This document shows positions 1 through 57,678 of a DNA stretch of 57,678 nt, one piece after another. The position numbers and the translations under genes were made by a program. The notes beneath the pieces were generated by a model, which did not search any database, was not told where the DNA came from, and worked only from the letters and a program-made list of their open reading frames with translations. Numbering within the stretch: position 1 is the stretch's first letter; the number at the start of each line of letters is the position of its first letter. Origin of the DNA: an uncultured Bacilli bacterium (GTDB lineage: Bacteria; Bacillota_I; Bacilli_A; RFN20; CAG-826); NCBI GenBank assembly GCA_944375905.1, contig CALWAS010000027.1:1-57678 (forward strand), given 5' to 3'.

Positions 1-123
1 AAAAAAGCCCACGCGCTTGCCCCCGCCGCGCGCCATGCCTGGCCACGCGGCTCGGGCGATGCCCTAGACGCATAAATCGTAAGTCGAATCGGCGGCCTAA
101 GGAACGCCCTGGCCAAATAGTAG

Positions 124-144
124 AAAAAAGCCCCCGCTTGGGGC
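124..144 (-). terminator. Rho-independent terminator
   Basis: On the minus strand GCCCC-AAGC-GGGGGC is followed by a run of T, just downstream of the stop of the helical protein gene. It would end the lipoprotein/helical-protein transcript. The first 120 bases of the window hold only G+C-rich sequence in which I see no gene. Confidence 0.8.
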
Positions 145-168
145 ATAAACGGGGCTCATTTGCCCTCT

Positions 169-1071
169 TTAGGCGATGGAGCCGCCTTTGAGGAGGCTAT
201 TCAACCGCCTCTCTTCGGGGGAAGACGGGGAGAAAGGGGAGCCGGAAAGGAGGGCGGATGCGGCTTTTTCGAGGGCCCGGGCGGCCTCTTTTTCCATTCC
301 CCGCCCGGGATAGGGCTCCGGATAGGAAGCTATCACCGCTTCCTCGAGGAGCGAGACGGCCAGCCGAGATACAGCCATGTCCTTCCCTTCGTCGAGAAGC
401 TCCTTGGTCTTGAGGCGGGATGGCTCGGTCAGCGGATCGTCGAGGAAAGAAGGCACGACTTCGTGACGAATTCCCCTCTTTTCAAAGAAGATGGGTTCTT
501 CGTCGCCCATGGCCTTGAGAAAAAGGAGCGCGTAAGTCCTTAGATCATCGGAGCGGGATCCGTCTTTCACGATGGAGCGGACTCTCTCGCGGAGGGCCGC
601 GCCGCCTTTTTTCGGGTCAAAGGCAGATAGGGCGGCCAAAACCGCGTAGTCGTCGCCGCTGGAAAGGGCCGAGAGTCTCTTCGCCTCTGCGTCTTCCGGG
701 ATGGAAAGGGCCTCGATATTGGTTTCGACGAGGCGCGGAAGCGAGCGAAGGACCTCCTCGACTTCCTGGCTTACGTACGGCTTGTTTGAGAAATAGTCGA
801 TGTCGGCATGGGCCTTGGCGAATTCCCTTTTTAGGAAGCGAAGCTCGAAATCGCATTCGATCGTCTTTTTGGGGAATAGGTCGTAAAAGGCGTCGCGATG
901 CGAAAAGAAAAGCGCGCTTGCTTCCTCGAGGCGGCCAAGCGAGAGGAGGGCGCTGACTTCGTAAAAGCGGGCCTCCTCACCTTCGACTTCCTTCAAAAGC
1001 GAGACGGCTTCCGCGCTTTTTCCGCGAAGTATCAGGCCTTTGGCCTTACTTAGAAGCGATTTTCCTTCCAT
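169..1071 (-). CDS. Helical repeat (TPR-like) cytoplasmic protein, 300 aa
   Basis: I do not recognise a specific family. The protein is alpha-helical, rich in Ala, Leu, Glu and Lys, and its N-terminal part (about residues 1-60, starting MEGKSLLSKAKG) has the small/large residue spacing of tetratricopeptide-type helical pairs. There is no signal peptide or membrane segment. A longer reading frame extends upstream, but I chose the ATG at 1071 because the upstream part is antisense-like G+C-rich filler and because this ATG sits inside the last codons of the small lipoprotein gene, a typical translational-coupling overlap of 26 bases. A terminator lies directly downstream. A role as a scaffold or partner of the lipoprotein is only inferred from the overlap. 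Confidence 0.6.
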   Translation of the reverse strand: MEGKSLLSKAKGLILRGKSAEAVSLLKEVEGEEARFYEVSALLSLGRLEEASALFFSHRDAFYDLFPKKTIECDFELRFLKREFAKAHADIDYFSNKPYVSQEVEEVLRSLPRLVETNIEALSIPEDAEAKRLSALSSGDDYAVLAALSAFDPKKGGAALRERVRSIVKDGSRSDDLRTYALLFLKAMGDEEPIFFEKRGIRHEVVPSFLDDPLTEPSRLKTKELLDEGKDMAVSRLAVSLLEEAVIASYPEPYPGRGMEKEAARALEKAASALLSGSPFSPSSPEERRLNSLLKGGSIA

Positions 1072-1189
1072 AGCCGACTTCGCAACCGCCGCCGTCGTTG
1101 CATCCGCCGTTCGAGGAAGAGCCCGAGCAGGCGCCAAGAAGAAGGGTGAGGGCCAGGAGGGCCCCGACAAGAGCTTTCTTTTTCTTCAT
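1046..1189 (-). CDS. Tiny Cys/Gly-rich lipoprotein, 47 aa
   Basis: The product begins MKKKKALVGALLALTLLLGAC: a lysine-rich n-region, a hydrophobic core and a lipobox (LGAC) with the lipidated Cys at residue 21. The mature part is only about 27 residues and carries two further cysteines in a Gly/Asn/Asp-rich stretch (GGCNDGGGC), then ends in a basic tail. After processing by LspA (encoded at 36.3 kb) it would be a very short membrane-anchored peptide. Its 3' end overlaps the next gene by 26 bases and its 5' end lies 10 bases after the HAD hydrolase stop, so the three minus-strand genes look like one operon. No strong Shine-Dalgarno sequence is visible. Function is unknown; the extra Cys pair could form a disulfide or bind metal (inference). 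Confidence 0.65.
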   Translation of the reverse strand: MKKKKALVGALLALTLLLGACSGSSSNGGCNDGGGCEVGYGRKIASK

Positions 1190-1199
1190 CGCCCGAATG

Positions 1200-1847
1200 T
1201 TACCACCGCAGTATTTGCTTGGCGACCGGGTAAACAGCGCTCGGGGCCGGGGCAATGCCTTCTGGGCGCTCGGCCTTTCCGTATCCGTAGGAGGCGTGTA
1301 TGAAAGGAAGCCCGGCTTTGTGGGTTTCTTCCTCGTCATGAAGGGTGTCGCCGACATAGACGGCCTCGGCAATTCCCTCCCTTTTCATTAAATAGGCAAG
1401 ATTTTCGGCCTTTTCGAGATGGTTGTCGCCATAGCAGGCATGGCCGGAAATGAAATGGGCAAATCTGGAGGACGCGAGCATGGCTTCGATGTACCCCTTC
1501 TGGCAATTGGAAAGGATATATACAGGCACATCGTGGGCAATGGCCTCGATGGCCCCTGCGATGCCGGGGTAATACACCCCCGGGTGAGAAACGAGGTAAT
1601 CGTTCTCTTCTTGCATGCAAAGGGCCAAGGCCTCGCTTCGGGAATAGGCTCCGACCTTCTCGGGAATGATGATCTTCGCGATGTCGTCCATGGCGAGTCC
1701 CATGGTCGAGCGCATCTTCGCAACGGGAACGACGATCTTCTCGCCAGCGAGCCTAGTGAGAGTGTGGCTCCAGCTTCGGGCCACCTGGTCGCTTGAATCC
1801 CAGATCGTTCCATCGACATCCAAAATGACGGCTTTCTTGTTTTCCAT
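1200..1847 (-). CDS. HAD-superfamily hydrolase (phosphoglycolate-phosphatase-like)
   Basis: This 215-residue protein shows all four HAD motifs: motif I VILDVDGT near the N-terminus (nucleophile Asp), motif II with Ser-Asn in YILSNC (about residue 113), a motif III lysine around HLEKAEN, and motif IV VGDTLHDEE (about residue 167), whose acidic residues bind magnesium. A helical cap domain is inserted between motifs I and II, the C1-cap layout of phosphoglycolate phosphatase and pyrophosphatase PpaX relatives. It probably dephosphorylates a small phosphometabolite in the cytoplasm; the substrate cannot be read from sequence. A purine-rich AGAGGA lies upstream of the ATG. It is the first gene of a short minus-strand operon with the small lipoprotein and the helical protein. 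Confidence 0.85.
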   Translation of the reverse strand: MENKKAVILDVDGTIWDSSDQVARSWSHTLTRLAGEKIVVPVAKMRSTMGLAMDDIAKIIIPEKVGAYSRSEALALCMQEENDYLVSHPGVYYPGIAGAIEAIAHDVPVYILSNCQKGYIEAMLASSRFAHFISGHACYGDNHLEKAENLAYLMKREGIAEAVYVGDTLHDEEETHKAGLPFIHASYGYGKAERPEGIAPAPSAVYPVAKQILRW

Positions 1848-2589
1848 TTCCTAGATTTTCCTCTATTAGTCAGAAATTAGAAGATAAAAGCCCTTTCACA
1901 GAACGTCCAAAACGGACGGGGCTGAAAAGCGAATGGCGGCCGTGAAAACAGCCCAAGTGCCTATTCAGGCAAAAGGAATTTAGAAAGAATCCAATCGCAT
2001 TGGTTGACTTGTCCGATGCGAGATTAGCCAAGGGAAAATGAAACGCCCCAAATAAAGATGGATTACCATGCCAATCGGGGACCGGTCCATATCGGGGAAT
2101 GGTCTGACGGCAGCGGCATAAAAAGAACGAAACAAAACGGTTTGGCAGCAAAACTACTAAACGTAAATATTCGCTCAAAGAAGATATCTTCAGTCATATT
2201 GGCCTCTTTGGTAGTTATTTAGCAGTTAATGAGTAGTAACGAAAAGTCAGTACGGATTATTTTTTTAAGTTGATAATTTACAGATATTCAATTGTCATTT
2301 AATAATCGTCGAAAAGTTGGCTTCAATGAGATTGGCTTTAACTTTGGCCTCATAATTCTCATGTCCATCCACTGCATCAAGCCTTAAATTGATTGTACCG
2401 GCACATCGGTCAGAGAGCCACTTATCGCTCGCTAGGAAATCGATTTTCGTTCTAGCCGGATAATGGCAAGGCTGGTTTTATCGGCAGAAGCTCGAGACTC
2501 TTTAATTGACACTACTATTTCTCTTTAGATCTTTCTTGGATCCCAAGGGTTGGCCTTACTTCCATTAAGGCGGGAGGGGCCCCCTGAGG
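1848..2589 (-). other. 742-base gap without a convincing gene
   Basis: This stretch is more A+T-rich than its neighbours. It should hold the promoter of the HAD operon (near 1860-1900) and the 3' end of the antiporter transcript. An open frame of 102 codons at 1870-2178 on the minus strand has no ribosome site, no recognisable motif and odd composition, so I do not call it. The region may be decayed sequence. Confidence 0.5.
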
Positions 2590-3822
2590 CTAAACGCTTT
2601 TGGCTTCTTCCTTCATGGCAGCTTGGCTCTCGTCTACCGCGACGCGCTTGATCCACCTTCGACCGGTAAGATCGATCAAGAACCCGCCTATTGGAGCCGT
2701 GACCACGATGGCAAGGACGGCGATGGCGAGGACGAGGTTACCGCAAGGAAGGCCATATGAAAGGGCGATTCCGCCAATCGAGGCTTGCACTGTCGCCTTA
2801 GGAAGGTACGCGAAAATACAAAAGAGACATTCTTTAAGATTCATCTTTGTTCCGATGAGGCAAAGCAAAACGCCGAGCGAGCGGAAAAGAAGGCCGACGA
2901 GCAGGACAAGCAAGCCGTATCCGCCGCTTGAGGCGATATAGGAAAAGTCCACCGCCGCCCCGACGAGAACGAAGAGCAGGATCTCGAAGAACTTCCAGAT
3001 TCCGTTATAGCCGTTCGATAATTCCTCCGCCTTTTTCGGCAGTTTGAAGAGCACGCACATGCCCATTACGACGACGGCCAAAAGCGAGGAAATGTCGAAA
3101 TAAGGCTTGAGCAGCTCCTCGATGCCGAGCATGAGCATGGAAAGGGCGAAGAAAATAAGCACGTTTACGGGCAACGGAAATCTCGTTTTCCTATAAAGGA
3201 AGACGAGGCCGATGCCGGCAAGTAGGCCCATGGCGATGCCGGAGACGATGGTCGCCGGTATAAGGGCAACGGAAATGGCATCGAAGCTTCCGCCCCTTAG
3301 AATCCCAAGGAAAGCATAGAAAAGCACGATGGTGTATGTATCGTCCGCCGAAGCCCCGCCCAAGATGATCTGCGGTATCGATTTCCCAGTATAGCCGTCT
3401 TCGATGAGCCTTATCATGCGCGGAGAAACGACGGCCGGGGACACGGCCCCAAGAACCGAGCCCAAGAGAAGCCCCTCAAACCAGTCGAGCCCCAAAAGCC
3501 AATGCGAGGCCAAGCATACCCCGGCAATCTCGAAAGTAGCCGGGACAAAGCACATCAGGATGGCGGCCCGTCCAGCTTTCCGAAGCGCGCGAATGTCTAG
3601 ATTGAGTCCGCTTCTCGTGAGCACTACCACCAGCGCAATCTGCCGAAGAATCGACGAAATCGAGAGGATTTCCGTAGAAATCCAATTTAGAAGCGTCGGG
3701 CCCATGAGAAAGCCGACGACGATCATGCCGACGAAGCCGGGAAGCCTCGCCTTCTCGAGGAGAAAGCCGATGAGCCAGCCCAAAAGCAGGACAACGCCAA
3801 GCGAGAGAAACACCATTTTCAA
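2590..3822 (-). CDS. Monovalent cation/proton antiporter, CPA family
   Basis: The 410-residue protein is almost entirely hydrophobic, with about twelve transmembrane helices, the normal size of the Na+/H+ exchanger (CPA) membrane domain. The run GASADDTYTIVLF in the middle contains the paired acidic residues of the ion-binding site typical of these exchangers, and the N-terminal MGP and later SPAVVSP segments match the crossing-helix region. The C-terminus is a short charged cytoplasmic tail with no TrkA/RCK domain. It would exchange Na+ or K+ for protons across the cell membrane in pH and salt homeostasis. The ATG follows a strong AGGAGG. A perfect 8-bp dyad lies 40 bases upstream and may be an operator. 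It appears to be transcribed alone. Confidence 0.85.
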   Translation of the reverse strand: MKMVFLSLGVVLLLGWLIGFLLEKARLPGFVGMIVVGFLMGPTLLNWISTEILSISSILRQIALVVVLTRSGLNLDIRALRKAGRAAILMCFVPATFEIAGVCLASHWLLGLDWFEGLLLGSVLGAVSPAVVSPRMIRLIEDGYTGKSIPQIILGGASADDTYTIVLFYAFLGILRGGSFDAISVALIPATIVSGIAMGLLAGIGLVFLYRKTRFPLPVNVLIFFALSMLMLGIEELLKPYFDISSLLAVVVMGMCVLFKLPKKAEELSNGYNGIWKFFEILLFVLVGAAVDFSYIASSGGYGLLVLLVGLLFRSLGVLLCLIGTKMNLKECLFCIFAYLPKATVQASIGGIALSYGLPCGNLVLAIAVLAIVVTAPIGGFLIDLTGRRWIKRVAVDESQAAMKEEAKSV

Positions 3823-3861
3823 TCCTCCTTGCCCAGCCGCCCGAAGTAAAAGCCGATAACC

Positions 3862-3884
3862 CTACAACAAAACGACTGTTGTAG
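3862..3884 (-). promoter_or_regulatory. Perfect dyad upstream of the antiporter
   Basis: CTACAACA and TGTTGTAG form a perfect 8-bp inverted repeat separated by 7 bases, 40 bases before the antiporter start codon. No T run follows, so it is more likely an operator or a leader hairpin than a terminator. The regulator is unknown. Confidence 0.5.
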
Positions 3885-3999
3885 AAGTCATCAGCTATCG
3901 CTAGCGGTTTAGACGAGCAAGGGAGACTTCATTCCCTTCTTGGAATTTTAGTAGTCCCCGCTCGGTTTTAAAGTCTGAACGGTAAGTTTTTTTGAACTT

Positions 4000-4428
4000 T
4001 CAGACCAGTTTCTTCTCCATCCAGATATGGGGGCATCCTGCCTCGATGAAAACGTCGCCAACAGGGTAATAACCGTGCTTTTCGTAGAACTTCCGAGCCT
4101 GCAGCTGGGCAGCAAGACGCGATCGTTTGCCTCCTTTTTCGATAATTCCGCGCTCGGCCTTGGCAAGTAGGAGAATCCCTATGCCCCTCCCACGGAACGG
4201 CTTGCTGACCGCTACACGGCCAACGAAATGTTCTTCTTGATCATTCAAATTGGAAAAATACCGGCAGGTTGCGACCGCTAGTTTGCCAAGGAAAGCGACG
4301 AGGTGGGTCGAACGTCGGTCGATGTCATCGAATTCATCATCGAAGCCTTGCTCTTCGACGAACACTGCTTTCCTGATGTCCATCGCATCGGCACATAGGC
4401 CTTCATGGGCCTTGAACGTAAGTTTCAT
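4000..4428 (-). CDS. GNAT-family N-acetyltransferase
   Basis: The 142-residue product has the GNAT fold landmarks: an N-terminal strand-helix with VFVEEQGFDDEFDD, a central strand HLVAFLG, then the acetyl-CoA pyrophosphate loop in the form RVAVSKPFRGRGIGILLL (R/Q-x-x-G-x-G/A type), and the C-terminal ARKFYEKHGY motif seen in most family members. It resembles the ElaA/PhnO-type small acetyltransferases and probably acetylates a small amine; the substrate is unknown. I chose the ATG at 4428 because AGAGGTGG lies just upstream and the family begins here, although the frame stays open for another 71 codons with unrelated composition. It lies alone between the antiporter and the lipoprotein operon, on the same strand. 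Confidence 0.85.
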   Translation of the reverse strand: MKLTFKAHEGLCADAMDIRKAVFVEEQGFDDEFDDIDRRSTHLVAFLGKLAVATCRYFSNLNDQEEHFVGRVAVSKPFRGRGIGILLLAKAERGIIEKGGKRSRLAAQLQARKFYEKHGYYPVGDVFIEAGCPHIWMEKKLV

Positions 4429-4805
4429 CTGCCACCTCTCGTATTTCTCCCAAAGGGGATTGAAAAATCGCAATTCAGTTTGTCCCCATCGGTCTTTTAT
4501 TAGAATCCGATGCTTTAGGCCAGAACAATTTGAATGAAAGTGCTTCCTCCTGAAGCGATCCGCGCTTTCATCGCCATGGTTTCTCACATTCGAGAGGAGG
4601 TGAATGAAAAGAGTTGGCGTGCCTAGGCGTTTGAAGCACATACTTTCTTGCTTAAGTCTTCATGCCGGGACATCCATCAAGATAGCGAACTAGCGAACGT
4701 AGCACGGCGTGTCTTGCATGGACGCCTTTCCAAGGCCCCATTACAGCATTCTATGGAAACGAAAAGCTCTCTACCATTGAACATATCGCAACTTTTGACG
4801 CAGCG
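4429..4805 (-). other. Gap of about 380 bases without a gene
   Basis: I see no gene here. It must hold the acetyltransferase promoter on the minus strand. The short frames present are in both directions with unusual composition and no ribosome sites. Confidence 0.5.
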
Positions 4806-4838
4806 AAAAAGCCGTCTTTCCTTGGGAAAAGACGGCTT
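4806..4838 (-). terminator. Rho-independent terminator of the lipoprotein operon
   Basis: AAGCCGTCTT and AAGACGGCTT form a 10-bp stem; on the minus strand it is followed by a T run. It lies 24 bases beyond the stop codon of the collagen-like lipoprotein gene. Confidence 0.9.
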
Positions 4839-4861
4839 AGAAGAATCAATTACTGTCCAAA

Positions 4862-6880
4862 TCACCAAACGGCAATGGAATAGGTGTCGGTTGCGTAATC
4901 GTGGACACGATGCCAATAGAACCCGTCGCCCGTCGGCTCGGAATAGGAATAGAGGTAATATGGGTTGTAATTGTTCCAGCCCTCGGTCCAGTCGGAGTTG
5001 TAGCTAGTATCGGAAAGGAAGATGTCCAAATCGTCTCCGGCGAAGACTTCGGCCCCCATCGTCGCGACCGATGCCGGGATCACGATTTCCTTAAGCGAAT
5101 AACAGTCTTTGAAGGCCTGGTCGACGATGGTTGCGAGTCCTTCTTCCAGCGTAACGCTCGCCAAGGAAGAGCATCCCTCGAATGCCCGGGCGCCGATTTC
5201 GCCGAGAGTCGAGTTCGCCACGAATCTAACGAGGTCGTCCGAGGCCGCGAAGGCCTTTTTCGGGATGGCGGTAAACGAGCCTACGATGCTGGTGAAGTCG
5301 ATTTCGACGAGCGAAGAATCGTAAAAGGCGCTTTCTCCGATGCTCACAAGGGAAGAAGGAACCTTGAAGCTCTTGAACTTCGAATGGGCAAATGAGGCGA
5401 CTCCGATGGTCTTGACGGTATCGGGAAGCAGTATCTGCTTGAGACCGCCTTTCCAACGGAAATGATCGCCGATGGAGACGAGGGGCCGGCTCGTTCCGTA
5501 ATTGTCGTTAATCCGTTCAGGGAAGGAAACGGCTATGAAATCCTCTCCGGCAAAGGAAGAAACGACCATTCCGCCAAGCGAGGATTCATATGTACCCTCG
5601 AAAAGGGAATCGGTGGGTTCCCAATTGGCCTCGAAGACCATATCGGAAGCCGGCACCAAAGGGAAGTCGCTTGCATCGTAGGTTTGGCCTTCGCAGCTGA
5701 AAGAAGCGAGGCCCAAGCCGGGCTCGACGAGGGAAAGGTCGATTTCCGGAACCTCGATTGCTTCCCCGGCCTTGACGCTCACTTCGATATCGGTTGCCGG
5801 GGACTGCTGATACTCCTCTCCCAAGGAGAAGGTAATGTCATAGGAGATTTCCCTTTCCTCGTATTGGGCCACGAAAATGGTGTCTTCGTAAATGTTCCCG
5901 ATTTCCGGCAGCCATCCGGTAAAGACATATTCGTAGCCATCTTGGGCGGGAGCTGCTTCGGAAGGATAGGCCGGATCCGCGCCCGAATAACTCGGCGCCG
6001 TTCCGTAACTAACTTCTTCCTCCGTGTATAGGACTTCGCCGTCGACATTGACGAAGGTAGCACTGACCGTGGAGTAAGAAGTCGACTGATAACGCGCCAC
6101 CAATTCGTAGTCTTGGTGGATTTCAGTGGTCGAGAAAAAGCGTCCGTCGCTCTCCCCGGTCCCAGTAAACCATCCAAGGAAGTCGTAACCGGAGCGCTGA
6201 GGCACGGGCAGCTCGGTGATCGTCATGCCCGAATACACCCGATAGACAATGACGTTCGTGCCATCATCGAAGGAACCGCCATTGGCATCGAAGCGGACCG
6301 AGTAGATGCTTTCGCCGATGGTCGCGGCCTTCCCGGTGTCGACGCCGTCGACAAACCAGTTGCCGTTGTCTCCGATCGTAATGGTCGGGGCCTCGCCGTC
6401 CTCGCCCTCGGCCTTGATGCCGGTGTCGACGCCGTCGATGATCCACGTCTTGTCAATGGGATCGATCTCTATGGTCGGGGTTTCCCCATCGATTCCCCGG
6501 GCAACAATATCGGTATCGACGCCGTCGATGATCCAAGTGAAGTCGAATGGATCGATTTCGATGGTCGGCGTCTTGCCGTCTTCGCCCTCGGCCTTGATGC
6601 CGGTGTCGATGCTGCCGATCCACCAATTGCCGTTGTTGCCGATCCGCGGAGTATCGCCATCCTTCCCGTCCTGACCATCCTTCCCGTCTTGGCCGTCTTT
6701 CCCGTCTTGGCCGTCTTTCCCGTCTTGGCCGTCCTTCCCGTCTTCGCCAGCCGGGCCCTGAGGTCCTGGAATTAGAGAGACTTGGCTGCTTGTCGAGCTG
6801 CTCTCCCCGCCGGCCGGCGAACAAGCGCCGAGGCCGAGGGCCAATGGCAATAGAAGAAGGAGAAACGCGTTCTTTTTCAT
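4862..6880 (-). CDS. Collagen-like / InlB-repeat / BspA-like surface lipoprotein, 672 aa
   Basis: A lipoprotein signal peptide ends in LGLGAC (Cys20), followed by a Ser/Thr linker. Residues about 39-78 are Gly-X-Y collagen-like repeats dominated by GKDGQD. Next come three variants of a roughly 30-residue unit with TPTIEIDP and WIIDGVDT (about 80-185). Two or three InlB B-repeat-like modules follow (VRFDANGG..., GYDFLGWF; about 190-430). The C-terminal part has BspA-type leucine-rich repeats (GARAFEGCSSLASVTL). These modules occur in adhesins and host-interaction proteins anchored on the outer face of the membrane. It is the last gene of a three-lipoprotein operon, starting 15 bases after the preceding stop, and is followed by a terminator. 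The collagen-like DNA is a tandem 18-bp repeat, so length variation by slippage is plausible. Confidence 0.85.
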   Translation of the reverse strand: MKKNAFLLLLLPLALGLGACSPAGGESSSTSSQVSLIPGPQGPAGEDGKDGQDGKDGQDGKDGQDGKDGQDGKDGDTPRIGNNGNWWIGSIDTGIKAEGEDGKTPTIEIDPFDFTWIIDGVDTDIVARGIDGETPTIEIDPIDKTWIIDGVDTGIKAEGEDGEAPTITIGDNGNWFVDGVDTGKAATIGESIYSVRFDANGGSFDDGTNVIVYRVYSGMTITELPVPQRSGYDFLGWFTGTGESDGRFFSTTEIHQDYELVARYQSTSYSTVSATFVNVDGEVLYTEEEVSYGTAPSYSGADPAYPSEAAPAQDGYEYVFTGWLPEIGNIYEDTIFVAQYEEREISYDITFSLGEEYQQSPATDIEVSVKAGEAIEVPEIDLSLVEPGLGLASFSCEGQTYDASDFPLVPASDMVFEANWEPTDSLFEGTYESSLGGMVVSSFAGEDFIAVSFPERINDNYGTSRPLVSIGDHFRWKGGLKQILLPDTVKTIGVASFAHSKFKSFKVPSSLVSIGESAFYDSSLVEIDFTSIVGSFTAIPKKAFAASDDLVRFVANSTLGEIGARAFEGCSSLASVTLEEGLATIVDQAFKDCYSLKEIVIPASVATMGAEVFAGDDLDIFLSDTSYNSDWTEGWNNYNPYYLYSYSEPTGDGFYWHRVHDYATDTYSIAVW
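6662..6744 (-). repeat. 18-bp tandem repeat encoding GKDGQD
   Basis: Five units with exact 18-base spacing (cccgtc at 6665, 6683, 6701, 6719 and 6737) encode the Gly-Lys-Asp-Gly-Gln-Asp collagen-like repeats. Units two to four are nearly identical at DNA level; changes of unit number would keep the reading frame. Confidence 0.9.
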
Positions 6881-6895
6881 GTTATCAATCCTTTC

Positions 6896-9082
6896 TCATT
6901 CGCTTTCTTCGTCTTGGAGCGTCTCCCGAACGCCGAAGATCGACGCCGACACCCCGCTCGCGAACTCGAGTCCGGGGTAATCCGGGAGGAGGTCCTCCGC
7001 TTCCTGTTCGAAGAGGAGGCTCGCGGATGAAGGTTCTTCGCTCGAGGCGAAGATTTGCTTTCCGAGCCTATTAGCAAGCTTGGAAATCAAAACGTAGTCG
7101 AAGTCGACACCGTAGAAGGCACGGTCTCCGATGCTCTCGAGCCGGGCCGGAAGCCGATAAAGCGATAGATAATGGGCCAGCCCGTCGATATAGACGTTTT
7201 CCGGGGCGGAATGAAGGCCGGAATTCTCGAAAGCGTGGGCGCCGATGGCGACGATGCTGTCGCTGAGAACGATGTCGTCAAGCGAGGCGCAGCCGCTGAA
7301 GCAATAGTCCGGGATCTCGCTCACGGCGAAGGGCAAATCGAAGGAACGAAGCCTCGCGCAGTCAGCGAAGGCCGCTTCCCCAAGCCTCGATACCGTTTCC
7401 GGAAGCGACGCCTCGGCAATGCTCTCCCCGGCAAAGGCCCGCTCCCCGACCGAGGTCAAGGTGTAGGCCGCGCCGAATAGGGGCACTTTCTCCGGGAGGA
7501 CGAGCGAATTCGTCTCCCTTCCTTCCTCGAATCCGACCGCTTCCGTTTCGCCGTGCGGAAGAAGACGATAAAGAATTCCATCGTAGGCCAGCTTCCGGGC
7601 ATAGGCGCCATAGGTAATCCTCGATGTCGCGGGGCACCACCCTTCTTCGGCAATGCCCGCCGCTTCTTTTTCCTCAAGCAGGAAATGGAACTTCATTCCT
7701 TCGGCGCCCCCGAAGGATCCGCTTTCGATTTTCTCGATGCTCGAGGGAATGATCGCCTCCCGGAGAAGGGGCAGATTGACGAAGGAATCGCAACGGATTT
7801 CCCTAAGCTCGGCCGGAAGGACGATTGAAGCCGCGGCATAGGGATCATCGCACCTTACGACCGAAGTAAAGCCGTTTCCAATCGCGACGACCGGCCGAAT
7901 TTGCCTTGAGTCGAGAACCGTCGTCGGGAGGACGATCTCGCCGTTCCCCAAATCGAGGCCTGCGAAATCGGCCTCCGTAAGGCAAAGACCGCCTAGCCAG
8001 TACTCGCTTTTGAAGGAATAGGACGGAAGAGTCGGGTCTTCTACGAGGTAAAGCTCGATGTCGTGGGGATCGTCAGGATCGACCTCGAGGACGTCCATCG
8101 GCCGATAATCGACGCTTCCTCCTTCCTCGAGGCTATAGGAATATTTCCCGAGGGCGCTATAAGGCAGGATGAACGTCGGGTCTTTCTGGTAATAGCATCT
8201 CGTTGTGAAATCGTTCCACGACCTCCCGTTCGGGTCGTGGATGGTAATCTCGATCGAATCGGAATACTCGGCTACATAGGTGACGTCCCCGTCCACCGGG
8301 TGGACGGCTTCGCCCGTTTCCTGATCGAAATAGCCGATGAAAGCCTCGTCGTCGTTGGCTGGAACCGCAGGCATCTTCCCGTATTCCACGGTTTTCCTTT
8401 TGGCCATTCCATCGATGAATGTCACTTCGTAGGTGCGGAAGCTCTCCTCGAATTGGACCTCGTAGACCGTATCGCGGCTTACGGGCTCGAGTTCCCCGTC
8501 GGCGAACGGAATGAAATCGTAAACGTACTTGGCGGTCGGTTCGCGTTCCATCGAGCTCTCGGAATAGACGGGGGTGCTCCCCTCGTCGAATAAACCTGAT
8601 TCGAGTACTTTGCCGCCGTCGACGAAGCTCACTTCGAAGCGCGGGATTTCCCTGTAGACGGCCGTATAGACCATGTCGCGGGAAGCCGGCTCGACGGAAG
8701 GCCGCCACCCCTCGAACTCAAACGAGAACTCATCGGTCGATTCGAGCTTCGGGACGCCCCAGTAATAAGGGAGGTCGCCTTTCTCGCACAAGGAACTCTT
8801 GAGAATTTCGCCATCGGGGTTAACAAAGACGATCGTAAAGGGGCCGTTCTCTTCCCCCGCATCCTCTTTTTCCGGCGGGACCACGATCTCCTGCTCGCCG
8901 CCGATATCCTGGAAATGGGGAGAAGTGGACGCCTCGCCCACCGCCTCGCCGCCCCCGGCGAGCGAAAGCGAATCATCGAGTCGATGGGTCGGGGCTAGCG
9001 CCGAAGCGTCCTTTTCTTGAACGCTCCCGCTGCAGGAAGCAATGAGAAAAAGAAGGGCCAGGCAAGGCAAAAAGCGTTTCAT
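6896..9082 (-). CDS. InlB-repeat / BspA-like LRR lipoprotein, 728 aa
   Basis: The signal peptide ends in LIASC with the lipid-acceptor Cys at residue 17. After a low-complexity linker there are three consecutive InlB-like modules (for example FTIVFVNPDGEILKSSL with FEGWRP, FEVSFVDGGKVLESGLF, YEVTFIDGMAKRKTVEYG; about 80-270). The C-terminal half has BspA-type leucine-rich repeats with the signatures IGDRAFYG, LGEAAFADCARLRSFDLP and IPDYCFSGCASLDDIVL. It should be a membrane-anchored surface protein, probably adhesive. The start overlaps the upstream gene's stop by four bases (ATGA), so it is translated in a coupled way within the operon. It shares architecture with the downstream collagen-like protein but lacks the collagen segment. 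Confidence 0.85.
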   Translation of the reverse strand: MKRFLPCLALLFLIASCSGSVQEKDASALAPTHRLDDSLSLAGGGEAVGEASTSPHFQDIGGEQEIVVPPEKEDAGEENGPFTIVFVNPDGEILKSSLCEKGDLPYYWGVPKLESTDEFSFEFEGWRPSVEPASRDMVYTAVYREIPRFEVSFVDGGKVLESGLFDEGSTPVYSESSMEREPTAKYVYDFIPFADGELEPVSRDTVYEVQFEESFRTYEVTFIDGMAKRKTVEYGKMPAVPANDDEAFIGYFDQETGEAVHPVDGDVTYVAEYSDSIEITIHDPNGRSWNDFTTRCYYQKDPTFILPYSALGKYSYSLEEGGSVDYRPMDVLEVDPDDPHDIELYLVEDPTLPSYSFKSEYWLGGLCLTEADFAGLDLGNGEIVLPTTVLDSRQIRPVVAIGNGFTSVVRCDDPYAAASIVLPAELREIRCDSFVNLPLLREAIIPSSIEKIESGSFGGAEGMKFHFLLEEKEAAGIAEEGWCPATSRITYGAYARKLAYDGILYRLLPHGETEAVGFEEGRETNSLVLPEKVPLFGAAYTLTSVGERAFAGESIAEASLPETVSRLGEAAFADCARLRSFDLPFAVSEIPDYCFSGCASLDDIVLSDSIVAIGAHAFENSGLHSAPENVYIDGLAHYLSLYRLPARLESIGDRAFYGVDFDYVLISKLANRLGKQIFASSEEPSSASLLFEQEAEDLLPDYPGLEFASGVSASIFGVRETLQDEESE

Positions 9083-10926
9083 ATGACCTCCTCCCAGTCG
9101 ACGAGGAAATAGGATTGGTAGGCATGACCGCGGAAAAGGTAGTCAACCCGGTAAAGGGAGGAAACCTCGTCTATCGCGGCAATCGGGGCAATCGAGTCGA
9201 GTCTCCCTTCGTGCTCGAAGAAAGGCTCGTTCGCGCCATAGAGGGTCAACCGGAAGCTGCCTTCGTCGATTTCCGCCGTTTCTTTTTCGTCTGGCGTCGT
9301 CTCGACCATGACCCCACCCTCCGCGCAGCTAGCATAGGCGGCGTCGAATTCCCCGCCGAGCGAGAGAATGGTTTCGCCGCTCGGGGAATACGCGACGTAA
9401 GAGCCGTTCAAAATGAGCGGCACGGCTTTTTCGTAAGGAGCCGCCTCCATTGTTTCCCCGGAAAGGAAAGCCGATGGGGAAACGATGTGATAAAGGCCGT
9501 AATCGTCTTTGACGATGATATCCCGGCCATCGAAGTAGACGATGCTGTCGATGAGGGGCAGGAAACGCGTCCCCCCTTCTTCGGAAAGGACGAAGAAATC
9601 GCCGCTAAGCGAAACGACGATCTCGCCGTCGATGACATAGAACGTCGAATCGATGAAGAGCGGGTCGAACTCGTAAGGTTCGGAGGCGTCGATCGTCTCG
9701 TCGATGCCAAGAAGATACTCGAAGTGAGAGAGCTTCCCTTCGCCGTCGAGCATCCGGATCTTGAGAAGCGCGCCGTCGTAGACGAACGTATCGCCCGTCT
9801 TTTTCCGGTAGTCCCGCTTCTCTTCGACGACGTAGGGAAGGTCGTCGCTAAGGTAGACGTTGCCGGTGGCCAAGTCGACGCCATAGGCGTAGGAACGATA
9901 GGTTTCCTCTTCCTTTTCCCCCTCGCCCAAAGCCGGGACGGTGATCTTCTCGCTGTAGAAATAGTAGATTGCGCTGTCGGTATAGACGATTTCGCTATTG
10001 ACGAGTTCCCCCTCCTTCGGCGCAAACGAGGAAGGAACTATGCGGTTCAGGTAGTTTCTATCGGCATCGTAGAGGATGAGATCCTCGCCGCTTTCCTGAC
10101 AATAGCCGAGGGAATTGATGTGCCTCGAAAGAAGCGGCTCCATCGCGTTTACGTCCGGAAGGGCTGATGGGGCGACCTCGTCGAATTCGTAGAGTCCGTC
10201 GACGAATGAGGAAACGAAGAAATGCAGGTTCAGGTCGCTGTCCCTCGCCGATACGATGTATTGGGTCTCGCCGAAATAATTCCTAGTGACGACGCTTTCG
10301 AGCTTCGGCGATGACCTGAGGTAGGAAAGGAGGAAGTTTCCGCTCAAATCGATGAGCGAGTAATTGCTGCCCATCCCTGCCACCGCGAGCGGGGCTTCGC
10401 TCAAAAAGACGATTGGATATGCGGAAAGATGGTCCGAGGCCAAGAAGGAATCGAGTATCTGTCCATTGCGATAATCGATGAGTCGCTGTTCGAAGAAGCC
10501 GTGGTCCTCATTGTCCTCGGGGGCCGCTACTCGGGCCGTCGCCAGGACCGACGGAAAGCTCGAGGCAAGAATCGAGGGAGGATCTTCGTAAGCGTGGAAG
10601 ACATTTGAGACCTCGCTTGCCGAGAGGCGGAACTCGTTCCGTTCGTCTTCGATTTCCGAAAGATAGAAGAATTTCTCATATGGAACGCGGCCGAACTCCT
10701 TCCAGCCGCCAGGGTGGGAAACGCTTTCGGAAGACGATGAAGAAGGCCGATCGATAGGCGTGGAAGAGCTCACCTCCGAAGAAAGCGAGGAAGAGCTTGC
10801 CTCCGAAAAAAATGAGGAAGAACTCGCCTCGCTGGGCTCGGAGCTGCTCGCGCCCGACGAAGGGGCGCACGAGGCGATGAGCAGCATCGGAAACGACAAA
10901 AGGGAGCAAACCAATGACTTGTTCAT
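9079..10926 (-). CDS. Ser-rich-linker lipoprotein of unknown function, 615 aa
   Basis: The first gene of the lipoprotein operon has a clear lipoprotein signal (MLLIASC, Cys20), then a 50-residue Ser-rich linker of SSS and SEASSSS type typical of surface lipoproteins. The remaining 540 residues are a soluble beta-rich domain with many short strands and repeated aromatic/acidic loops (YVIDGEIVVSLSGDFFVL, IVYFDGRDIIVKDDYGLYHI), which look like blades of a beta-propeller; I do not recognise the family. The start is preceded by a very strong AAAGGAGGGGAGA. Its stop overlaps the next start by four bases, so the three lipoproteins probably act together at the cell surface. Confidence 0.8.
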   Translation of the reverse strand: MNKSLVCSLLSFPMLLIASCAPSSGASSSEPSEASSSSFFSEASSSSLSSEVSSSTPIDRPSSSSSESVSHPGGWKEFGRVPYEKFFYLSEIEDERNEFRLSASEVSNVFHAYEDPPSILASSFPSVLATARVAAPEDNEDHGFFEQRLIDYRNGQILDSFLASDHLSAYPIVFLSEAPLAVAGMGSNYSLIDLSGNFLLSYLRSSPKLESVVTRNYFGETQYIVSARDSDLNLHFFVSSFVDGLYEFDEVAPSALPDVNAMEPLLSRHINSLGYCQESGEDLILYDADRNYLNRIVPSSFAPKEGELVNSEIVYTDSAIYYFYSEKITVPALGEGEKEEETYRSYAYGVDLATGNVYLSDDLPYVVEEKRDYRKKTGDTFVYDGALLKIRMLDGEGKLSHFEYLLGIDETIDASEPYEFDPLFIDSTFYVIDGEIVVSLSGDFFVLSEEGGTRFLPLIDSIVYFDGRDIIVKDDYGLYHIVSPSAFLSGETMEAAPYEKAVPLILNGSYVAYSPSGETILSLGGEFDAAYASCAEGGVMVETTPDEKETAEIDEGSFRLTLYGANEPFFEHEGRLDSIAPIAAIDEVSSLYRVDYLFRGHAYQSYFLVDWEEVI

Positions 10927-11332
10927 TCTCCCCTCCTTTTAAGGAATTTTAGGTTTACGTTTTTAATATTTCCATCGGCAAATGAAAAATAGTCGATTAG
11001 AGCGTGACAGGACAAGGAAAATGAGGATCAAAACGCTTCTGTTGGATAAAAAGTTTTTGTGGGGCAAAAGTTTTTAGTACAAGTCTGCCTCTTCCAGGTG
11101 ACGGTCTTCCAAACGTTCGAACCCACGCTCGTTTATCACGATTTAATCGTTTTAAGACTCAAAATCTCTGTTTTTGGCATAAAAAGTTCGACCAGCCATT
11201 TTGACTGTATCAAACCATTGCTTTCAATATGTCCCTCCTCAATCGGGTCAATACAACGGGACAATTCCAATAATCGATTGAAAGCCAATCGTTAATCGAA
11301 AGAGCCTTTTAATAAGTGCTTTGTCAATGTTT
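10927..11332. other. 406-base A+T-rich gap with no gene
   Basis: This gap contains the upstream region of the lipoprotein operon on the minus strand and the 3' side of the nitroreductase gene. I see no gene. Short dyads around cgatttaatcg (11140-11150) and caataatcgattg near 11270 are unremarkable in such A+T-rich DNA. The base composition changes abruptly from the G+C-rich operon, marking the start of the foreign segment. Confidence 0.5.
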
Positions 11333-11854
11333 TTACACTTTAACAATATAGTCTTTCTTTCTAGGTGCTGCTTCTTTAGGCTCTTCATTGGCATAGCCGA
11401 GAGCAAGTGCTCCGACACCTCTTAGAGTTGTAGGAAGATTCCATTCTTTAAGAAGCTCTTTTCCTTCTTCGCTATCGAATATCTCACGCCCTTTAGCAAC
11501 CCAAACAGTGCCAAGTCCAAGCGAATGAGCAGCAAGCATCATGTTCATAAGAACGCAACTGCCATCCTCAACAAAATTAGAAGCATTGCCATCAGCTAAA
11601 ACTAAAATAACAACAGGTGCTCCGTAATATGGATCATTGCTTGTCTTTCTGACCTTTTCATTAAGCTCAGTTATCTTTTCACGATACTTAGAACTAGTAA
11701 CAGCCACAATGGTAGGCGATTGCCTTCCGCCGCCTGTAGGAGCATAAGTTCCAGCTTCAAGTATCTTATTTAAGTCAGTTTCCGATACAGGGTCTCTCTT
11801 ATAACTTCTTACACTTCTTCTAGTTTCAATTAATTTAATGAAATCAGTTTCCAT
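11333..11854 (-). CDS. Nitroreductase-family flavoprotein
   Basis: The 173-residue product starts METDFIKLIETRRSVRSYKRD, the classical N-terminal signature of FMN-binding nitroreductases (the Arg-rich RRSVRxY segment binds FMN phosphate). It continues with APTGGGRQSP, a central MNMMLAAHSLGLGTVWV helix, and a C-terminal GALALGYANE segment, all typical of the family. It would reduce nitro compounds, quinones or flavins using NAD(P)H in the cytoplasm. The ATG at 11854 has AAGGAG at good distance; upstream in-frame starts lack a site. Codon use is strikingly A+T-rich compared with the lipoprotein operon, a sign of recent transfer. A 9-bp dyad overlaps its probable promoter, and a 12-bp inverted repeat brackets the gene. 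Confidence 0.9.
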   Translation of the reverse strand: METDFIKLIETRRSVRSYKRDPVSETDLNKILEAGTYAPTGGGRQSPTIVAVTSSKYREKITELNEKVRKTSNDPYYGAPVVILVLADGNASNFVEDGSCVLMNMMLAAHSLGLGTVWVAKGREIFDSEEGKELLKEWNLPTTLRGVGALALGYANEEPKEAAPRKKDYIVKV

Positions 11855-11879
11855 GAATATCATTCTCCTTCCAAAATCA

Positions 11880-11907
11880 TGATGAATACAAAAGCACTTA
11901 TTCATCA
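11880..11907 (-). promoter_or_regulatory. 9-bp dyad operator candidate for the nitroreductase
   Basis: TGATGAATA and TATTCATCA are perfect inverted arms with a 10-base spacer, centred about 40 bases upstream of the nitroreductase start. A weak promoter (TTGCCA, 17 bases, TAAGTG) overlaps the same place. This is the position expected for a repressor that senses oxidants or substrates, but no regulator gene lies next to it. Confidence 0.45.
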
Positions 11908-12477
11908 CTAAGTCGTGTGGCAAAAAGATGATGACTCAGGAAAAGTCCACGCTGATTTTCGGCTAAACTATACTGCTAGAGATACTTACTGTGAATAGGC
12001 GAAGTGATAGTTGAAAAACTAACTTAGTTGAAAAAGTAAGTTACTGGTTGAAGTTGCTTACTCCGGCAAAAAGCTGAAAAAGTGGGTTTTGGGAAGTTAC
12101 TATTTCAATCATCCTTGCAACAAAAAACCACGAGACGAATCCCGCGGCTATTTGTTGAACCCCTACTTCCATCGGCACCAGACATAGACCAAGTCGCCGA
12201 CGAGCTTGTAAGGGTTCAATTCTGTTCGAAATGTGTTTGGAAAACGCCTTTAATGCCCCAAAAATCGATAAGCGAACGCCTTTAATGCCCTGCTTCCAGG
12301 CCCCCAAAACCGTATACTTGCATCTTTCGCATCCCTTCAGGTCGGGCCTGCTACGCCTTTTTTATCTAGTTTTTGAACCGCAAGAGCCATGACCTACCTC
12401 TTTTCAAAAATGAATAGGATTCGAATTTCTTCGACAATGACTTGCTTTTTCATCCATTTAGAGCGACTTATGGACAT
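11908..12477. other. 570-base region of decayed sequence
   Basis: No intact gene is visible. Frames in both strands are short and without ribosome sites. A stretch on the minus strand near 12165-12235 reads ELNPYKLVGDLVYVWCRWK before a stop, in a frame without a start, and may be the tail of a broken gene. Short repeats at 12246-12296 are listed separately. Confidence 0.4.
12246..12296. repeat. Direct repeats gcctttaatgccc, possible left att site
   Basis: gcctttaatgccc occurs at 12246 and again at 12278, 32 bases apart. The second copy extends to gcctttaatgccctgcttc (12278-12296), which matches 17 of 19 bases of 14397-14415 on the other side of recombinase 1. Confidence 0.45.
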
Positions 12478-12723
12478 ATGAACGAAAAAGAAAAGGTCAT
12501 GGCCGGAATCAACGCGATCATCGACCGGGACAACCCGCCGGAACTGAACCTCTACATAGTGATGCTGGAGCATCTCGCCAAGGAAGGGCTCATCGACGTC
12601 TTCGACGTCTACGACGCGATAACGGAGCTGAGGAGGGAGATGGGCCTGGAGGAGATAGCCTATGAGGATAAAGAGCCTGTTCAGGCCAAGGATAATAAGG
12701 GCGACAAGGAAAAGGGGTCGTGA
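12478..12723 (+). CDS. Small acidic helical protein in the serine-recombinase module, 81 aa
   Basis: The product starts MNEKEKVMAGINAIIDRDN; it is short, acidic and mostly helical, with a charged Lys/Asp-rich tail. I do not recognise a family. Its stop codon TGA overlaps a possible GTG start of the following recombinase (GTGA), the arrangement of a coupled accessory protein, and the G+C-rich codon use matches the recombinase. The ATG at 12478 is preferred over one 36 bases upstream because the protein's own composition begins there, but no good Shine-Dalgarno is visible. It might be a recombination directionality or regulatory factor (inference from position only). Confidence 0.55.
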   Translation: MNEKEKVMAGINAIIDRDNPPELNLYIVMLEHLAKEGLIDVFDVYDAITELRREMGLEEIAYEDKEPVQAKDNKGDKEKGS

Positions 12724-12747
12724 CCTCCTGGAGGACAAGTCCACCAC

Positions 12748-14375
12748 CTGCGCGTCGCCGCCTACGCAAGGGTGTCGACCGACTCCAGGAGCAGCTCCAC
12801 AGCTACCAGTCGCAGATCGAAAAATACGAAAGGATCATCAAGGAGGAGCACAAGGGCCAGTGGGAGCTCGTCAAGATATACGCCGACGAGGCGAAGTCCG
12901 GGCTCGTGGCCTCCAAGAGGCCCGGCTACCAGGAAATGCTCAAGGACTGCCGCGAAGGGAAGATAGACCTCATCCTCTGCAAGCAGATAAGCAGGTTCGG
13001 CAGGAACCTCATCGACATCCTTTCCGCCGTCTACGAGCTGAGGGACCTCGGCGTGGAGATCTACTTCGAGCTCGACAACATCTTCGGCTCCAGCTCGGAC
13101 ACGGAGCTCGTCCTGAGCATCAACTCGGCCATGGCGCAGGAGGAATCGAGGCTCATCAGCCGAAGGGTCTCGTCCGGCCAAAGGGAGAACATGAAGGCCG
13201 GAAGGTGGGAGTCCTTCTTCAGGAGGATAGTTGGCTACGCGAAGGACGCGGAAAGGAACGTCTACGTGATAGCCCACGAGGCGACGGTCGTGAAGATGGT
13301 CTTCACCCTCTACCTCTCCGGCTTCGCGATGCGCTCCATCGCAAACCTGTTCCGCCTTTCCGGCGTCAAGATCAACGGGAAGGACGTCGACCACAACATG
13401 GTCCACAGGATACTTTCGAGCGAGAAGTACTACGGGATGGTCGTCCTCCAGAAGACCTTCACCTCCTCCTACCTGAGCAGGAAGGTCAAGCCCAACAGGG
13501 GCGAGCTCGACAAATACGTCTACAGCGGGACGCACCCGAAGGTGATAAACCCCAGCATGATGGAGCGCGTGGAGAAAAGGAGGGAATCGCTGAAGGCGGG
13601 AAACCAACCAAAAAGGGGGTTGGACTACACCCTCCCCGTCGTCTACTGCTCGAGATGCGGGGAAAGGCTGTGCGTCGACGGGCTGAGGGAGAACAGGTAC
13701 TTCCCCAGCCTTCCCGGCAGCCTGACGTGCATCTCGAAGAGCATGATGCACGGCGAGGAAAGATGCCATCAGGGCTCGGTCAACTACAACGCCCTGAGCT
13801 CGGTCATTGCCCAATACCTGAGGAGGCACTGCTCCTTCAACCCCACCTCCCTCGAAAGGAAGGCAAGGAGGCTCCTCTCGGTCCTCAGGAAAGCCAAACC
13901 GACGAGGATTCGGTTCCAGGCGATGGAGACGGACGCGAAGCTCAGGCAGACGCGCCTAGCCCTCCAAAAGGCGAAGTCCCTCGCCACGGAGAACCCTTCC
14001 ATAAGGAAGGAGGCGAAATACGCGGATGCCGTGGAGAAGCTTAGACAGGAAACGAAGGCGCTGTCCCAAAGGCTCGCCGCGACAAAGGCGGGACTTTCCT
14101 CCTACCGAAGGGATCCGGCGGACCTCGCCAAGATCAAGGAGAGCCTGCTCGCGCTCTTCTCCACGAACAAGTTCATGATGGACTATTCATTGGTGATGGG
14201 AATCGGGATGATCGAGATCGACCCGTCCAACTACGTCTTCATGCATTACGAAAAGGAGACCGAATTGACAAAGACCATCGAAAGGCTCGGCAAGGGCCTG
14301 GGCCAATACCGATGCGAAACCTACGAGACCACCTCCCCAAAAAGGAAGGTGAAAGTGTGGACTGAAAAGAATTGA
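12748..14375 (+). pseudogene. Large serine recombinase 1, frameshifted after the catalytic motif
   Basis: The 5' part (12748-12786) encodes LRVAAYARVSTDS, the catalytic resolvase motif with nucleophile Ser in YARVS. The rest, starting with EQLHSYQSQIEKYE, lies in another frame from 12789 to the stop at 14375. One base is missing around 12787. The long frame contains the resolvase core (ISRFGRNLIDI), the recombinase domain (IVGYAKDAE, SIANLFRLSG, ILSSEKYYGMVV), a Cys-based zinc ribbon (YCSRCGERLCVDG... later two Cys) and a coiled coil. No ordinary start codon precedes the catalytic segment in its frame; a GTG at 12720 is in the other frame, so a second shift or a lost start is likely. A sequencing error cannot be excluded. 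Confidence 0.75.
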
Positions 14376-14396
14376 AAGTGTTCTTCTACTTGGAAT

Positions 14397-14415
14397 GCAT
14401 TTAATGCCCTACTTC
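14397..14415. repeat. Possible right att site of recombinase 1 segment
   Basis: gcatttaatgccctacttc matches 12278-12296 at 17 of 19 positions in direct orientation. It overlaps the last codons of the ImmA/IrrE gene. Confidence 0.4.
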
Positions 14416-15989
14416 AGCTTCTCACAGACAGATTTTTTTGAGACGAGCTCAGCATAAAACTTCCTGATGCGATCCTCGGATTCCTGACGCGCCAACATCA
14501 TCTCTGGAATCTTGTTAGGTTCCCTGGCAGAAATGATTTCAAAAGTCATGTCTTCCTTTATCCCACGGCAGAGGTAGCAGAAAGTTGCGAAGGCAGCAAA
14601 TTCGCGAGCAAAAAATGCCGACTTGGTCCTTATCTTGAATCTCACCGCGCATTCGTCGAGATGGACACTGGCATAATCTGTGAGTTCTCCATCATCCTTT
14701 ATGAACTTCGGCGAATTGAAAACTACAGGGTTTTCAATGAAGCGGTAGGTGCCATTGAAGAAAAGTCCAAAGACATACTGATTGAAGCCATTAGCAAGAT
14801 CCGAGAATGAAACGGTAAAGGTTTCTCCTTCTTTAAGGCTTCCTTTGGCAAATCGATATGGCTTCACGTACTTTCCATCAGCGAACTCAAGCATACCCTG
14901 TGCCGTCTCATACCCGAGGTCGATTAGCCTCTTCTTCGCGGCATATACGGTCACGCCGAATCTTTCGGCAAGAGCTTTGATGACCAAGGGCCCGTAATCC
15001 TCGATTTTGTTTCCCACGAGAATCTGCGCCGTTTCCTCTTCTTCTCTGAGGGCATCTATGAACCGTTTTCTAGGCATCAGGACACACGGGGCTATCGCGT
15101 TTGCCTGTATCTCAGCAAACTTGAAGTCTTCGTCTTCATCGGGATTGTCCAGGCTCCCGGTAGAGAGGCAGCGCATGGATGATATCCGGTGATCAAATAC
15201 CCGGGCGAAACGAACGGCCTTTGTGTGTAAATAGAAATGAAGGCACTCGTGGATGATCGTGATGTTGATGGAATTGAATGAGAGGGAATGGTTCGCGCTC
15301 CTGTCTATCACGATTGTGTTGGGGTCGACGGATTCTTCGCGGCAGGAATCGGTTTCCTCGTCATAGAAAGGTATGTCCGCACGCACGAAGACCGAGAGCC
15401 CGAAGACGCTCTTGTCCTTCTTGATCCTCCTCTCGATGATCCTGAGCCCCATCCTTTCGGCGACGAGATAGGGATCGACGGGAACTTCCCCGCCCAACGA
15501 TTCTGGCGAATATGTCCTAAGGAAAGCCTTGGCTTCCTCATCGAATTGCTCCTTCCTGATGTAAGGGACGAGCGACCCGTCAAGCGAGTTCGCCGAACGG
15601 CTTGGATCGTATTCGTCGATCCCGTTAAAGGTTACGTTTTCAAGGCCGTCCTGCCCGATTTTCGCGAGATACTGGACCCGAAGCCACAAGCCGCTGTACG
15701 AATCCGATTCGATGTCGTAATGCCCGCTGAAATCGGCTCGGAAAGCAATGACGGGGTTCACTATGACCTCGAAGCAAATGCCGTCCTCGATTTCGTCGTA
15801 ATCCCAGACCTTCACGCACTTGATGCCCACGTCGTCGATCACGACGTATTCGATCCTGCTCAGGTGCGCGTATCGATCATCGTTGTAGATGATGTGCGAG
15901 GCACTGCGTCTGCAGAAATTCCTCACCTGTTTGAGAACGTCTTCGGAAAGGCACCTCGTGACGTAATCGGAGAACTTGTTTTTCGCCAT
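14409..15989 (-). CDS. ImmA/IrrE-family zinc metallopeptidase-like protein, 526 aa
   Basis: Residues about 165-380 form the ImmA/IrrE (COG2856) peptidase: the helix IIHECLHFYLH carries the HExxH zinc site (His247, Glu248, His251) and FAEIQANAIAPCVLMP supplies the downstream Glu ligand. A 160-residue N-terminal region and a 150-residue C-terminal region are not recognised, making the protein much longer than the usual 150-300 residues; no HTH is obvious. Family members cleave repressors to activate mobile elements or stress genes. It is divergent from the R-M operon across a 240-base regulatory gap, so control of that operon is the natural hypothesis. The start has GGGGAGGATCC upstream. Its 3' end overlaps a direct repeat. 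Confidence 0.8.
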   Translation of the reverse strand: MAKNKFSDYVTRCLSEDVLKQVRNFCRRSASHIIYNDDRYAHLSRIEYVVIDDVGIKCVKVWDYDEIEDGICFEVIVNPVIAFRADFSGHYDIESDSYSGLWLRVQYLAKIGQDGLENVTFNGIDEYDPSRSANSLDGSLVPYIRKEQFDEEAKAFLRTYSPESLGGEVPVDPYLVAERMGLRIIERRIKKDKSVFGLSVFVRADIPFYDEETDSCREESVDPNTIVIDRSANHSLSFNSINITIIHECLHFYLHTKAVRFARVFDHRISSMRCLSTGSLDNPDEDEDFKFAEIQANAIAPCVLMPRKRFIDALREEEETAQILVGNKIEDYGPLVIKALAERFGVTVYAAKKRLIDLGYETAQGMLEFADGKYVKPYRFAKGSLKEGETFTVSFSDLANGFNQYVFGLFFNGTYRFIENPVVFNSPKFIKDDGELTDYASVHLDECAVRFKIRTKSAFFAREFAAFATFCYLCRGIKEDMTFEIISAREPNKIPEMMLARQESEDRIRKFYAELVSKKSVCEKLK

Positions 15990-16211
15990 TAATGGATCCT
16001 CCCCTTCTGCCTGTCAAAAAAGGCCTCGACTCGATGGAATACACGATGGCCCCGATTGGAAGAAGCCTCTTTAATATTTGAAGTAATTATCCCCCAATCC
16101 GCATAGCGGAGGATCCGGTCAGCCTAAGCACACCCGTTCCCATCGCACCGGAATTCTAAGTTAGGCACGCGGCCGTGGCAACATATAAAACGTCGATATC
16201 CAATTTTGGTA

Positions 16212-16240
16212 TTTACATACTAAGTTAAAGGTGTTACAAT
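16212..16240 (+). promoter_or_regulatory. Strong sigma-70-type promoter of the R-M operon
   Basis: TTTACA (16212-16217), a 17-base spacer and TACAAT (16235-16240) lie 26 bases before the first ATG of the operon. An 8-base direct repeat CTAAGTTA occurs at 16156-16163 and again inside the spacer at 16220-16227, which could be a repressor target. Confidence 0.75.
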
Positions 16241-16266
16241 ACTACCATAGAATCGGAGGTGCCTTC

Positions 16267-17874
16267 ATGAACCCACGCGAAAACCAAGAACACGATATCC
16301 GCAGACGCGTCTTTGCCCTGAGGGGGTATGGAATTTCGGACGCGGACACCTTCGTTGACACGCTTCATAGGGTGCTGAAGGCAAAGGACAAGCTGAAGGG
16401 AACGGACCCGACGGTATCCGTCATCTATGACGCCATGCTCTTGGCGATCCCGTCGGCTCCCCTCCTTTCCCCGGACGAAGCCACCTACGCGACAATGTAC
16501 GACATGCTCTCCGGGGTCGATGCCCGTCAAGCGTTTTCCTTCATCAACGCTTTCAGCTACGGCCGCGAAATCGTCGTCCCATCGGCCATGGCAAGGAAGT
16601 TCGGTGAATACGTCTCGGAAGGGACGAGGACCGTCTTGGTCCCCGAATTCGAGCAGCTCGGACCCGCCATCCTGGAAGTGATCAATAGCCATCCGAACGT
16701 CATGTTCACCCTCACCTGCAAGCGGGAATCGAAACGCAGCCTTTTCTCCATGCTGCTCAAATCGTACGCCAACGTCAGCGTGGAAGTCGCAGACATCTAT
16801 AAATACGGTTTCACGTCGGAGAGATACGACCTCATCATCGCGATTCCGGTTTTCGGCGGACGAATCCTGGTGAACGACCAGGACTTCATCAGCCGTGAAC
16901 CAAGCCTGATCGCTCTCCAGAACCTCCTTTACCACATCAACATCGACGGGGAGCTAGCCATTGTCCTGCCCGCGAAGATCACGTTCGGAGGCGGCAGCAC
17001 GGCGGAACTCAGGAATTACGTCGAGAGCAATTACAAAATCAAGGAAATCAGCGCCCTCCCTGCGGGGCTTTTCTCCTCGTACACATCCATAAGGACGTAC
17101 CTGTTCGTCTTCTCGACGGGCAAAACGGACGAAGTGGTCCTGAAACGGTACGGATTCGAGGCGCCATCCGGGGGAAAGACCGTGGACGGCGAGCTGATCG
17201 CATCCAACGAGCAGCTTCTTTTCGGGGACGAGTTCGCGGAATTGAGCGGCTGGAACATCGACATGGCCTTTTCCGAGGAGGACGACGACATAAAGGCATT
17301 CGCCTCATCCCCGGTCAAGAAACTGGAATTGAAGGAAGTCGCGACCGTGTTCAGGGGGAAGGCCGTCACGGCGAGAGACGAATGCGGGAACATAGGCGTC
17401 ATTAACATCTCCAACATCACGGATACAGGGATCGACTATTCGAGCCTCGACCTAATCTCAGAGGAGGAACGGAAGGTGGCGCCTTATGCCCTCCAGGACG
17501 GGGACGTCCTCGTCACATCGAGGGGCACGACCGTCAAGATCGCGGTATTCGAGCGGCAGCCGATGACCTGCATCCCCTCCGCGAACATCAACGTCATAAG
17601 GCCGAAGGAGCCGCTGAACGGCACGTACCTGAAGCTGTTCCTCGAATCGTCGGTCGGCGCGAAGATGCTCAAAAGCCTCCAGCGAGGGACGGTAATCGTG
17701 AACATTAACTACAGGGACATGAGCGAGTTGGAAGTCCCCGTCCCGCCGCTCGAAACCCAGGAGGAGATCGCCCGCGAATACTCGACGGGCTTGGCTTTCT
17801 ACAAGGAGACGATCAAGACGGCCAACGATGGTTGGGAGAGGCTTCAAGCCGAGATCGAGTCGAAACTTTACTAG
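16267..17874 (+). CDS. Pseudo-methylase fused to an HsdS-type target recognition domain, 535 aa
   Basis: Residues about 100-290 follow the HsdM N6-adenine methylase fold, ending with LPAKITFGGGSTAELRNYVE and ISALPAGLF, which are the usual HsdM 'VLP-G-LF' and 'LP-GvF' segments. The catalytic (N/D)PP(Y/F) motif is replaced by IPVF (in LIIAIPVFGG) and there is no DPACGTG SAM-binding motif, so it should not methylate DNA. Residues about 335-535 form one HsdS-like TRD (LKEVATVFRGKAVTA..., NYRDMSELEVPVPPLETQEEI) with the following helix. It is the first gene of the R-M operon, starting at an ATG behind GGAGGT. It probably binds DNA through its TRD and acts as a structural or regulatory subunit (inference). 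A divergent type IIG enzyme is less likely because both catalytic motifs are missing. Confidence 0.75.
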   Translation: MNPRENQEHDIRRRVFALRGYGISDADTFVDTLHRVLKAKDKLKGTDPTVSVIYDAMLLAIPSAPLLSPDEATYATMYDMLSGVDARQAFSFINAFSYGREIVVPSAMARKFGEYVSEGTRTVLVPEFEQLGPAILEVINSHPNVMFTLTCKRESKRSLFSMLLKSYANVSVEVADIYKYGFTSERYDLIIAIPVFGGRILVNDQDFISREPSLIALQNLLYHINIDGELAIVLPAKITFGGGSTAELRNYVESNYKIKEISALPAGLFSSYTSIRTYLFVFSTGKTDEVVLKRYGFEAPSGGKTVDGELIASNEQLLFGDEFAELSGWNIDMAFSEEDDDIKAFASSPVKKLELKEVATVFRGKAVTARDECGNIGVINISNITDTGIDYSSLDLISEEERKVAPYALQDGDVLVTSRGTTVKIAVFERQPMTCIPSANINVIRPKEPLNGTYLKLFLESSVGAKMLKSLQRGTVIVNINYRDMSELEVPVPPLETQEEIAREYSTGLAFYKETIKTANDGWERLQAEIESKLY

Positions 17875-17924
17875 CCGGCAAGAGAAGCAAGTGACCGGAT
17901 TTTCCAACTAGGGAGGAAAAAAGA

Positions 17925-20849
17925 ATGGCAACAGCGTTCAACGAAGACAACACGATAGAGAGAATGGTGATCTCCACCCTCGAAACGAGAGGCTGGAAAT
18001 ACATCCCGGCGGAGGAACTGCCCCGCGATTATTCCGACGTGATCGTCGAGCCGATGGTGAAGGAGGCCCTCATCCGCCTCAACCCCGTGATCGCGGAGGT
18101 TCCCTCGCGGGCGGACGAGGTCATCTACAAGCTGAGGGCGCTGATACACTCCGTCCAGCCACACAACCTCGTCACCCAGAACGAGCTTTTCAAGAAGATG
18201 GTGTTCGAGGAGAACTCCTACCCTTTCGGAAAGGACGGAAGGATGGTGCCGATACGCTTCTTCGGGACCATGAGAAAGGATGACCTCGCCCTAAACGAAT
18301 ACGTCGTCACCAACCAGTGGGTATACCCGCAGGCCGAGGGAGGCAAGCGGCTCGACATCGTTCTCCTGATAAACGGCTTCCCCGTCGCCATCGGGGAACT
18401 GAAGACGCCCGTCCGCAGCGCGATAAGCTGGCTCGACGGGGCCGGCGACATTTCAGCCTACGAGAAGAGCATACCGGCTATGTTCGTCACAAACGTCTTC
18501 AACTTCGCTACCGAAGGAAAGTGCTTTCGCTACGGTTCCGTCAACATGCCGATCAACACCTGGGGGCCTTGGCACACGGACGGCCACAAGTCGGAAGGCT
18601 CCCTCGCCGACGTGAAAATCAGCATAGAAGATATGATCACCCCAGAAAAGGTCATGGACATATTCCAGTTCTTCACGATGTTCGCGACGGACAAGAAGTA
18701 CCGGAAATACAAGATCATCTGCCGATACCAGCAGTTCGAAGGCGCCAACATGATCGTGGACCGCGTCGTGGCCGGATATCCAAAGAAAGGGCTCATATGG
18801 CATTTCCAGGGATCTGGAAAGTCCCTGCTCATGGTTTTCGCCGCGCAGAAGCTCCGAATGATCCCCGAACTGAGGAACCCGACCGTCGTCATCGTGGACG
18901 ACCGGATCGACCTCGAGACGCAGATCACCGCCACCTTCAACGCATCTGACATACCCAACCTCACGACCGCGTCGACAAAGGAGGAGCTCATCTCCTTCTT
19001 CAAGGGCGACATGCGCAAGATCCTGATAACTACCATCTTCAAGTTCGGAGAGGTCACCGGCGAACTGAACAATCGCGACAACATCATCGTGATGGTCGAC
19101 GAAGCTCACAGGACCCAGGAAGGAAACCTCGGAGAAAAGATGAGGATCGCCCTTCCAAACGCCTTTTTCTTCGGGCTTACAGGCACGCCGATCAACCGGG
19201 TGGACAAGAACACCTTCGCCACCTTCGGGGCCGAGGAGGACCGTTCCGGGTACATGAGCCGCTACTCCTTCTCCGACTCGATCAGGGACGGGGCGACCCT
19301 CCCTCTCCACTTCGAACCGGTACCGGTGGAGCTCCACGTGGACAAGGACAAGCTCGACCAGGCTTTCGAGGCCATGTCCGAGGAGGCCGGACTCGGGAAG
19401 GAGGACATGGCCGAGCTATCGCGCCGGGTCAACATGAAGGCGATCATGTACAATCCCGCCCGAATCAGGAAGGTCTGCGAGCACATAGCGAAGCACTTCA
19501 GGGAAAGGATCGAGCCCAACGGCTACAAGGGTCAGGTCGTCGTCTACGATCGCGAGTGCTGCCTGAGGTACAAGGAGGTCCTCGACGAGCTCCTCGGCGA
19601 AGACGCCAGCACCATTGTCATGGACACCAACAACGACAAGGAGGACCGCTACAAGAAATACCGCCGCGACCGCGACGAGGAAGGAAAGGTCCTCGACACG
19701 TTCCGCGACCCGAACTCGCCTCTCAAGCTGGTGATCGTGACATCAAAACTGCTGACCGGCTTCGACGCGCCGATCCTTCAGGTCATGTATCTCGACAAGC
19801 CGATGAAGGACCACACCCTGCTCCAGGCCATCTGCCGCACGAACAGAACGTACGACCAAGGCAAGACGTACGGCCTCATCGTCGACTACATCGGGATCTT
19901 CGACGACGTGGCGCGTGCCCTCGACTTCGACGAGACAAGTATGAGAAAGATCATCACGAACATCGAAGAGATAAAGAAGCAGCTTCCCGCCCTCCTTAAA
20001 AAGTGCCTCAGCTACTTCATGGGCGTCGACAGGACGCTGGAAGGCTGGGAAGGCCTCATGGTGGCCCAGGAATGCCTGCCGACCAACAAGGAAAAGGACG
20101 CCTTCGCCGCAGACTACCGCGTCCTGAACCGTGCCTGGGACGCCCTGTCCCCAAGTTTGTTCCTCAAGCCCTACAAATCGGACTACCAGTGGCTCTCGCG
20201 CGTCTACGAATCAGTAAGGCCCACGGACGGCCGAGGCGGGTTGCTCTGGGTGTCGCTGGGTGCAAAGACCATAGAGCTCGTCCACCAGAACCTGACCGTC
20301 GGGGAGGCCGAGGAGGACACGGAAATCCTCTCGATGGACGCGGATCTGATCGACGAATTCCTCGAGAAGCAAAAGGACATGAAGAAGGCGACGAAGAAGG
20401 TCGAGATAAACCTCGTGGCCAAGATCATGAGGCATTCCAAGGACCCGAAGTTCATCAAGCTTGGCGAGAAGCTGGAAAGCCTCCGCGAGAAACACGAGCA
20501 GGGGCTGCTCACGAGCATGGAATTTCTCAAACTCCTCCTCGAACTCGCAAAGGAAGCGGCCCAGGCGGAAAAGGAAGTCGTGCCGGAAGAGGAAATCGAC
20601 AAGGGCAAGGCGGCCCTGACGGAGCTGTTCAACGGGCTCAAGAACCGCAACACGCCCGTGATAGTCGAACGAATCGTCGCCGACATCGACAACATCGTCA
20701 AGATCGTCCGCTTCGACGGATGGCAGAACACCACCGCCGGCAAGCAGGAAGTCAGGAAGGCTTTGAGAAGCGTCGTCTGGATCAAGTACAAGATCAAGGA
20801 CAAGGACGTCTTTGACAAGGCCTACAGATACATCGAACAGTACTACTGA
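17925..20849 (+). CDS. hsdR: Type I restriction enzyme R subunit
   Basis: The 974-residue protein has the full HsdR layout. The N-terminal nuclease domain shows RLDIVLLINGFPVAIGELK (Asp144, Glu158, Lys160 of the PD-(D/E)xK site). The SF2 translocase follows with Walker A GSGKS (296-300), DEAH (392-395) and LTGTP (418-422), then the second RecA lobe with SKLLTGFDAP and QAICRTNR, and a helical C-terminal domain that docks to the methylase. It translocates DNA and cuts unmethylated foreign DNA in the HsdR2M2S complex. All catalytic residues are present. The ATG is preceded by GGGAGG. It stands 50 bases after the pseudo-methylase and 28 bases before hsdM1, so all appear to be one operon. Confidence 0.95.
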   Translation: MATAFNEDNTIERMVISTLETRGWKYIPAEELPRDYSDVIVEPMVKEALIRLNPVIAEVPSRADEVIYKLRALIHSVQPHNLVTQNELFKKMVFEENSYPFGKDGRMVPIRFFGTMRKDDLALNEYVVTNQWVYPQAEGGKRLDIVLLINGFPVAIGELKTPVRSAISWLDGAGDISAYEKSIPAMFVTNVFNFATEGKCFRYGSVNMPINTWGPWHTDGHKSEGSLADVKISIEDMITPEKVMDIFQFFTMFATDKKYRKYKIICRYQQFEGANMIVDRVVAGYPKKGLIWHFQGSGKSLLMVFAAQKLRMIPELRNPTVVIVDDRIDLETQITATFNASDIPNLTTASTKEELISFFKGDMRKILITTIFKFGEVTGELNNRDNIIVMVDEAHRTQEGNLGEKMRIALPNAFFFGLTGTPINRVDKNTFATFGAEEDRSGYMSRYSFSDSIRDGATLPLHFEPVPVELHVDKDKLDQAFEAMSEEAGLGKEDMAELSRRVNMKAIMYNPARIRKVCEHIAKHFRERIEPNGYKGQVVVYDRECCLRYKEVLDELLGEDASTIVMDTNNDKEDRYKKYRRDRDEEGKVLDTFRDPNSPLKLVIVTSKLLTGFDAPILQVMYLDKPMKDHTLLQAICRTNRTYDQGKTYGLIVDYIGIFDDVARALDFDETSMRKIITNIEEIKKQLPALLKKCLSYFMGVDRTLEGWEGLMVAQECLPTNKEKDAFAADYRVLNRAWDALSPSLFLKPYKSDYQWLSRVYESVRPTDGRGGLLWVSLGAKTIELVHQNLTVGEAEEDTEILSMDADLIDEFLEKQKDMKKATKKVEINLVAKIMRHSKDPKFIKLGEKLESLREKHEQGLLTSMEFLKLLLELAKEAAQAEKEVVPEEEIDKGKAALTELFNGLKNRNTPVIVERIVADIDNIVKIVRFDGWQNTTAGKQEVRKALRSVVWIKYKIKDKDVFDKAYRYIEQYY

Positions 20850-20877
20850 TGAAAGGAAAGCTAGGACAGGAGGCCAT

Positions 20878-22431
20878 ATGAAAAAGATCGATTCAGCCGC
20901 CGATCCCAAAACCGGGAAGAAACCCTCGGGGATCAAGGAAAGCGAGGAAACCACAAGCCAAAAGCTCTTCTCGCACCTGTACGAGGCCTGCAACATCCTG
21001 CGTGGCCCGATCAACCAGGACGAATACAAAAGCTACGTGACGCCGATTCTCTTCTTCAAGCGGATCTCCGACGTCTATGACGAGGAGACGCAGGCCGCGC
21101 TGAGGGAATCGGGCGGCGACGAGGAATACGCGAGTTTCCCCGAAAACCACCGCTTCGTCATACCGGATGGGTGCCATTGGCAGGACGTCCGCGAGGCGAG
21201 CGTGGACGTCGGCGTCGCCATCGTCAACGCCATGAACGGGATAGAAAGGGCGAACCCCGACACGCTTAGCGGCGTGTTCAGCAGCTTCGACGACGCGAAT
21301 TGGACGGACAAGAACAAACTCAGCGACGAACGCCTGAAGGACCTGATCGAGCACATGTCAAAGATAAAGGTCGGAAACAACGATTATTCCGCCGATGTCA
21401 TGGGCGACAGCTACGAATTCCTGATCAAGAAGTTCGCCGACCTTTCCAAGAAGAACGCAGGCGAGTTCTACACTCCCCGCTCGATCGTCAAGCTCCTGAT
21501 CATGCTGTTGGACCCGAAGGCCGGGGAGACGGTTTACGACCCAGCCTGCGGTACCGGGGGGATGCTGATCGAGGCGATCCGGTACATGAACGATGACAAG
21601 CTGACCTACGGAAGAATCTACGGGCAGGAAAAGAACCTCGGGACCTCTTCCATCGCCAGGATGAACCTCTTCCTCCACGGGGCGAGGGATTTCCGGATCG
21701 TCCAAGGCGACACCCTCCGCTCGCCCCATTTCCTCGAGCGCGGGTCGCTGAAGACTTTCGACTGCGTCGTCGCCAATCCCCCGTTTTCCCTCGAGAACTG
21801 GGGTTCCGACCAATTCAGCAACGATATCTACGGAAGGAACATATGGGGCTGCCCCACCGATTCCAACGGCGACTTCGCCTGGCTCCAGCACATGGTCAAG
21901 TCGATGGACCCGAAAAACGGCCGTTGCGCCGTCGTGCTCCCGCAGGGCGTCCTCTTCAGGGGCGGCAAGGAAGGCGAGATCAGGAAAAAGCTCGTCGAGT
22001 CCGACAAGCTCGAGGCGATAATCACGCTCGCCAGCGGGGTCTTCTACTCCACCGGCGTCTCGGCGTGCATACTGTTCCTGAAGAACAACAAGTCCCCGGA
22101 GCACAAAGGGCGGGTCTGCATGATCGACGGATCGGGAATCTACACCCCGCAGCGCGCCCAGAACATCATGACGGAGGAAAACATACAGGACGTCTACGGG
22201 CTCTACTCCGCCTACGCGGACGTCATCGAGAAATCGAAGGTTGTGACGATTCAGGAAATCAGGGACAGGGACTATTCGCTCGCCATCAACAACTACATCG
22301 AGAAAAAGGAGCAGGAAACCGTGCCGCCAGCGGAGGTCCGGAGGCATTATTTCGAAGCCTACGCGAAAATGGTCGAAGCCGAGGAAAAAATGCGAGAGCT
22401 CTTGGTGAAAGGAGGCTACGTCAGTGAGTAA
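20878..22431 (+). CDS. hsdM: Type I DNA methyltransferase M subunit, first copy
   Basis: The 517-residue protein contains the HsdM helical N-terminal domain (SHLYEACNILRGPINQDEYK, TPILFFKRISD) and the N6-adenine methylase domain, with SAM motif DPACGTGGM and catalytic NPPF (in VVANPPFSL). QEKNLGTSSIARMNLFLHG and VLPQGVLFRGGKEGEIRKKL are classical HsdM stretches. The C-terminus is helical, for contact with HsdS. It should be active. The ATG follows AGGAGG; an upstream in-frame start would overlap hsdR with no support. It overlaps the second hsdM gene by 8 bases. The N-terminal 25 residues form a Lys/Ser-rich extension. Confidence 0.95.
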   Translation: MKKIDSAADPKTGKKPSGIKESEETTSQKLFSHLYEACNILRGPINQDEYKSYVTPILFFKRISDVYDEETQAALRESGGDEEYASFPENHRFVIPDGCHWQDVREASVDVGVAIVNAMNGIERANPDTLSGVFSSFDDANWTDKNKLSDERLKDLIEHMSKIKVGNNDYSADVMGDSYEFLIKKFADLSKKNAGEFYTPRSIVKLLIMLLDPKAGETVYDPACGTGGMLIEAIRYMNDDKLTYGRIYGQEKNLGTSSIARMNLFLHGARDFRIVQGDTLRSPHFLERGSLKTFDCVVANPPFSLENWGSDQFSNDIYGRNIWGCPTDSNGDFAWLQHMVKSMDPKNGRCAVVLPQGVLFRGGKEGEIRKKLVESDKLEAIITLASGVFYSTGVSACILFLKNNKSPEHKGRVCMIDGSGIYTPQRAQNIMTEENIQDVYGLYSAYADVIEKSKVVTIQEIRDRDYSLAINNYIEKKEQETVPPAEVRRHYFEAYAKMVEAEEKMRELLVKGGYVSE

Positions 22432-23923
22432 GAGAATCACCCTGGAGGAACTGCAGTCCTACCTATGGAATTCCGCGGTTCTCCTCCGCACGAACATCGA
22501 TGCGGGCGCGTACAAGCAATACATATTCCCGCTGCTCTTCTTCAAGCGGATCTGCGACGTATACGACGAGGAAACCGCCAAGGCCTACGAGGAATACGGC
22601 GATGAGGCGGCGGAGTTCGATCCGAGCGAAATCCATACCTTCGTGGTTCCCGAGGGCTACCACTGGAACGACGTGCGCGCGGTGGCCGAAAATGTCGGCG
22701 ACGCAATCGTCAAGGCATTCCGGAAAGTCGAGAACGCCAACCTAGACAAGCTGCAAGGGATATTCGGGGATGGTTCATGGACGAACAAGAACCGCCTGCC
22801 GGACAGGCTCCTCAAGGACCTGCTGGAACATTTCAGCACGAAGACGCTCTCGATCGCCAATTGCCCCGAGGACGAGCTCGGCCAGGGATACGAATACCTC
22901 ATCAAGAAGTTCGCGGACGACAGCGGCCACACCGCCCAGGAGTTCTATACAAACCGCACGGTCGTGCACCTGATGACCGAGATGCTGAAGCCCGAGTCCG
23001 GCGAATCCATCTACGATCCAACGTGCGGAAGCGCCGGGATGCTCATCTCGTCCATCGCCTACCTGAAGGAACAGAACAAGGAATGGAGGAACGTCGCCGT
23101 GTACGGGCAGGAAATCAACGCGCTCACTTCCGCAATCGGGAGGATGAACCTCTTCCTCCACGGCGTGAAGGACTTCAACATCGTGAACGGAGACACCCTG
23201 AAGTCGCCGGCCTTCGTCGAAAACGGCCGCCTCAAGCAATTCGACCTGTGCCTGGCCAATCCACCCTACTCCATCAGCCAATGGGACCGCGCCGCCTTCG
23301 AAAGCGACAAATACGGGCGCAACTTCCTCGGCGTTCCCCCACAGGGACGGGCCGACTACGCGTTCATCCAGCACATCATCGCTAGCCTCAAGCCCGACAC
23401 GGGCCGCTGCGCCATCCTCCTCCCGCACGGGGTCCTTTTCCGGAACGAGGAAAGCGCGATGAGGGAAAGGCTCGTCCGCAGCGACAAGATCGAATGCATC
23501 ATCGGACTGGGGCCGAACCTCTTCTACAACTCGCCGATGGAGGCCTGCATCATGATCTGCCGGATGTCCAAGCGTCCGGAAAGGCGAGGCCAGGTGCTTT
23601 TCATCAACGCGGTGAACGAAGTCGAGAGGAAGAATGCCCAGAGCTACCTTAACGACGGGCACATCAAACGAATCGCTTCCGCCTACGAGAACTACCGGGA
23701 CGACGCCGATTTCGCGAAGATCGCGACAATAAGCGACATCGCCGGCAACGACTTTTCACTGAGCATCCCCCTCTACGTGAAACCCAAAACAGTCGAGACG
23801 ACCGAAGACGCCCGTTCGCTTCAGGGGCACTACCGGGATTGGCTGGCAGCTTCAAGGGACATGAGACAGGAATACGAAAAACTGAACGAAATGCTGAGAA
23901 AGGAGGTAGGCGACAATGAGTAG
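22424..23923 (+). CDS. hsdM: Type I DNA methyltransferase M subunit, second, diverged copy
   Basis: This 499-residue HsdM is a clear paralogue of the upstream one but well diverged: SAM motif DPTCGSAGM, catalytic NPPY (in LANPPYSI), QEINALTSAIGRMNLFLHG and LLPHGVLFRNEESAMRERL. Both active-site motifs are intact. It starts with GTG inside the last codons of hsdM1, at good distance from AGGAGG, and its own last codons overlap the half-hsdS start by 8 bases. Type I systems normally have one hsdM, used twice in the complex. Two tandem intact genes suggest a heterodimeric methylase pair, one per HsdS half, or two alternative enzymes (inference). Confidence 0.93.
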   Translation: MSKRITLEELQSYLWNSAVLLRTNIDAGAYKQYIFPLLFFKRICDVYDEETAKAYEEYGDEAAEFDPSEIHTFVVPEGYHWNDVRAVAENVGDAIVKAFRKVENANLDKLQGIFGDGSWTNKNRLPDRLLKDLLEHFSTKTLSIANCPEDELGQGYEYLIKKFADDSGHTAQEFYTNRTVVHLMTEMLKPESGESIYDPTCGSAGMLISSIAYLKEQNKEWRNVAVYGQEINALTSAIGRMNLFLHGVKDFNIVNGDTLKSPAFVENGRLKQFDLCLANPPYSISQWDRAAFESDKYGRNFLGVPPQGRADYAFIQHIIASLKPDTGRCAILLPHGVLFRNEESAMRERLVRSDKIECIIGLGPNLFYNSPMEACIMICRMSKRPERRGQVLFINAVNEVERKNAQSYLNDGHIKRIASAYENYRDDADFAKIATISDIAGNDFSLSIPLYVKPKTVETTEDARSLQGHYRDWLAASRDMRQEYEKLNEMLRKEVGDNE

Positions 23924-24479
23924 GGTCCTGCTAGGAGAGGTTGCCGTGGAAAGGAAGGAAACCTGCAAGGAGAACCGCGCCGGATATCCCAGCGTCGGCC
24001 TCGAACATCTCGTCCCGGAGGAGGTTTCCTTGACACAATGGGACGAAGGAAAGGAGAACACCTTCACCAAGATGTTCCGGAAAGGGGACGTCCTCTTCGG
24101 GCGCCGCCGCGCCTATCTGAAAAAGGCATCCGTTGCCGATTTCGACGGAATTTGCTCCGGAGACATCACCGTTATTTCTGCAAAACCCGATCGGATCGTC
24201 CCGGAATTGCTGCCTTTCGTGATCCAGAACGACGCAATGTTCGAATTCGCGGTTGGCAAGTCGGCGGGATCCCTCTCCCCTCGCGTCAAGTGGAATCACA
24301 TGAAGGACTTCGAATTCGAGCTCCCGGACATGGACAGGCAAAGGCAGCTCGCCGACGTTCTTTGGGCGATGGAAGACACGAAAAGGAACTATCGGAGGCT
24401 GATCTCGGCAACCGACGACCTCGTTAAGTCTCAATTTATCGGGGTCAGAGGTCTTCGCGCTTCGACAATTGGGAGGTGA
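23916..24479 (+). CDS. hsdS: Half-size HsdS with one target recognition domain
   Basis: The 187-residue product has one TRD (MFRKGDVLFGRRRAYLKKAS, VKWNHMKDFEFELPDM) and the conserved helix with DRQRQLADVLWAMEDTKRNY and DDLVKSQFI. It then ends after an unrelated 12-residue tail (GVRGLRASTIGR). Its TRD belongs to the same subfamily as the first TRD of the next gene. The point of divergence is exactly the repeat shared with that gene, so this looks like a first half whose second half has been removed. As a protein, half-HsdS can dimerise in some systems and recognise a palindromic split site, so it may be functional. Its stop overlaps a GTG by three bases, and the next gene follows at once. Confidence 0.85.
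   Translation: MSRVLLGEVAVERKETCKENRAGYPSVGLEHLVPEEVSLTQWDEGKENTFTKMFRKGDVLFGRRRAYLKKASVADFDGICSGDITVISAKPDRIVPELLPFVIQNDAMFEFAVGKSAGSLSPRVKWNHMKDFEFELPDMDRQRQLADVLWAMEDTKRNYRRLISATDDLVKSQFIGVRGLRASTIGR
24411..24441 (+). repeat. HsdS exchange site A
   Basis: This 31-base stretch is identical to 24998-25028 in the full hsdS gene. Its last 13 bases (tctcaatttatcg, 24429-24441) are the start of the 20-bp exchange repeat. The sequence then diverges completely, as expected for a crossover product. Confidence 0.8.
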
Positions 24480-24484
24480 ATGCA

Positions 24485-25636
24485 ATGGCAAGATTCAGAT
24501 TTGGTGACCTCGTACGTGAGGTCAAGGAAAAGATCGATCGCGAGAACAATCCTTACGAATATTTCATCGCCGGCGATCACATGGACACCGATGATCTCCA
24601 TTTGAATCGCAGAGGAACTTTTGAGGGAAGTGATGTCGGCCCCGCTTTTATCAGGGTGTTCCATCCTGGACAGGTCTTATATGGTTCGCGCCGTACGTAT
24701 TTACGTAAGGTGGCCGTTGCGGATTTTGAAGGAATAACGGCTAACACGACTTTCGTTTTGGAAAGCAAGGACGAAACCGTTCTTCTGCAAAGCCTTCTCC
24801 CCTTCATCATGCAGTCCGAACGTTTTACGCAGCACTCAATCAAGCGTTCGAAAGGATCGACAAATCCTTATGTCCTCTTTTCGGACCTGTGCGATTACGA
24901 GATCGAACTCCCTGATATAGAGGAACAACGGAAAATTTCGCAGATTTTGTGGGCAATTGACGATACGAGGCAGGAATACAAAAGGATGCTCCAAAAGACC
25001 GACGACCTCGTTAAGTCTCAATTTATCGAGATGTTCGGCATGCCTGGATCAAACGAAAAGGGGTGGGGATTAACCAAACTTAGTGATTGTTGTGTCCTGA
25101 ATCCGCACCGCCCTAGGGGAATGGATACTACGATGCTGTGCTCTTTTGTTCCGATGCCAGCAGTCAACGAGAGAGGGATTGTTGATCCATCTGATTGGAG
25201 GCCTATTGGTGAAGTTTCGAAAGGATTTACATATTTTGCGGAAAACGACGTTCTTTTTGCCAAAATCACACCCTGTATGGAAAACGGAAAAGGCGGAATC
25301 GCAATTAACTTAAAAAACGGCATTGGTTTTGGATCAACGGAATTTCACGTACTTCGCCCTATCTCTGAAAAAAGCAATCCATACTGGCTCTATATCATCA
25401 CCACATTCGAAAAGTTTCGTATTGACGCAGAAAAGGTCATGACAGGCACTGGCGGACAACGCAGAGTACCAATCTCATACTTAGAAGAATACCCGATTTC
25501 CCTGCCGCCTTTGGCGCTCCAAGAGCAATTCGCGGCCTTCGTAAGGCAGAGCGATAAATCAAAATTTGAACTTAAAAAAGCTCTAGATGAGCTAAACGCC
25601 ACATACAAACGAATCTTGTCCGAATATCTTGGCTAA
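24485..25636 (+). CDS. hsdS: Full-length type I specificity subunit HsdS, two TRDs
   Basis: The 383-residue protein has TRD1 (about 1-150; FHPGQVLYGSRRTYLRKVAV), the central conserved helix (EEQRKISQILWAIDDTRQEY, KTDDLVKSQFIEMFG), TRD2 (about 180-350; NDVLFAKITPCMENGKGG, RRVPISYLEEYPISLPPLALQEQF) and the distal helix (FVRQSDKSKFELKKALDELNATYKRILSEYL). This is a complete HsdS that sets the bipartite recognition sequence. ATG 24485 sits 8 bases after GGAGG. DNA encoding TRD2 is clearly richer in A+T than the methylase genes, and the composition step falls at the repeat 24998-25035, a sign that TRD2 was swapped in. A 37-base repeat (25532-25568) marks the other end of TRD2. Confidence 0.92.
   Translation: MARFRFGDLVREVKEKIDRENNPYEYFIAGDHMDTDDLHLNRRGTFEGSDVGPAFIRVFHPGQVLYGSRRTYLRKVAVADFEGITANTTFVLESKDETVLLQSLLPFIMQSERFTQHSIKRSKGSTNPYVLFSDLCDYEIELPDIEEQRKISQILWAIDDTRQEYKRMLQKTDDLVKSQFIEMFGMPGSNEKGWGLTKLSDCCVLNPHRPRGMDTTMLCSFVPMPAVNERGIVDPSDWRPIGEVSKGFTYFAENDVLFAKITPCMENGKGGIAINLKNGIGFGSTEFHVLRPISEKSNPYWLYIITTFEKFRIDAEKVMTGTGGQRRVPISYLEEYPISLPPLALQEQFAAFVRQSDKSKFELKKALDELNATYKRILSEYLG
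24998..25035 (+). repeat. HsdS exchange site B
   Basis: The first 31 bases equal site A. The last 20 bases (tctcaatttatcgagatgtt, 25016-25035) are identical to 26708-26727 and 27263-27282, all in the same orientation. It encodes KSQFIEMF at the TRD1/TRD2 boundary of HsdS. Confidence 0.9.
25532..25568 (+). repeat. 37-bp repeat closing the expressed TRD2 cassette
   Basis: These 37 bases, containing cttcgtaaggcagagcgata, are identical to 27206-27242 at the end of the silent cassette. They encode AAFVRQSDKSKF. The sequences diverge immediately after aaaatttg. Confidence 0.9.
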
Positions 25637-25652
25637 TCGGTAAGGTCATGAA

Positions 25653-25706
25653 GTTTCCTCCGGCTCGTGCAAACCTGGCTAACGGAGGACATGAAATGGA
25701 GGAAAC
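25653..25706 (+). promoter_or_regulatory. Hairpin that could hide the ribosome site of the tyrosine recombinase
   Basis: GTTTCCTCC (25653-25661) is perfectly complementary to GGAGGAAAC (25698-25706), which is the Shine-Dalgarno sequence placed 7 bases before the recombinase ATG. The loop contains another GGAGG (25684-25688). Pairing would block translation of the recombinase, so its amount could be controlled post-transcriptionally. Confidence 0.5.
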
Positions 25707-25709
25707 ATC

Positions 25710-26687
25710 ATGATCAATCAGTTAATTTCAGACGTATTGAGGGATTTGGACAGTATCCTATCCGAAGACCAAAAGAAAGCTTTGACTCAGTCGTTAACCA
25801 AGCAGTTATCAAAACTTAACGCTTTCAACCAGCCAAACGAAAACGTGAAGCAGCACATGCTTCCGCTTTTTATTGCCGCCAAGCGCGTTGAAGGGTGCTC
25901 CGAAAAATCCCTTAGGTACTACGAATCGACGATAAGGAATATGCTCGATTCGATCGAGAAGGTAGAATGCCAAATCACCACTGAGGATCTTCGCGATTAC
26001 CTCGATGCCTATCAAAGGCGCGGAACAGTAAGCAAGGTAACCTTGGACAATGTTCGCCGGATTCTCTCTTCGTTCTTTGCTTGGTTGGAGGACGAAGACT
26101 ACATCGTAAAAAGCCCCGTCAGAAGAATCCACAAGGTGAAAACCGGCAAAACCGTGAAGGAAACTTATTCTGACGAATCGCTGGAACTCATGCGCGATCA
26201 CTGTGAGACAACCAGAGACCTAGCGATGATAGACATCTTGGCTTCTACCGGCATCCGTGTTGGCGAATTGGTGAAGCTAAACAGGAACGACATCGATTTC
26301 GAAAACCGCGAGTGCATAGTCTTTGGAAAGGGCAACAAGGAACGAAAGGTTTACTTTGACGCCAGGACGAAAATACATCTACAGCGCTATCTATCCGAAA
26401 GAACGGACGACAACGAGGCTCTTTTCGTCTCCCTGCTGCAACCTTTTTCCCGGCTTCAGATAAGCGGCGTTGAAATCAGGCTTCGCAAAATAGGCCGTGA
26501 GCTGAATTTTCACAAGGTCCACCCGCATAAGTTCCGCAGAACATTAGCGACGATGGCGATCGATAAAGGAATGCCGATCGAGCAAGTTCAACAACTTCTC
26601 GGTCACCAAAGCATTGACACCACCCTCCAATATGCGATGGTCAATCAGAATAATGTCAAAGAGTCGCACCGAAAGTTCATAGGCTAA
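25710..26687 (+). CDS. Tyrosine recombinase of the HsdS shuffling locus
   Basis: The 325-residue protein has a SAM-like N-terminal core-binding domain (about 50-145) and a catalytic domain with the R-H-R-H-Y set: Arg183 in TGIRVGEL, His273 and Arg276 in HPHKFRRT, His299 in LLGHQ and Tyr308 in TLQYAMV. It is XerC/D-like in size. Tyrosine recombinases next to multiple hsdS genes are known to shuffle specificity domains (for example in streptococci and mycoplasmas). Here the gene lies between the expressed hsdS and a silent TRD cassette, both bounded by the same repeats. Its codon use is lower in G+C than the methylase genes. It has its own ribosome site, possibly masked by a hairpin. Confidence 0.92.
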   Translation: MINQLISDVLRDLDSILSEDQKKALTQSLTKQLSKLNAFNQPNENVKQHMLPLFIAAKRVEGCSEKSLRYYESTIRNMLDSIEKVECQITTEDLRDYLDAYQRRGTVSKVTLDNVRRILSSFFAWLEDEDYIVKSPVRRIHKVKTGKTVKETYSDESLELMRDHCETTRDLAMIDILASTGIRVGELVKLNRNDIDFENRECIVFGKGNKERKVYFDARTKIHLQRYLSERTDDNEALFVSLLQPFSRLQISGVEIRLRKIGRELNFHKVHPHKFRRTLATMAIDKGMPIEQVQQLLGHQSIDTTLQYAMVNQNNVKESHRKFIG

Positions 26688-26707
26688 GCATATCTGCTGT
26701 TTGCAAT

Positions 26708-26727
26708 TCTCAATTTATCGAGATGTT
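26708..26727 (+). repeat. HsdS exchange site C
   Basis: Exact copy of tctcaatttatcgagatgtt at the left edge of the silent TRD2 cassette, in the same orientation as sites B and D. Confidence 0.9.
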
Positions 26728-27205
26728 TGGAAACCCAATCAAAAACGATCGTGGATGGCGAACATTAAAAATGAGCGACGTTGCTCCTTCAACGCCATAT
26801 CAGGGAGAAATCAAGCCAAAAGACGGCAAGGTTTGGTTATTAAATCTTGACATGGTCGAGCCAAACACAGGAAAAATCATCGAAAAATTACTGGTAGATC
26901 CGAAGGATATAGGCAACTCAACTCTTATGTTTTCGCCCAAGAACGTCCTTTATTCAAAGCTAAGACCTTATCTAAATAAGGTAGTCGTTCCAGATGATTA
27001 TGGATACGCTACTACGGAAATGGTTCCTCTGTTGCCATCCAACAAAAACTTAGATCCGGGCTTCTTTAGCGCTCTTTTACGTGGCAACGAATTCTTGAAT
27101 TATATTGAAACGCAAGCTACCGGTACAAAAATGCCAAGAGTTCAAATGAATATCTTTTGGAATATTGACGTTATCCTTCCGCCGTTGGAGTTACAAGAGC
27201 GGTTT

Positions 27206-27242
27206 GCGGCCTTCGTAAGGCAGAGCGATAAATCAAAATTTG
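27206..27242 (+). repeat. 37-bp repeat closing the silent TRD2 cassette
   Basis: Identical to 25532-25568. Its last bases (aaatcaaaatttg, continuing tcg) resemble the core of the 20-bp exchange site, aaatctcaatttatcg, with only three differences over 16 positions. Confidence 0.9.
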
Positions 27243-27262
27243 TCGCTTAGTGGGCATTCAAA

Positions 27263-27282
27263 TCTCAATTTATCGAGATGTT
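27263..27282 (+). repeat. HsdS exchange site D, fused to a recombinase gene
   Basis: Third exact copy of tctcaatttatcgagatgtt. It is followed directly by the middle of a serine recombinase gene, in the frame that would read KSQFIEMFVDGYSYREI. Confidence 0.9.
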
Positions 27283-28348
27283 CGTCGACGGCTACTCCTA
27301 CAGGGAGATAATCGATTATCTAAGGAAAAGCGGCACCAAGAACGCGAAGGGCGAATGCAAGTGGGACGTGGGAGCCATACACAGGATACTCACCAACGAG
27401 AAATACTGCGGCGACCTGATATACCAAAAGACCTACTGCAACAACTACCTCACCCACGAGAGGAGGAAGAACCTGGGAGAGGTCGAGCAATACCTGATAA
27501 CGGAGCACCACGAAAGGATCGTGGACAAGGACCTGTTCATGTTCGTTCAGATGCTGCTCAGAAAAAGGAAGGAGGATTACGACCCGAGGACCGGGAACGC
27601 GAACGCCACTTCCCTGGCCGGGCTCGTCTACTGCGCCTCCTGCGGAAGGTTGATGAGGCGAATCCTATATTACAAAGGAAAGCCATACGAAAGGCACGTC
27701 CTCACCTGCAAGGTCGACGGAAGGAAGAACGTGAACTATTCCGACTGCCCCCAAAGGAAGACGCTCGACTACCGATTGGTGGAAGATGCGGCAAAGGCCA
27801 TCGTCGAGGAAAGGCTGGAGAAACTGGATGCAGGCCTGCTCCTGGATTCGATAAGGAAGGGAAAGACGATAGGAGACTTCTACTCGAGGTCCGAAGAGAT
27901 AAAGAGCCAAATGGAAAAAACGCAGAACGAACTTAGCGAACTCGTCAAAAGACAGATGAAGGAATGCCTCCCGCTTTCGGGTTACCAGAAAGCCTACAAG
28001 GCGCTCCAAGAGAAGATGAATTCCCTCAAAAGCGAATCCGAAAGCGTGCTGAAGGAAGCATACGAAAACAACAGAAAAAACAATTTCAACGAAGATTTGA
28101 CGGGGTTTTTGCATGAAAAAGCGGCTTTTTCGCCCAGGATTGCATCGCTTTTGATAAAGAGGATCTATAGGCTCGAGGACAACTCGGTCCTGTTCGTCTT
28201 ATCGAACAAGCCGCTCGACGAAAAAACGCTTGAAAACATCGGGAAATCCTCAGCGGATTATCTTTACCTTCCCGAAAAAGTGATCGATAGAAACGGCAGA
28301 AGACTTGCCTACAGGATACTGGATTTGGAGGAAAAGGAACATGAATAG
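27278..28348 (+). pseudogene. Serine recombinase 2, N-terminal catalytic domain missing
   Basis: The 356-codon frame begins at MFVDGYSYREIIDYL, which corresponds to the middle of the recombinase domain (compare IFMMYLAGRNTGEISDYL in the intact recombinase 3, at about residue 205). It continues with ILTNEKYCGDLIYQKTY, a four-Cys zinc ribbon (YCASCGRLMRR, then two Cys in LTCKVDG and SDCPQRK), a coiled coil and a C-terminal domain. The resolvase domain with its catalytic serine, about 200 residues, is absent. The break is exactly at exchange site D, and the start ATG is part of that site. It has no ribosome site of its own. Its last codons overlap recombinase 3 by 8 bases, as in an original tandem recombinase operon. 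Confidence 0.88.
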
Positions 28349-29969
28349 CACGATACACTCGCTTCACAAAGCCAAGGACGGAAGGAAGCTCAAGGTCGCC
28401 GCCTACGCGAGGATCTCCTACGACAAGAAGGAACTCGAGTCCTCGCCTGAGAACCAGATAAGGCACTACACTTCCCTTATCAATGGAAACCATGAATGGG
28501 AGTTCGCGGGCATCTACGCGGACGACGGGATAAGCGGCTCCACCGTCAAGAAGAGGAACCAGTTCCAGCTGATGCTCACAAAGGCCTTCGCCGGGGAGAT
28601 AGACATCATATTGGTGAAATCCATCTCGAGGTTCGCCAGGAACCTGCTAGATATGTTGAAGGTCGTCCAGGAGTTGAGGGACTCAGGGGTCGAGGTCTAT
28701 TTCGAGAAGGAGGGGATATCCACGCTCGACACCAAATGCGACAACTACCTCACCCTCTACTCCAAGTTCGCAGAGGAGGAGCTGATATCCATGGGCAAGA
28801 ACGTCTCATGGTCCTACCAGAAGAGGATAAGGGATGGAAGGTTCTTCATAAACGCCAACCAGCTGTTCGGGTACAAGTTCGACAAGGACAGGAACATCGC
28901 GATCGAGGAATGCGAGGCCAAGTACGTGAGGGACATCTTCATGATGTACCTTGCCGGCAGGAACACCGGGGAGATCAGCGACTACCTGGAGGAAAACCAC
29001 GTGCCCACCCAGACCGGGCTCTCGAGATGGTCCGGCCAAAGCATCAGGCAGATACTCAGGAACGAGAAATACTGCGGCATGGTAATTCTCCAGAAGACCT
29101 ATACCGAAAACGCGTTGACCCAGAAAAGGCGGAGCAACGACGGGAAGCTGGACAAGGTGATCATCGAGAACGCCCTTCCCCCGATAGTGAGCAAGCAGGT
29201 CTACCTGGAAGCGCAGGAAAGGATGAAAAGCCTCGCCGAGAAATACAACCTCACGGGGAGGAACGCCTACAGCCATACCAACTCCTACACCGCCTTCGGA
29301 TATTTCCCTTATTGCAGAAGCCCATACTTCAGGAAATGGAACCACGGCAACGAGGCCCTCTACTGCTCCTCCAACAAGGAAAGGTCGAGGTGCAAGGAAA
29401 GCGAATCGGTGTTCGTGAAACACCTAGACGAGATAATCCCATTGATGGTTAAGAAGCTGCTCGCAAACGAAAGCGAGTTCAGGAAGGAGCTCTTGGAGGC
29501 CTTCGGCGACGAAAGCCTCATGGAGAAAAAGGAAAGGATCGATGCCCTAACCAAGGAAATCGATGGCCAAAGGGAAAAGCTTCTTCAATACGACGGCCTT
29601 TCGGGGGACGCGTTCGACGCCATCAAGGACTGCCTGAGGAAGAGCATAAACGAACTTTCGGACGAAAAGGCGGTGCTGGAAAACGAACGGCTGGTCGAGG
29701 CGAATCCCGAAACGAGGGCGAACGAAATCATCAAGGAACTGCATAGGTTCCCCAATACCGATAAAATCGGGGATTATGACTTCAGGAAGCTGTTCAAGAG
29801 GATGATAGTCATCAACAGGGACAGGCTGATATTCGTGGTCGGTTCCGACAATGTGGAAAACCTCCCCTACAACCCCCAATCCATAAACATGAGGTTCATA
29901 GAAATCTATAGATATAAGATTAGATGCTCTTGGTTTACCTGCAACTTCGGCATCTACATCAACAAATAG
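28341..29969 (+). CDS. Large serine recombinase 3, intact
   Basis: The 542-residue enzyme has the resolvase domain with nucleophile Ser26 in VAAYARISYD, the arginine-containing SKSISRFARNLLDML helix-strand region, then the recombinase domain (GYKFDKDRN, ISDYLEENHVPTQTG, ILRNEKYCGMVILQKTY). A zinc-ribbon region is poorly conserved (PYCRSPYF, YCSSNKERSRC), and a long coiled coil follows. The family integrates or excises phages, ICEs and cassettes by double-strand exchange at attP and attB. The ATG at 28341 follows GGAAAAGGA and overlaps the end of recombinase 2. With recombinases 1 and 2 it forms what was probably a three-recombinase module, of which only this member is complete. A strong terminator follows. 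Confidence 0.92.
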   Translation: MNSTIHSLHKAKDGRKLKVAAYARISYDKKELESSPENQIRHYTSLINGNHEWEFAGIYADDGISGSTVKKRNQFQLMLTKAFAGEIDIILVKSISRFARNLLDMLKVVQELRDSGVEVYFEKEGISTLDTKCDNYLTLYSKFAEEELISMGKNVSWSYQKRIRDGRFFINANQLFGYKFDKDRNIAIEECEAKYVRDIFMMYLAGRNTGEISDYLEENHVPTQTGLSRWSGQSIRQILRNEKYCGMVILQKTYTENALTQKRRSNDGKLDKVIIENALPPIVSKQVYLEAQERMKSLAEKYNLTGRNAYSHTNSYTAFGYFPYCRSPYFRKWNHGNEALYCSSNKERSRCKESESVFVKHLDEIIPLMVKKLLANESEFRKELLEAFGDESLMEKKERIDALTKEIDGQREKLLQYDGLSGDAFDAIKDCLRKSINELSDEKAVLENERLVEANPETRANEIIKELHRFPNTDKIGDYDFRKLFKRMIVINRDRLIFVVGSDNVENLPYNPQSINMRFIEIYRYKIRCSWFTCNFGIYINK

Positions 29970-30018
29970 AAAAAAGCCTCCCACGATATAGTTTGAACCT
30001 ATACCATGGGAGGCTTTT
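29970..30018 (+). terminator. Bidirectional rho-independent terminator after recombinase 3
   Basis: GCCTCCCA (29976-29983) pairs with TGGGAGGC (30007-30014), followed by TTTT on the plus strand and a T run on the minus strand. An inner TATAG/CTATA pair stabilises the loop. It ends the mobile region next to tRNA-Arg. Confidence 0.85.
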
Positions 30019-30177
30019 ATCGTGTTCGCGGATGTTCGAACCCGTTGTGCTATTGCGGTGTGCGTATTGCGGTGGTTCGAGTTTTTTGGGGTGCTTTTGA
30101 CCGGTTCTGACGCGCCGTTTGCTGACCCATGATTTTGAGGTACGGCCTAACGAGCACAAATCGGTATCCTTTGGTAT

Positions 30178-30210
30178 AAAAAGAACCTATAACGCCGGGG
30201 CATTATAGGT
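30178..30210 (-). terminator. Terminator downstream of tRNA-Arg
   Basis: CCTATAA and TTATAGG pair around a G+C-rich loop; on the minus strand the stem is followed by TTCTTTTT. It lies 13 bases beyond the 3' end of the tRNA. Confidence 0.8.
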
Positions 30211-30222
30211 GTTTTTCTGAAA

Positions 30223-30299
30223 TGGCGCGCCCGAAGGGACTCGAACCCCTGGCCCACAGCTTAGAAGGCTGTTGCTCTATCCAGCTGAGCTACGGGCGC
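30223..30299 (-). tRNA. tRNA-Arg (anticodon TCT)
   Basis: The minus strand folds into a complete cloverleaf: acceptor GCGCCCG paired with CGGGCGC, D arm with AGCTCAGCTGGATAGAGC, anticodon loop CTTCTAA with TCT at 30263-30265, T arm with GGTTCGAGTCC, and an encoded CCA end at 30223-30225. It reads AGA/AGG arginine codons. The mobile region with serine recombinases ends about 200 bases from its 3' end, but no copy of the tRNA end is seen at the left side of that region. Confidence 0.95.
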
Positions 30300-30339
30300 G
30301 TCCGAAAGATTTTAGTTACTGCGCGGCCTTCCATCAACC

Positions 30340-32112
30340 CTAGGCCCCGCCGAAACGTTCTTTGAGGCGGGTCGCGACTTCCTTCGGGACGAGCTGCATG
30401 AGTTCCTCGAGGGAGGCCGCCCTTACCGATTCGACGCTCGGGTAGCGTTCCCGGAGGATGGCCTCCCGCTTCTTCCCGATTCCCTCGATGCCTTCGTAAA
30501 TCGAGGAAAGCATCTTCTTCCCGCGCCTGGCCCGGTGGAAGCTGATGGCAAAGCGATGGACCTCGTCCTGCATCCGCATGAGGAAGAAGAAAAGCTGGCT
30601 CTTCCGGTCGAGGGGATAGGTATTCCCGTCCTTGTCGACGATCCCTTCCGTCTCGTGCCGGTCGTTCTTGTATAACCCGTAATAGGGAAGCTCGACCCCC
30701 GCCTCCTTGAGCGCCTCCCCGGCCGCATGGACCTGGGTGAGGCCGCCATCGAGAAGAAGGAGGTCGGGAAAGCGCCCGCCTTCCTCCTTGAGGCGCGAGT
30801 ACCTCCTCTTCACCGCCTCCTTCATCGAGGCGACGTCGTCCCCGGCTACCTCGTCGGAGAGGTTGAATTTCCGATAGAGGCGCTTGGCCGGGGCCGCGTT
30901 GACGAAGGCGACCTCGCTCGCGACCGCCTCTTCCCCTTGGAGATGGGAATTGTCGAAGAGCTCGATGTAGCACGGGGGGTCGATCTTAAGGAGACGCCCA
31001 AGGCTTTCGAGGAGGGCGTCGCTTTCCTCGCTCGCTCCCTTGGTGGCGAAATGGTGGTCGAGGGCGCTTTGGGCATTGAGCGAGGCAATGGCAATCTGAT
31101 CGAGGAGCCTCCCCTCCTTCGGGTGGATGCACCTTCCCTCCGGGTAGATCTCGCGGAAAGCCTCCTCGAAGCCGTCGATTGCCGTCGAGACCTCGGTCGG
31201 GAGATCCTCGCTCTCGTAAAGGGAAAGGATCTGGTAGGTCGCTTCCTCGTTGGCCTCGCCCATGAGGGGGATTACGTAGCTTTTCTTCCCGAGGAGGCGA
31301 CCCTTCCGGTAGACGAGGCGGGCAATCGAAAGATAGCCCTCGCGCGTCTTGTAGGCGTAGACGTCGCGGTCGGTCCGGTCGCTATCGACCTCGACGGTCT
31401 GCTTGCTTACCGTCGCCTTCACCGCGTCGATCGTCTTCTTGTAGCGGGCGGCCTCTTCGTAATCGAGCCGCTCGGCAGCCTCCTCCATCTTCTTCTCGAG
31501 ATCGGAGACGACTTCCCCGACGTTCCCGTCGAGGAAGCTCTTGATCTTATCGTAGAGAAGACGGTACTCGCTTTCGCTCACCTCATTCACGCACGGGGCG
31601 AGGCAAAGCCCCATATGGTAGTAAAGGCAGGCTTTCTTCGGGAGGTTCTCGCACTTCCTCGTCGGATAGAGGCTATTGAGGAGGTCGATCGTCAAATAGG
31701 CCTCGCGCGAAGAGGGAAAGGGCCCGAAATAGAACTTGGCCTTGTTGCTCGCGTGGCGCTCGATCGAAAGGGAGGCATCCTTCTTCGAGAGGGCGATGTA
31801 GGGATAGTGGCTGTCGTCGACGAGCATGATGTTGTAGCGCGGGACGTATTTCTTGATGAGGTTCATCTCGAGGATGAACGCCTCCTTGTCGGAGGAAACC
31901 CGGATCGTATCGAAGTTCTTGACCCGCTGGACCATGGCAAAGACCTTCCCGTACTGGTCGCGGAGAAAATACTGGGACACACGCTTCTTGAGGCTTTTGG
32001 CCTTGCCGACGTAGATGATCTTCCCCGTCTCGTCCTTCATGAGGTAGCAGCCCGGGGCGTCGGGAAGGAGGGAGATGAGGCTCCTTAGCTCGGCGGTCAG
32101 CTCGCGTTTCAT
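30340..32112 (-). CDS. uvrC: UvrABC excinuclease subunit C
   Basis: The 590-residue protein starts with the GIY-YIG nuclease domain (GCYLMKDETGKIIYVGKAKSLKKRVSQYF, about 21-49) that makes the 3' incision. It continues with the Cys-containing region (ACLYYHMGLCLAPCVNEVS), a UVR motif around 200-230 (EKKMEEAAERLDYEEAARYKK) that contacts UvrB, an RNase-H-like nuclease domain for the 5' incision (CYIELFDNSHLQGEEAVAS, LLLDGG), and a helix-hairpin-helix pair at the C-terminus (IEGIGKKREAIL). The length is normal. Its start overlaps the mutS2 stop (ATGA), so the two repair genes are translated together. It acts in nucleotide excision repair in the cytoplasm. Confidence 0.97.
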   Translation of the reverse strand: MKRELTAELRSLISLLPDAPGCYLMKDETGKIIYVGKAKSLKKRVSQYFLRDQYGKVFAMVQRVKNFDTIRVSSDKEAFILEMNLIKKYVPRYNIMLVDDSHYPYIALSKKDASLSIERHASNKAKFYFGPFPSSREAYLTIDLLNSLYPTRKCENLPKKACLYYHMGLCLAPCVNEVSESEYRLLYDKIKSFLDGNVGEVVSDLEKKMEEAAERLDYEEAARYKKTIDAVKATVSKQTVEVDSDRTDRDVYAYKTREGYLSIARLVYRKGRLLGKKSYVIPLMGEANEEATYQILSLYESEDLPTEVSTAIDGFEEAFREIYPEGRCIHPKEGRLLDQIAIASLNAQSALDHHFATKGASEESDALLESLGRLLKIDPPCYIELFDNSHLQGEEAVASEVAFVNAAPAKRLYRKFNLSDEVAGDDVASMKEAVKRRYSRLKEEGGRFPDLLLLDGGLTQVHAAGEALKEAGVELPYYGLYKNDRHETEGIVDKDGNTYPLDRKSQLFFFLMRMQDEVHRFAISFHRARRGKKMLSSIYEGIEGIGKKREAILRERYPSVESVRAASLEELMQLVPKEVATRLKERFGGA

Positions 32113-34424
32113 TTGAGGTAAAAGATGGTAGCCCCGCCCATCCCCTCGCTTTCGCCCGCCGCCTCGACTCTCTTCACGCGGTCGGGGTGGGCCTTAGCGT
32201 AGTCGAGGACGACCCGGCGGAGGGTCCCGCCCCCGAAGCCGTGGATGATCCGCACCCTCGAAAAGCCCTTGAGGGTCACCTTGTCGACGTAGAGGTCGAG
32301 GGCGCTTTCGGCCTCGGCAGCCCGCATCCCGATGAGGTTGAGCTCAAGGGGGACGCTCTCGCGGAAGGAGTCTTCGTCGAGGAGCCTCCCGCTCATCGGC
32401 TCCTTTTTGGAGACGGGGGCCACGGCCTTCTCGGCCAGGGAGGAAGCCACCTTGAAAAGGGCGCCCGAGCTCGTGCGGATGGCGACGTTACGCCCGAGCG
32501 ACTCGACCCGTCCCTCAAGCCCCATCGAGGGGACTTTGGCATAGTCGCCGACCTTGAGCGGCTCCTTTTTCCTCTCGCTCAAGGCGGCCGATGGCTCCTC
32601 TTTTTCCTCAAAGAGGAAATCGAGGTCCTTCTTCGCCTTGATGGCCTCGTGGAGCTTGCTACTCCCCGAAAGGGCGTGGATGATCGCCTCGGCCTTCTTC
32701 TCGTAGCTTTCGCGGAGCTCTCTCCTTAGCGCCTTTTCCCGTTCCTCGAGGGAGTTCTTTTCCCGGCGGAGAGATGCGCGGAGGGAAGCTACCTCGGCCT
32801 CCTTCCTCCGGACGGCGTCTTCTTCGAGGGCAAGGCTCTTCTCCTTCCCCTCGACGCGCTCGGAGGCCTCGCTCAGCCGCCTAAGGGCTCCTTCGAGCGA
32901 GTCCTCGACTTCCCCGTGGAGATAGCTTTCGGCCGCTTCGATCGCCTCGGCTGGGAGGAAGCGCTTGGCCAGGGAAAGCCCGTAGCTTTCGCCGGGAATG
33001 TCCATCCGTAGGCGGTAGGTCGGCCGGCTATCCTTCTCGTCGTAGGCCATCGAGGCGTTGCGGACCTTCCCGCCGGAGACGGCGAGGGCCTTGATCCCCT
33101 CGAAGTGGCTCGAGACGACGGCCTCGGCCCCTTTCTTCTCGAGGTAGACGATGACGCCATAGGCGATGGCTTCTCCTTCCTTCGGGGCCGTCCCGGTCCC
33201 GAGCTCGTCGAGCAGTAGGAGCGTCGACGGCCCGACGTCCTTAATGGCGTCGCGGAGTCCCGAAAGGTGCCCGGAGAAAGTCGAAAGCGACTCCTCGAGC
33301 GACTGCTGGTCGCCGATATCGGCCCCGATCGAGGAATAAAGCGGGACCAAGGAGCCTTCCTCGGCCGGGATCGGAAGCCCGAGGCGGGCCATGTAGGAAA
33401 GGAGGCCGACCGTCTTGAGGGCCACGGTCTTCCCGCCGGCATTAGGGCCGGAGATGACGAGGATGGGGCGCTCGGCGCTCAGCTCGAAGTCGTTGGGCAC
33501 CGCCTTCTCGAATAGAAGCGGATGCCGGGCCTTGATGAGGCGCAGTTCCTTGCCTTCCCCCACTTCGGGAATCGAGCCCTTCACCCGGTTCATGTAGCGG
33601 ACCTTGGCAAAGAGGAAATCGAGCCGGCCGATGTCGGAGTTCGCCTTCGTAAGCGGCTCGGCAAAGCTAGAGACGGTGCCCGATAGCTCGAGGAGGATCC
33701 GGTCGCATTCCTCCTTTTCCTCGCGGAGAAGGCGTTCTTTCTTCTCCTCGAGGGCCAAAAGGGAATAGGGCTCGACGAAGACGGTCTCCCCCGAGGAAGA
33801 GGAGGCGATGATCGCCCCGCCGACCTTGCTCTTGTAGGCGTTTTTGACGGCGAGGACCATCTTCCCGTTCCTGAGCGAAGGGAGGGGCGAGGAAAGGAAC
33901 TCGGCCTTGGTCCGGAGTTCCTTCTCGAGGGCTTGCTTCATCTCCCCGTCGATCCCGCGGAGGGACATCCTCACCGCGTAAAGCTTGCCCGAAGCCCGGT
34001 CCTTGATCTTGAGATCGGCCCCGATGGCCCTATCGATGGCCTTCGAAAGATAGGAAAGCTCCGGGAGGTTCCTCCCGAGCTCGAGGATGGCGTTACGGGG
34101 CAGCTCCTCCCCGAGGAAGGCCTTGACGATCTTGTCGCGGTTGTCGCATTCGACCTTGACGCGGTAGAGCTCCTCGGAAGTAAGCGAGCCTCCCTTGTTG
34201 GCCCGCTCGACGTAGGAGGAAAGGTCGAACGACACCTCGAGGGGAAGGTCGATGTGCCGCATGATGTCCGCGGCCATCGTCATCTCGCTTCTCTCTCTTC
34301 TTGCCTCCTCGAGGGAGAGGAAGGAAAGCGATTTGAAGGCGGATTTCGCCTTCTCGCTCCGCATCTCCCGCAGGAAGAGGGGCTCGACTTCGTCGTAGGA
34401 AAGCAGTTCGCGTGCGTTTTTCAT
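32109..34424 (-). CDS. mutS2: Endonuclease MutS2 / ribosome-collision ATPase
   Basis: The 771-residue protein has the MutS core without the mismatch-reading domain I: the coiled-coil clamp, then the ABC-type ATPase with Walker A SGPNAGGKTVALKT and Walker B LLLLDELGTGT, a long charged helix region (about 510-620), a KOW-like segment and a C-terminal Smr domain (LNLIGMRAAEAESALD, IIHGFGGGTLRRVV). In other Firmicutes, MutS2 suppresses recombination and also acts on collided ribosomes. The usual LDLRG of the Smr domain is LNLIG here. It is the first gene of a two-gene operon with uvrC; rnhC is divergent across about 90 bases. Confidence 0.96.
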   Translation of the reverse strand: MKNARELLSYDEVEPLFLREMRSEKAKSAFKSLSFLSLEEARRERSEMTMAADIMRHIDLPLEVSFDLSSYVERANKGGSLTSEELYRVKVECDNRDKIVKAFLGEELPRNAILELGRNLPELSYLSKAIDRAIGADLKIKDRASGKLYAVRMSLRGIDGEMKQALEKELRTKAEFLSSPLPSLRNGKMVLAVKNAYKSKVGGAIIASSSSGETVFVEPYSLLALEEKKERLLREEKEECDRILLELSGTVSSFAEPLTKANSDIGRLDFLFAKVRYMNRVKGSIPEVGEGKELRLIKARHPLLFEKAVPNDFELSAERPILVISGPNAGGKTVALKTVGLLSYMARLGLPIPAEEGSLVPLYSSIGADIGDQQSLEESLSTFSGHLSGLRDAIKDVGPSTLLLLDELGTGTAPKEGEAIAYGVIVYLEKKGAEAVVSSHFEGIKALAVSGGKVRNASMAYDEKDSRPTYRLRMDIPGESYGLSLAKRFLPAEAIEAAESYLHGEVEDSLEGALRRLSEASERVEGKEKSLALEEDAVRRKEAEVASLRASLRREKNSLEEREKALRRELRESYEKKAEAIIHALSGSSKLHEAIKAKKDLDFLFEEKEEPSAALSERKKEPLKVGDYAKVPSMGLEGRVESLGRNVAIRTSSGALFKVASSLAEKAVAPVSKKEPMSGRLLDEDSFRESVPLELNLIGMRAAEAESALDLYVDKVTLKGFSRVRIIHGFGGGTLRRVVLDYAKAHPDRVKRVEAAGESEGMGGATIFYLK

Positions 34425-34522
34425 GTTTTTCTCGCTAGGAAGTATACCATCCGGGCGCCTTTTTAGTGGCGCGCCCGCTCGACCACTACCCCCGTTACTC
34501 TCTCCGGGTTAAGATGATGGGC

Positions 34523-35404
34523 ATGTTAGAGCCCGCTTCCTTCTCCTTTTCCCTCGACGAAGAGTCGGCCCGCCGCTTCATTTCGGGACGGCCCCATATC
34601 GAGGAAACGCCGCTTTCCTATGTCTATCGGGGAAACGGCTACACGATGACCCTTTTCAAGAAGGTGCATGGCGACGGGACGAGGAAGCTACTCATCCAGG
34701 GAAGGAACGCCGAGGAGGCCGCGGCTGCCTATTCGTCTTTCCCTTCATCGAAAGCCGGCAAAGCCAAAGGCGAAAACATCTATCCCCAGATCGGAAGCGA
34801 CGAGGTCGGGACCGGGGACTTCTTCGGCCCCATCGTCGTCGTGGCCGCCTACGTCGAGGAAAAGGACCTTCCCTTCCTTTCGACGATCGGGATCGGCGAC
34901 TCGAAAGAGTTCCCGGACGAGCAAATCCTCGCCAAAGTCCCCCTCCTTCTAGGGAAAATACCCTATTCCGAGCTTTCCCTCCCCCCGGAAAGGCTCAATG
35001 AGCTCCCCTATAACCTCAACGAGATCAAGGCCCGGATGCACGACCAGGCCTACCGGCATCTATTGAAGAAAGTGAAGCCGAAAGCCATCTACCAGGACCA
35101 GTTCGCCCCCGAGAAGACCTACTACCGTTACCTTTCGGAAGTCGAGGGGGCCGTGAAGGGCGTCGTCTTCGAGACGAAGGGGGAAAGCAAGCACCCAAGC
35201 GTCGCCCTCGCCTCCTTCATCGCCCGCTACGCCTTCCTGAGGAAGATGGAGGCAATGGGAAAGGAATACGGGGTCGACTTCCCCCTTGGGGCCTCGAGCG
35301 AAGTCGAGGCCTTCGCCCGTCGCTTCTATCGAAAAAAGGGCCTTGAGGCCCTAAGGAAGACGGCGAAGGAGCGCTTCGTCACCTTTTCGCGCGTAATTTC
35401 CTGA
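34523..35404 (+). CDS. rnhC: Ribonuclease HIII
   Basis: The roughly 293-residue protein has an N-terminal TBP-like substrate-binding domain (about 1-75) and the RNase HII/HIII catalytic domain with GSDEVGTGDFFGP (Asp and Glu of the active site), IGIGDSKEF and the later KHPSVALASFIARYAFL with Asp/Glu ligands nearby. It removes RNA from RNA:DNA hybrids. The start is uncertain: in-frame ATGs lie at 34514, 34517 and 34523, and a further one at 34466; none has a Shine-Dalgarno sequence. A TAAGAT box 7 bases before ATG 34523 would fit a nearly leaderless mRNA, but no good -35 is seen. Its 3' end overlaps that of rluD (convergent) by 26 bases. Confidence 0.92.
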   Translation: MLEPASFSFSLDEESARRFISGRPHIEETPLSYVYRGNGYTMTLFKKVHGDGTRKLLIQGRNAEEAAAAYSSFPSSKAGKAKGENIYPQIGSDEVGTGDFFGPIVVVAAYVEEKDLPFLSTIGIGDSKEFPDEQILAKVPLLLGKIPYSELSLPPERLNELPYNLNEIKARMHDQAYRHLLKKVKPKAIYQDQFAPEKTYYRYLSEVEGAVKGVVFETKGESKHPSVALASFIARYAFLRKMEAMGKEYGVDFPLGASSEVEAFARRFYRKKGLEALRKTAKERFVTFSRVIS

Positions 35405-36278
35405 GCACTTCCTTAAAGGCTTCCGGAAGCGGCGCGTAGAAGCTCATCTTTCGCCCGTCGGAGGGGTGGAAGAAGACGAGATGGTAGGCATGGAGAAGCT
35501 GTCCCTTGTCATAAAGGGAACGATTTCCCTTTCCATAGAGGGGATCGCCCTCGACCGGGTAGCCGATCGAGGCGAGATGGACCCTTATCTGATGGGTTCG
35601 CCCCGTCCGTAGCCGGCAGCGGAGCAAACTGTAGCCGTCGAAGAGCTCGGCCCGCCTTATTTCGGTGTAGGCGCTTTTCCCCGAGGAAATGATCGTCATC
35701 TTCTCGCGGTCATTCGGGTCGCGCCCGATCGGGGACTCGACATAGGCGCGCTCGTCGGGGAAGTTCCCCTTGACGAGGGCGAGGTATTCGCGGTGGGCGA
35801 GGTGGCTCGAAAGCTGCTTCGTGAGCGAAAGGTAGGCCCGTTCGCTTTTGGCGACGACGAGGAGCCCCGAGGTATCCTTGTCGAGCCGGTGGACGATGCC
35901 CGGGCGGTCCCCGTCCGAGTTCGGGAGTCCCTCGTAACGGTAGGCCAGGGCATTCGCGATCGTCCCGCTATGCCGCCCGGCCCCGGGATGGACGGCCATC
36001 CCGGCCGGCTTGTTTAGGACGAGGACGTCATCGTCCTCATAGACGACGTCGAGGGGGATGTCTTCCTTTTCGAGCTCGCTCGAGGGCTCGACGAAAGGCT
36101 CATAGCTCACCACGTCCCCGTCTTTGAGACGGTAGTCGCCTTCCTCCTTCTTCCCGTTGACGAGCACCTTCCCCTCCTCGATGAGGAAAGCGGCCTTGCT
36201 CCGCGAGGGGGCGATCTTCTCTTCCCGGAGGTAGCTGTCGAGGCGGATTCCCCCGCCGCTCACCGTCTTATTTTCCAT
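35379..36278 (-). CDS. rluD: Ribosomal large subunit pseudouridine synthase (RluD family)
   Basis: The 299-residue enzyme has an S4 domain at the N-terminus (IRLDSYLREEKIAPSRSKAAFLI, about 10-60) and the RsuA/RluD catalytic domain with IVHRLDKDTSGLLVVAK, where the Asp is the nucleophile, then RTHQIRVHLASIGYPVEGDPLYG. It isomerises uridines in 23S rRNA. The ATG at 36278 (MENKTVSGGG) lies inside the last codons of lspA, a common lspA-rluD coupling; longer in-frame starts would lie deeper in lspA and add no conserved sequence. The B. subtilis counterpart next to lspA is YlyB. Function in this family is sure; the exact uridine is not. Confidence 0.93.
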   Translation of the reverse strand: MENKTVSGGGIRLDSYLREEKIAPSRSKAAFLIEEGKVLVNGKKEEGDYRLKDGDVVSYEPFVEPSSELEKEDIPLDVVYEDDDVLVLNKPAGMAVHPGAGRHSGTIANALAYRYEGLPNSDGDRPGIVHRLDKDTSGLLVVAKSERAYLSLTKQLSSHLAHREYLALVKGNFPDERAYVESPIGRDPNDREKMTIISSGKSAYTEIRRAELFDGYSLLRCRLRTGRTHQIRVHLASIGYPVEGDPLYGKGNRSLYDKGQLLHAYHLVFFHPSDGRKMSFYAPLPEAFKEVLRKLRAKR

Positions 36279-36924
36279 TCTTCGCATGGGCCTCGATGAC
36301 GAAGCGTACGAGGTAGATGACAATGAGGAGGACGATGCCGACGCTTAAGCAGGCATCGGCCACGTTGAAAATGGCGAAGGGCGCCTCGTTCGGGCCGAAG
36401 ATGTAGAAGCAGAAGAAATCGATGACCCCGGAGAAGCCGACCGTCTCGTTCCAATAGAAGGTCCGATCGATCAGATTCCCGGCCGCCCCGGCAAAGCAGA
36501 GGGCGAAGACGGCGTTGATCCAGGGGTCGTTCTTCCTTAGGTAATGCAAATGGAAGAGGGGGATGAGGATGCTCGCGATCCAGCTGACGAGGATGAAGAT
36601 CACCCTCATAGCCATCGAGCCGCCGCCCATCCCGAAGGCCGAGCCTTGGTTGTAGGTGAGGTAAATCGAGAAGAAATCGGGAATCACCCAGATTTCCCCG
36701 CCGGCGCTTCCGGGCCTCACGTTAAGCTGGACGAGCCACTTGCTAAGTAGATCGACGAGCAAGAAGAGGATCCCGAGCCAGGCAAAGGAAAAGAAGAAGG
36801 AGCGCGGGGTGAGCTTCCACTCCCGCCCTTCCTTAATGAAATCGGAGCAGTACTCCTTGAGGGTGCGGTCCTTTTTCTTCTCGCTTTCCCCTCTTTCCCC
36901 GACGATGGGCTTTTCCTCGCTCAT
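36268..36924 (-). CDS. lspA: Lipoprotein signal peptidase (signal peptidase II)
   Basis: The 218-residue protein has four transmembrane helices and the two catalytic aspartates in AGAAGNLIDR and FNVADACLSVG. NQGSAFG matches the conserved N-terminal motif. It cleaves lipoprotein signal peptides after lipidation, so it matures the four or more lipoproteins encoded in the window. It is longer than the usual 150-170 residues because of a hydrophilic, Lys/Glu-rich N-terminal extension of about 50 residues facing the cytoplasm, which is unusual. The ATG at 36924 has GGAGGAAGGAAG directly before it and overlaps the ileS stop by four bases. Confidence 0.95.
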   Translation of the reverse strand: MSEEKPIVGERGESEKKKDRTLKEYCSDFIKEGREWKLTPRSFFFSFAWLGILFLLVDLLSKWLVQLNVRPGSAGGEIWVIPDFFSIYLTYNQGSAFGMGGGSMAMRVIFILVSWIASILIPLFHLHYLRKNDPWINAVFALCFAGAAGNLIDRTFYWNETVGFSGVIDFFCFYIFGPNEAPFAIFNVADACLSVGIVLLIVIYLVRFVIEAHAKNGK

Positions 36925-39623
36925 CTTCCTTCCTCCAAGGCCGAGCGGCAGCGCGAGCAAAGAAGGTGCCCCTTCTCCTCGCGGACGTCCTCGCTCTTTT
37001 TCCGGCAGCGCTCGCAGGTCTCGCCCGGGGCGACCGCCGCGGAAGCGAAGGCATCGCCCTTCGAAAGACTTGCCGAGGCGACGCCGAAGAGGCGTGCGAG
37101 CGAGTCGAAGTCCTCTTGGGAGAGGGTGTCGTAGAGCTCGCCCTTGGCCTTAAGCTCGAGCTTCGCCTCGAGGAAGGAAGCGACGCTTCCCTTGCTTCTT
37201 AGCTCCTCGAGGGAGCGGTTGGCCTTCTCCCTTAGGAGGGAAAGTTCCCGGTCGAGCTTCGTAAGCTTGACGTCGGGCTCCCCGATCTCGAGGAAGCGCT
37301 CGAGGTGGACGGAAGCCTTCTTGTCCTTGGACTCGACATAGGAATAGACCTCCTCGCTCGTGAAGGGAAGGATCGGGGCGACGAGGCGGACGAGGGTCTC
37401 GAGGATCGTCTCGAAGCTCGCGCATACCGCCTTCCGCCGCTTCGAGGAGAGGGGATCGCTATAAAGGACGTCCTTGCTCGACTCGAAGTAGGTCGCAGAA
37501 AGCGAGGTGACGAAGGAGAGGATGCTCTGCGAGGCCGAGGGGAAGGCAAAGGAGGCGTAGTCGGCGCGCACTTCCTTCGAAAGCTCCCGGAGCTCGTTGA
37601 GGGCCAAGCGGTCGGAAAGCGAGTACTCGCACTCCTTATCCTCGTAAGGATGGGCATTCATGAGGAGGAAGCGGAAGAAATTGCGGATCTTCCGATAGCC
37701 GTCGCTCGAGGCCTTGACGAGCGATTCGGAAAGGCGGACGTCGCTTTGGTAGTTGACCGAGGCCGCCCAGAGGCGGAGGACGTCGGCCCCGAGGCTATCG
37801 GCGACCTTCGTCGGGTCGATCCCGTTCCCGGAGCTCTTCGACATCTTCTTCCAGCTCTCGTCCATGACCCAGCCGTGGGTGAGGGTCGCCTTGTAGGGCG
37901 CCTTCCCGTTCGCGGCCACCGAAAGGATGAGCGAGGAGTTGAACCAGCCGCGGTACTGGTCGTTGCCTTCGAGATAGAGGTCGGCCGGATAAGGAAGGCC
38001 CCTCCCCTCGAGCACCGCCTTCCACGAGGAGCCGGAATCGAACCAGACGTCCATCGTGTCGACTTCCTTATGGAAGAGGCCGTGCGGGGATTTCTTCGAA
38101 GAATAGCCCGCGGGGAGAAAATCCTTCGCCTCGAGCTCGAACCAGGCGTTCGTGCCCTTCTCCTCGACGATCTTCGCGATATGCTCGAAGACCTCGGCAT
38201 CGATGATCGGGCTCCCGTCTTCTTCGTAGACGATCGGGATCGGGACGCCCCAGGCGCGCTGGCGCGAGATGCACCAGTCGTTCCGCCCCTCGATCATGTT
38301 CACCATCTTCTGCTTTCCCCAAGAGGGGGTCCACTTAACGTCCTCGACGGCCCTTAAAAGGTCTTCCTTGATCGGGGAAATCGAGCAGAACCACTGGGGG
38401 GTCGCCCGGAAGATGAGCGGCGTATGGGTCCGCCAGTCGTGGGGATAGCTATGGACGATGCGCTTCTCTTTGAGGACGAGCCCCTTCTTGAGGAGCATCT
38501 CCACCACCTTGTCGTTGGCTTCCTCATAGAAGAGCCCGTCGAGGGGGTCGTCCTTCTCAAGGTGCATGTAGCCTTTCTCGTCGACCGGGCAGAACGGCTT
38601 GATCCCGTACTTGAGGCAGGCGTTGAAGTCGTCGAGGCCGTGGTCGGGGGCCGTATGGACGCAACCGGTGCCGGTATCGCTCGTGACGAAGTCGGCGAGG
38701 ATGACCGGGCTCGTCCTTTGATAAAGCGGGTGCTCGAGGAGAATTCCCTCGAGGAGCTTGCCCTTGAAGGACTTGACGAGCTCGCAGCTTTCGAGGGGCA
38801 GTTCCTTCTTGAGCTCTTCCTCGAGGTCCTTTAGGAAGACGAGGTCGCCGCGGTCGGTATGGAAAAGGCCGTATTCGAAGCGGGGATTGAGGGTGACGGC
38901 GAGATCGGCCGGGATCGTCCACGGGGTCGTCGTCCAGATGAGGAAGGAGGCCCCTTCGGGGACGATTCCCTTCCCGTCCTTGACCTTGAAGGCGACGTAG
39001 ATTGTCCGCGCCTCGACGTCCCGGTACTCGACTTCGGCCTCGGCGAGGGCGCTTTCCGACTTCGGCGACCAATAGACCGGCTTCACGCCCTTGTAGATGA
39101 GCCCGCGGAGGGCCATCGCGGCGAAGAGCCGGATTTCGTCGGCCTCGTAACGGCGGTCGAGGGTAACGTAGGGATGGTCGAAATCGGCCATGATCCCGAG
39201 CCGCCTGATCTGTTCTTTCTGATGCTCGACTTGGGTTAGGGCATACTCCCGGCACTTGGCCCGGAAGGCGCTGATCGACATCTTCTTCCGCGAGACGCCG
39301 CTCTTCTCGAGCTTGCTCTCGATCGGAAGGCCATGGGTGTCCCAGCCGGGGACGAAGGGCGTGTAGTAGCCCTCCATCGCCTTGCTCCTCACGACGAAGT
39401 CCTTGAGGAGGCGGTTGAGCATGTGGCCGCAATGGATGTCGCCGTTGGCGTAGGGCGGCCCGTCGTGGAGGGCGTATTCCCGCCCGCCCTTCCTTTCGTT
39501 AAGGAGAAGGGAATAGAGCCCCATCTCCTTCCATTTCTCGATCATGAGCGGCTCTTTCTTCGAAAGGTTGCCCCTCATCTCGAAGGGGGTTTCCCCGAAA
39601 TGCAGACTGTCTTTGAGATCCAT
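36921..39623 (-). CDS. ileS: Isoleucyl-tRNA synthetase
   Basis: The 900-residue class I synthetase has the HIGH signature as GDIHCGHM (about 62-69), the editing (CP1) domain with TTTPWTIPADL, the KMSKS signature in WKKMSKSSGNGIDP, the anticodon-binding helical domain, and a C-terminal four-Cys zinc finger (CERCRKK and CSRCR). HCGH replaces the usual HIGH/HLGH, a small variation. It charges tRNA-Ile and edits Val. It leads the ileS-lspA-rluD operon with four-base coupling overlaps, and a T-box leader upstream senses uncharged tRNA-Ile. The start follows AAGGAGAC. Confidence 0.97.
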   Translation of the reverse strand: MDLKDSLHFGETPFEMRGNLSKKEPLMIEKWKEMGLYSLLLNERKGGREYALHDGPPYANGDIHCGHMLNRLLKDFVVRSKAMEGYYTPFVPGWDTHGLPIESKLEKSGVSRKKMSISAFRAKCREYALTQVEHQKEQIRRLGIMADFDHPYVTLDRRYEADEIRLFAAMALRGLIYKGVKPVYWSPKSESALAEAEVEYRDVEARTIYVAFKVKDGKGIVPEGASFLIWTTTPWTIPADLAVTLNPRFEYGLFHTDRGDLVFLKDLEEELKKELPLESCELVKSFKGKLLEGILLEHPLYQRTSPVILADFVTSDTGTGCVHTAPDHGLDDFNACLKYGIKPFCPVDEKGYMHLEKDDPLDGLFYEEANDKVVEMLLKKGLVLKEKRIVHSYPHDWRTHTPLIFRATPQWFCSISPIKEDLLRAVEDVKWTPSWGKQKMVNMIEGRNDWCISRQRAWGVPIPIVYEEDGSPIIDAEVFEHIAKIVEEKGTNAWFELEAKDFLPAGYSSKKSPHGLFHKEVDTMDVWFDSGSSWKAVLEGRGLPYPADLYLEGNDQYRGWFNSSLILSVAANGKAPYKATLTHGWVMDESWKKMSKSSGNGIDPTKVADSLGADVLRLWAASVNYQSDVRLSESLVKASSDGYRKIRNFFRFLLMNAHPYEDKECEYSLSDRLALNELRELSKEVRADYASFAFPSASQSILSFVTSLSATYFESSKDVLYSDPLSSKRRKAVCASFETILETLVRLVAPILPFTSEEVYSYVESKDKKASVHLERFLEIGEPDVKLTKLDRELSLLREKANRSLEELRSKGSVASFLEAKLELKAKGELYDTLSQEDFDSLARLFGVASASLSKGDAFASAAVAPGETCERCRKKSEDVREEKGHLLCSRCRSALEEGR

Positions 39624-39640
39624 TTTGTCTCCTTGGATAG

Positions 39641-39852
39641 AAAAAGGCCCTGCTTAGAGGGCGCCAGGTGCGCGGTACCACCTCTATTCGGCCCTTTTTC
39701 GGGACCGCTCTCGTTACGGGTATAAGGTACGCCTCCCGCCTCCCTACTCTTCCTTCGGGAAGCCGTCTTCGCGGTGATGGCCTTTCGCCTGCCCCGTTCT
39801 CATCCAGGGGGCTCTCTCATGCTCGCTAGTCGGTCGTGTCCGCTTCTACGAC
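39641..39852 (-). ncRNA. T-box riboswitch leader of ileS
   Basis: On the minus strand the conserved T-box AGGTGGTACCGCG lies at 39671-39683, followed by a G+C-rich terminator hairpin with a T run (39641-39661) ending 18 bases before ileS. Upstream is a long structured stem I region. An ATC triplet at 39776-39778 is a candidate specifier codon for isoleucine. Uncharged tRNA-Ile would stabilise the antiterminator and allow transcription of ileS-lspA-rluD. Confidence 0.9.
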
Positions 39853-39858
39853 ATGCGC

Positions 39859-39887
39859 ATTGTACGTTTTCTCGTCCTTCTTTAGAA
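39859..39887 (-). promoter_or_regulatory. Candidate promoter of the ileS T-box transcript
   Basis: On the minus strand TTCTAA, a 17-base spacer and TACAAT stand just before the T-box leader. Confidence 0.5.
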
Positions 39888-39897
39888 GGGGCAAGGA

Positions 39898-39924
39898 AGG
39901 AAAAAGCCCTCCCGGGGGAGGGCC
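39898..39924 (-). terminator. Terminator after ftsZ
   Basis: GCCCTCCC pairs with GGGAGGGC, followed by a T run on the minus strand, a few bases beyond the ftsZ stop. Confidence 0.9.
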
Positions 39925-39930
39925 TTCTTG

Positions 39931-41067
39931 CTATTTCCCTTCGAGGAAGTCGGGGAGGATCGCGTCGGCGATGTCGTCTTTTTCCTGCTCGGCCTCTTCC
40001 TGTTTGACGTTGGAGAGCACCTTGTCCATGTCGTCGTAGCTCGGCGGGGCCGTGAAATCGAAGCCTCCCTCGAAGTCGCTCGCGATGACGGCCACGACGA
40101 GGGAATCCTCGATCGAGGGGTTGATGGTTACGCCGAACTTGATGTCGAGGCTATTGCCGGCGAGGTCGTTGATGATCTTGACGCACTGCTGGGCCTCGAG
40201 GATCGAGACGTTCTTGCCGCAGGTGATGGCGCAGATGGCGCGCCGCGCCCCGGAAATCGAAGTCTCGAGGAGGTCGCTATTGACGGCGTTCTCCGCCGCT
40301 TCCTGGGCTTTGTTCGGACCGCTGCCCATCCCGAAGCCGATGAGGGCGACCCCGCTATTCTCGAGGGTCGTCTTCACGTCCTCGAAGTCGAGGTTGATGA
40401 GCGAGGGGATGAGGATGAGCTCGGTGACCGTCTTGACCGACTGGGCAAGGATGGCATCGCTTTTCGCGAAGGCCTGGTCGACCGGGGCATCGGGCGAGGA
40501 ACGGAGGAGCTTGTCGTTGGAGACGATGATGATCGAGTCGACCTTGTCCTTGAGGTCGCTTAGCCCCTTAACCGCGTTTTCCACCCTGACCGGCCCTTCG
40601 AATCCGAAGGGACGGGTGACGATGGCGACGGTTAGGGCGCCGGCTTCCTTCGCGCATTCGGCGACGACGGGCGAGGCCCCGGTTCCGGTTCCCTTGCCCA
40701 TCCCGGCCGCGATGAAGACCATGTCGGCCCCTTTGACGAGGGCCTTGATCCGCTCCTTGCTTTCCTCGGCCGCTTCCTTCCCCTTCTCGGGACGCCCTCC
40801 GGCGCCGAGGCCGTGCGTCTTTTCCCCGCCGAGGATCATCCGGATCGGGGCCCTCGAGGTGGCGAGGGCCTGCATGTCGGTGTTGAGGGCGGCGAAGGTG
40901 ACGTTCGAGATGCCTTCCTCGATCATGCGGTTGACGGCGTTGCCCCCGGCCCCGCCGACGCCGATCACGACGATCTTGGCGACGGGATCGAAAGTATCGA
41001 GCTTCCTTGAATCGTTGATCAGCTCGTTTTCGTAGTTTTCGGGATCGAAGTTGTCGATGTCGTTCAT
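39931..41067 (-). CDS. ftsZ: Cell division GTPase FtsZ
   Basis: The 378-residue protein has the tubulin-like GTPase domain: KIVVIGVGGAGGNAVNRM, the tubulin signature GMGKGTGTG (about residue 120), and the T7 synergy loop region (NLDFEDVKTTL). A short linker leads to the conserved C-terminal peptide DAILPDFLEGK that binds FtsA and other tethers. It polymerises at midcell to form the division ring. All GTP-binding residues are present. It follows ftsA by 12 bases with a ribosome site AAGGAGGCGG, and a terminator follows, so ftsA-ftsZ are one transcript. Confidence 0.97.
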   Translation of the reverse strand: MNDIDNFDPENYENELINDSRKLDTFDPVAKIVVIGVGGAGGNAVNRMIEEGISNVTFAALNTDMQALATSRAPIRMILGGEKTHGLGAGGRPEKGKEAAEESKERIKALVKGADMVFIAAGMGKGTGTGASPVVAECAKEAGALTVAIVTRPFGFEGPVRVENAVKGLSDLKDKVDSIIIVSNDKLLRSSPDAPVDQAFAKSDAILAQSVKTVTELILIPSLINLDFEDVKTTLENSGVALIGFGMGSGPNKAQEAAENAVNSDLLETSISGARRAICAITCGKNVSILEAQQCVKIINDLAGNSLDIKFGVTINPSIEDSLVVAVIASDFEGGFDFTAPPSYDDMDKVLSNVKQEEAEQEKDDIADAILPDFLEGK

Positions 41068-41079
41068 CTTACCGCCTCC

Positions 41080-42285
41080 TTAAGCGTCGCGGGAGAGGCG
41101 CGAGAGGGAGGAAACCCCCACCGCGCCGCTGGCATGGGTATGTCTGTAGGCCCCGTCGGACGAGACGAAGCCGAGCATCGAGGCGAGGGCCGGGTCGCGG
41201 GCCCCCATGACCTGCGGAACGAGGAAGATGGCCTTCCGGTTTCCGATGGTCCTAGGCAGGAGCGACTTGATGCCGATGAGGGAAGAAGCCCCGCCGATGA
41301 AGATGAGGGGGAAGGGCGCGAGGTGGCCCGAGGAGCCTCCGTAGTCGCGCTGGATGGTCGCTATCGAATTGGCGATGTACTTGTCGTAATTGAGGAAGCT
41401 ATCGGCGATGGCCTTCGAGAGATCGTCGAGGTTGGCCTTCTTCCCGCTTTTAAGGGTCACGTCGCTGTCTTTCCGGGTGCCCTCGTGGTAGCCGTACCTT
41501 TCCTTGAGGAAGCGGGCTTCCTCTTCGGAAAGCGAGAGCGAGGAGGCGATTTCCTGGTCGACGTTGGCCCCGCCATAGGCGAAGAGGACGCTATTGACCG
41601 GAAGCGAGTTGCCGATGAGGGCGACCTTCGTCGAGCCCTTCCCCATGTCGATGAGGAAGTAGCCCTGCGGGAGGTCCTTGTAGCTATGGATGAGGCTCGC
41701 GGCCCCGCTCGTCGAAACGACGAGGCGCCCGGTTCGGATGCCGGCTTCCTCGACGAGGCTCCGGTAGCTATGGACGAGGCTTCCGGGAAGGGTGTGGACC
41801 TGGGCCCGGACGCCGAGGGTACTCGATACCGTCGTGAGGGGCGGCGTCGCGAAGAGCCGCCCGCCGTCGACGAAGAAGACGCTCGGGACGATCTCCACCA
41901 CCTCGTTGCCGTTGGGGACGGCTTCCTTCTGGACGAGGGCGAGGACGTTGCTCACGTCAACGTGGTCGATGAGGTTGGAAGGGGAAACGACGGTCGTCTG
42001 CTTCTCGCAGCTATAGACCTTGAAGCCGTTCGGGGGGAGCAAAAGCGATACGATCGAGAGATCGACCTTCCGGGCGATTTCCTCGTCGTCGATCTTGACG
42101 GCTTCCCGGATGGCCGCGACGACGCCGTCACGGTCCTTGACGAAGCCTTCCTTGATGGCTCCGGAGGGAAGGGGAACCCGCCGGAGATAGAGCACCTCCG
42201 GGACCCCATGGTGGGGATAGCCGATGAGGAAGCGGACTTCGCTTTCGCCGATTTCGATTAGTGACGTCGCGCCTTTTGACTGCAT
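41080..42285 (-). CDS. ftsA: FtsA-like cell division actin homologue, divergent
   Basis: The 401-residue protein directly before ftsZ is an actin/HSP70-fold ATPase: phosphate-1-like ATSLIEIGESEVRFLIG at the N-terminus, an SHS2-like insertion (about 85-160), phosphate-2-like FLIDMGKGSTKVALIGN (about 225) and adenosine-loop FIGGASSLIGIKSLL (about 340). The usual glycine-rich IGGGTTD loops are altered, and no clear C-terminal amphipathic helix is seen (it ends SSLSRLSRDA), so ATP and membrane binding may be weaker or different. Position and fold support FtsA, the tether of FtsZ. The ATG at 42285 follows AGGGGTG; upstream in-frame starts lie in the promoter. Confidence 0.85.
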   Translation of the reverse strand: MQSKGATSLIEIGESEVRFLIGYPHHGVPEVLYLRRVPLPSGAIKEGFVKDRDGVVAAIREAVKIDDEEIARKVDLSIVSLLLPPNGFKVYSCEKQTTVVSPSNLIDHVDVSNVLALVQKEAVPNGNEVVEIVPSVFFVDGGRLFATPPLTTVSSTLGVRAQVHTLPGSLVHSYRSLVEEAGIRTGRLVVSTSGAASLIHSYKDLPQGYFLIDMGKGSTKVALIGNSLPVNSVLFAYGGANVDQEIASSLSLSEEEARFLKERYGYHEGTRKDSDVTLKSGKKANLDDLSKAIADSFLNYDKYIANSIATIQRDYGGSSGHLAPFPLIFIGGASSLIGIKSLLPRTIGNRKAIFLVPQVMGARDPALASMLGFVSSDGAYRHTHASGAVGVSSLSRLSRDA

Positions 42286-42307
42286 AAACACCCCTAGTAC
42301 TGCCGCT

Positions 42308-42336
42308 ATCATAGGGCGCGCGCGATTGCTTAGCAA
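42308..42336 (-). promoter_or_regulatory. Promoter of ftsA-ftsZ
   Basis: On the minus strand TTGCTA, a 17-base spacer and TATGAT, with the start codon about 23 bases downstream of the -10 box. This separates ftsAZ from the mraZ operon. Confidence 0.7.
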
Positions 42337-42552
42337 GAATATAGATTTTATCTAGTAGTTTTTTAGTATAGATGATTAGTAGTTTTTATCTCGTTGCCAT
42401 CGCCATATTTATCCGTTTCTCGATTTGATGTCATCTTGTTGTCCTTATGCGAGCCAATGCCTTGTGGGCCCAGCTTATGCCCTGCTCCTCGGCCATCGAG
42501 CCCGCCGTTTCCCCGGAATGGGCCCTTTAGATAGGACTTGGCATCGAATAGG

Positions 42553-42584
42553 AAAAGGGCGCCCGCACCGCCGGGCGCCCTTTT
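42553..42584 (-). terminator. Terminator of the mraZ-rsmH operon
   Basis: GGGCGCCCG pairs with CGGGCGCCC, flanked by T runs in both directions. It lies 45 bases after the short membrane protein gene, so it ends the mraZ operon before ftsA. The 200 bases from here to the ftsA promoter are A+T-rich and hold no gene. Confidence 0.85.
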
Positions 42585-42629
42585 GGAAGGAGAACTCCCT
42601 AGGGGGCAGGGAGCAACGCAACGCTTCCG

Positions 42630-42866
42630 CTAGCGGGCAAAGAGGGAAAGTAGAGGCTCTTCCCCTTCGCTTGTGCCTTCTTCGGAAGACGTAGACGTAT
42701 TGGCAATTTCGCTAGCCTGGGCCTCGGCCTCGGCCAGCTTGATCGAAATCCCGACCGGGATGGCGCTCGCGGCGAGGGCCGTGAGGCCGAAAAGGAAGGC
42801 CACGACGCAATAGCGCAGCTGGTAATAGCGTTTCCGGTGACCGGTTTTCTCTAGCTTGTCCTTCAT
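42630..42866 (-). CDS. Short single-pass membrane protein in FtsL position, 78 aa
   Basis: A basic cytoplasmic N-terminus (MKDKLEKTGHRKRYYQ), one transmembrane helix (about 20-45) and an outward tail of about 35 residues that is acidic and Ser/Thr/Glu-rich. It follows rsmH by two bases, the place held by ftsL in most Firmicutes, and its orientation (N in, C out) matches FtsL. It lacks the long leucine-zipper coiled coil of FtsL, so it may be a shrunken FtsL-like protein or an unrelated small protein. The ribosome site is AAGGAGA. Function is inferred only from position. Confidence 0.65.
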   Translation of the reverse strand: MKDKLEKTGHRKRYYQLRYCVVAFLFGLTALAASAIPVGISIKLAEAEAQASEIANTSTSSEEGTSEGEEPLLSLFAR

Positions 42867-42868
42867 GG

Positions 42869-43807
42869 CTAATCTCCTTTTCTTTCGATGGCCCGGAGCT
42901 TGCTCGATAGGCTCCGGCGGTTTTCCTTTCTTTCTTCTTCCCCCGCGACGAGCGGATGGGGGGTTAGGTCGATGAATTCGGGTTCCTTTTCGTCGCTTTT
43001 GAGGGACGAGGGATCGTTCCGATTCCCCTGCTTCGCTCTCGTTAGCGAGCGGAAGGCCCGCTTCACGAGACGGTCTTCGAGGGAATGGAAGGTTATGACG
43101 ACCGCCCTTCCCTTCGGGGCGAGCATCCCTGGTATTTCCCCGAGCATTGCCTCGAGGACGTCGAGTTCGTGGTTGACCTCGATCCTGATGGCTTGGAAGG
43201 CTTGCTTGGCCGGGTGGCCTTTCTTTGCGCGTTCCTTCGGGCTTTTCGCTTCCTTTATGATCTCGGCGAGCTCAAGGGTCGTGGCGATTTCCTTCTCCTC
43301 GCGAGCGGCGACGATGGCCCGGGCGATCCTTCTCGCATCGGGGTCTTCCCCATAGCGGTAGATGATGTCGCTGAGCCTTCTTTCGTCATAGCGGTTGACG
43401 ACGTCCCTGGCCGATACGGGGAGGGAAGGGTCCATCCGCATGTCGAGCGGGCCGTCCTTTGAGTAGGAGAAGCCCCGCTTCTCGTCGTCGAAGTCGGGAG
43501 AGGAAACCCCGAGGTCGGCCAAGATGCCGTCCACCGAGGTAACGCCCCGCTTGAGGAGCTCGCTATCGAATTTGGCGAAGTTGGCTTCGATGATCTCGAA
43601 GTTGCCGCCGACGCTCTCGAGGCGCGGCCGGCTTTCGTAGATGGCGGTCGGGTCGACGTCGAAGGCGAAGAGCCTTCCTTTGTCGAGCCGCGAGAGAATG
43701 GCGCAGCTATGCCCGCCCCGCCCGAGGGTGAGGTCGACATAGGTTCCGTCTTTCTTGACGTCTAAGAGGTCGATGGCCTCCTTTAGGAGAACCGGCACGT
43801 GTTCCAT
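42869..43807 (-). CDS. rsmH: 16S rRNA m4C1402 methyltransferase RsmH (MraW)
   Basis: The 312-residue enzyme starts MEHVPVLLKEAIDLL and has the SAM-binding GTYVDLTLGRGGHS, the conserved FDVDPTAI, the GILADLGVSSPDFDD catalytic stretch and FHSLEDRLVK near the C-terminus, all typical of RsmH. It methylates N4 of C1402 in 16S rRNA. The ATG at 43807 follows AAGGGGAAT and lies just after the mraZ stop. The frame is open for 32 more codons upstream inside mraZ, but those are not conserved. It is the second gene in the mraZ operon. Confidence 0.95.
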   Translation of the reverse strand: MEHVPVLLKEAIDLLDVKKDGTYVDLTLGRGGHSCAILSRLDKGRLFAFDVDPTAIYESRPRLESVGGNFEIIEANFAKFDSELLKRGVTSVDGILADLGVSSPDFDDEKRGFSYSKDGPLDMRMDPSLPVSARDVVNRYDERRLSDIIYRYGEDPDARRIARAIVAAREEKEIATTLELAEIIKEAKSPKERAKKGHPAKQAFQAIRIEVNHELDVLEAMLGEIPGMLAPKGRAVVITFHSLEDRLVKRAFRSLTRAKQGNRNDPSSLKSDEKEPEFIDLTPHPLVAGEEERKENRRSLSSKLRAIERKGD

Positions 43808-43809
43808 CG

Positions 43810-44253
43810 CTATTCCCCTTTCGTCTCGGGAAGCGAGGTCGCTAGGTCCTCGTAGGAGGCGAGGTTCTTTTCCATGTAGGCTTCGTAGGAAGCCTTGGAC
43901 CAAACCTCGAAGTGGTCGAGGGCACCGAGGATGACCGTTTCCCCGCTTAGGGAGTAGGCCTTGCCTACTTCCGCCGGGATGAGAAGGCGCGAGCGGCTAT
44001 CGAGCGGCAGCTCGACGGCGGAAGCGAGGGCCAGACGGACGTAGGCCCGTTGGCGGGGATCGCTCCACTCGGCCTTCCTGAGCCTTTCGAGCTCACGGTC
44101 GAAGTCATCCTTGGGATAGACGGAGAGGCACCCGTCGAGGCCTTTGAGCGCGTAATAAGCGACTGGCCGGGTCTCGCCGGTGAGCCTTGAAGGGAGAGGG
44201 AGGCGGAACTTCTCGTCGATGTTCCTTCTATAGACACCAAAGAAGTTTCCCAC
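43810..44253 (-). CDS. mraZ: Transcriptional regulator MraZ
   Basis: The 147-residue protein has two SpoVT/AbrB-like repeats: GVYRRNIDEKFRLPLPSRL (about 6-24) and AVELPLDSRSRLLIPAEV (about 79-96). MraZ forms ring-shaped oligomers that bind tandem boxes in front of its own operon and represses the division genes. The start is a GTG; GGTGGGAGAAA serves both as ribosome site and as part of the MraZ boxes. Downstream genes are rsmH and a short membrane protein; no peptidoglycan synthesis genes follow. Confidence 0.95.
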   Translation of the reverse strand: MGNFFGVYRRNIDEKFRLPLPSRLTGETRPVAYYALKGLDGCLSVYPKDDFDRELERLRKAEWSDPRQRAYVRLALASAVELPLDSRSRLLIPAEVGKAYSLSGETVILGALDHFEVWSKASYEAYMEKNLASYEDLATSLPETKGE

Positions 44254-44262
44254 TTTCTCCCA
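44248..44262 (-). promoter_or_regulatory. MraZ boxes overlapping the mraZ start
   Basis: On the minus strand TGGGA-GAAAG-TGGGA: two TGGGA boxes at 10-base spacing, the arrangement bound by MraZ. The second box overlaps the GTG start codon, so bound MraZ would block both transcription and the ribosome site of the leader DNA. Confidence 0.65.
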
Positions 44263-44273
44263 CCTCTATATAG

Positions 44274-44301
44274 ATAATATGGCTTTTGGACAATAAGGCA
44301 A
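44274..44301 (-). promoter_or_regulatory. Promoter of the mraZ operon
   Basis: On the minus strand TTGCCT, a 16-base spacer and TATTAT. Transcription would start about 15 bases before mraZ, immediately at the MraZ boxes. Confidence 0.6.
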
Positions 44302-44465
44302 ATGATTTTTGCAAGAAATTTGCTCTTCTCGATGTTCGCCCGTCCTTCCCTCGCCTAACCGGTAATCCGGCATCGTGAAAAGCCATCGGATGAATTCCTT
44401 CCCCAGCCGTCCAAAGAAGGACAGATAGGAAGCTCCAAAAGAGCGGAAACCAGCGGCCGGACAAA

Positions 44466-44493
44466 GAAAAAAGGCCGATAATATCGGCCTTTT
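44466..44493 (-). terminator. Terminator of the pheST operon
   Basis: AAGGCCGAT pairs with ATCGGCCTT across a 3-base loop, with T runs on both sides. It lies 20 bases past the DUF177-like gene. Confidence 0.9.
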
Positions 44494-44512
44494 ATCGCAT
44501 TTTAACCGGCTG

Positions 44513-44890
44513 CTAGTCCTTCCTCGTCAGGCGGATCGGAAGCTCGCTATGGATGAAGGAGAGGGCGATTTCCTCGACGGTGAGCCCTTCCTTAGGGAAG
44601 ATGAGCCCCTCGCCGGAGTCGTCTTCCTCCTCCATCGCGTCGAAGTCGAAGACGTCGCTCACGTCGTAAAGGAAGCGTTCGTCGTCGACCGCGTCGCGGA
44701 CGAGGAGAGTGGCCTTCACATCGAGATGGCAGTGCGGATAGGGCTTTCCGGGGTGGGAGGAGAAACGGACGTCGAGGGATGGCACTTCCACGATCGGGTA
44801 GGAGAACTTCCCCTCGTAAGGGCCCGTGCGGCTGAGCTCGAGTCCCTGGCCGCCGTATAGCTCCTTGTAGGTTATCTTCCCGTCCTTCAT
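44513..44890 (-). CDS. YceD/DUF177-like protein
   Basis: The 125-residue soluble protein has a beta-rich N-terminal half ending in HCHLDVKATLLVRDAVDD and an acidic C-terminal half with the segments FDFDAMEEEDD and LTVEEIALSFIHSELPIRL. The second resembles the conserved 'DL...E..LL.LP' region of the YceD/DUF177 family, which affects 23S rRNA accumulation and usually precedes rpmF. No rpmF is present here and the usual Cys pair is not obvious, so the assignment is moderate. It overlaps the pheT stop by four bases (coupled) and is followed by a terminator. Confidence 0.6.
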   Translation of the reverse strand: MKDGKITYKELYGGQGLELSRTGPYEGKFSYPIVEVPSLDVRFSSHPGKPYPHCHLDVKATLLVRDAVDDERFLYDVSDVFDFDAMEEEDDSGEGLIFPKEGLTVEEIALSFIHSELPIRLTRKD

Positions 44891-47262
44891 TGCCGGAGCC
44901 TCCCGCCGAGCCGCTCCACCGCGGCCACGGCCTTCTTCATCGCCTCGTCGATCTCGCTTCCGGAAAGGGTTCCGTCCTTTTTCCTTAGATAAAGGGCATA
45001 GGCGACGCTCTTCCCGCCCTCGCCTTGGTAGATGTCGAAGGGCTCGACCCGCTCGATGAAAGAGGAAACGCGCTTCATCGCCAGGCAGGCCTCGGCGTTC
45101 ATCACTTCCTTCCCGAAGAGGAAGGAAAGGTCGCGCCGGACGGAGGGATAGGTAGGCGGGACGACGGCCTTCGCCGTCGAGGAACGGAGCTCGAAGAGGG
45201 AGGAGAGATCGGCCTCGAGGGCCAATGAGCCCTTCTCGAGCGACATTTCCTTGAGGAAGGAAGGATGGAGTTCCCCGAAGAGGGCGACGCGCTTTTTCCC
45301 GATGTAGAGAGCGGCGCTTCGCCCGGGGTGGAAGAGCGGGTGATCGCCTAGCATCTCGAGGCGCGTCCGCTGGGGTGAAATCGAAAGGAGCGAAAGGATG
45401 CCTTCGAGAAGGCCCTTGAGGTCATAGAAGGAATAGTTCCGCTCGCCGATCATCCCCTGCTCCTTCCTCTTCCCGGAGAGGAAGATGGAAAGCCGGAGCG
45501 ACTTATAGCCTTCCGCATAGACCTTCGAGGTCTCGAAGAAGGCAAGGTCCTTCTCGTCGTGAGCGACGTTGTAGGAGGCAATCGAGGCAAGGGAAGGCAG
45601 AAGGTCCTGTCTCATGAAGCTGTGGTCGACGGTCAAAGGGTTGACGGGCTTGACCGAGTCCATCTTCGGGAGGAGAACCTCGTAAGAGGCGAGCTTGGGC
45701 GAGACGAGGGAATAGGAAATGGTCTCGTCGAGCCCGAGGTGGGTGAGGTAATGCCTGACCGCGTCGAGCTTCTTCCTTTCCTCGCTCCGCCCGGGGGCGT
45801 AAGGGAGGACGGTATGGGGAAGGACGCTCGGGATCTTCTCGATCCCGATGAGCCGGATCGCTTCCTCGCTGAGATCGGCCTCCTCGAGGAGGTCGCTGCG
45901 GTAAGAGGGGATCTCGGCCACGAGGCGGTCGCCCTTCTTTTCGACGGCGAGATGGTCGCGCCTTAGGGCCGAGACGATTTCCTCCTCCGAGAAAGAGGTG
46001 CCGAGCCGGGCGTTGATGCCTTCGATCGAGAACTCGATCTCGGTCTTGGCCTTTTCCTTTTCCCCATAGGAGGCGACGTAGGAAACCTTCTTCGCCTTGG
46101 CGAGCTCGATGAGGAGCTTCTGGACGACATAGAGGGTGCGGCGGCTGATCGAGGGATCGATGCCCTTCGAGAAACGGAGGGACGACTCGCTCGAAAGCCC
46201 GAGCCGGTTCGAGGTCCGGCGGATGTCGCTTCCGGAGAAGGAGGCCGCCTCGACGGCAATGCGCTTCGTCGAGGGGGAGACCGAGGCCTCGAGGCTCGTC
46301 ATGATGCCGGCGAGGCAAGCCGGTCCCTTCTTCGAGGAGATGACGAGGTCGCCTTTGACAAGGGCGCGTTCCTTCTCGTCCATCGTGACGAAGGGCCCTT
46401 GGTAATCTTCGCTAGCCACGAGGCGGTCGCCCTCGAGGGCGTCGAGATCGTAGACATTGAGCGGCTGCCCGGTTAGAAGCATCGCGTAGTTGCCGATGTC
46501 GACGAGGAGGGAGAGCGGGCGGATGCCGCTTGCGCGGAGGCGCGAGGCGAGCCACTCGGGCGAGGGGCCGTCGACGACTCCCTCGGCCGTGATGAGGAGG
46601 AAGGAAGAGCATTTCGGGCTGGTGGAATCCGGCCTCATCGGGGATTCGTAGTTCCCGAGATCGCGGTATTCTTTTTCTTCGTAAGGGAGCCCGAGATCGC
46701 TAGAGAGCTCGCGGGCGACCCCTTCGTAGGAAAGAAGGTCCCCGCGGTTGGATAGCACCTCGAGATCGAAGATCGGGCTCGAAAGCCCCATCGCCTTGAG
46801 GGCGTCATCCCCGGGCTTCACGCTTCCTTCGGCGAATTCGTGGATGCCAGTTAGATCGGCCGCGTCGGCGAATTTATCGTCGAGCCCAAGCTCGAGGGTC
46901 GAGCAGCACATCCCGTCGGAAAGGATGCCGTGCACCGCTCCCGACTTGATGGTCTTGTTGCCTGGTAGGACGGCGCCCGGGAGGGCGACGGCCGTGAGGA
47001 GAGAAGCCCGGGCGTTCGGGGCGCCGCAGACGATCTGTCGGGGCGTTTTCTCCCCGACGTCGACGCTCAAAAGGTGGAGATGGTCGCTATCGGCGACCTT
47101 TTCGCAGGTCAATATCCTTCCGACGACGATCTTGGTCGCGCTCGAAAGGGGGGCGAAGGAATCGACCTCGGTCCCGGCCTTCGTGAGGGCATCGGAGATC
47201 TCCTGGTCGCTTGTCTTTTCTAGAGGAAGCAGCTCCTCGAGCCATTCGCGGACGATTTTCAT
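44887..47262 (-). CDS. pheT: Phenylalanyl-tRNA synthetase beta subunit
   Basis: The 791-residue subunit contains the tRNA-binding OB domain (about 40-150; VGRILTCEKVADSDHLHLLSVDVG), the B3/B4 editing domain (ISSKKGPACLAGIMTS), the B5 domain (KTEIEFSIEGINARLG), the catalytic-like core (RRDHLAVEKKGD to SYRSDLLEEADLSEEAIRLIG) and the C-terminal FDX-ACB anticodon domain (TYPSVRRDLSFLF). The length is normal for bacteria. It pairs with PheS as an alpha2beta2 enzyme. The start is 3 bases after the pheS stop, with AGGAGG overlapping that stop. Confidence 0.97.
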   Translation of the reverse strand: MKIVREWLEELLPLEKTSDQEISDALTKAGTEVDSFAPLSSATKIVVGRILTCEKVADSDHLHLLSVDVGEKTPRQIVCGAPNARASLLTAVALPGAVLPGNKTIKSGAVHGILSDGMCCSTLELGLDDKFADAADLTGIHEFAEGSVKPGDDALKAMGLSSPIFDLEVLSNRGDLLSYEGVARELSSDLGLPYEEKEYRDLGNYESPMRPDSTSPKCSSFLLITAEGVVDGPSPEWLASRLRASGIRPLSLLVDIGNYAMLLTGQPLNVYDLDALEGDRLVASEDYQGPFVTMDEKERALVKGDLVISSKKGPACLAGIMTSLEASVSPSTKRIAVEAASFSGSDIRRTSNRLGLSSESSLRFSKGIDPSISRRTLYVVQKLLIELAKAKKVSYVASYGEKEKAKTEIEFSIEGINARLGTSFSEEEIVSALRRDHLAVEKKGDRLVAEIPSYRSDLLEEADLSEEAIRLIGIEKIPSVLPHTVLPYAPGRSEERKKLDAVRHYLTHLGLDETISYSLVSPKLASYEVLLPKMDSVKPVNPLTVDHSFMRQDLLPSLASIASYNVAHDEKDLAFFETSKVYAEGYKSLRLSIFLSGKRKEQGMIGERNYSFYDLKGLLEGILSLLSISPQRTRLEMLGDHPLFHPGRSAALYIGKKRVALFGELHPSFLKEMSLEKGSLALEADLSSLFELRSSTAKAVVPPTYPSVRRDLSFLFGKEVMNAEACLAMKRVSSFIERVEPFDIYQGEGGKSVAYALYLRKKDGTLSGSEIDEAMKKAVAAVERLGGRLRQ

Positions 47263-47265
47263 CTT

Positions 47266-48297
47266 CTATTCCTCCTTGAAGGCGCTTAGGAAGCGCTTGT
47301 CGTTGGCGTATATCCGCCTGATGTCGTCGATTCCGTAGCGAAGGATGGCGACCCGGTCGATCCCGACCCCGAAGGCGAAGCCGCTATAGACACTCGGGTC
47401 GTAGCCGTTCATCCGAAGGACGTTGGGGTGGACTTCCCCGGCCCCGAGGATCTCGATCCAGCCGGTGCCCTTGCACATCGAGCAGCCCTTTCCACCGCAA
47501 TTCGCGCAGCTGACGTCCACTTCGACGCTCGGCTCGGTGAAGGGGAAATAGGAGGAACGGAAGCGGATTTCCCGCTTCTCGCCGAACATCTTCTTCGCGA
47601 AGATCTCGAGGGTTCCCTTGAGCTCGGCGAGGGAGACGCCCTTATCGACGACGAGGCCCTCGACCTGGCCGAACTGATGGCTATGGGTGAGGTCGTCCTC
47701 GTCCCGCCGGTAGCACTTGCCCGGGGAAATGACCTTGATGGCCCCTTTCCCGCCCTTGGCTTGCATCACCCGGCCCTGGGCCGCCGAGGTCTGGGTCCGG
47801 AGAACCCCGTCCTTCGGCAGATAGAAAGTGTCGCTCGGGTCGCGCGAAGGGTGCTCGGAGGGGATATTGAGGAGGGTGAAGTTGTAGTCGACGGTCTCGA
47901 CGTCCTCCCCTTCCACCACGTCGTAGCCCATCGAGACGAAGATGTCGACGATTTCATCGAGGATGAGATAGAAGGGGTTCGTGTGCCCTTCTTCGAGGCT
48001 CGTCCCCGGGAGGCTGATGTCGATCTTTTCCTTGAGAAGGCGCTCGTTTTCTTCCTTCGAAAGGGCGGCAAGAAGCTTCTTCTCGAGCTTCTCGCTAAGC
48101 TCGCCCCGGGCTTCGTTGATGGCCTTGCCGAAGGCGGCCTTTTCGTTTCCGCTTAGCTTGCCAAGCTCCTTGTAGAGGGCCGCGAAGGGGCCTTTCTTGG
48201 CGAGGTAGCGGTTCTTGACCTCGATGATCTCGCGGCTCGAGGAGGCCTTTTCCAGTTCCTCGAGACCGGCGAGGAGGGTTTTCTCGATTTCTTCCAT
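47266..48297 (-). CDS. pheS: Phenylalanyl-tRNA synthetase alpha subunit
   Basis: The 343-residue class II catalytic subunit has the N-terminal coiled-coil arm (about 1-80), motif 2 (KVISPGKCYRRDEDDLTHSHQFGQVEG), the conserved FRSSYFPFTEPSVEVDV, the Cys-rich CANCGGKGCSMCKGTG loop and motif 3 (GFAFGVGIDRVAILRYGI). It forms the aminoacylation site with PheT. I chose ATG 48297 because AAGGAG lies directly upstream; a longer frame runs into the T-box terminator. It leads the pheS-pheT-DUF177 operon. Confidence 0.97.
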   Translation of the reverse strand: MEEIEKTLLAGLEELEKASSSREIIEVKNRYLAKKGPFAALYKELGKLSGNEKAAFGKAINEARGELSEKLEKKLLAALSKEENERLLKEKIDISLPGTSLEEGHTNPFYLILDEIVDIFVSMGYDVVEGEDVETVDYNFTLLNIPSEHPSRDPSDTFYLPKDGVLRTQTSAAQGRVMQAKGGKGAIKVISPGKCYRRDEDDLTHSHQFGQVEGLVVDKGVSLAELKGTLEIFAKKMFGEKREIRFRSSYFPFTEPSVEVDVSCANCGGKGCSMCKGTGWIEILGAGEVHPNVLRMNGYDPSVYSGFAFGVGIDRVAILRYGIDDIRRIYANDKRFLSAFKEE

Positions 48298-48315
48298 CCT
48301 CTTCTCCTTAAATAA

Positions 48316-48535
48316 AGAAAAAGCGGCTCCGGGAACGGCCGTGGCCGCGGTTCCATCCCGGTTCGCCCCCAATATGGGGCGCCGCTTCATTGAGCCCGGT
48401 AACCTCGGGCCAAGGGGGACTTATCTTTTCTTCCCGTCCTCGGGGGCGAACTTCGCGGGGGCCCTCCCGGGTGGTTGCTCTCTTCACCCGTCCCAGTTGG
48501 AGGAATGTCCCGTTACTCTTCCCGTCGTCGGACAG
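48316..48535 (-). ncRNA. T-box riboswitch leader of pheST
   Basis: On the minus strand the T-box core GGATGGAACCGCG (48346-48358) is followed by a terminator hairpin GCGGC...GCCGC with a T run (48319-48348), 20 bases before pheS. Upstream is a structured G+C-rich leader. A TTC triplet lies in GAAGTTCGCC on the presumed specifier strand. A TAGAAT -10 box is at 48540-48545. It would couple pheST expression to uncharged tRNA-Phe. The remaining bases to 48796 hold only a palindrome (GCCCTCGG...CCGAGGGC, 48771-48790). Confidence 0.85.
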
Positions 48536-48796
48536 GGATATTCTACCCTCTGACGCCCTTTTTCCTAGAGCGAAGAGAGGGAAACGGCCTTTTAGGCATG
48601 GAAGGTAGCCTCCCGGAAAGGCGCCCGTTCTGCCTTAAGGCAGATGTCGCCGCCCGATTATCGTCTCCTCGGGCCCGTGGATGCAGCGAAACGAAAAGGC
48701 TGGAGGGAACGAAATTTCGAGCCATGTAGCCAATCGGGTAAATAAGACCCCGTCCCAGAGGGAAAAGGCCCTCGGATTACGCCGAGGGCATCTTGA

Positions 48797-48826
48797 TTGA
48801 AGGGACTTTTCAACTTCCCGTAGAAT
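48797..48826 (+). promoter_or_regulatory. Promoter for a leaderless mRNA of the disulfide reductase
   Basis: TTGAAG, an 18-base spacer and TAGAAT end only 8 bases before the ATG at 48835. Transcription should start within one to three bases of the start codon, and no Shine-Dalgarno sequence is present. Confidence 0.5.
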
Positions 48827-48834
48827 GTTCCCAT

Positions 48835-50469
48835 ATGAAAGCGGTCATTGTCGGGGGCGTCGCGGCCGGGGCCAGCGCGGCAGCCCGCCTAAGAAGGCTC
48901 GACGAGAAGGCCGAGATCGTCCTTTTCGAGAAGGGCCCCCACGTTTCCTTTGCCAATTGCGGCCTCCCCTACTACATCGGGAATGTCATCAAGGAGAAAA
49001 GCGATCTCCTATTGGTCACGCCAGCGATGTTCAAGGAGCGCTTCAACATCGATGTCCGCATCCTCCACGAGGTCGTCGACGTCGACCCAAAGGGGCAGAC
49101 CGTTACCGTGAAGGACCTAAGGAGCGGAAAGGAAAGCGTCGAAAGCTACGACTATCTCCTCCTTGCCACCGGGGCCGAGCCGATCGTCCCGCCCTTAGGG
49201 GGAATCGACCTCCCGTCTATCCATTACCTTCGGAACGTCGAAGATGCCTCTTCTATCAAAGAGATTGCCGCTGGCGCCAAAAAGATCGCGGTCGTCGGGG
49301 GCGGCTTCATCGGCCTCGAGGCGGCCGAGAACCTCATTAGGCTCGGGAAGGAAGTCCATGTCTATCAGCTTCTCGACCGGGTCTTGCCCACCTACGACCC
49401 GGAATTCGCGCCTTTCATCCATGCCGAGCTAGCCAGGCACGGCATAAGGCTCCACCTCGGGACCGAGGTCAAGGGATTCGAGGAAAAGGGAAAGAGGACC
49501 GCCCTTCTTTCAAGCGAAGGCGAAGAGGAATTCGACTTCGTCATCATGGCGATCGGGGTCCGCCCAGCCTCATCGCTGGCCAAGAAGGCCGGCCTTGCCC
49601 TAGGCAAGAGAGGCCACATCATCGTCGATAAGCACATGCGGACCTCCGATCCCCATGTTTTCGCGGCCGGCGACAACGCGGCCGTCGATAGCCTTATCAC
49701 CGGGGAGAATTCGGGCATTGCCCTCGCCGGCCCCGCCAATAAGGAAGGAAGGATCGCGGCCGACAACATGGCGGGCATCGCCTCTTCCTATAAGGGGTTC
49801 CTCGGCTCCTCGGTCATCAAGCTCTTCTCCCTTACGGCCTCGATGGTCGGGATGGGCGAAAAGGAGGCCGAGCGGAGGGGAATCAAGGTGAGGAGCGCCT
49901 TCGCATCGCTTTCGAGCCACGCTTCCTATTACCCGGGGAGCACGCCGCTCCTCATCAAGCTCGTCTTCGAGGAAGGTAGTTCAAGGATCCTCGGGGCCGA
50001 GGCCATCGGCTACGAGGGGGTCGACAAGAGGATAGACGTCATCGCAACGGCGATGGCCGCCGGGATGAAGGCGAGCGACCTCAAGGACCTCGACCTGGCC
50101 TATGCCCCGCCCTACTCCTCGGCCAAGGACCCGGTCAACATGCTCGGCTTCATCGCCGAGAACATCGAGCGGGGGCTACTCAAGACCTTCTCCTACGAGG
50201 AGGTCGACAAGCTGCCGCGCGACGGAAGTGTCACTCTCCTCGACGTACGAACCAAAGAGGAATACGCGGAAGGTCATATCGACGGCTTCGTAAACATTCC
50301 CCTCGATGAGCTTAGGGAGAGGATCGACGAGATCGATCCCAATAAGAAGGCATATGTCCACTGCCTATCGGGGCTTAGGAGCTATCTGGCGGCGAGGATT
50401 CTGATGGGACACGGGACAGATGCCTATTCCCTATCTGGCGGATGGATGATTTATAGCCTATTCCGATAA
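48835..50469 (+). CDS. CoA-disulfide-reductase-like flavoenzyme with C-terminal rhodanese domain
   Basis: The 544-residue enzyme has an FAD-binding fold (KAVIVGGVAAGASAAARLRR), the single redox cysteine in SFANCGLPYY (about Cys43), an NAD(P)H fold (KKIAVVGGGFIGLEAAENL), the FAD-binding VFAAGDNAA segment, the dimerisation domain (about 320-440) and a rhodanese domain at the C-terminus with active Cys in YVHCLSGLRS. This is the architecture of CoA-disulfide reductase / NADH-dependent persulfide or polysulfide reductases. It should keep CoA or low-molecular-weight thiols reduced, or reduce sulfane sulfur. ATG 48835 starts the conserved fold; the upstream frame is not conserved. It is transcribed alone, probably from the promoter directly in front. 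Confidence 0.92.
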   Translation: MKAVIVGGVAAGASAAARLRRLDEKAEIVLFEKGPHVSFANCGLPYYIGNVIKEKSDLLLVTPAMFKERFNIDVRILHEVVDVDPKGQTVTVKDLRSGKESVESYDYLLLATGAEPIVPPLGGIDLPSIHYLRNVEDASSIKEIAAGAKKIAVVGGGFIGLEAAENLIRLGKEVHVYQLLDRVLPTYDPEFAPFIHAELARHGIRLHLGTEVKGFEEKGKRTALLSSEGEEEFDFVIMAIGVRPASSLAKKAGLALGKRGHIIVDKHMRTSDPHVFAAGDNAAVDSLITGENSGIALAGPANKEGRIAADNMAGIASSYKGFLGSSVIKLFSLTASMVGMGEKEAERRGIKVRSAFASLSSHASYYPGSTPLLIKLVFEEGSSRILGAEAIGYEGVDKRIDVIATAMAAGMKASDLKDLDLAYAPPYSSAKDPVNMLGFIAENIERGLLKTFSYEEVDKLPRDGSVTLLDVRTKEEYAEGHIDGFVNIPLDELRERIDEIDPNKKAYVHCLSGLRSYLAARILMGHGTDAYSLSGGWMIYSLFR

Positions 50470-50511
50470 CGGATAGGCAAACGGAGCGTACAATTCTTGA
50501 ATGCCAAGTGA

Positions 50512-53490
50512 CTAGACTACATATTCGTAAATCAGGTCTATTATCTGCTCAAACGTAACCACTCCCTTACCGACGAGAACCTTAAGCCACGGACCATTGA
50601 AATCTATAAACTGTTGATAAGAAACGCCATATGGCTTGAAAGTCTCATATTCGTAAAGACCGTATTTTTCAATATCGGCTTGCATCTTCACTGGGTCGTA
50701 AGTGAGGTTCTCTCCAAGCTCAAAGTAGTCAAACCATCCATCAATCGGTGGCGTAGTTCGAGTTAAGAAGTCGCAAGCAAGGAAATTAATGTACCGGGCG
50801 CTTTGTATAGAGTAAGCATTGGTTTGCTTCATTGAAACGTCAGCAGATATCAAACGCACGCTCTCATAAGACGCTGAGCCTGGGCCGCCCTTCATCTTGG
50901 CAAAGCTATGCCCGATATAGCTGGAATAGGTGCTGCCATCAATAGAAACGTACGAATTAGTCGTAATGTCAAATAGCTCGTGGGCATTGAGCACTTCCAG
51001 CTTAGATCCGTCATCGAAACGCAGAACTATCGAATCATATAAACCGTAATCATGGTGGAAAACTATAGATGCCTTTGTTGACACTACTCGCCCACTTACA
51101 TGGTCCCATGCAAGAATGTCGTCATCACAGCTGATTGAGTCAAGACGTTTAATGCTTCCGTCTGCCATGCGAACTTCGGTATCACCCGATAGACACTCAT
51201 CCTCCTTGCCTTTCGCCACAAGGGTAATGGTATTAGAAGAAATGCTTGCGCTAGTACCATCGGACTTCACAAATCTTACACTTACACTAACTTTATAAGG
51301 TTTGTCTTCCTTATCAACGGAAGCAGGGATTTTTATCTTAGCGCTCCCTTCGTCAATGGGAGTAATGGTCACGTCAGAATCTGGGCTAACCTCCCAATCA
51401 TAAGAAACGATTGTGGAACCGTTGTCTTCAGGAAGTGCCGTTGCAACGACCGTGAAGTCACCATTCTCTCCAGGCTCAGTTGAGACCGATCCATTTACAC
51501 TTATAACAACACTCTTGATGTCAACTTTGTCCTTAACAAAATATCCTTTTCCATAAGAAACGGGGGACGGTAAATGGCCTGAAAAAGCTTTTCCCTGACC
51601 GTAAAGAGAGATTGGCTCTTCCGAAATTAGAGGTGAGCCAACAGCTGTGGCCAAATAGCCCTTGGCATCATAAATTGCCTCTGAATATTCATAACGCCCG
51701 CTTGAATTTGTCGTCTTCCAGCCAATCGAATGAACGCCCACCTGATAATCGCTTGAGTTCTCGGACTCGAAAACTACAAATGACACCGCAGATTCATCAT
51801 ATTCACCATTGTTTGAATCAAACGTATGAATGGTACCGCCTAAGGAACCACCATTTAAAACAGTCAAAGTACCATTGTTGATAAAATGTGAATCCTTAAA
51901 TGAAGCTGGATAGTAAGAAGAGGTTGGTGTCTCAACTTCTTCAAGGAATACCAAAGCGCCGCCAGAATCAACAGTTAGTTCTGCCCCTTCATTGACAATG
52001 AGGGCCGAACCGGGCAGGAATTTGCACGCTGTCGGTATGACTACGCTTCCGCTTTTGGATTCAAGAGTCCATTTATATGAAAACGGGAAAGCGAGACGCG
52101 GATAGTCCTTTCCGACTTTTCCAATAAACGGAATGTCGGCACCTATGAAACCGCCTGCAGTATTGACGGTTTGATCGATCATGTCCGTATCTACCAACGG
52201 CATGTATAGCTCGATGTCCCCCGTTGAGAAGTCTCCCTCGAGAATCATTCTGGTTGTTGCGGCCCCATCGTTATCTCCGAGAAGGACATTTGGAAAGGAA
52301 GCATCACTGGAACCGGGAATGCCCGAGGAAGGATTGCGCAAATAATTTCGGTCTTGGTAAGTAAGTCCTTCCGTTCGTCCATCCTTCTCGAATCCAATAG
52401 CTGGGTCGAAATCGACAGTCGCAACGTCACTTCCGGAGGAATTTTTGAAAACTAGAACGGACTGTGACGATGAAAGCAAAGGTATTTCGCCAGTAACGTG
52501 AGTGTTGTTTAGAAAAAGGTCATAAAAACTCACAATGCTGCTTCCTGCATGGCAGGAAAAAGGGACGGAAACGTTTGGAAAATCAAACGTCTCGAGGGGG
52601 AAAATTCCTTGCCAGAGACAGCCGTCCCAATTCGATATATTGACAACGGCGCTGATTTTGTCCCCTGTATCAGCCATCTCATAGCTGCCAGTTAAAGCAG
52701 CGGAGCCTCCGACAAAGTCATAAATAACGAGCGGCAGTTTCATGACAGAACCGGTGGCGTTCTTCCCGACCTCAAGAGAACAAGTATCGTCGTAGGATTC
52801 ATCGAACGGCTTTACATAGCCTTTTACTTCCATATGGCCGTTCATGTTTATAGACGATCCCCGACCAAGTGAAATCTCAGTATACAAATTGCAAGTCTGT
52901 CCGTTGACGTTCGAGGTCCCTGCTCCGTTGGCGCCAACGATTCCGTCCACATAGAGGGACGCGCCGGAATCGATCGTAAGCGTTTTGCCATCGGCAATCA
53001 CGAGTTGAGTCCTTCGATTCGCCTTGACGTTCGCAGCAGTCGAGTCAGCGAAAGCCCCACTCGTCTTCTGGGCCGTGCTTTCGCTTTGATTAATCGTGAT
53101 TGTCCCACCGCTGTAGTCATATTCGTAAGGAAGACGGAGCGTAACGTTTGCTTTGACTTGGAGGTCTTCGCTTATGTATATCGGCAAAACGAAACCATCG
53201 CCGTCAACAGTAGAAGAATTTCCGCTCTCATGAGGCAGCACGTAAACTGTAAGCGGATTAGAAGACGAAGCTTGGGAATTGGCGACTTCGACCGCCCGTT
53301 CCACGCTCGTATAGAGAACGGCAGGCGCATTGGAAACAACGGCTACAGCCCGGGCGTCCGTCTTCTCGCCGCTGAATGTAAATCCAAAGCTTCCGATGTT
53401 CCACATCGAAAAAGCCGAGGGAAGAAGCATCCCGATTCCCATTGCGAGAGCTAAATAGATCCCGCTTTTTCTCCTTACCTTCCTAGCCAT
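50512..53490 (-). CDS. Large secreted beta-solenoid/Ig-like protein ending in a Hint (intein-like) domain, 992 aa
   Basis: A basic N-terminus and hydrophobic segment (IYLALAMGIGMLLPSAFSMW) act as a signal or anchor. Residues about 40-650 are Ser/Gly/Asn-rich with solenoid-like strands (LTIDSGASLYVDG, SINMNGHMEVKG, LTVDSGGALVFLEE). About 665-760 is an Ig-like domain (VVISVNGSVSTEPGENG). From Cys766 a Hint domain starts with CLSGDTEVRMADGSIKRLDSI, has the block-B-like His837 in LNAHELFDI, and ends near NAYSIQSARYINFLACDF (about 890-910). The terminal His-Asn of inteins is missing, so N-terminal thioester chemistry with cleavage or anchoring is possible, but not normal splicing. An 80-residue tail follows. 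It overlaps the preceding TasA-like gene by 16 bases. Middle DNA is more A+T-rich than the housekeeping genes. Confidence 0.82.
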   Translation of the reverse strand: MARKVRRKSGIYLALAMGIGMLLPSAFSMWNIGSFGFTFSGEKTDARAVAVVSNAPAVLYTSVERAVEVANSQASSSNPLTVYVLPHESGNSSTVDGDGFVLPIYISEDLQVKANVTLRLPYEYDYSGGTITINQSESTAQKTSGAFADSTAANVKANRRTQLVIADGKTLTIDSGASLYVDGIVGANGAGTSNVNGQTCNLYTEISLGRGSSINMNGHMEVKGYVKPFDESYDDTCSLEVGKNATGSVMKLPLVIYDFVGGSAALTGSYEMADTGDKISAVVNISNWDGCLWQGIFPLETFDFPNVSVPFSCHAGSSIVSFYDLFLNNTHVTGEIPLLSSSQSVLVFKNSSGSDVATVDFDPAIGFEKDGRTEGLTYQDRNYLRNPSSGIPGSSDASFPNVLLGDNDGAATTRMILEGDFSTGDIELYMPLVDTDMIDQTVNTAGGFIGADIPFIGKVGKDYPRLAFPFSYKWTLESKSGSVVIPTACKFLPGSALIVNEGAELTVDSGGALVFLEEVETPTSSYYPASFKDSHFINNGTLTVLNGGSLGGTIHTFDSNNGEYDESAVSFVVFESENSSDYQVGVHSIGWKTTNSSGRYEYSEAIYDAKGYLATAVGSPLISEEPISLYGQGKAFSGHLPSPVSYGKGYFVKDKVDIKSVVISVNGSVSTEPGENGDFTVVATALPEDNGSTIVSYDWEVSPDSDVTITPIDEGSAKIKIPASVDKEDKPYKVSVSVRFVKSDGTSASISSNTITLVAKGKEDECLSGDTEVRMADGSIKRLDSISCDDDILAWDHVSGRVVSTKASIVFHHDYGLYDSIVLRFDDGSKLEVLNAHELFDITTNSYVSIDGSTYSSYIGHSFAKMKGGPGSASYESVRLISADVSMKQTNAYSIQSARYINFLACDFLTRTTPPIDGWFDYFELGENLTYDPVKMQADIEKYGLYEYETFKPYGVSYQQFIDFNGPWLKVLVGKGVVTFEQIIDLIYEYVV

Positions 53491-54116
53491 ACATCAAAGA
53501 CGATATTCGACTCGTCGAGTACTTTGGCCGCGGCCGCAAAGGTATCTGCGGAACGATTGGCCTCCGGCGCGGTAAGACTGATGCTAACGGATACATTTCC
53601 GCGTCCCGTCGATATATAAGGAACCGTAAGGGCAATAGAGGAATTGGTGCTAGAGTGCTTCGTAACGGTGCATGCCGCCCCGCTCGCGACAAGGCCGGCC
53701 GTGGCCTCGATGCCGTTCGGAAGAAACATGTTTGCAAAAGATTCTTCGTAGGTGACATCGATATAAACCGGGATTCCGGAAGGCCCGAAGTAAGTAGCCA
53801 GATCATCTGGGCCGTCATCGGTAGAAAGCCCGGTCTTGAGAGTGAAGGTAAAAGTCAAGGTTCCTTCGTAGACAATCGTCGAATTCGATACAAAACCCTG
53901 GTCGCAGAAATCGGTGCACTCAAAGGCGGCATTGCTAACGTACTTCGACGCATCGAGGATCGGGGCGACCTGGAGCGACCCTCCGTCTAGAAGGTAACTA
54001 TCCCCTCCAACAGTCCAGGCGCCGAAGGCGACGCTCGCAAGGCTAAGCGAGGAAAGCAAAAGCATGGTTCCTCCCATGAAAACGCGTTCAAAACGCTTTT
54101 TCCTTAACCTTTGCAT
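53475..54116 (-). CDS. TasA/CalY-like secreted protein with SipW-type signal
   Basis: The 213-residue protein has a basic N-terminus, a hydrophobic core and then SLASVAFGAWTVGGDSYLLD. The pattern of a helix ending just before an aromatic-rich A-W segment is the hallmark of signal peptides cut by ER-type signal peptidase SipW in TasA/CalY/TapA-like fibre proteins. The mature part is a beta-sandwich-like domain with Ser/Thr-rich strands and two Cys in FECTDFCDQ. It is probably a matrix fibre or surface pilin-like component. It is the first gene of a pair with the Hint-domain protein, with 16 bases of overlap. No SipW gene is present in the window. The family is assigned from the signal region and length; the mature domain is not clearly diagnostic. 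Confidence 0.65.
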   Translation of the reverse strand: MQRLRKKRFERVFMGGTMLLLSSLSLASVAFGAWTVGGDSYLLDGGSLQVAPILDASKYVSNAAFECTDFCDQGFVSNSTIVYEGTLTFTFTLKTGLSTDDGPDDLATYFGPSGIPVYIDVTYEESFANMFLPNGIEATAGLVASGAACTVTKHSSTNSSIALTVPYISTGRGNVSVSISLTAPEANRSADTFAAAAKVLDESNIVFDVWLGR

Positions 54117-54172
54117 AGCGTAATTCTAAAGAATTAAAGCCCGGACTACAAATGTCCTTTGAAAAGCATGGG

Positions 54173-55084
54173 CTATGGCAAGGCGGTTGTCGCCCTCTTT
54201 GCGTTCTTCATGATGGCGAAAACGGCGAGCGCTGCCGTGACGATGACGGATGCGAATCCGACGAGGGCCTTTATCCAAATCAGTTCCGTTTCCGGCTCCG
54301 AGAACGTCGAGTCCATTATGACGGTAAGGCTTACCATGCTCATGAGGGCGTCGGAAAGGCTCAGCATCCTCAAGGTGGAAATGACCGGGTCATTCCCTTT
54401 TCTCGCTTCGGCGAGATGGACGAAGGCGGCGATGAGCTTGAAGAAGGCATAGGCCGCGAAGGCAATCGCGTAAATCGTGCCCTCGACTCGGGGCGGCCCT
54501 TCGACGATCATGGCAGTAACCGAGCCTCCCATGGCTAGGTCGAAGGGAAGCAGAAGCGAAGCCTCGACGAGGGCAATCTTGCGCTTGGCCTTTTCGAGTT
54601 CATCGCCGCTCAAATCGGTTTTCGAGGCCAAATGGAAGGAGGAAGCGATGGTCGAAGTCCGCAAAGCGGCAAGAAGGAGCAAGTAGGCGGCCGAGCTTCC
54701 ATACCAAAACGAGGAATAGATGATTGCCATGGCAAGATGGAGAGCGGCATACCCGACGTTGATGAGCGATGACCCGAGGCTGAAGAAGACGATCCGGCTG
54801 CCCCTCGCGCCGCTGAAGACGCAGCTCAACCTCGACGCATCCATTTTCGGGACGATCCGCCGCTTATAGAAGGAAACGCCATATCTTATAAGGGCATAGG
54901 CAAGATAAGCGGCCGAGAGGCCAAGGAAGGAAAACGCGGCGATCTCGATTCCCTCGTTTTTCAGGTAGAGCCAATTCAAAACGCCAGCCGCAAGCGAAAG
55001 CGTGAAAAGAAGTGCCGTGGACAGGAAAGTGGCCAGTCCCGGCCGGAGAAAGGCTTTGAATAGGCTGCGGGCTGCTTCTTTCAT
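54173..55084 (-). CDS. Polytopic membrane protein of unknown function, 303 aa
   Basis: The protein has about eight hydrophobic helices, with basic loops (FYKRRIVPKMDASR, KTDLSGDELEKAKRKIAL) on the cytoplasmic side. I do not recognise the family. I prefer the ATG at 55084 because the conserved-looking sequence begins with an amphipathic start MKEAARSLFKAFLRPG; a longer frame has unusual composition. There is no strong ribosome site. It is followed 57 bases later by the TasA-like gene, which may be cotranscribed; a role in export or anchoring of those surface proteins is only a guess. Confidence 0.65.
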   Translation of the reverse strand: MKEAARSLFKAFLRPGLATFLSTALLFTLSLAAGVLNWLYLKNEGIEIAAFSFLGLSAAYLAYALIRYGVSFYKRRIVPKMDASRLSCVFSGARGSRIVFFSLGSSLINVGYAALHLAMAIIYSSFWYGSSAAYLLLLAALRTSTIASSFHLASKTDLSGDELEKAKRKIALVEASLLLPFDLAMGGSVTAMIVEGPPRVEGTIYAIAFAAYAFFKLIAAFVHLAEARKGNDPVISTLRMLSLSDALMSMVSLTVIMDSTFSEPETELIWIKALVGFASVIVTAALAVFAIMKNAKRATTALP

Positions 55085-55197
55085 CGCTGCTAATGGTAGG
55101 CGATCAAAGGCTTTCCTTGAACGACATAAAAGAGCGCTTTTGTCGACCCGAGGAAAAACACTCGTTTGTGTAGAGATCGCATCTAGGCAAAAGCCGG

Positions 55198-55515
55198 TCA
55201 ATCGTCCACCTGCAAAAGCACGATTCCCTTTGTAAAACCGCCCCGCTTTTCTTTCTTTTCCAGGCGAATGGCCTCTACTTTCTTCTTGTCCATGCCGAGT
55301 TCTTCCTCGAGGGAATATATGACTTCCAAAAGATCTGCCATCTCTTCCTCGGAGAGCGACGAACGGAGCTCTTCGCTCTCTTCTCCGATCTTATCCAGGA
55401 GATAGCCAACTTTCTCGGCCTTGTTGGCCGTCCTCGTCTTGCAGGTCTTTCCGTCTCTCTCGATAATGGACGGAATGAGGTCCCTTACCAGTTTGTCGTA
55501 AAGCTTAGTGGCCAT
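55198..55515 (-). CDS. MazG-like nucleotide pyrophosphohydrolase (COG4997 type)
   Basis: The 105-residue protein begins with KLYDKLVRDLIPSIIERDGK, the signature of the small all-alpha NTP pyrophosphohydrolases related to phosphoribosyl-ATP pyrophosphatase and MazG. The metal-binding EESEEL (about 45-50) and EEMADLLEVIY (about 57-67) carry the conserved E-x-x-E and E-x-x-D type acidic residues. It probably hydrolyses unwanted nucleoside triphosphates ('house cleaning'). No clear Shine-Dalgarno precedes the ATG. It stands alone, 114 bases before the membrane protein. Confidence 0.85.
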   Translation of the reverse strand: MATKLYDKLVRDLIPSIIERDGKTCKTRTANKAEKVGYLLDKIGEESEELRSSLSEEEMADLLEVIYSLEEELGMDKKKVEAIRLEKKEKRGGFTKGIVLLQVDD

Positions 55516-55751
55516 ATATAGCTAAACTTTCTTCGGCTTCCAGCCGCCTTTGACTCCATTGTAGATTCGATGAATTAGTATGACCAACTAGACGGAAATT
55601 GCGATAGTTAGAGTTCTATTAGACATGCCTCAGATGAACCAAGATAGGTGGAACATCACCAATTAGTAATTCTTAATAAAAGGCGTAGACAATACCCATT
55701 TTTCAAGCCACAAAAGAGGCAAAAGTTCGGTTCTTGGAAAACGGATCCAAA

Positions 55752-57053
55752 TTAATTGCAGCCGAAAACGATGCGAATAAGATCCGGGCCAGATATTCCA
55801 AGTACCGAGACAGGCATTTCGCTATAAAAAAGGACCGAACGGTTTTTAATGGAAATTCCTATCCAGTAGCGTTTATTTCGGCGATCAACGATTAGCGCTT
55901 CGGATAGAAGGCCGGAGGCGCTATCGATTGTCCAAGCTATGATCTTCCATTTCATCAGAAGGCAAAGGAAATTGCGTTTTGTTTCGAAGATGTTTCGGCT
56001 TGATTCGGGCACGACGACAAAATCGTCACCATAATTGAAAACTGAATGTTCCGCTATGCTTCCAAGAACTTCGTCAGGCACGCCATGCCTATTGATCGAA
56101 ATATGAGTATTTTTTGAAACGAAAGAGTCAAACTTAAGCGCCTCATTCTCCTTTGCCTGCTTATTTTCAGCGCTTCCATAATTTTTCGGATTTAGAGAGC
56201 TCAATTTCTCCTGCCCGGAAGACGATCGATTGTTTTCGCCGCTAGAATTTTCATTGCGGGATTTCAAATCATCGTCCGACTGAATAGCATATCGGCGAAT
56301 GCATGCAGCGATCGCATCAATATTCTCATGTTGCAAAGCAAATTTTGTATATTCAGATTTCTGTCCCCTGCCCTTGCGAACAAAAACCAAAAAGTCCCCT
56401 TCTCTCTCTTTGGTGGCATTCACTATGGCCAGTGTTCTTGCCGAATCACCATCTTTCAACTCGAACGAATATCCGGTACCAGTATCGGCTTCTGAGACCG
56501 AAGCATTGATGGACGTGATAGCTTGACGAAGCTCTTCAATAAGTCCGTCTTTTATTTCAAGGGGCGATTCGTTAATTCCCGCATTCCCATCGCTACCAGA
56601 GGTAATGAAGTTCTTTTCTTCGCCAGCGGGATTGGAAGGATTGAATTCGCTTGGCCCAACGCTAGAAGGGGGCAAATCAGATTTGTTGTCATTAGGAACG
56701 GCCCACTTCAAATGAGATTCCGATGCTTTCTCTCTATCTAAAGGACTAGAAACTCTGTCTGTATGTGCTGTGGCTGAATTATGTTCCTGGTTTTGCAAGG
56801 AATAATGACCATCGCTATAAGACAAATCGCCGCTTTTCAGTAGCGACCGCAACTGAAAAGAAAGGAGGATGCGCCCAATTTTTGGGCACGAGCCATAAGA
56901 AATATATTCCTTAAAAATTTCCTTTAGAGTTCCTTTTAGAGAGCCATTAAGAAAGGCAACTAGATTATTCAAATCGGCAGAGAAGCCAAAAACATTGGCT
57001 GTGTTAATCGCTTCGACCGCATTTAAAATTTCCTCGCGCCGCTCTTGGTTCAT
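55752..57053 (-). CDS. Unrecognised protein with two globular parts and a Ser/Asn-rich linker, 433 aa
   Basis: I do not recognise this protein. The N-terminal 90 residues are helical (MNQERREEILNAVEAINTAN). A polar low-complexity stretch follows (about 90-175), then a small alpha/beta domain (about 175-260; FLVFVRKGRGQKSEYTKFAL), a second Ser/Asn-rich linker, and a C-terminal alpha/beta domain (about 320-433; WKIIAWTIDSASGLLSEALIVD). No signal or membrane segment is present. Codon use is lower in G+C than the housekeeping genes, suggesting transfer. The ATG at 57053 lies just inside the end of the previous gene (7 bases after its stop), and a further in-frame start at 57080 would overlap it. 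The 235 bases downstream hold no gene. Confidence 0.55.
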   Translation of the reverse strand: MNQERREEILNAVEAINTANVFGFSADLNNLVAFLNGSLKGTLKEIFKEYISYGSCPKIGRILLSFQLRSLLKSGDLSYSDGHYSLQNQEHNSATAHTDRVSSPLDREKASESHLKWAVPNDNKSDLPPSSVGPSEFNPSNPAGEEKNFITSGSDGNAGINESPLEIKDGLIEELRQAITSINASVSEADTGTGYSFELKDGDSARTLAIVNATKEREGDFLVFVRKGRGQKSEYTKFALQHENIDAIAACIRRYAIQSDDDLKSRNENSSGENNRSSSGQEKLSSLNPKNYGSAENKQAKENEALKFDSFVSKNTHISINRHGVPDEVLGSIAEHSVFNYGDDFVVVPESSRNIFETKRNFLCLLMKWKIIAWTIDSASGLLSEALIVDRRNKRYWIGISIKNRSVLFYSEMPVSVLGISGPDLIRIVFGCN

Positions 57054-57060
57054 TGCTAAC

Positions 57061-57603
57061 TCAGTCGTCCTCTCCAACAACTTCGCATCTAAGGTTGCTT
57101 ATAAACCTCAGCAGCTGGGTGTACGTCGTTACTTTGGAGAAAGTCTCATCGATAAATTCAAGCCCGCCATAGACGTATGTAAGAAAGTAATACCAGTCAT
57201 CATTACCTTGTTCTTTCGTTGTTGGATCTAGCGAGATTTTTTTGACTCTTTCTTCAATCGAAAGTCCTATCCCATCATCTGATAGAACCATGCAGCGAAA
57301 AAGGGTCCAAAACCTAGATTCGCGCGGCGTTATTTGCCCAGCGAAAATGGTGACATCACCTTTGGTTGTGACATTCTTAACTTCTTCCAGTGGGACTCGA
57401 CGGCCCTCGGCCAAGCCGATCCAGCCTGCGGCATAAACCATGTCAACCGCAGCTTTGAAAAGAAACTGCTGTGATATCTTGCCGTCGTCATCGCTTAGAT
57501 TCCACTTCTCGGGGCCTTGACCGGAGACATTACCTGAAGTGTATTTACGGACAATATCGGCATACTTTCCGGATATTTTTTGATCCTTTGAAAAAATGCT
57601 CAC
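57061..57603 (-). CDS. Unrecognised helical protein, 180 aa
   Basis: I do not recognise the family. The protein starts MSIFSKDQKISGKYADIVRKY and is mainly helical, with conserved-looking aromatic patches (AAGWIGLAEGRRVPLEEV, ITPRESRFWTLFRCMVL, DWYYFLTYVYGGLEFIDE). It has no signal peptide or membrane segment. I chose the GTG at 57603 because GGAGG lies 8 bases upstream; a TTG six bases earlier is too close to that site. Its start overlaps or abuts the end of the gene that runs off the window, and it is followed at once by the 433-residue protein, so three genes form an operon of lower G+C. The setting is compatible with a transferred accessory or defence operon, but no diagnostic motif is present. 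Confidence 0.6.
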   Translation of the reverse strand: MSIFSKDQKISGKYADIVRKYTSGNVSGQGPEKWNLSDDDGKISQQFLFKAAVDMVYAAGWIGLAEGRRVPLEEVKNVTTKGDVTIFAGQITPRESRFWTLFRCMVLSDDGIGLSIEERVKKISLDPTTKEQGNDDWYYFLTYVYGGLEFIDETFSKVTTYTQLLRFISNLRCEVVGEDD

Positions 57604-57605
57604 GC

Positions 57606-57678
57606 TCAATCCTCCTCAAAAGTAGAGTCAGTCGAATTCTCATTTGTCTCAAGATGATAACGCTGACTAACAAATGGC
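57606..57678 (-). CDS. C-terminal end of an unidentified gene, cut by the window edge
   Basis: The minus strand reads PFVSQRYHLETNENSTDSTF and two more acidic residues before a TGA at 57606-57608, just before the ribosome site of the next gene. Only about 23 residues are visible and the tail is acidic and Ser/Thr-rich; identity cannot be given. The close spacing says it belongs to the same operon as the next two genes. Confidence 0.5.
   Translation of the reverse strand, partial: PFVSQRYHLETNENSTDSTFEED

Follow-up and report, generated by a model that had tools for sequence, protein, structure and literature searches.

The window, a 57,678-nucleotide stretch of contig CALWAS010000027.1 from an uncultured Bacilli bacterium of the gut, carries a type I restriction-modification operon whose specificity gene would be switched by recombinase-driven excision and re-insertion of cassettes, a reading to which we assign a probability of about 85%. 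A circle carrying the recombinase would exchange TRD2a for TRD2b, so that four HsdS proteins, and with them four methylation targets, would be possible. Combinatorial shuffling of hsdS through direct repeats had been proposed in a preliminary description of this DNA, and the proposal is supported by the junctions at the core sites, by mosaic relatives and by an exact duplication bounded by the core.

The operon comprises hsdR, two distinct hsdM genes, one half and one full hsdS, a tyrosine recombinase gene and a stored TRD2 cassette, all on the plus strand. Pfam and PADLOC agree on the HsdR, the two HsdM, the HsdS domains and the phage-integrase type recombinase; all three kinds of subunit, HsdR, HsdM and HsdS, are thus present with intact domains. 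The restriction subunit gene hsdR (17925..20849; Pfam HSDR_N and SWI2_SNF2, NCBIfam TIGR00348) is followed by hsdM1 (20878..22431), an N6-adenine methylase with the motifs DPACGTGG and NPPF (Pfam N6_Mtase, 8e-99), and by its paralogue hsdM2 (22424..23923), with the motifs DPTCGSAG and NPPY (Pfam N6_Mtase, 7.5e-90) and 44% identity to hsdM1. The tandem order of the genes beyond these, as first described, is confirmed by open reading frames, Pfam and PADLOC. The half HsdS with TRD1a (23916..24479; PADLOC Specificity_I, 8e-61) loses the HsdS register immediately 3' of the core sequence described below. The full HsdS, TRD1b joined to TRD2a (24491..25636; Pfam Methylase_S, 9e-21), is presumably the active specificity gene. 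The Xer-like tyrosine recombinase (25710..26687; Pfam Phage_integrase, 1.5e-33; NF040815) has intact catalytic residues, the catalytic columns of the alignment being invariant. The TRD2b cassette (26708..27250; Pfam Methylase_S, 5e-5; PADLOC, 5e-27) has the core ATG as its only start of its own and a short C-terminus, and a promoter scan gave fewer promoter-like sites than shuffled sequence, consistent with a stored cassette that has no promoter of its own. The locus also contains a degenerate methylase-TRD gene.

Each cassette joint is marked by the same 13-nt core, TCTCAATTTATCG, always in one orientation. The repeats of the preliminary description, of 31, 20 and 37 nt, were all found where it had placed them, on the plus strand. 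The two copies of the 31-nt repeat, identical throughout, close TRD1a (24411..24441) and TRD1b (24998..25028); the first includes core A (24429-24441), a fourth copy of the core, at the end of the half HsdS. The other three copies lie within an exactly repeated 20-mer, found in the centre of hsdS (site B, 25016..25035), directly 3' of the recombinase gene (site C, 26708..26727) and at site D (27263..27282). When the whole 1.22-Mb genome was searched with up to three mismatches, the 20-mer occurred at these three places only, and its reversed control did not occur. A second type of repeat, TER, terminates each TRD2 with 37 identical nucleotides (TER1, 25532..25568; TER2, 27206..27242), and what it has in common with the mid-gene site is limited to a weak core (TC..AATTT). 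Beyond the repeats, the DNA of the paired TRDs is almost unrelated, with 57% aligned identity for TRD1a and TRD1b and 54% for TRD2a and TRD2b, compared with 49-52% for shuffled sequence. Within 4.5 kb of the recombinase, no inverted pair matches exactly over 15 nt or more.

These two types of site, the mid-gene core at A, B, C and D and the tail repeat TER, suggest how the cassettes could be exchanged. Recombination of TER1 with TER2, or of B with C, would release a circle of 1.67-1.69 kb (1,674 or 1,692 bp) with the recombinase and one TRD2. Re-insertion of this circle at the other type of site would swap TRD2a and TRD2b, with the recombinase and the hsdS tail retained, while recombination of A with B, or insertion at A, would bring TRD1a into use. 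Simulated in silico, the two routes yield the same product, and all four combinations of TRD1 and TRD2 are open hsdS frames with a normal C-terminus, in agreement with the up to four specificities predicted earlier from two times two TRDs. The 555-base circle suggested at that time, from recombination between 26708 and 27263, would lack the hsdS tail as well as the recombinase; a productive exchange would instead pass through the 1,674- or 1,692-bp circle. We infer that it is this recombinase that acts on these sites, that the circle forms and that methylation changes as a result. Since the TERs share only the weak core with the mid-gene site, the exchange at TER may be the work of RecA or follow some other route that does not depend on this recombinase.

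Related loci with two hsdM genes bear directly on this scheme. Across about 30 of these relatives the core occurs in 71 direct copies and one inverted copy, and the reversed core pattern in neither orientation. To the left of the core lie TRD1 ends, recombinase ends or TRD2 ends, and to its right TRD1 starts or TRD2 starts; all six combinations of left and right modules are found around the invariant core. Close relatives form mosaics whose breaks fall at the core and at TER: L071, L073 and L100 are 94-97% identical outside the TRDs, and the TRD2 stored in L073 is of the type active in L100 (82% over 661 nt). Footprints of duplication are also present. In L072, TRD2 and recombinase are exactly duplicated in tandem, with a 1,673-bp unit whose ends fall within the core; L075 has 499 identical nucleotides of TRD2 at the active and the stored places, spanning exactly from the core to the end of TER; and L151 has 535 identical nucleotides of TRD2 at the same two places. 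When 196 genomes from the same family were searched for the recombinase, nine matches at 54-63% identity were obtained. Most of these belong to other type I systems, whose repeats differ and are often inverted or mixed, and for this reason they do not count here as direct evidence for the core.

Could homologous recombination of the RecA type, or gene conversion between the repeats, account for these patterns, with the recombinase a passenger or minor helper and the exchange evolutionary rather than programmed? In the pneumococcus, low-level rearrangement of the tvr and ivr loci persists when their recombinase is missing, and some relatives have TER repeats and shared TRD starts of sufficient length for homologous exchange. 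The conserved core, however, is just 13 nt long, hosts from both Firmicutes and Bacteroidales have kept it, and it contains the ends of the L072 duplication. Every core-bearing locus in the sample, which was drawn by recombinase, has the recombinase, whereas L065, a related version of the restriction-modification system that has none, has a single hsdS and lacks an intact core (TCACGATTTGTTGAGATG). We therefore consider this explanation very unlikely. A chimeric contig, joining sequence from two strains, or from two states of the locus, is more improbable still: the source genome is in 27 contigs and repeats invite mis-joins, but the same layout recurs in independent assemblies of isolates and of metagenome-assembled genomes. 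Colidextribacter sp. OB.20 and Anaerosphaera multitolerans GS7-6-2 are among the isolates that carry the locus.

Recombinase-driven exchange might nevertheless be a property of the relatives, this copy having been fixed by a fusion at site D and the loss of terminal cassettes. The left side of site D is a normal TRD2-cassette end; on its right the 20-mer at 27263 runs in frame not into another TRD but into the C-terminal part of a serine recombinase (27278..28348, plus strand). The latter is N-terminally truncated, and its catalytic domain, of about 208 residues, is nowhere in the assembly, for which reason a simple insertion splitting the gene was rejected. The serine recombinase is a bystander fused at site D, probably by mis-targeted recombination, implying one or more aberrant events in the history of the array, which could be in partial decay. 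Although the 20-mer has no further copies in the genome, the tyrosine recombinase, sites A to C and the two TERs are intact and exact, and every product is an open frame, so that a frozen remnant is unlikely. It is also rather improbable that the half HsdS is a working single-TRD subunit, pairing with one HsdM so that a second target would be methylated at the same time. In favour of this, the half gene has a start of its own and, like an operon gene, overlaps hsdM2; two different HsdM proteins are present; and dimerisation of an N-terminal TRD is possible in engineered EcoR124I (cited in PMC6265443). Its tail, on the other hand, runs out of register at the core, as do the hsdM-adjacent cassettes of L069, L076, L084 and L147, and a tvr HsdS with a short second TRD appeared inactive (PMC6265443). 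A palindromic half-S product at tvr, weighed as a precedent for such a subunit, is rejected by that same paper.

If cassette exchange is driven by the recombinase, its rate may be set at the start of the recombinase gene. The interval between hsdS and this gene is only 73 nt, and from 25644 to 25715, 3' of the hsdS stop on the plus strand, the RNA is predicted to form a hairpin (z -5.6) in which GTTTCCTCC pairs with the recombinase Shine-Dalgarno sequence GGAGGAAAC, the AUG also being covered. Leader hairpins with z of -3 or below are found in 12 of 16 relatives, compared with none of 42 other gene starts. A consensus fold of 11 close leader regions, chosen because an alignment of 18 leaders was too loose for pair counting and was set aside, contains two doubly changed pairs. 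The interval has no terminator-like site on the plus strand, and Rfam gave no significant RNA family; a sub-threshold SAM_alpha match on the minus strand was taken as chance. By masking the ribosome-binding site and start codon, the hairpin would probably keep switching rare, and could offer a simple handle on its rate.

The main REBASE survey published on switching type I systems looked for inverted repeats (PMC7394358), so that direct-repeat loci were beyond its reach. By sequence, the present locus belongs to a widespread family of direct-repeat hsdS systems. In the sampled recombinase family, direct repeats account for roughly half of the loci that could be classified, and in a quick tree repeat orientation largely tracks the recombinase clade; the frequency of cassette exchange in gut bacteria is thus directly testable. 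We suggest, tentatively, that one clade of hsdS recombinases may be specialised for direct-site cassette exchange, serving dual-HsdM type I systems in Firmicutes and Bacteroidales and limiting itself through an RNA hairpin that permits recombinase translation only after ribosomes finish an installed, full-length upstream hsdS. Such recombinases would be a set, with two natural types of site, available for epigenetic switching.

How does this locus compare with known systems? The inverting hsdS loci (ivr/SpnIII/cod and those of Listeria, S. suis and Enterococcus) use recombinases of a related family, about 60-66% identical, for the same purpose of TRD exchange. They differ in having inverted repeats, another core (of the TAAACGATAATTTAG type) and a recombinase clade of their own, and a single exchange flips the DNA with no need for excision. 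L065, with two hsdM genes and one fixed hsdS, shares the operon logic (identities of 78% for hsdR, 73% for hsdM1, 69% for hsdM2 and 47% for the methylase-TRD protein), but has no recombinase, no repeats and no conserved core sequence, and its hsdM1 is fused to an ADP-ribosylglycohydrolase domain. The closest likeness is to tvr/SpnIV of Streptococcus pneumoniae, for which excision and reintegration through recombinase-bearing circles has been proven (Kwun et al. 2018, PMC6265443). The contrast drawn earlier with the inversion systems was thus correct but not new, and to the extent that the locus works like tvr/SpnIV, its switching principle is already known. Both are type I systems in which N- and C-terminal TRD cassettes flank a tyrosine recombinase that lies between hsdS cassettes, in a 3+1 arrangement, with mid-point and tail-end direct repeats in a single orientation. 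In contrast to tvr/SpnIV, our locus has two hsdM genes, the degenerate methylase-TRD gene and an upstream hsdR, no Phd-Doc (tvrAT) pair precedes the recombinase, and a start-codon hairpin takes the place of a terminator-like attenuator. The recombinase is 62-66% identical to the Doc-linked recombinases of L253, L254 and L256 (the Fic/Doc protein being confirmed in L256), which were compared in place of S. pneumoniae TvrR, and it falls in a separate group: in the quick tree the Doc-linked rows lie in a 13-row group (support 91) and our locus in a 30-row dual-hsdM group (support 90).

A base-level check of the window located every one of the repeats reported in the preliminary description. The 20-mer TCTCAATTTATCGAGATGTT is present at 25016, 26708 and 27263 (sites B, C and D), with no further copy in the 1.22-Mb genome even when three mismatches are allowed, and its reversed control is absent from the same genome. 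Because both copies of the 31-nt repeat (24411 and 24998) terminate within the same sequence, the core, TCTCAATTTATCG, is present a fourth time, as a copy of 13 nt at 24429-24441 (site A). The 37-nt tail repeats at 25532-25568 and 27206-27242 match exactly. Outside these repeats the DNA of TRD1a and TRD1b, and of TRD2a and TRD2b, is near-unrelated, and identity is thus limited to the joints.

The joints lie in an operon comprising hsdR (17925-20849), two paralogous hsdM genes (20878-22431 and 22424-23923; 44% identical to each other), a half hsdS carrying TRD1a (23916-24479), a full hsdS carrying TRD1b and TRD2a (24491-25636), an Xer-like tyrosine recombinase whose catalytic residues are intact (25710-26687, plus strand) and TRD2b as a stored cassette (26708-27250). 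Third-position G+C is 0.43-0.59 in the exchangeable part, from TRD1b to TRD2b, compared with 0.81-0.83 in hsdR and hsdM, suggesting an older backbone that contains a module which is younger or has been exchanged repeatedly. The two hsdM genes (20878-23923) lie side by side in every complete locus of the lineage, and in the window both have catalytic motifs, suggesting a heterodimeric methylase.

How might the cassettes be exchanged? When the window sequence was recombined in silico, excision at the tail repeats would release a 1,674-bp circle carrying TRD2b along with the recombinase; if this circle went back in at site B, TRD2b, with a full C-terminus, would be placed in hsdS and TRD2a would be stored. 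The alternative route, with excision between B and C and return at the tail repeat, would give an identical product, and TRD1a would be brought into use by A x B deletion or by insertion at A. The four TRD1 x TRD2 combinations expected from two TRDs of each kind (4/4) all form open frames with a normal tail. Simple B x C or A x C deletions shorten the C-terminus and remove the recombinase, and are therefore probably dead ends. We infer that the tyrosine recombinase acts on these sites, with a circle as intermediate.

Relatives were gathered by scanning named genomes and viral contigs, once each, with the recombinase profile. About 30 loci share the backbone of the window, with dual hsdM wherever the contig extends that far; for the nearest, L067 (MAG SUG591), identity is 90% for HsdR, 85-86% for both HsdM proteins and 85% for the recombinase. 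Across these loci the core is found in direct orientation 71 times and inverted once, and its reversed control does not occur (0). To the left of the core lies the end of TRD1, of the recombinase or of TRD2, and to the right the start of TRD1 or TRD2; all six of the six pairings occur. The classes are pattern-based, and the open frame at site D of the window places it among the TRD2 starts although it is serine recombinase. Such free pairing of modules is the mark that site-specific exchange at the core leaves. Locus L065 has the same RM system with a single hsdS, and neither a recombinase nor an intact core. In a related locus (L042:8285-14371) a single recombinase is surrounded by hsdS repeats of both kinds, direct and inverted.

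Footprints of exchange are seen among close relatives. The preliminary description had proposed comparing related genomes for different TRD2; L071, L073 and L100 differ in their TRDs, being otherwise 94-97% identical across the locus, with breaks at the core and tail repeat. Behind its recombinase L073 stores a TRD2 that matches the active TRD2 of L100 (82% over 661 nt). In L075 the active and stored TRD2 are identical over 499 nt, a stretch that starts at the core and stops exactly where the tail repeat does, and L151 likewise repeats TRD2 in both places over 535 nt. L072 contains an exact tandem repeat whose 1,673-bp unit, TRD2 plus recombinase, has its ends inside the core; this is the outcome expected if a circle inserted into a sister copy, an assembly effect being possible in principle for this one contig.

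Site D has a normal TRD2-cassette end on its left and the recombinase domain of a serine recombinase on its right. The end of the array is fused in frame to the latter (27263-28348 for the two together), which lacks its first ~208 residues, the catalytic domain; these are not found elsewhere in the assembly. In a relative of this serine recombinase, L057, the matching DNA is ATATTTGAAATGTTC, close to TTTATCGAGATGTTC. The fusion is likely to have arisen when the array recombined at a secondary site resembling the core and lost its end; no undisturbed parent was found. Two more serine recombinases flank the RM region (12720-14375 and 28341-29969), with a tRNA-Arg at 30223-30299, and the region may be the cargo of an integrative element.

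Several neighbouring genes were also recorded. Upstream of hsdR, the protein encoded at 16231-17874 has a C-terminal TRD and an N6-methylase part that is degenerate (IPVF replaces NPPF); it has relatives in L065, L067, L069, L075 and L151. An IrrE-type gene (Pfam M78) lies at 14409-15989 on the minus strand; in L067 (13332-17116) the shuffling array is followed by genes named by eye as DUF262/GmrSD-like and IrrE-type peptidase. An N-terminal ADP-ribosylglycohydrolase domain of hsdM1 (PF03747 in L065:7973-10423; L067:4891-7308 opens with the same sequence) is absent from hsdM1 of the window.

A stable hairpin (25644-25715, z -5.6) lies where hsdS ends and the recombinase begins; it pairs the Shine-Dalgarno sequence and AUG, making it a candidate translational brake on switching. 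Among TCT-core loci 12 of 16 have z <= -3 in this region, whereas for the starts of other genes in these operons the figure is 0 of 42, and the consensus keeps 20 pairs, two of them changed on both sides. The hairpin is found in 0/9 loci of the TCG-core group and a partly similar fold in 6/18 of the inverting clade, and is therefore lineage-specific rather than universal. It begins seven bases past the hsdS stop, and a ribosome terminating there could therefore open it; we would guess that completion of hsdS is coupled to recombinase synthesis in this way.

We conclude that the locus is real, belongs to a broad family and is plausibly functional. The main published survey of switching type I systems covers inverted repeats only (PMC7394358), and we found no description of a dual-hsdM version in the open-access literature. 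In a quick tree, sampled by similarity to the window's recombinase and with some noisy orientation labels within the direct groups, inverting hsdS loci have recombinases that group as a clade of their own, the third (support 99). The closest parallel is the pneumococcal tvr locus, for which circles and recombinase dependence are proven; it has the same 3+1 layout and likewise two kinds of direct repeat (PMC6265443). The window differs in having no Phd-Doc, a different attenuation and a different recombinase group. A Fic/Doc gene does precede the recombinase in L253, L254 and L256, three loci from the order to which L117, an Enterococcus MAG, belongs; the recombinases of these loci share 62-66% identity with that of the window but fall in another tree group. 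The locus works like tvr, yet misses several of its defining features. Its principle is already known from tvr; what appears to be new is how broad the family is, that the backbone has two hsdM genes, that site orientation is linked to recombinase clade, and that a hairpin covers the start codon.
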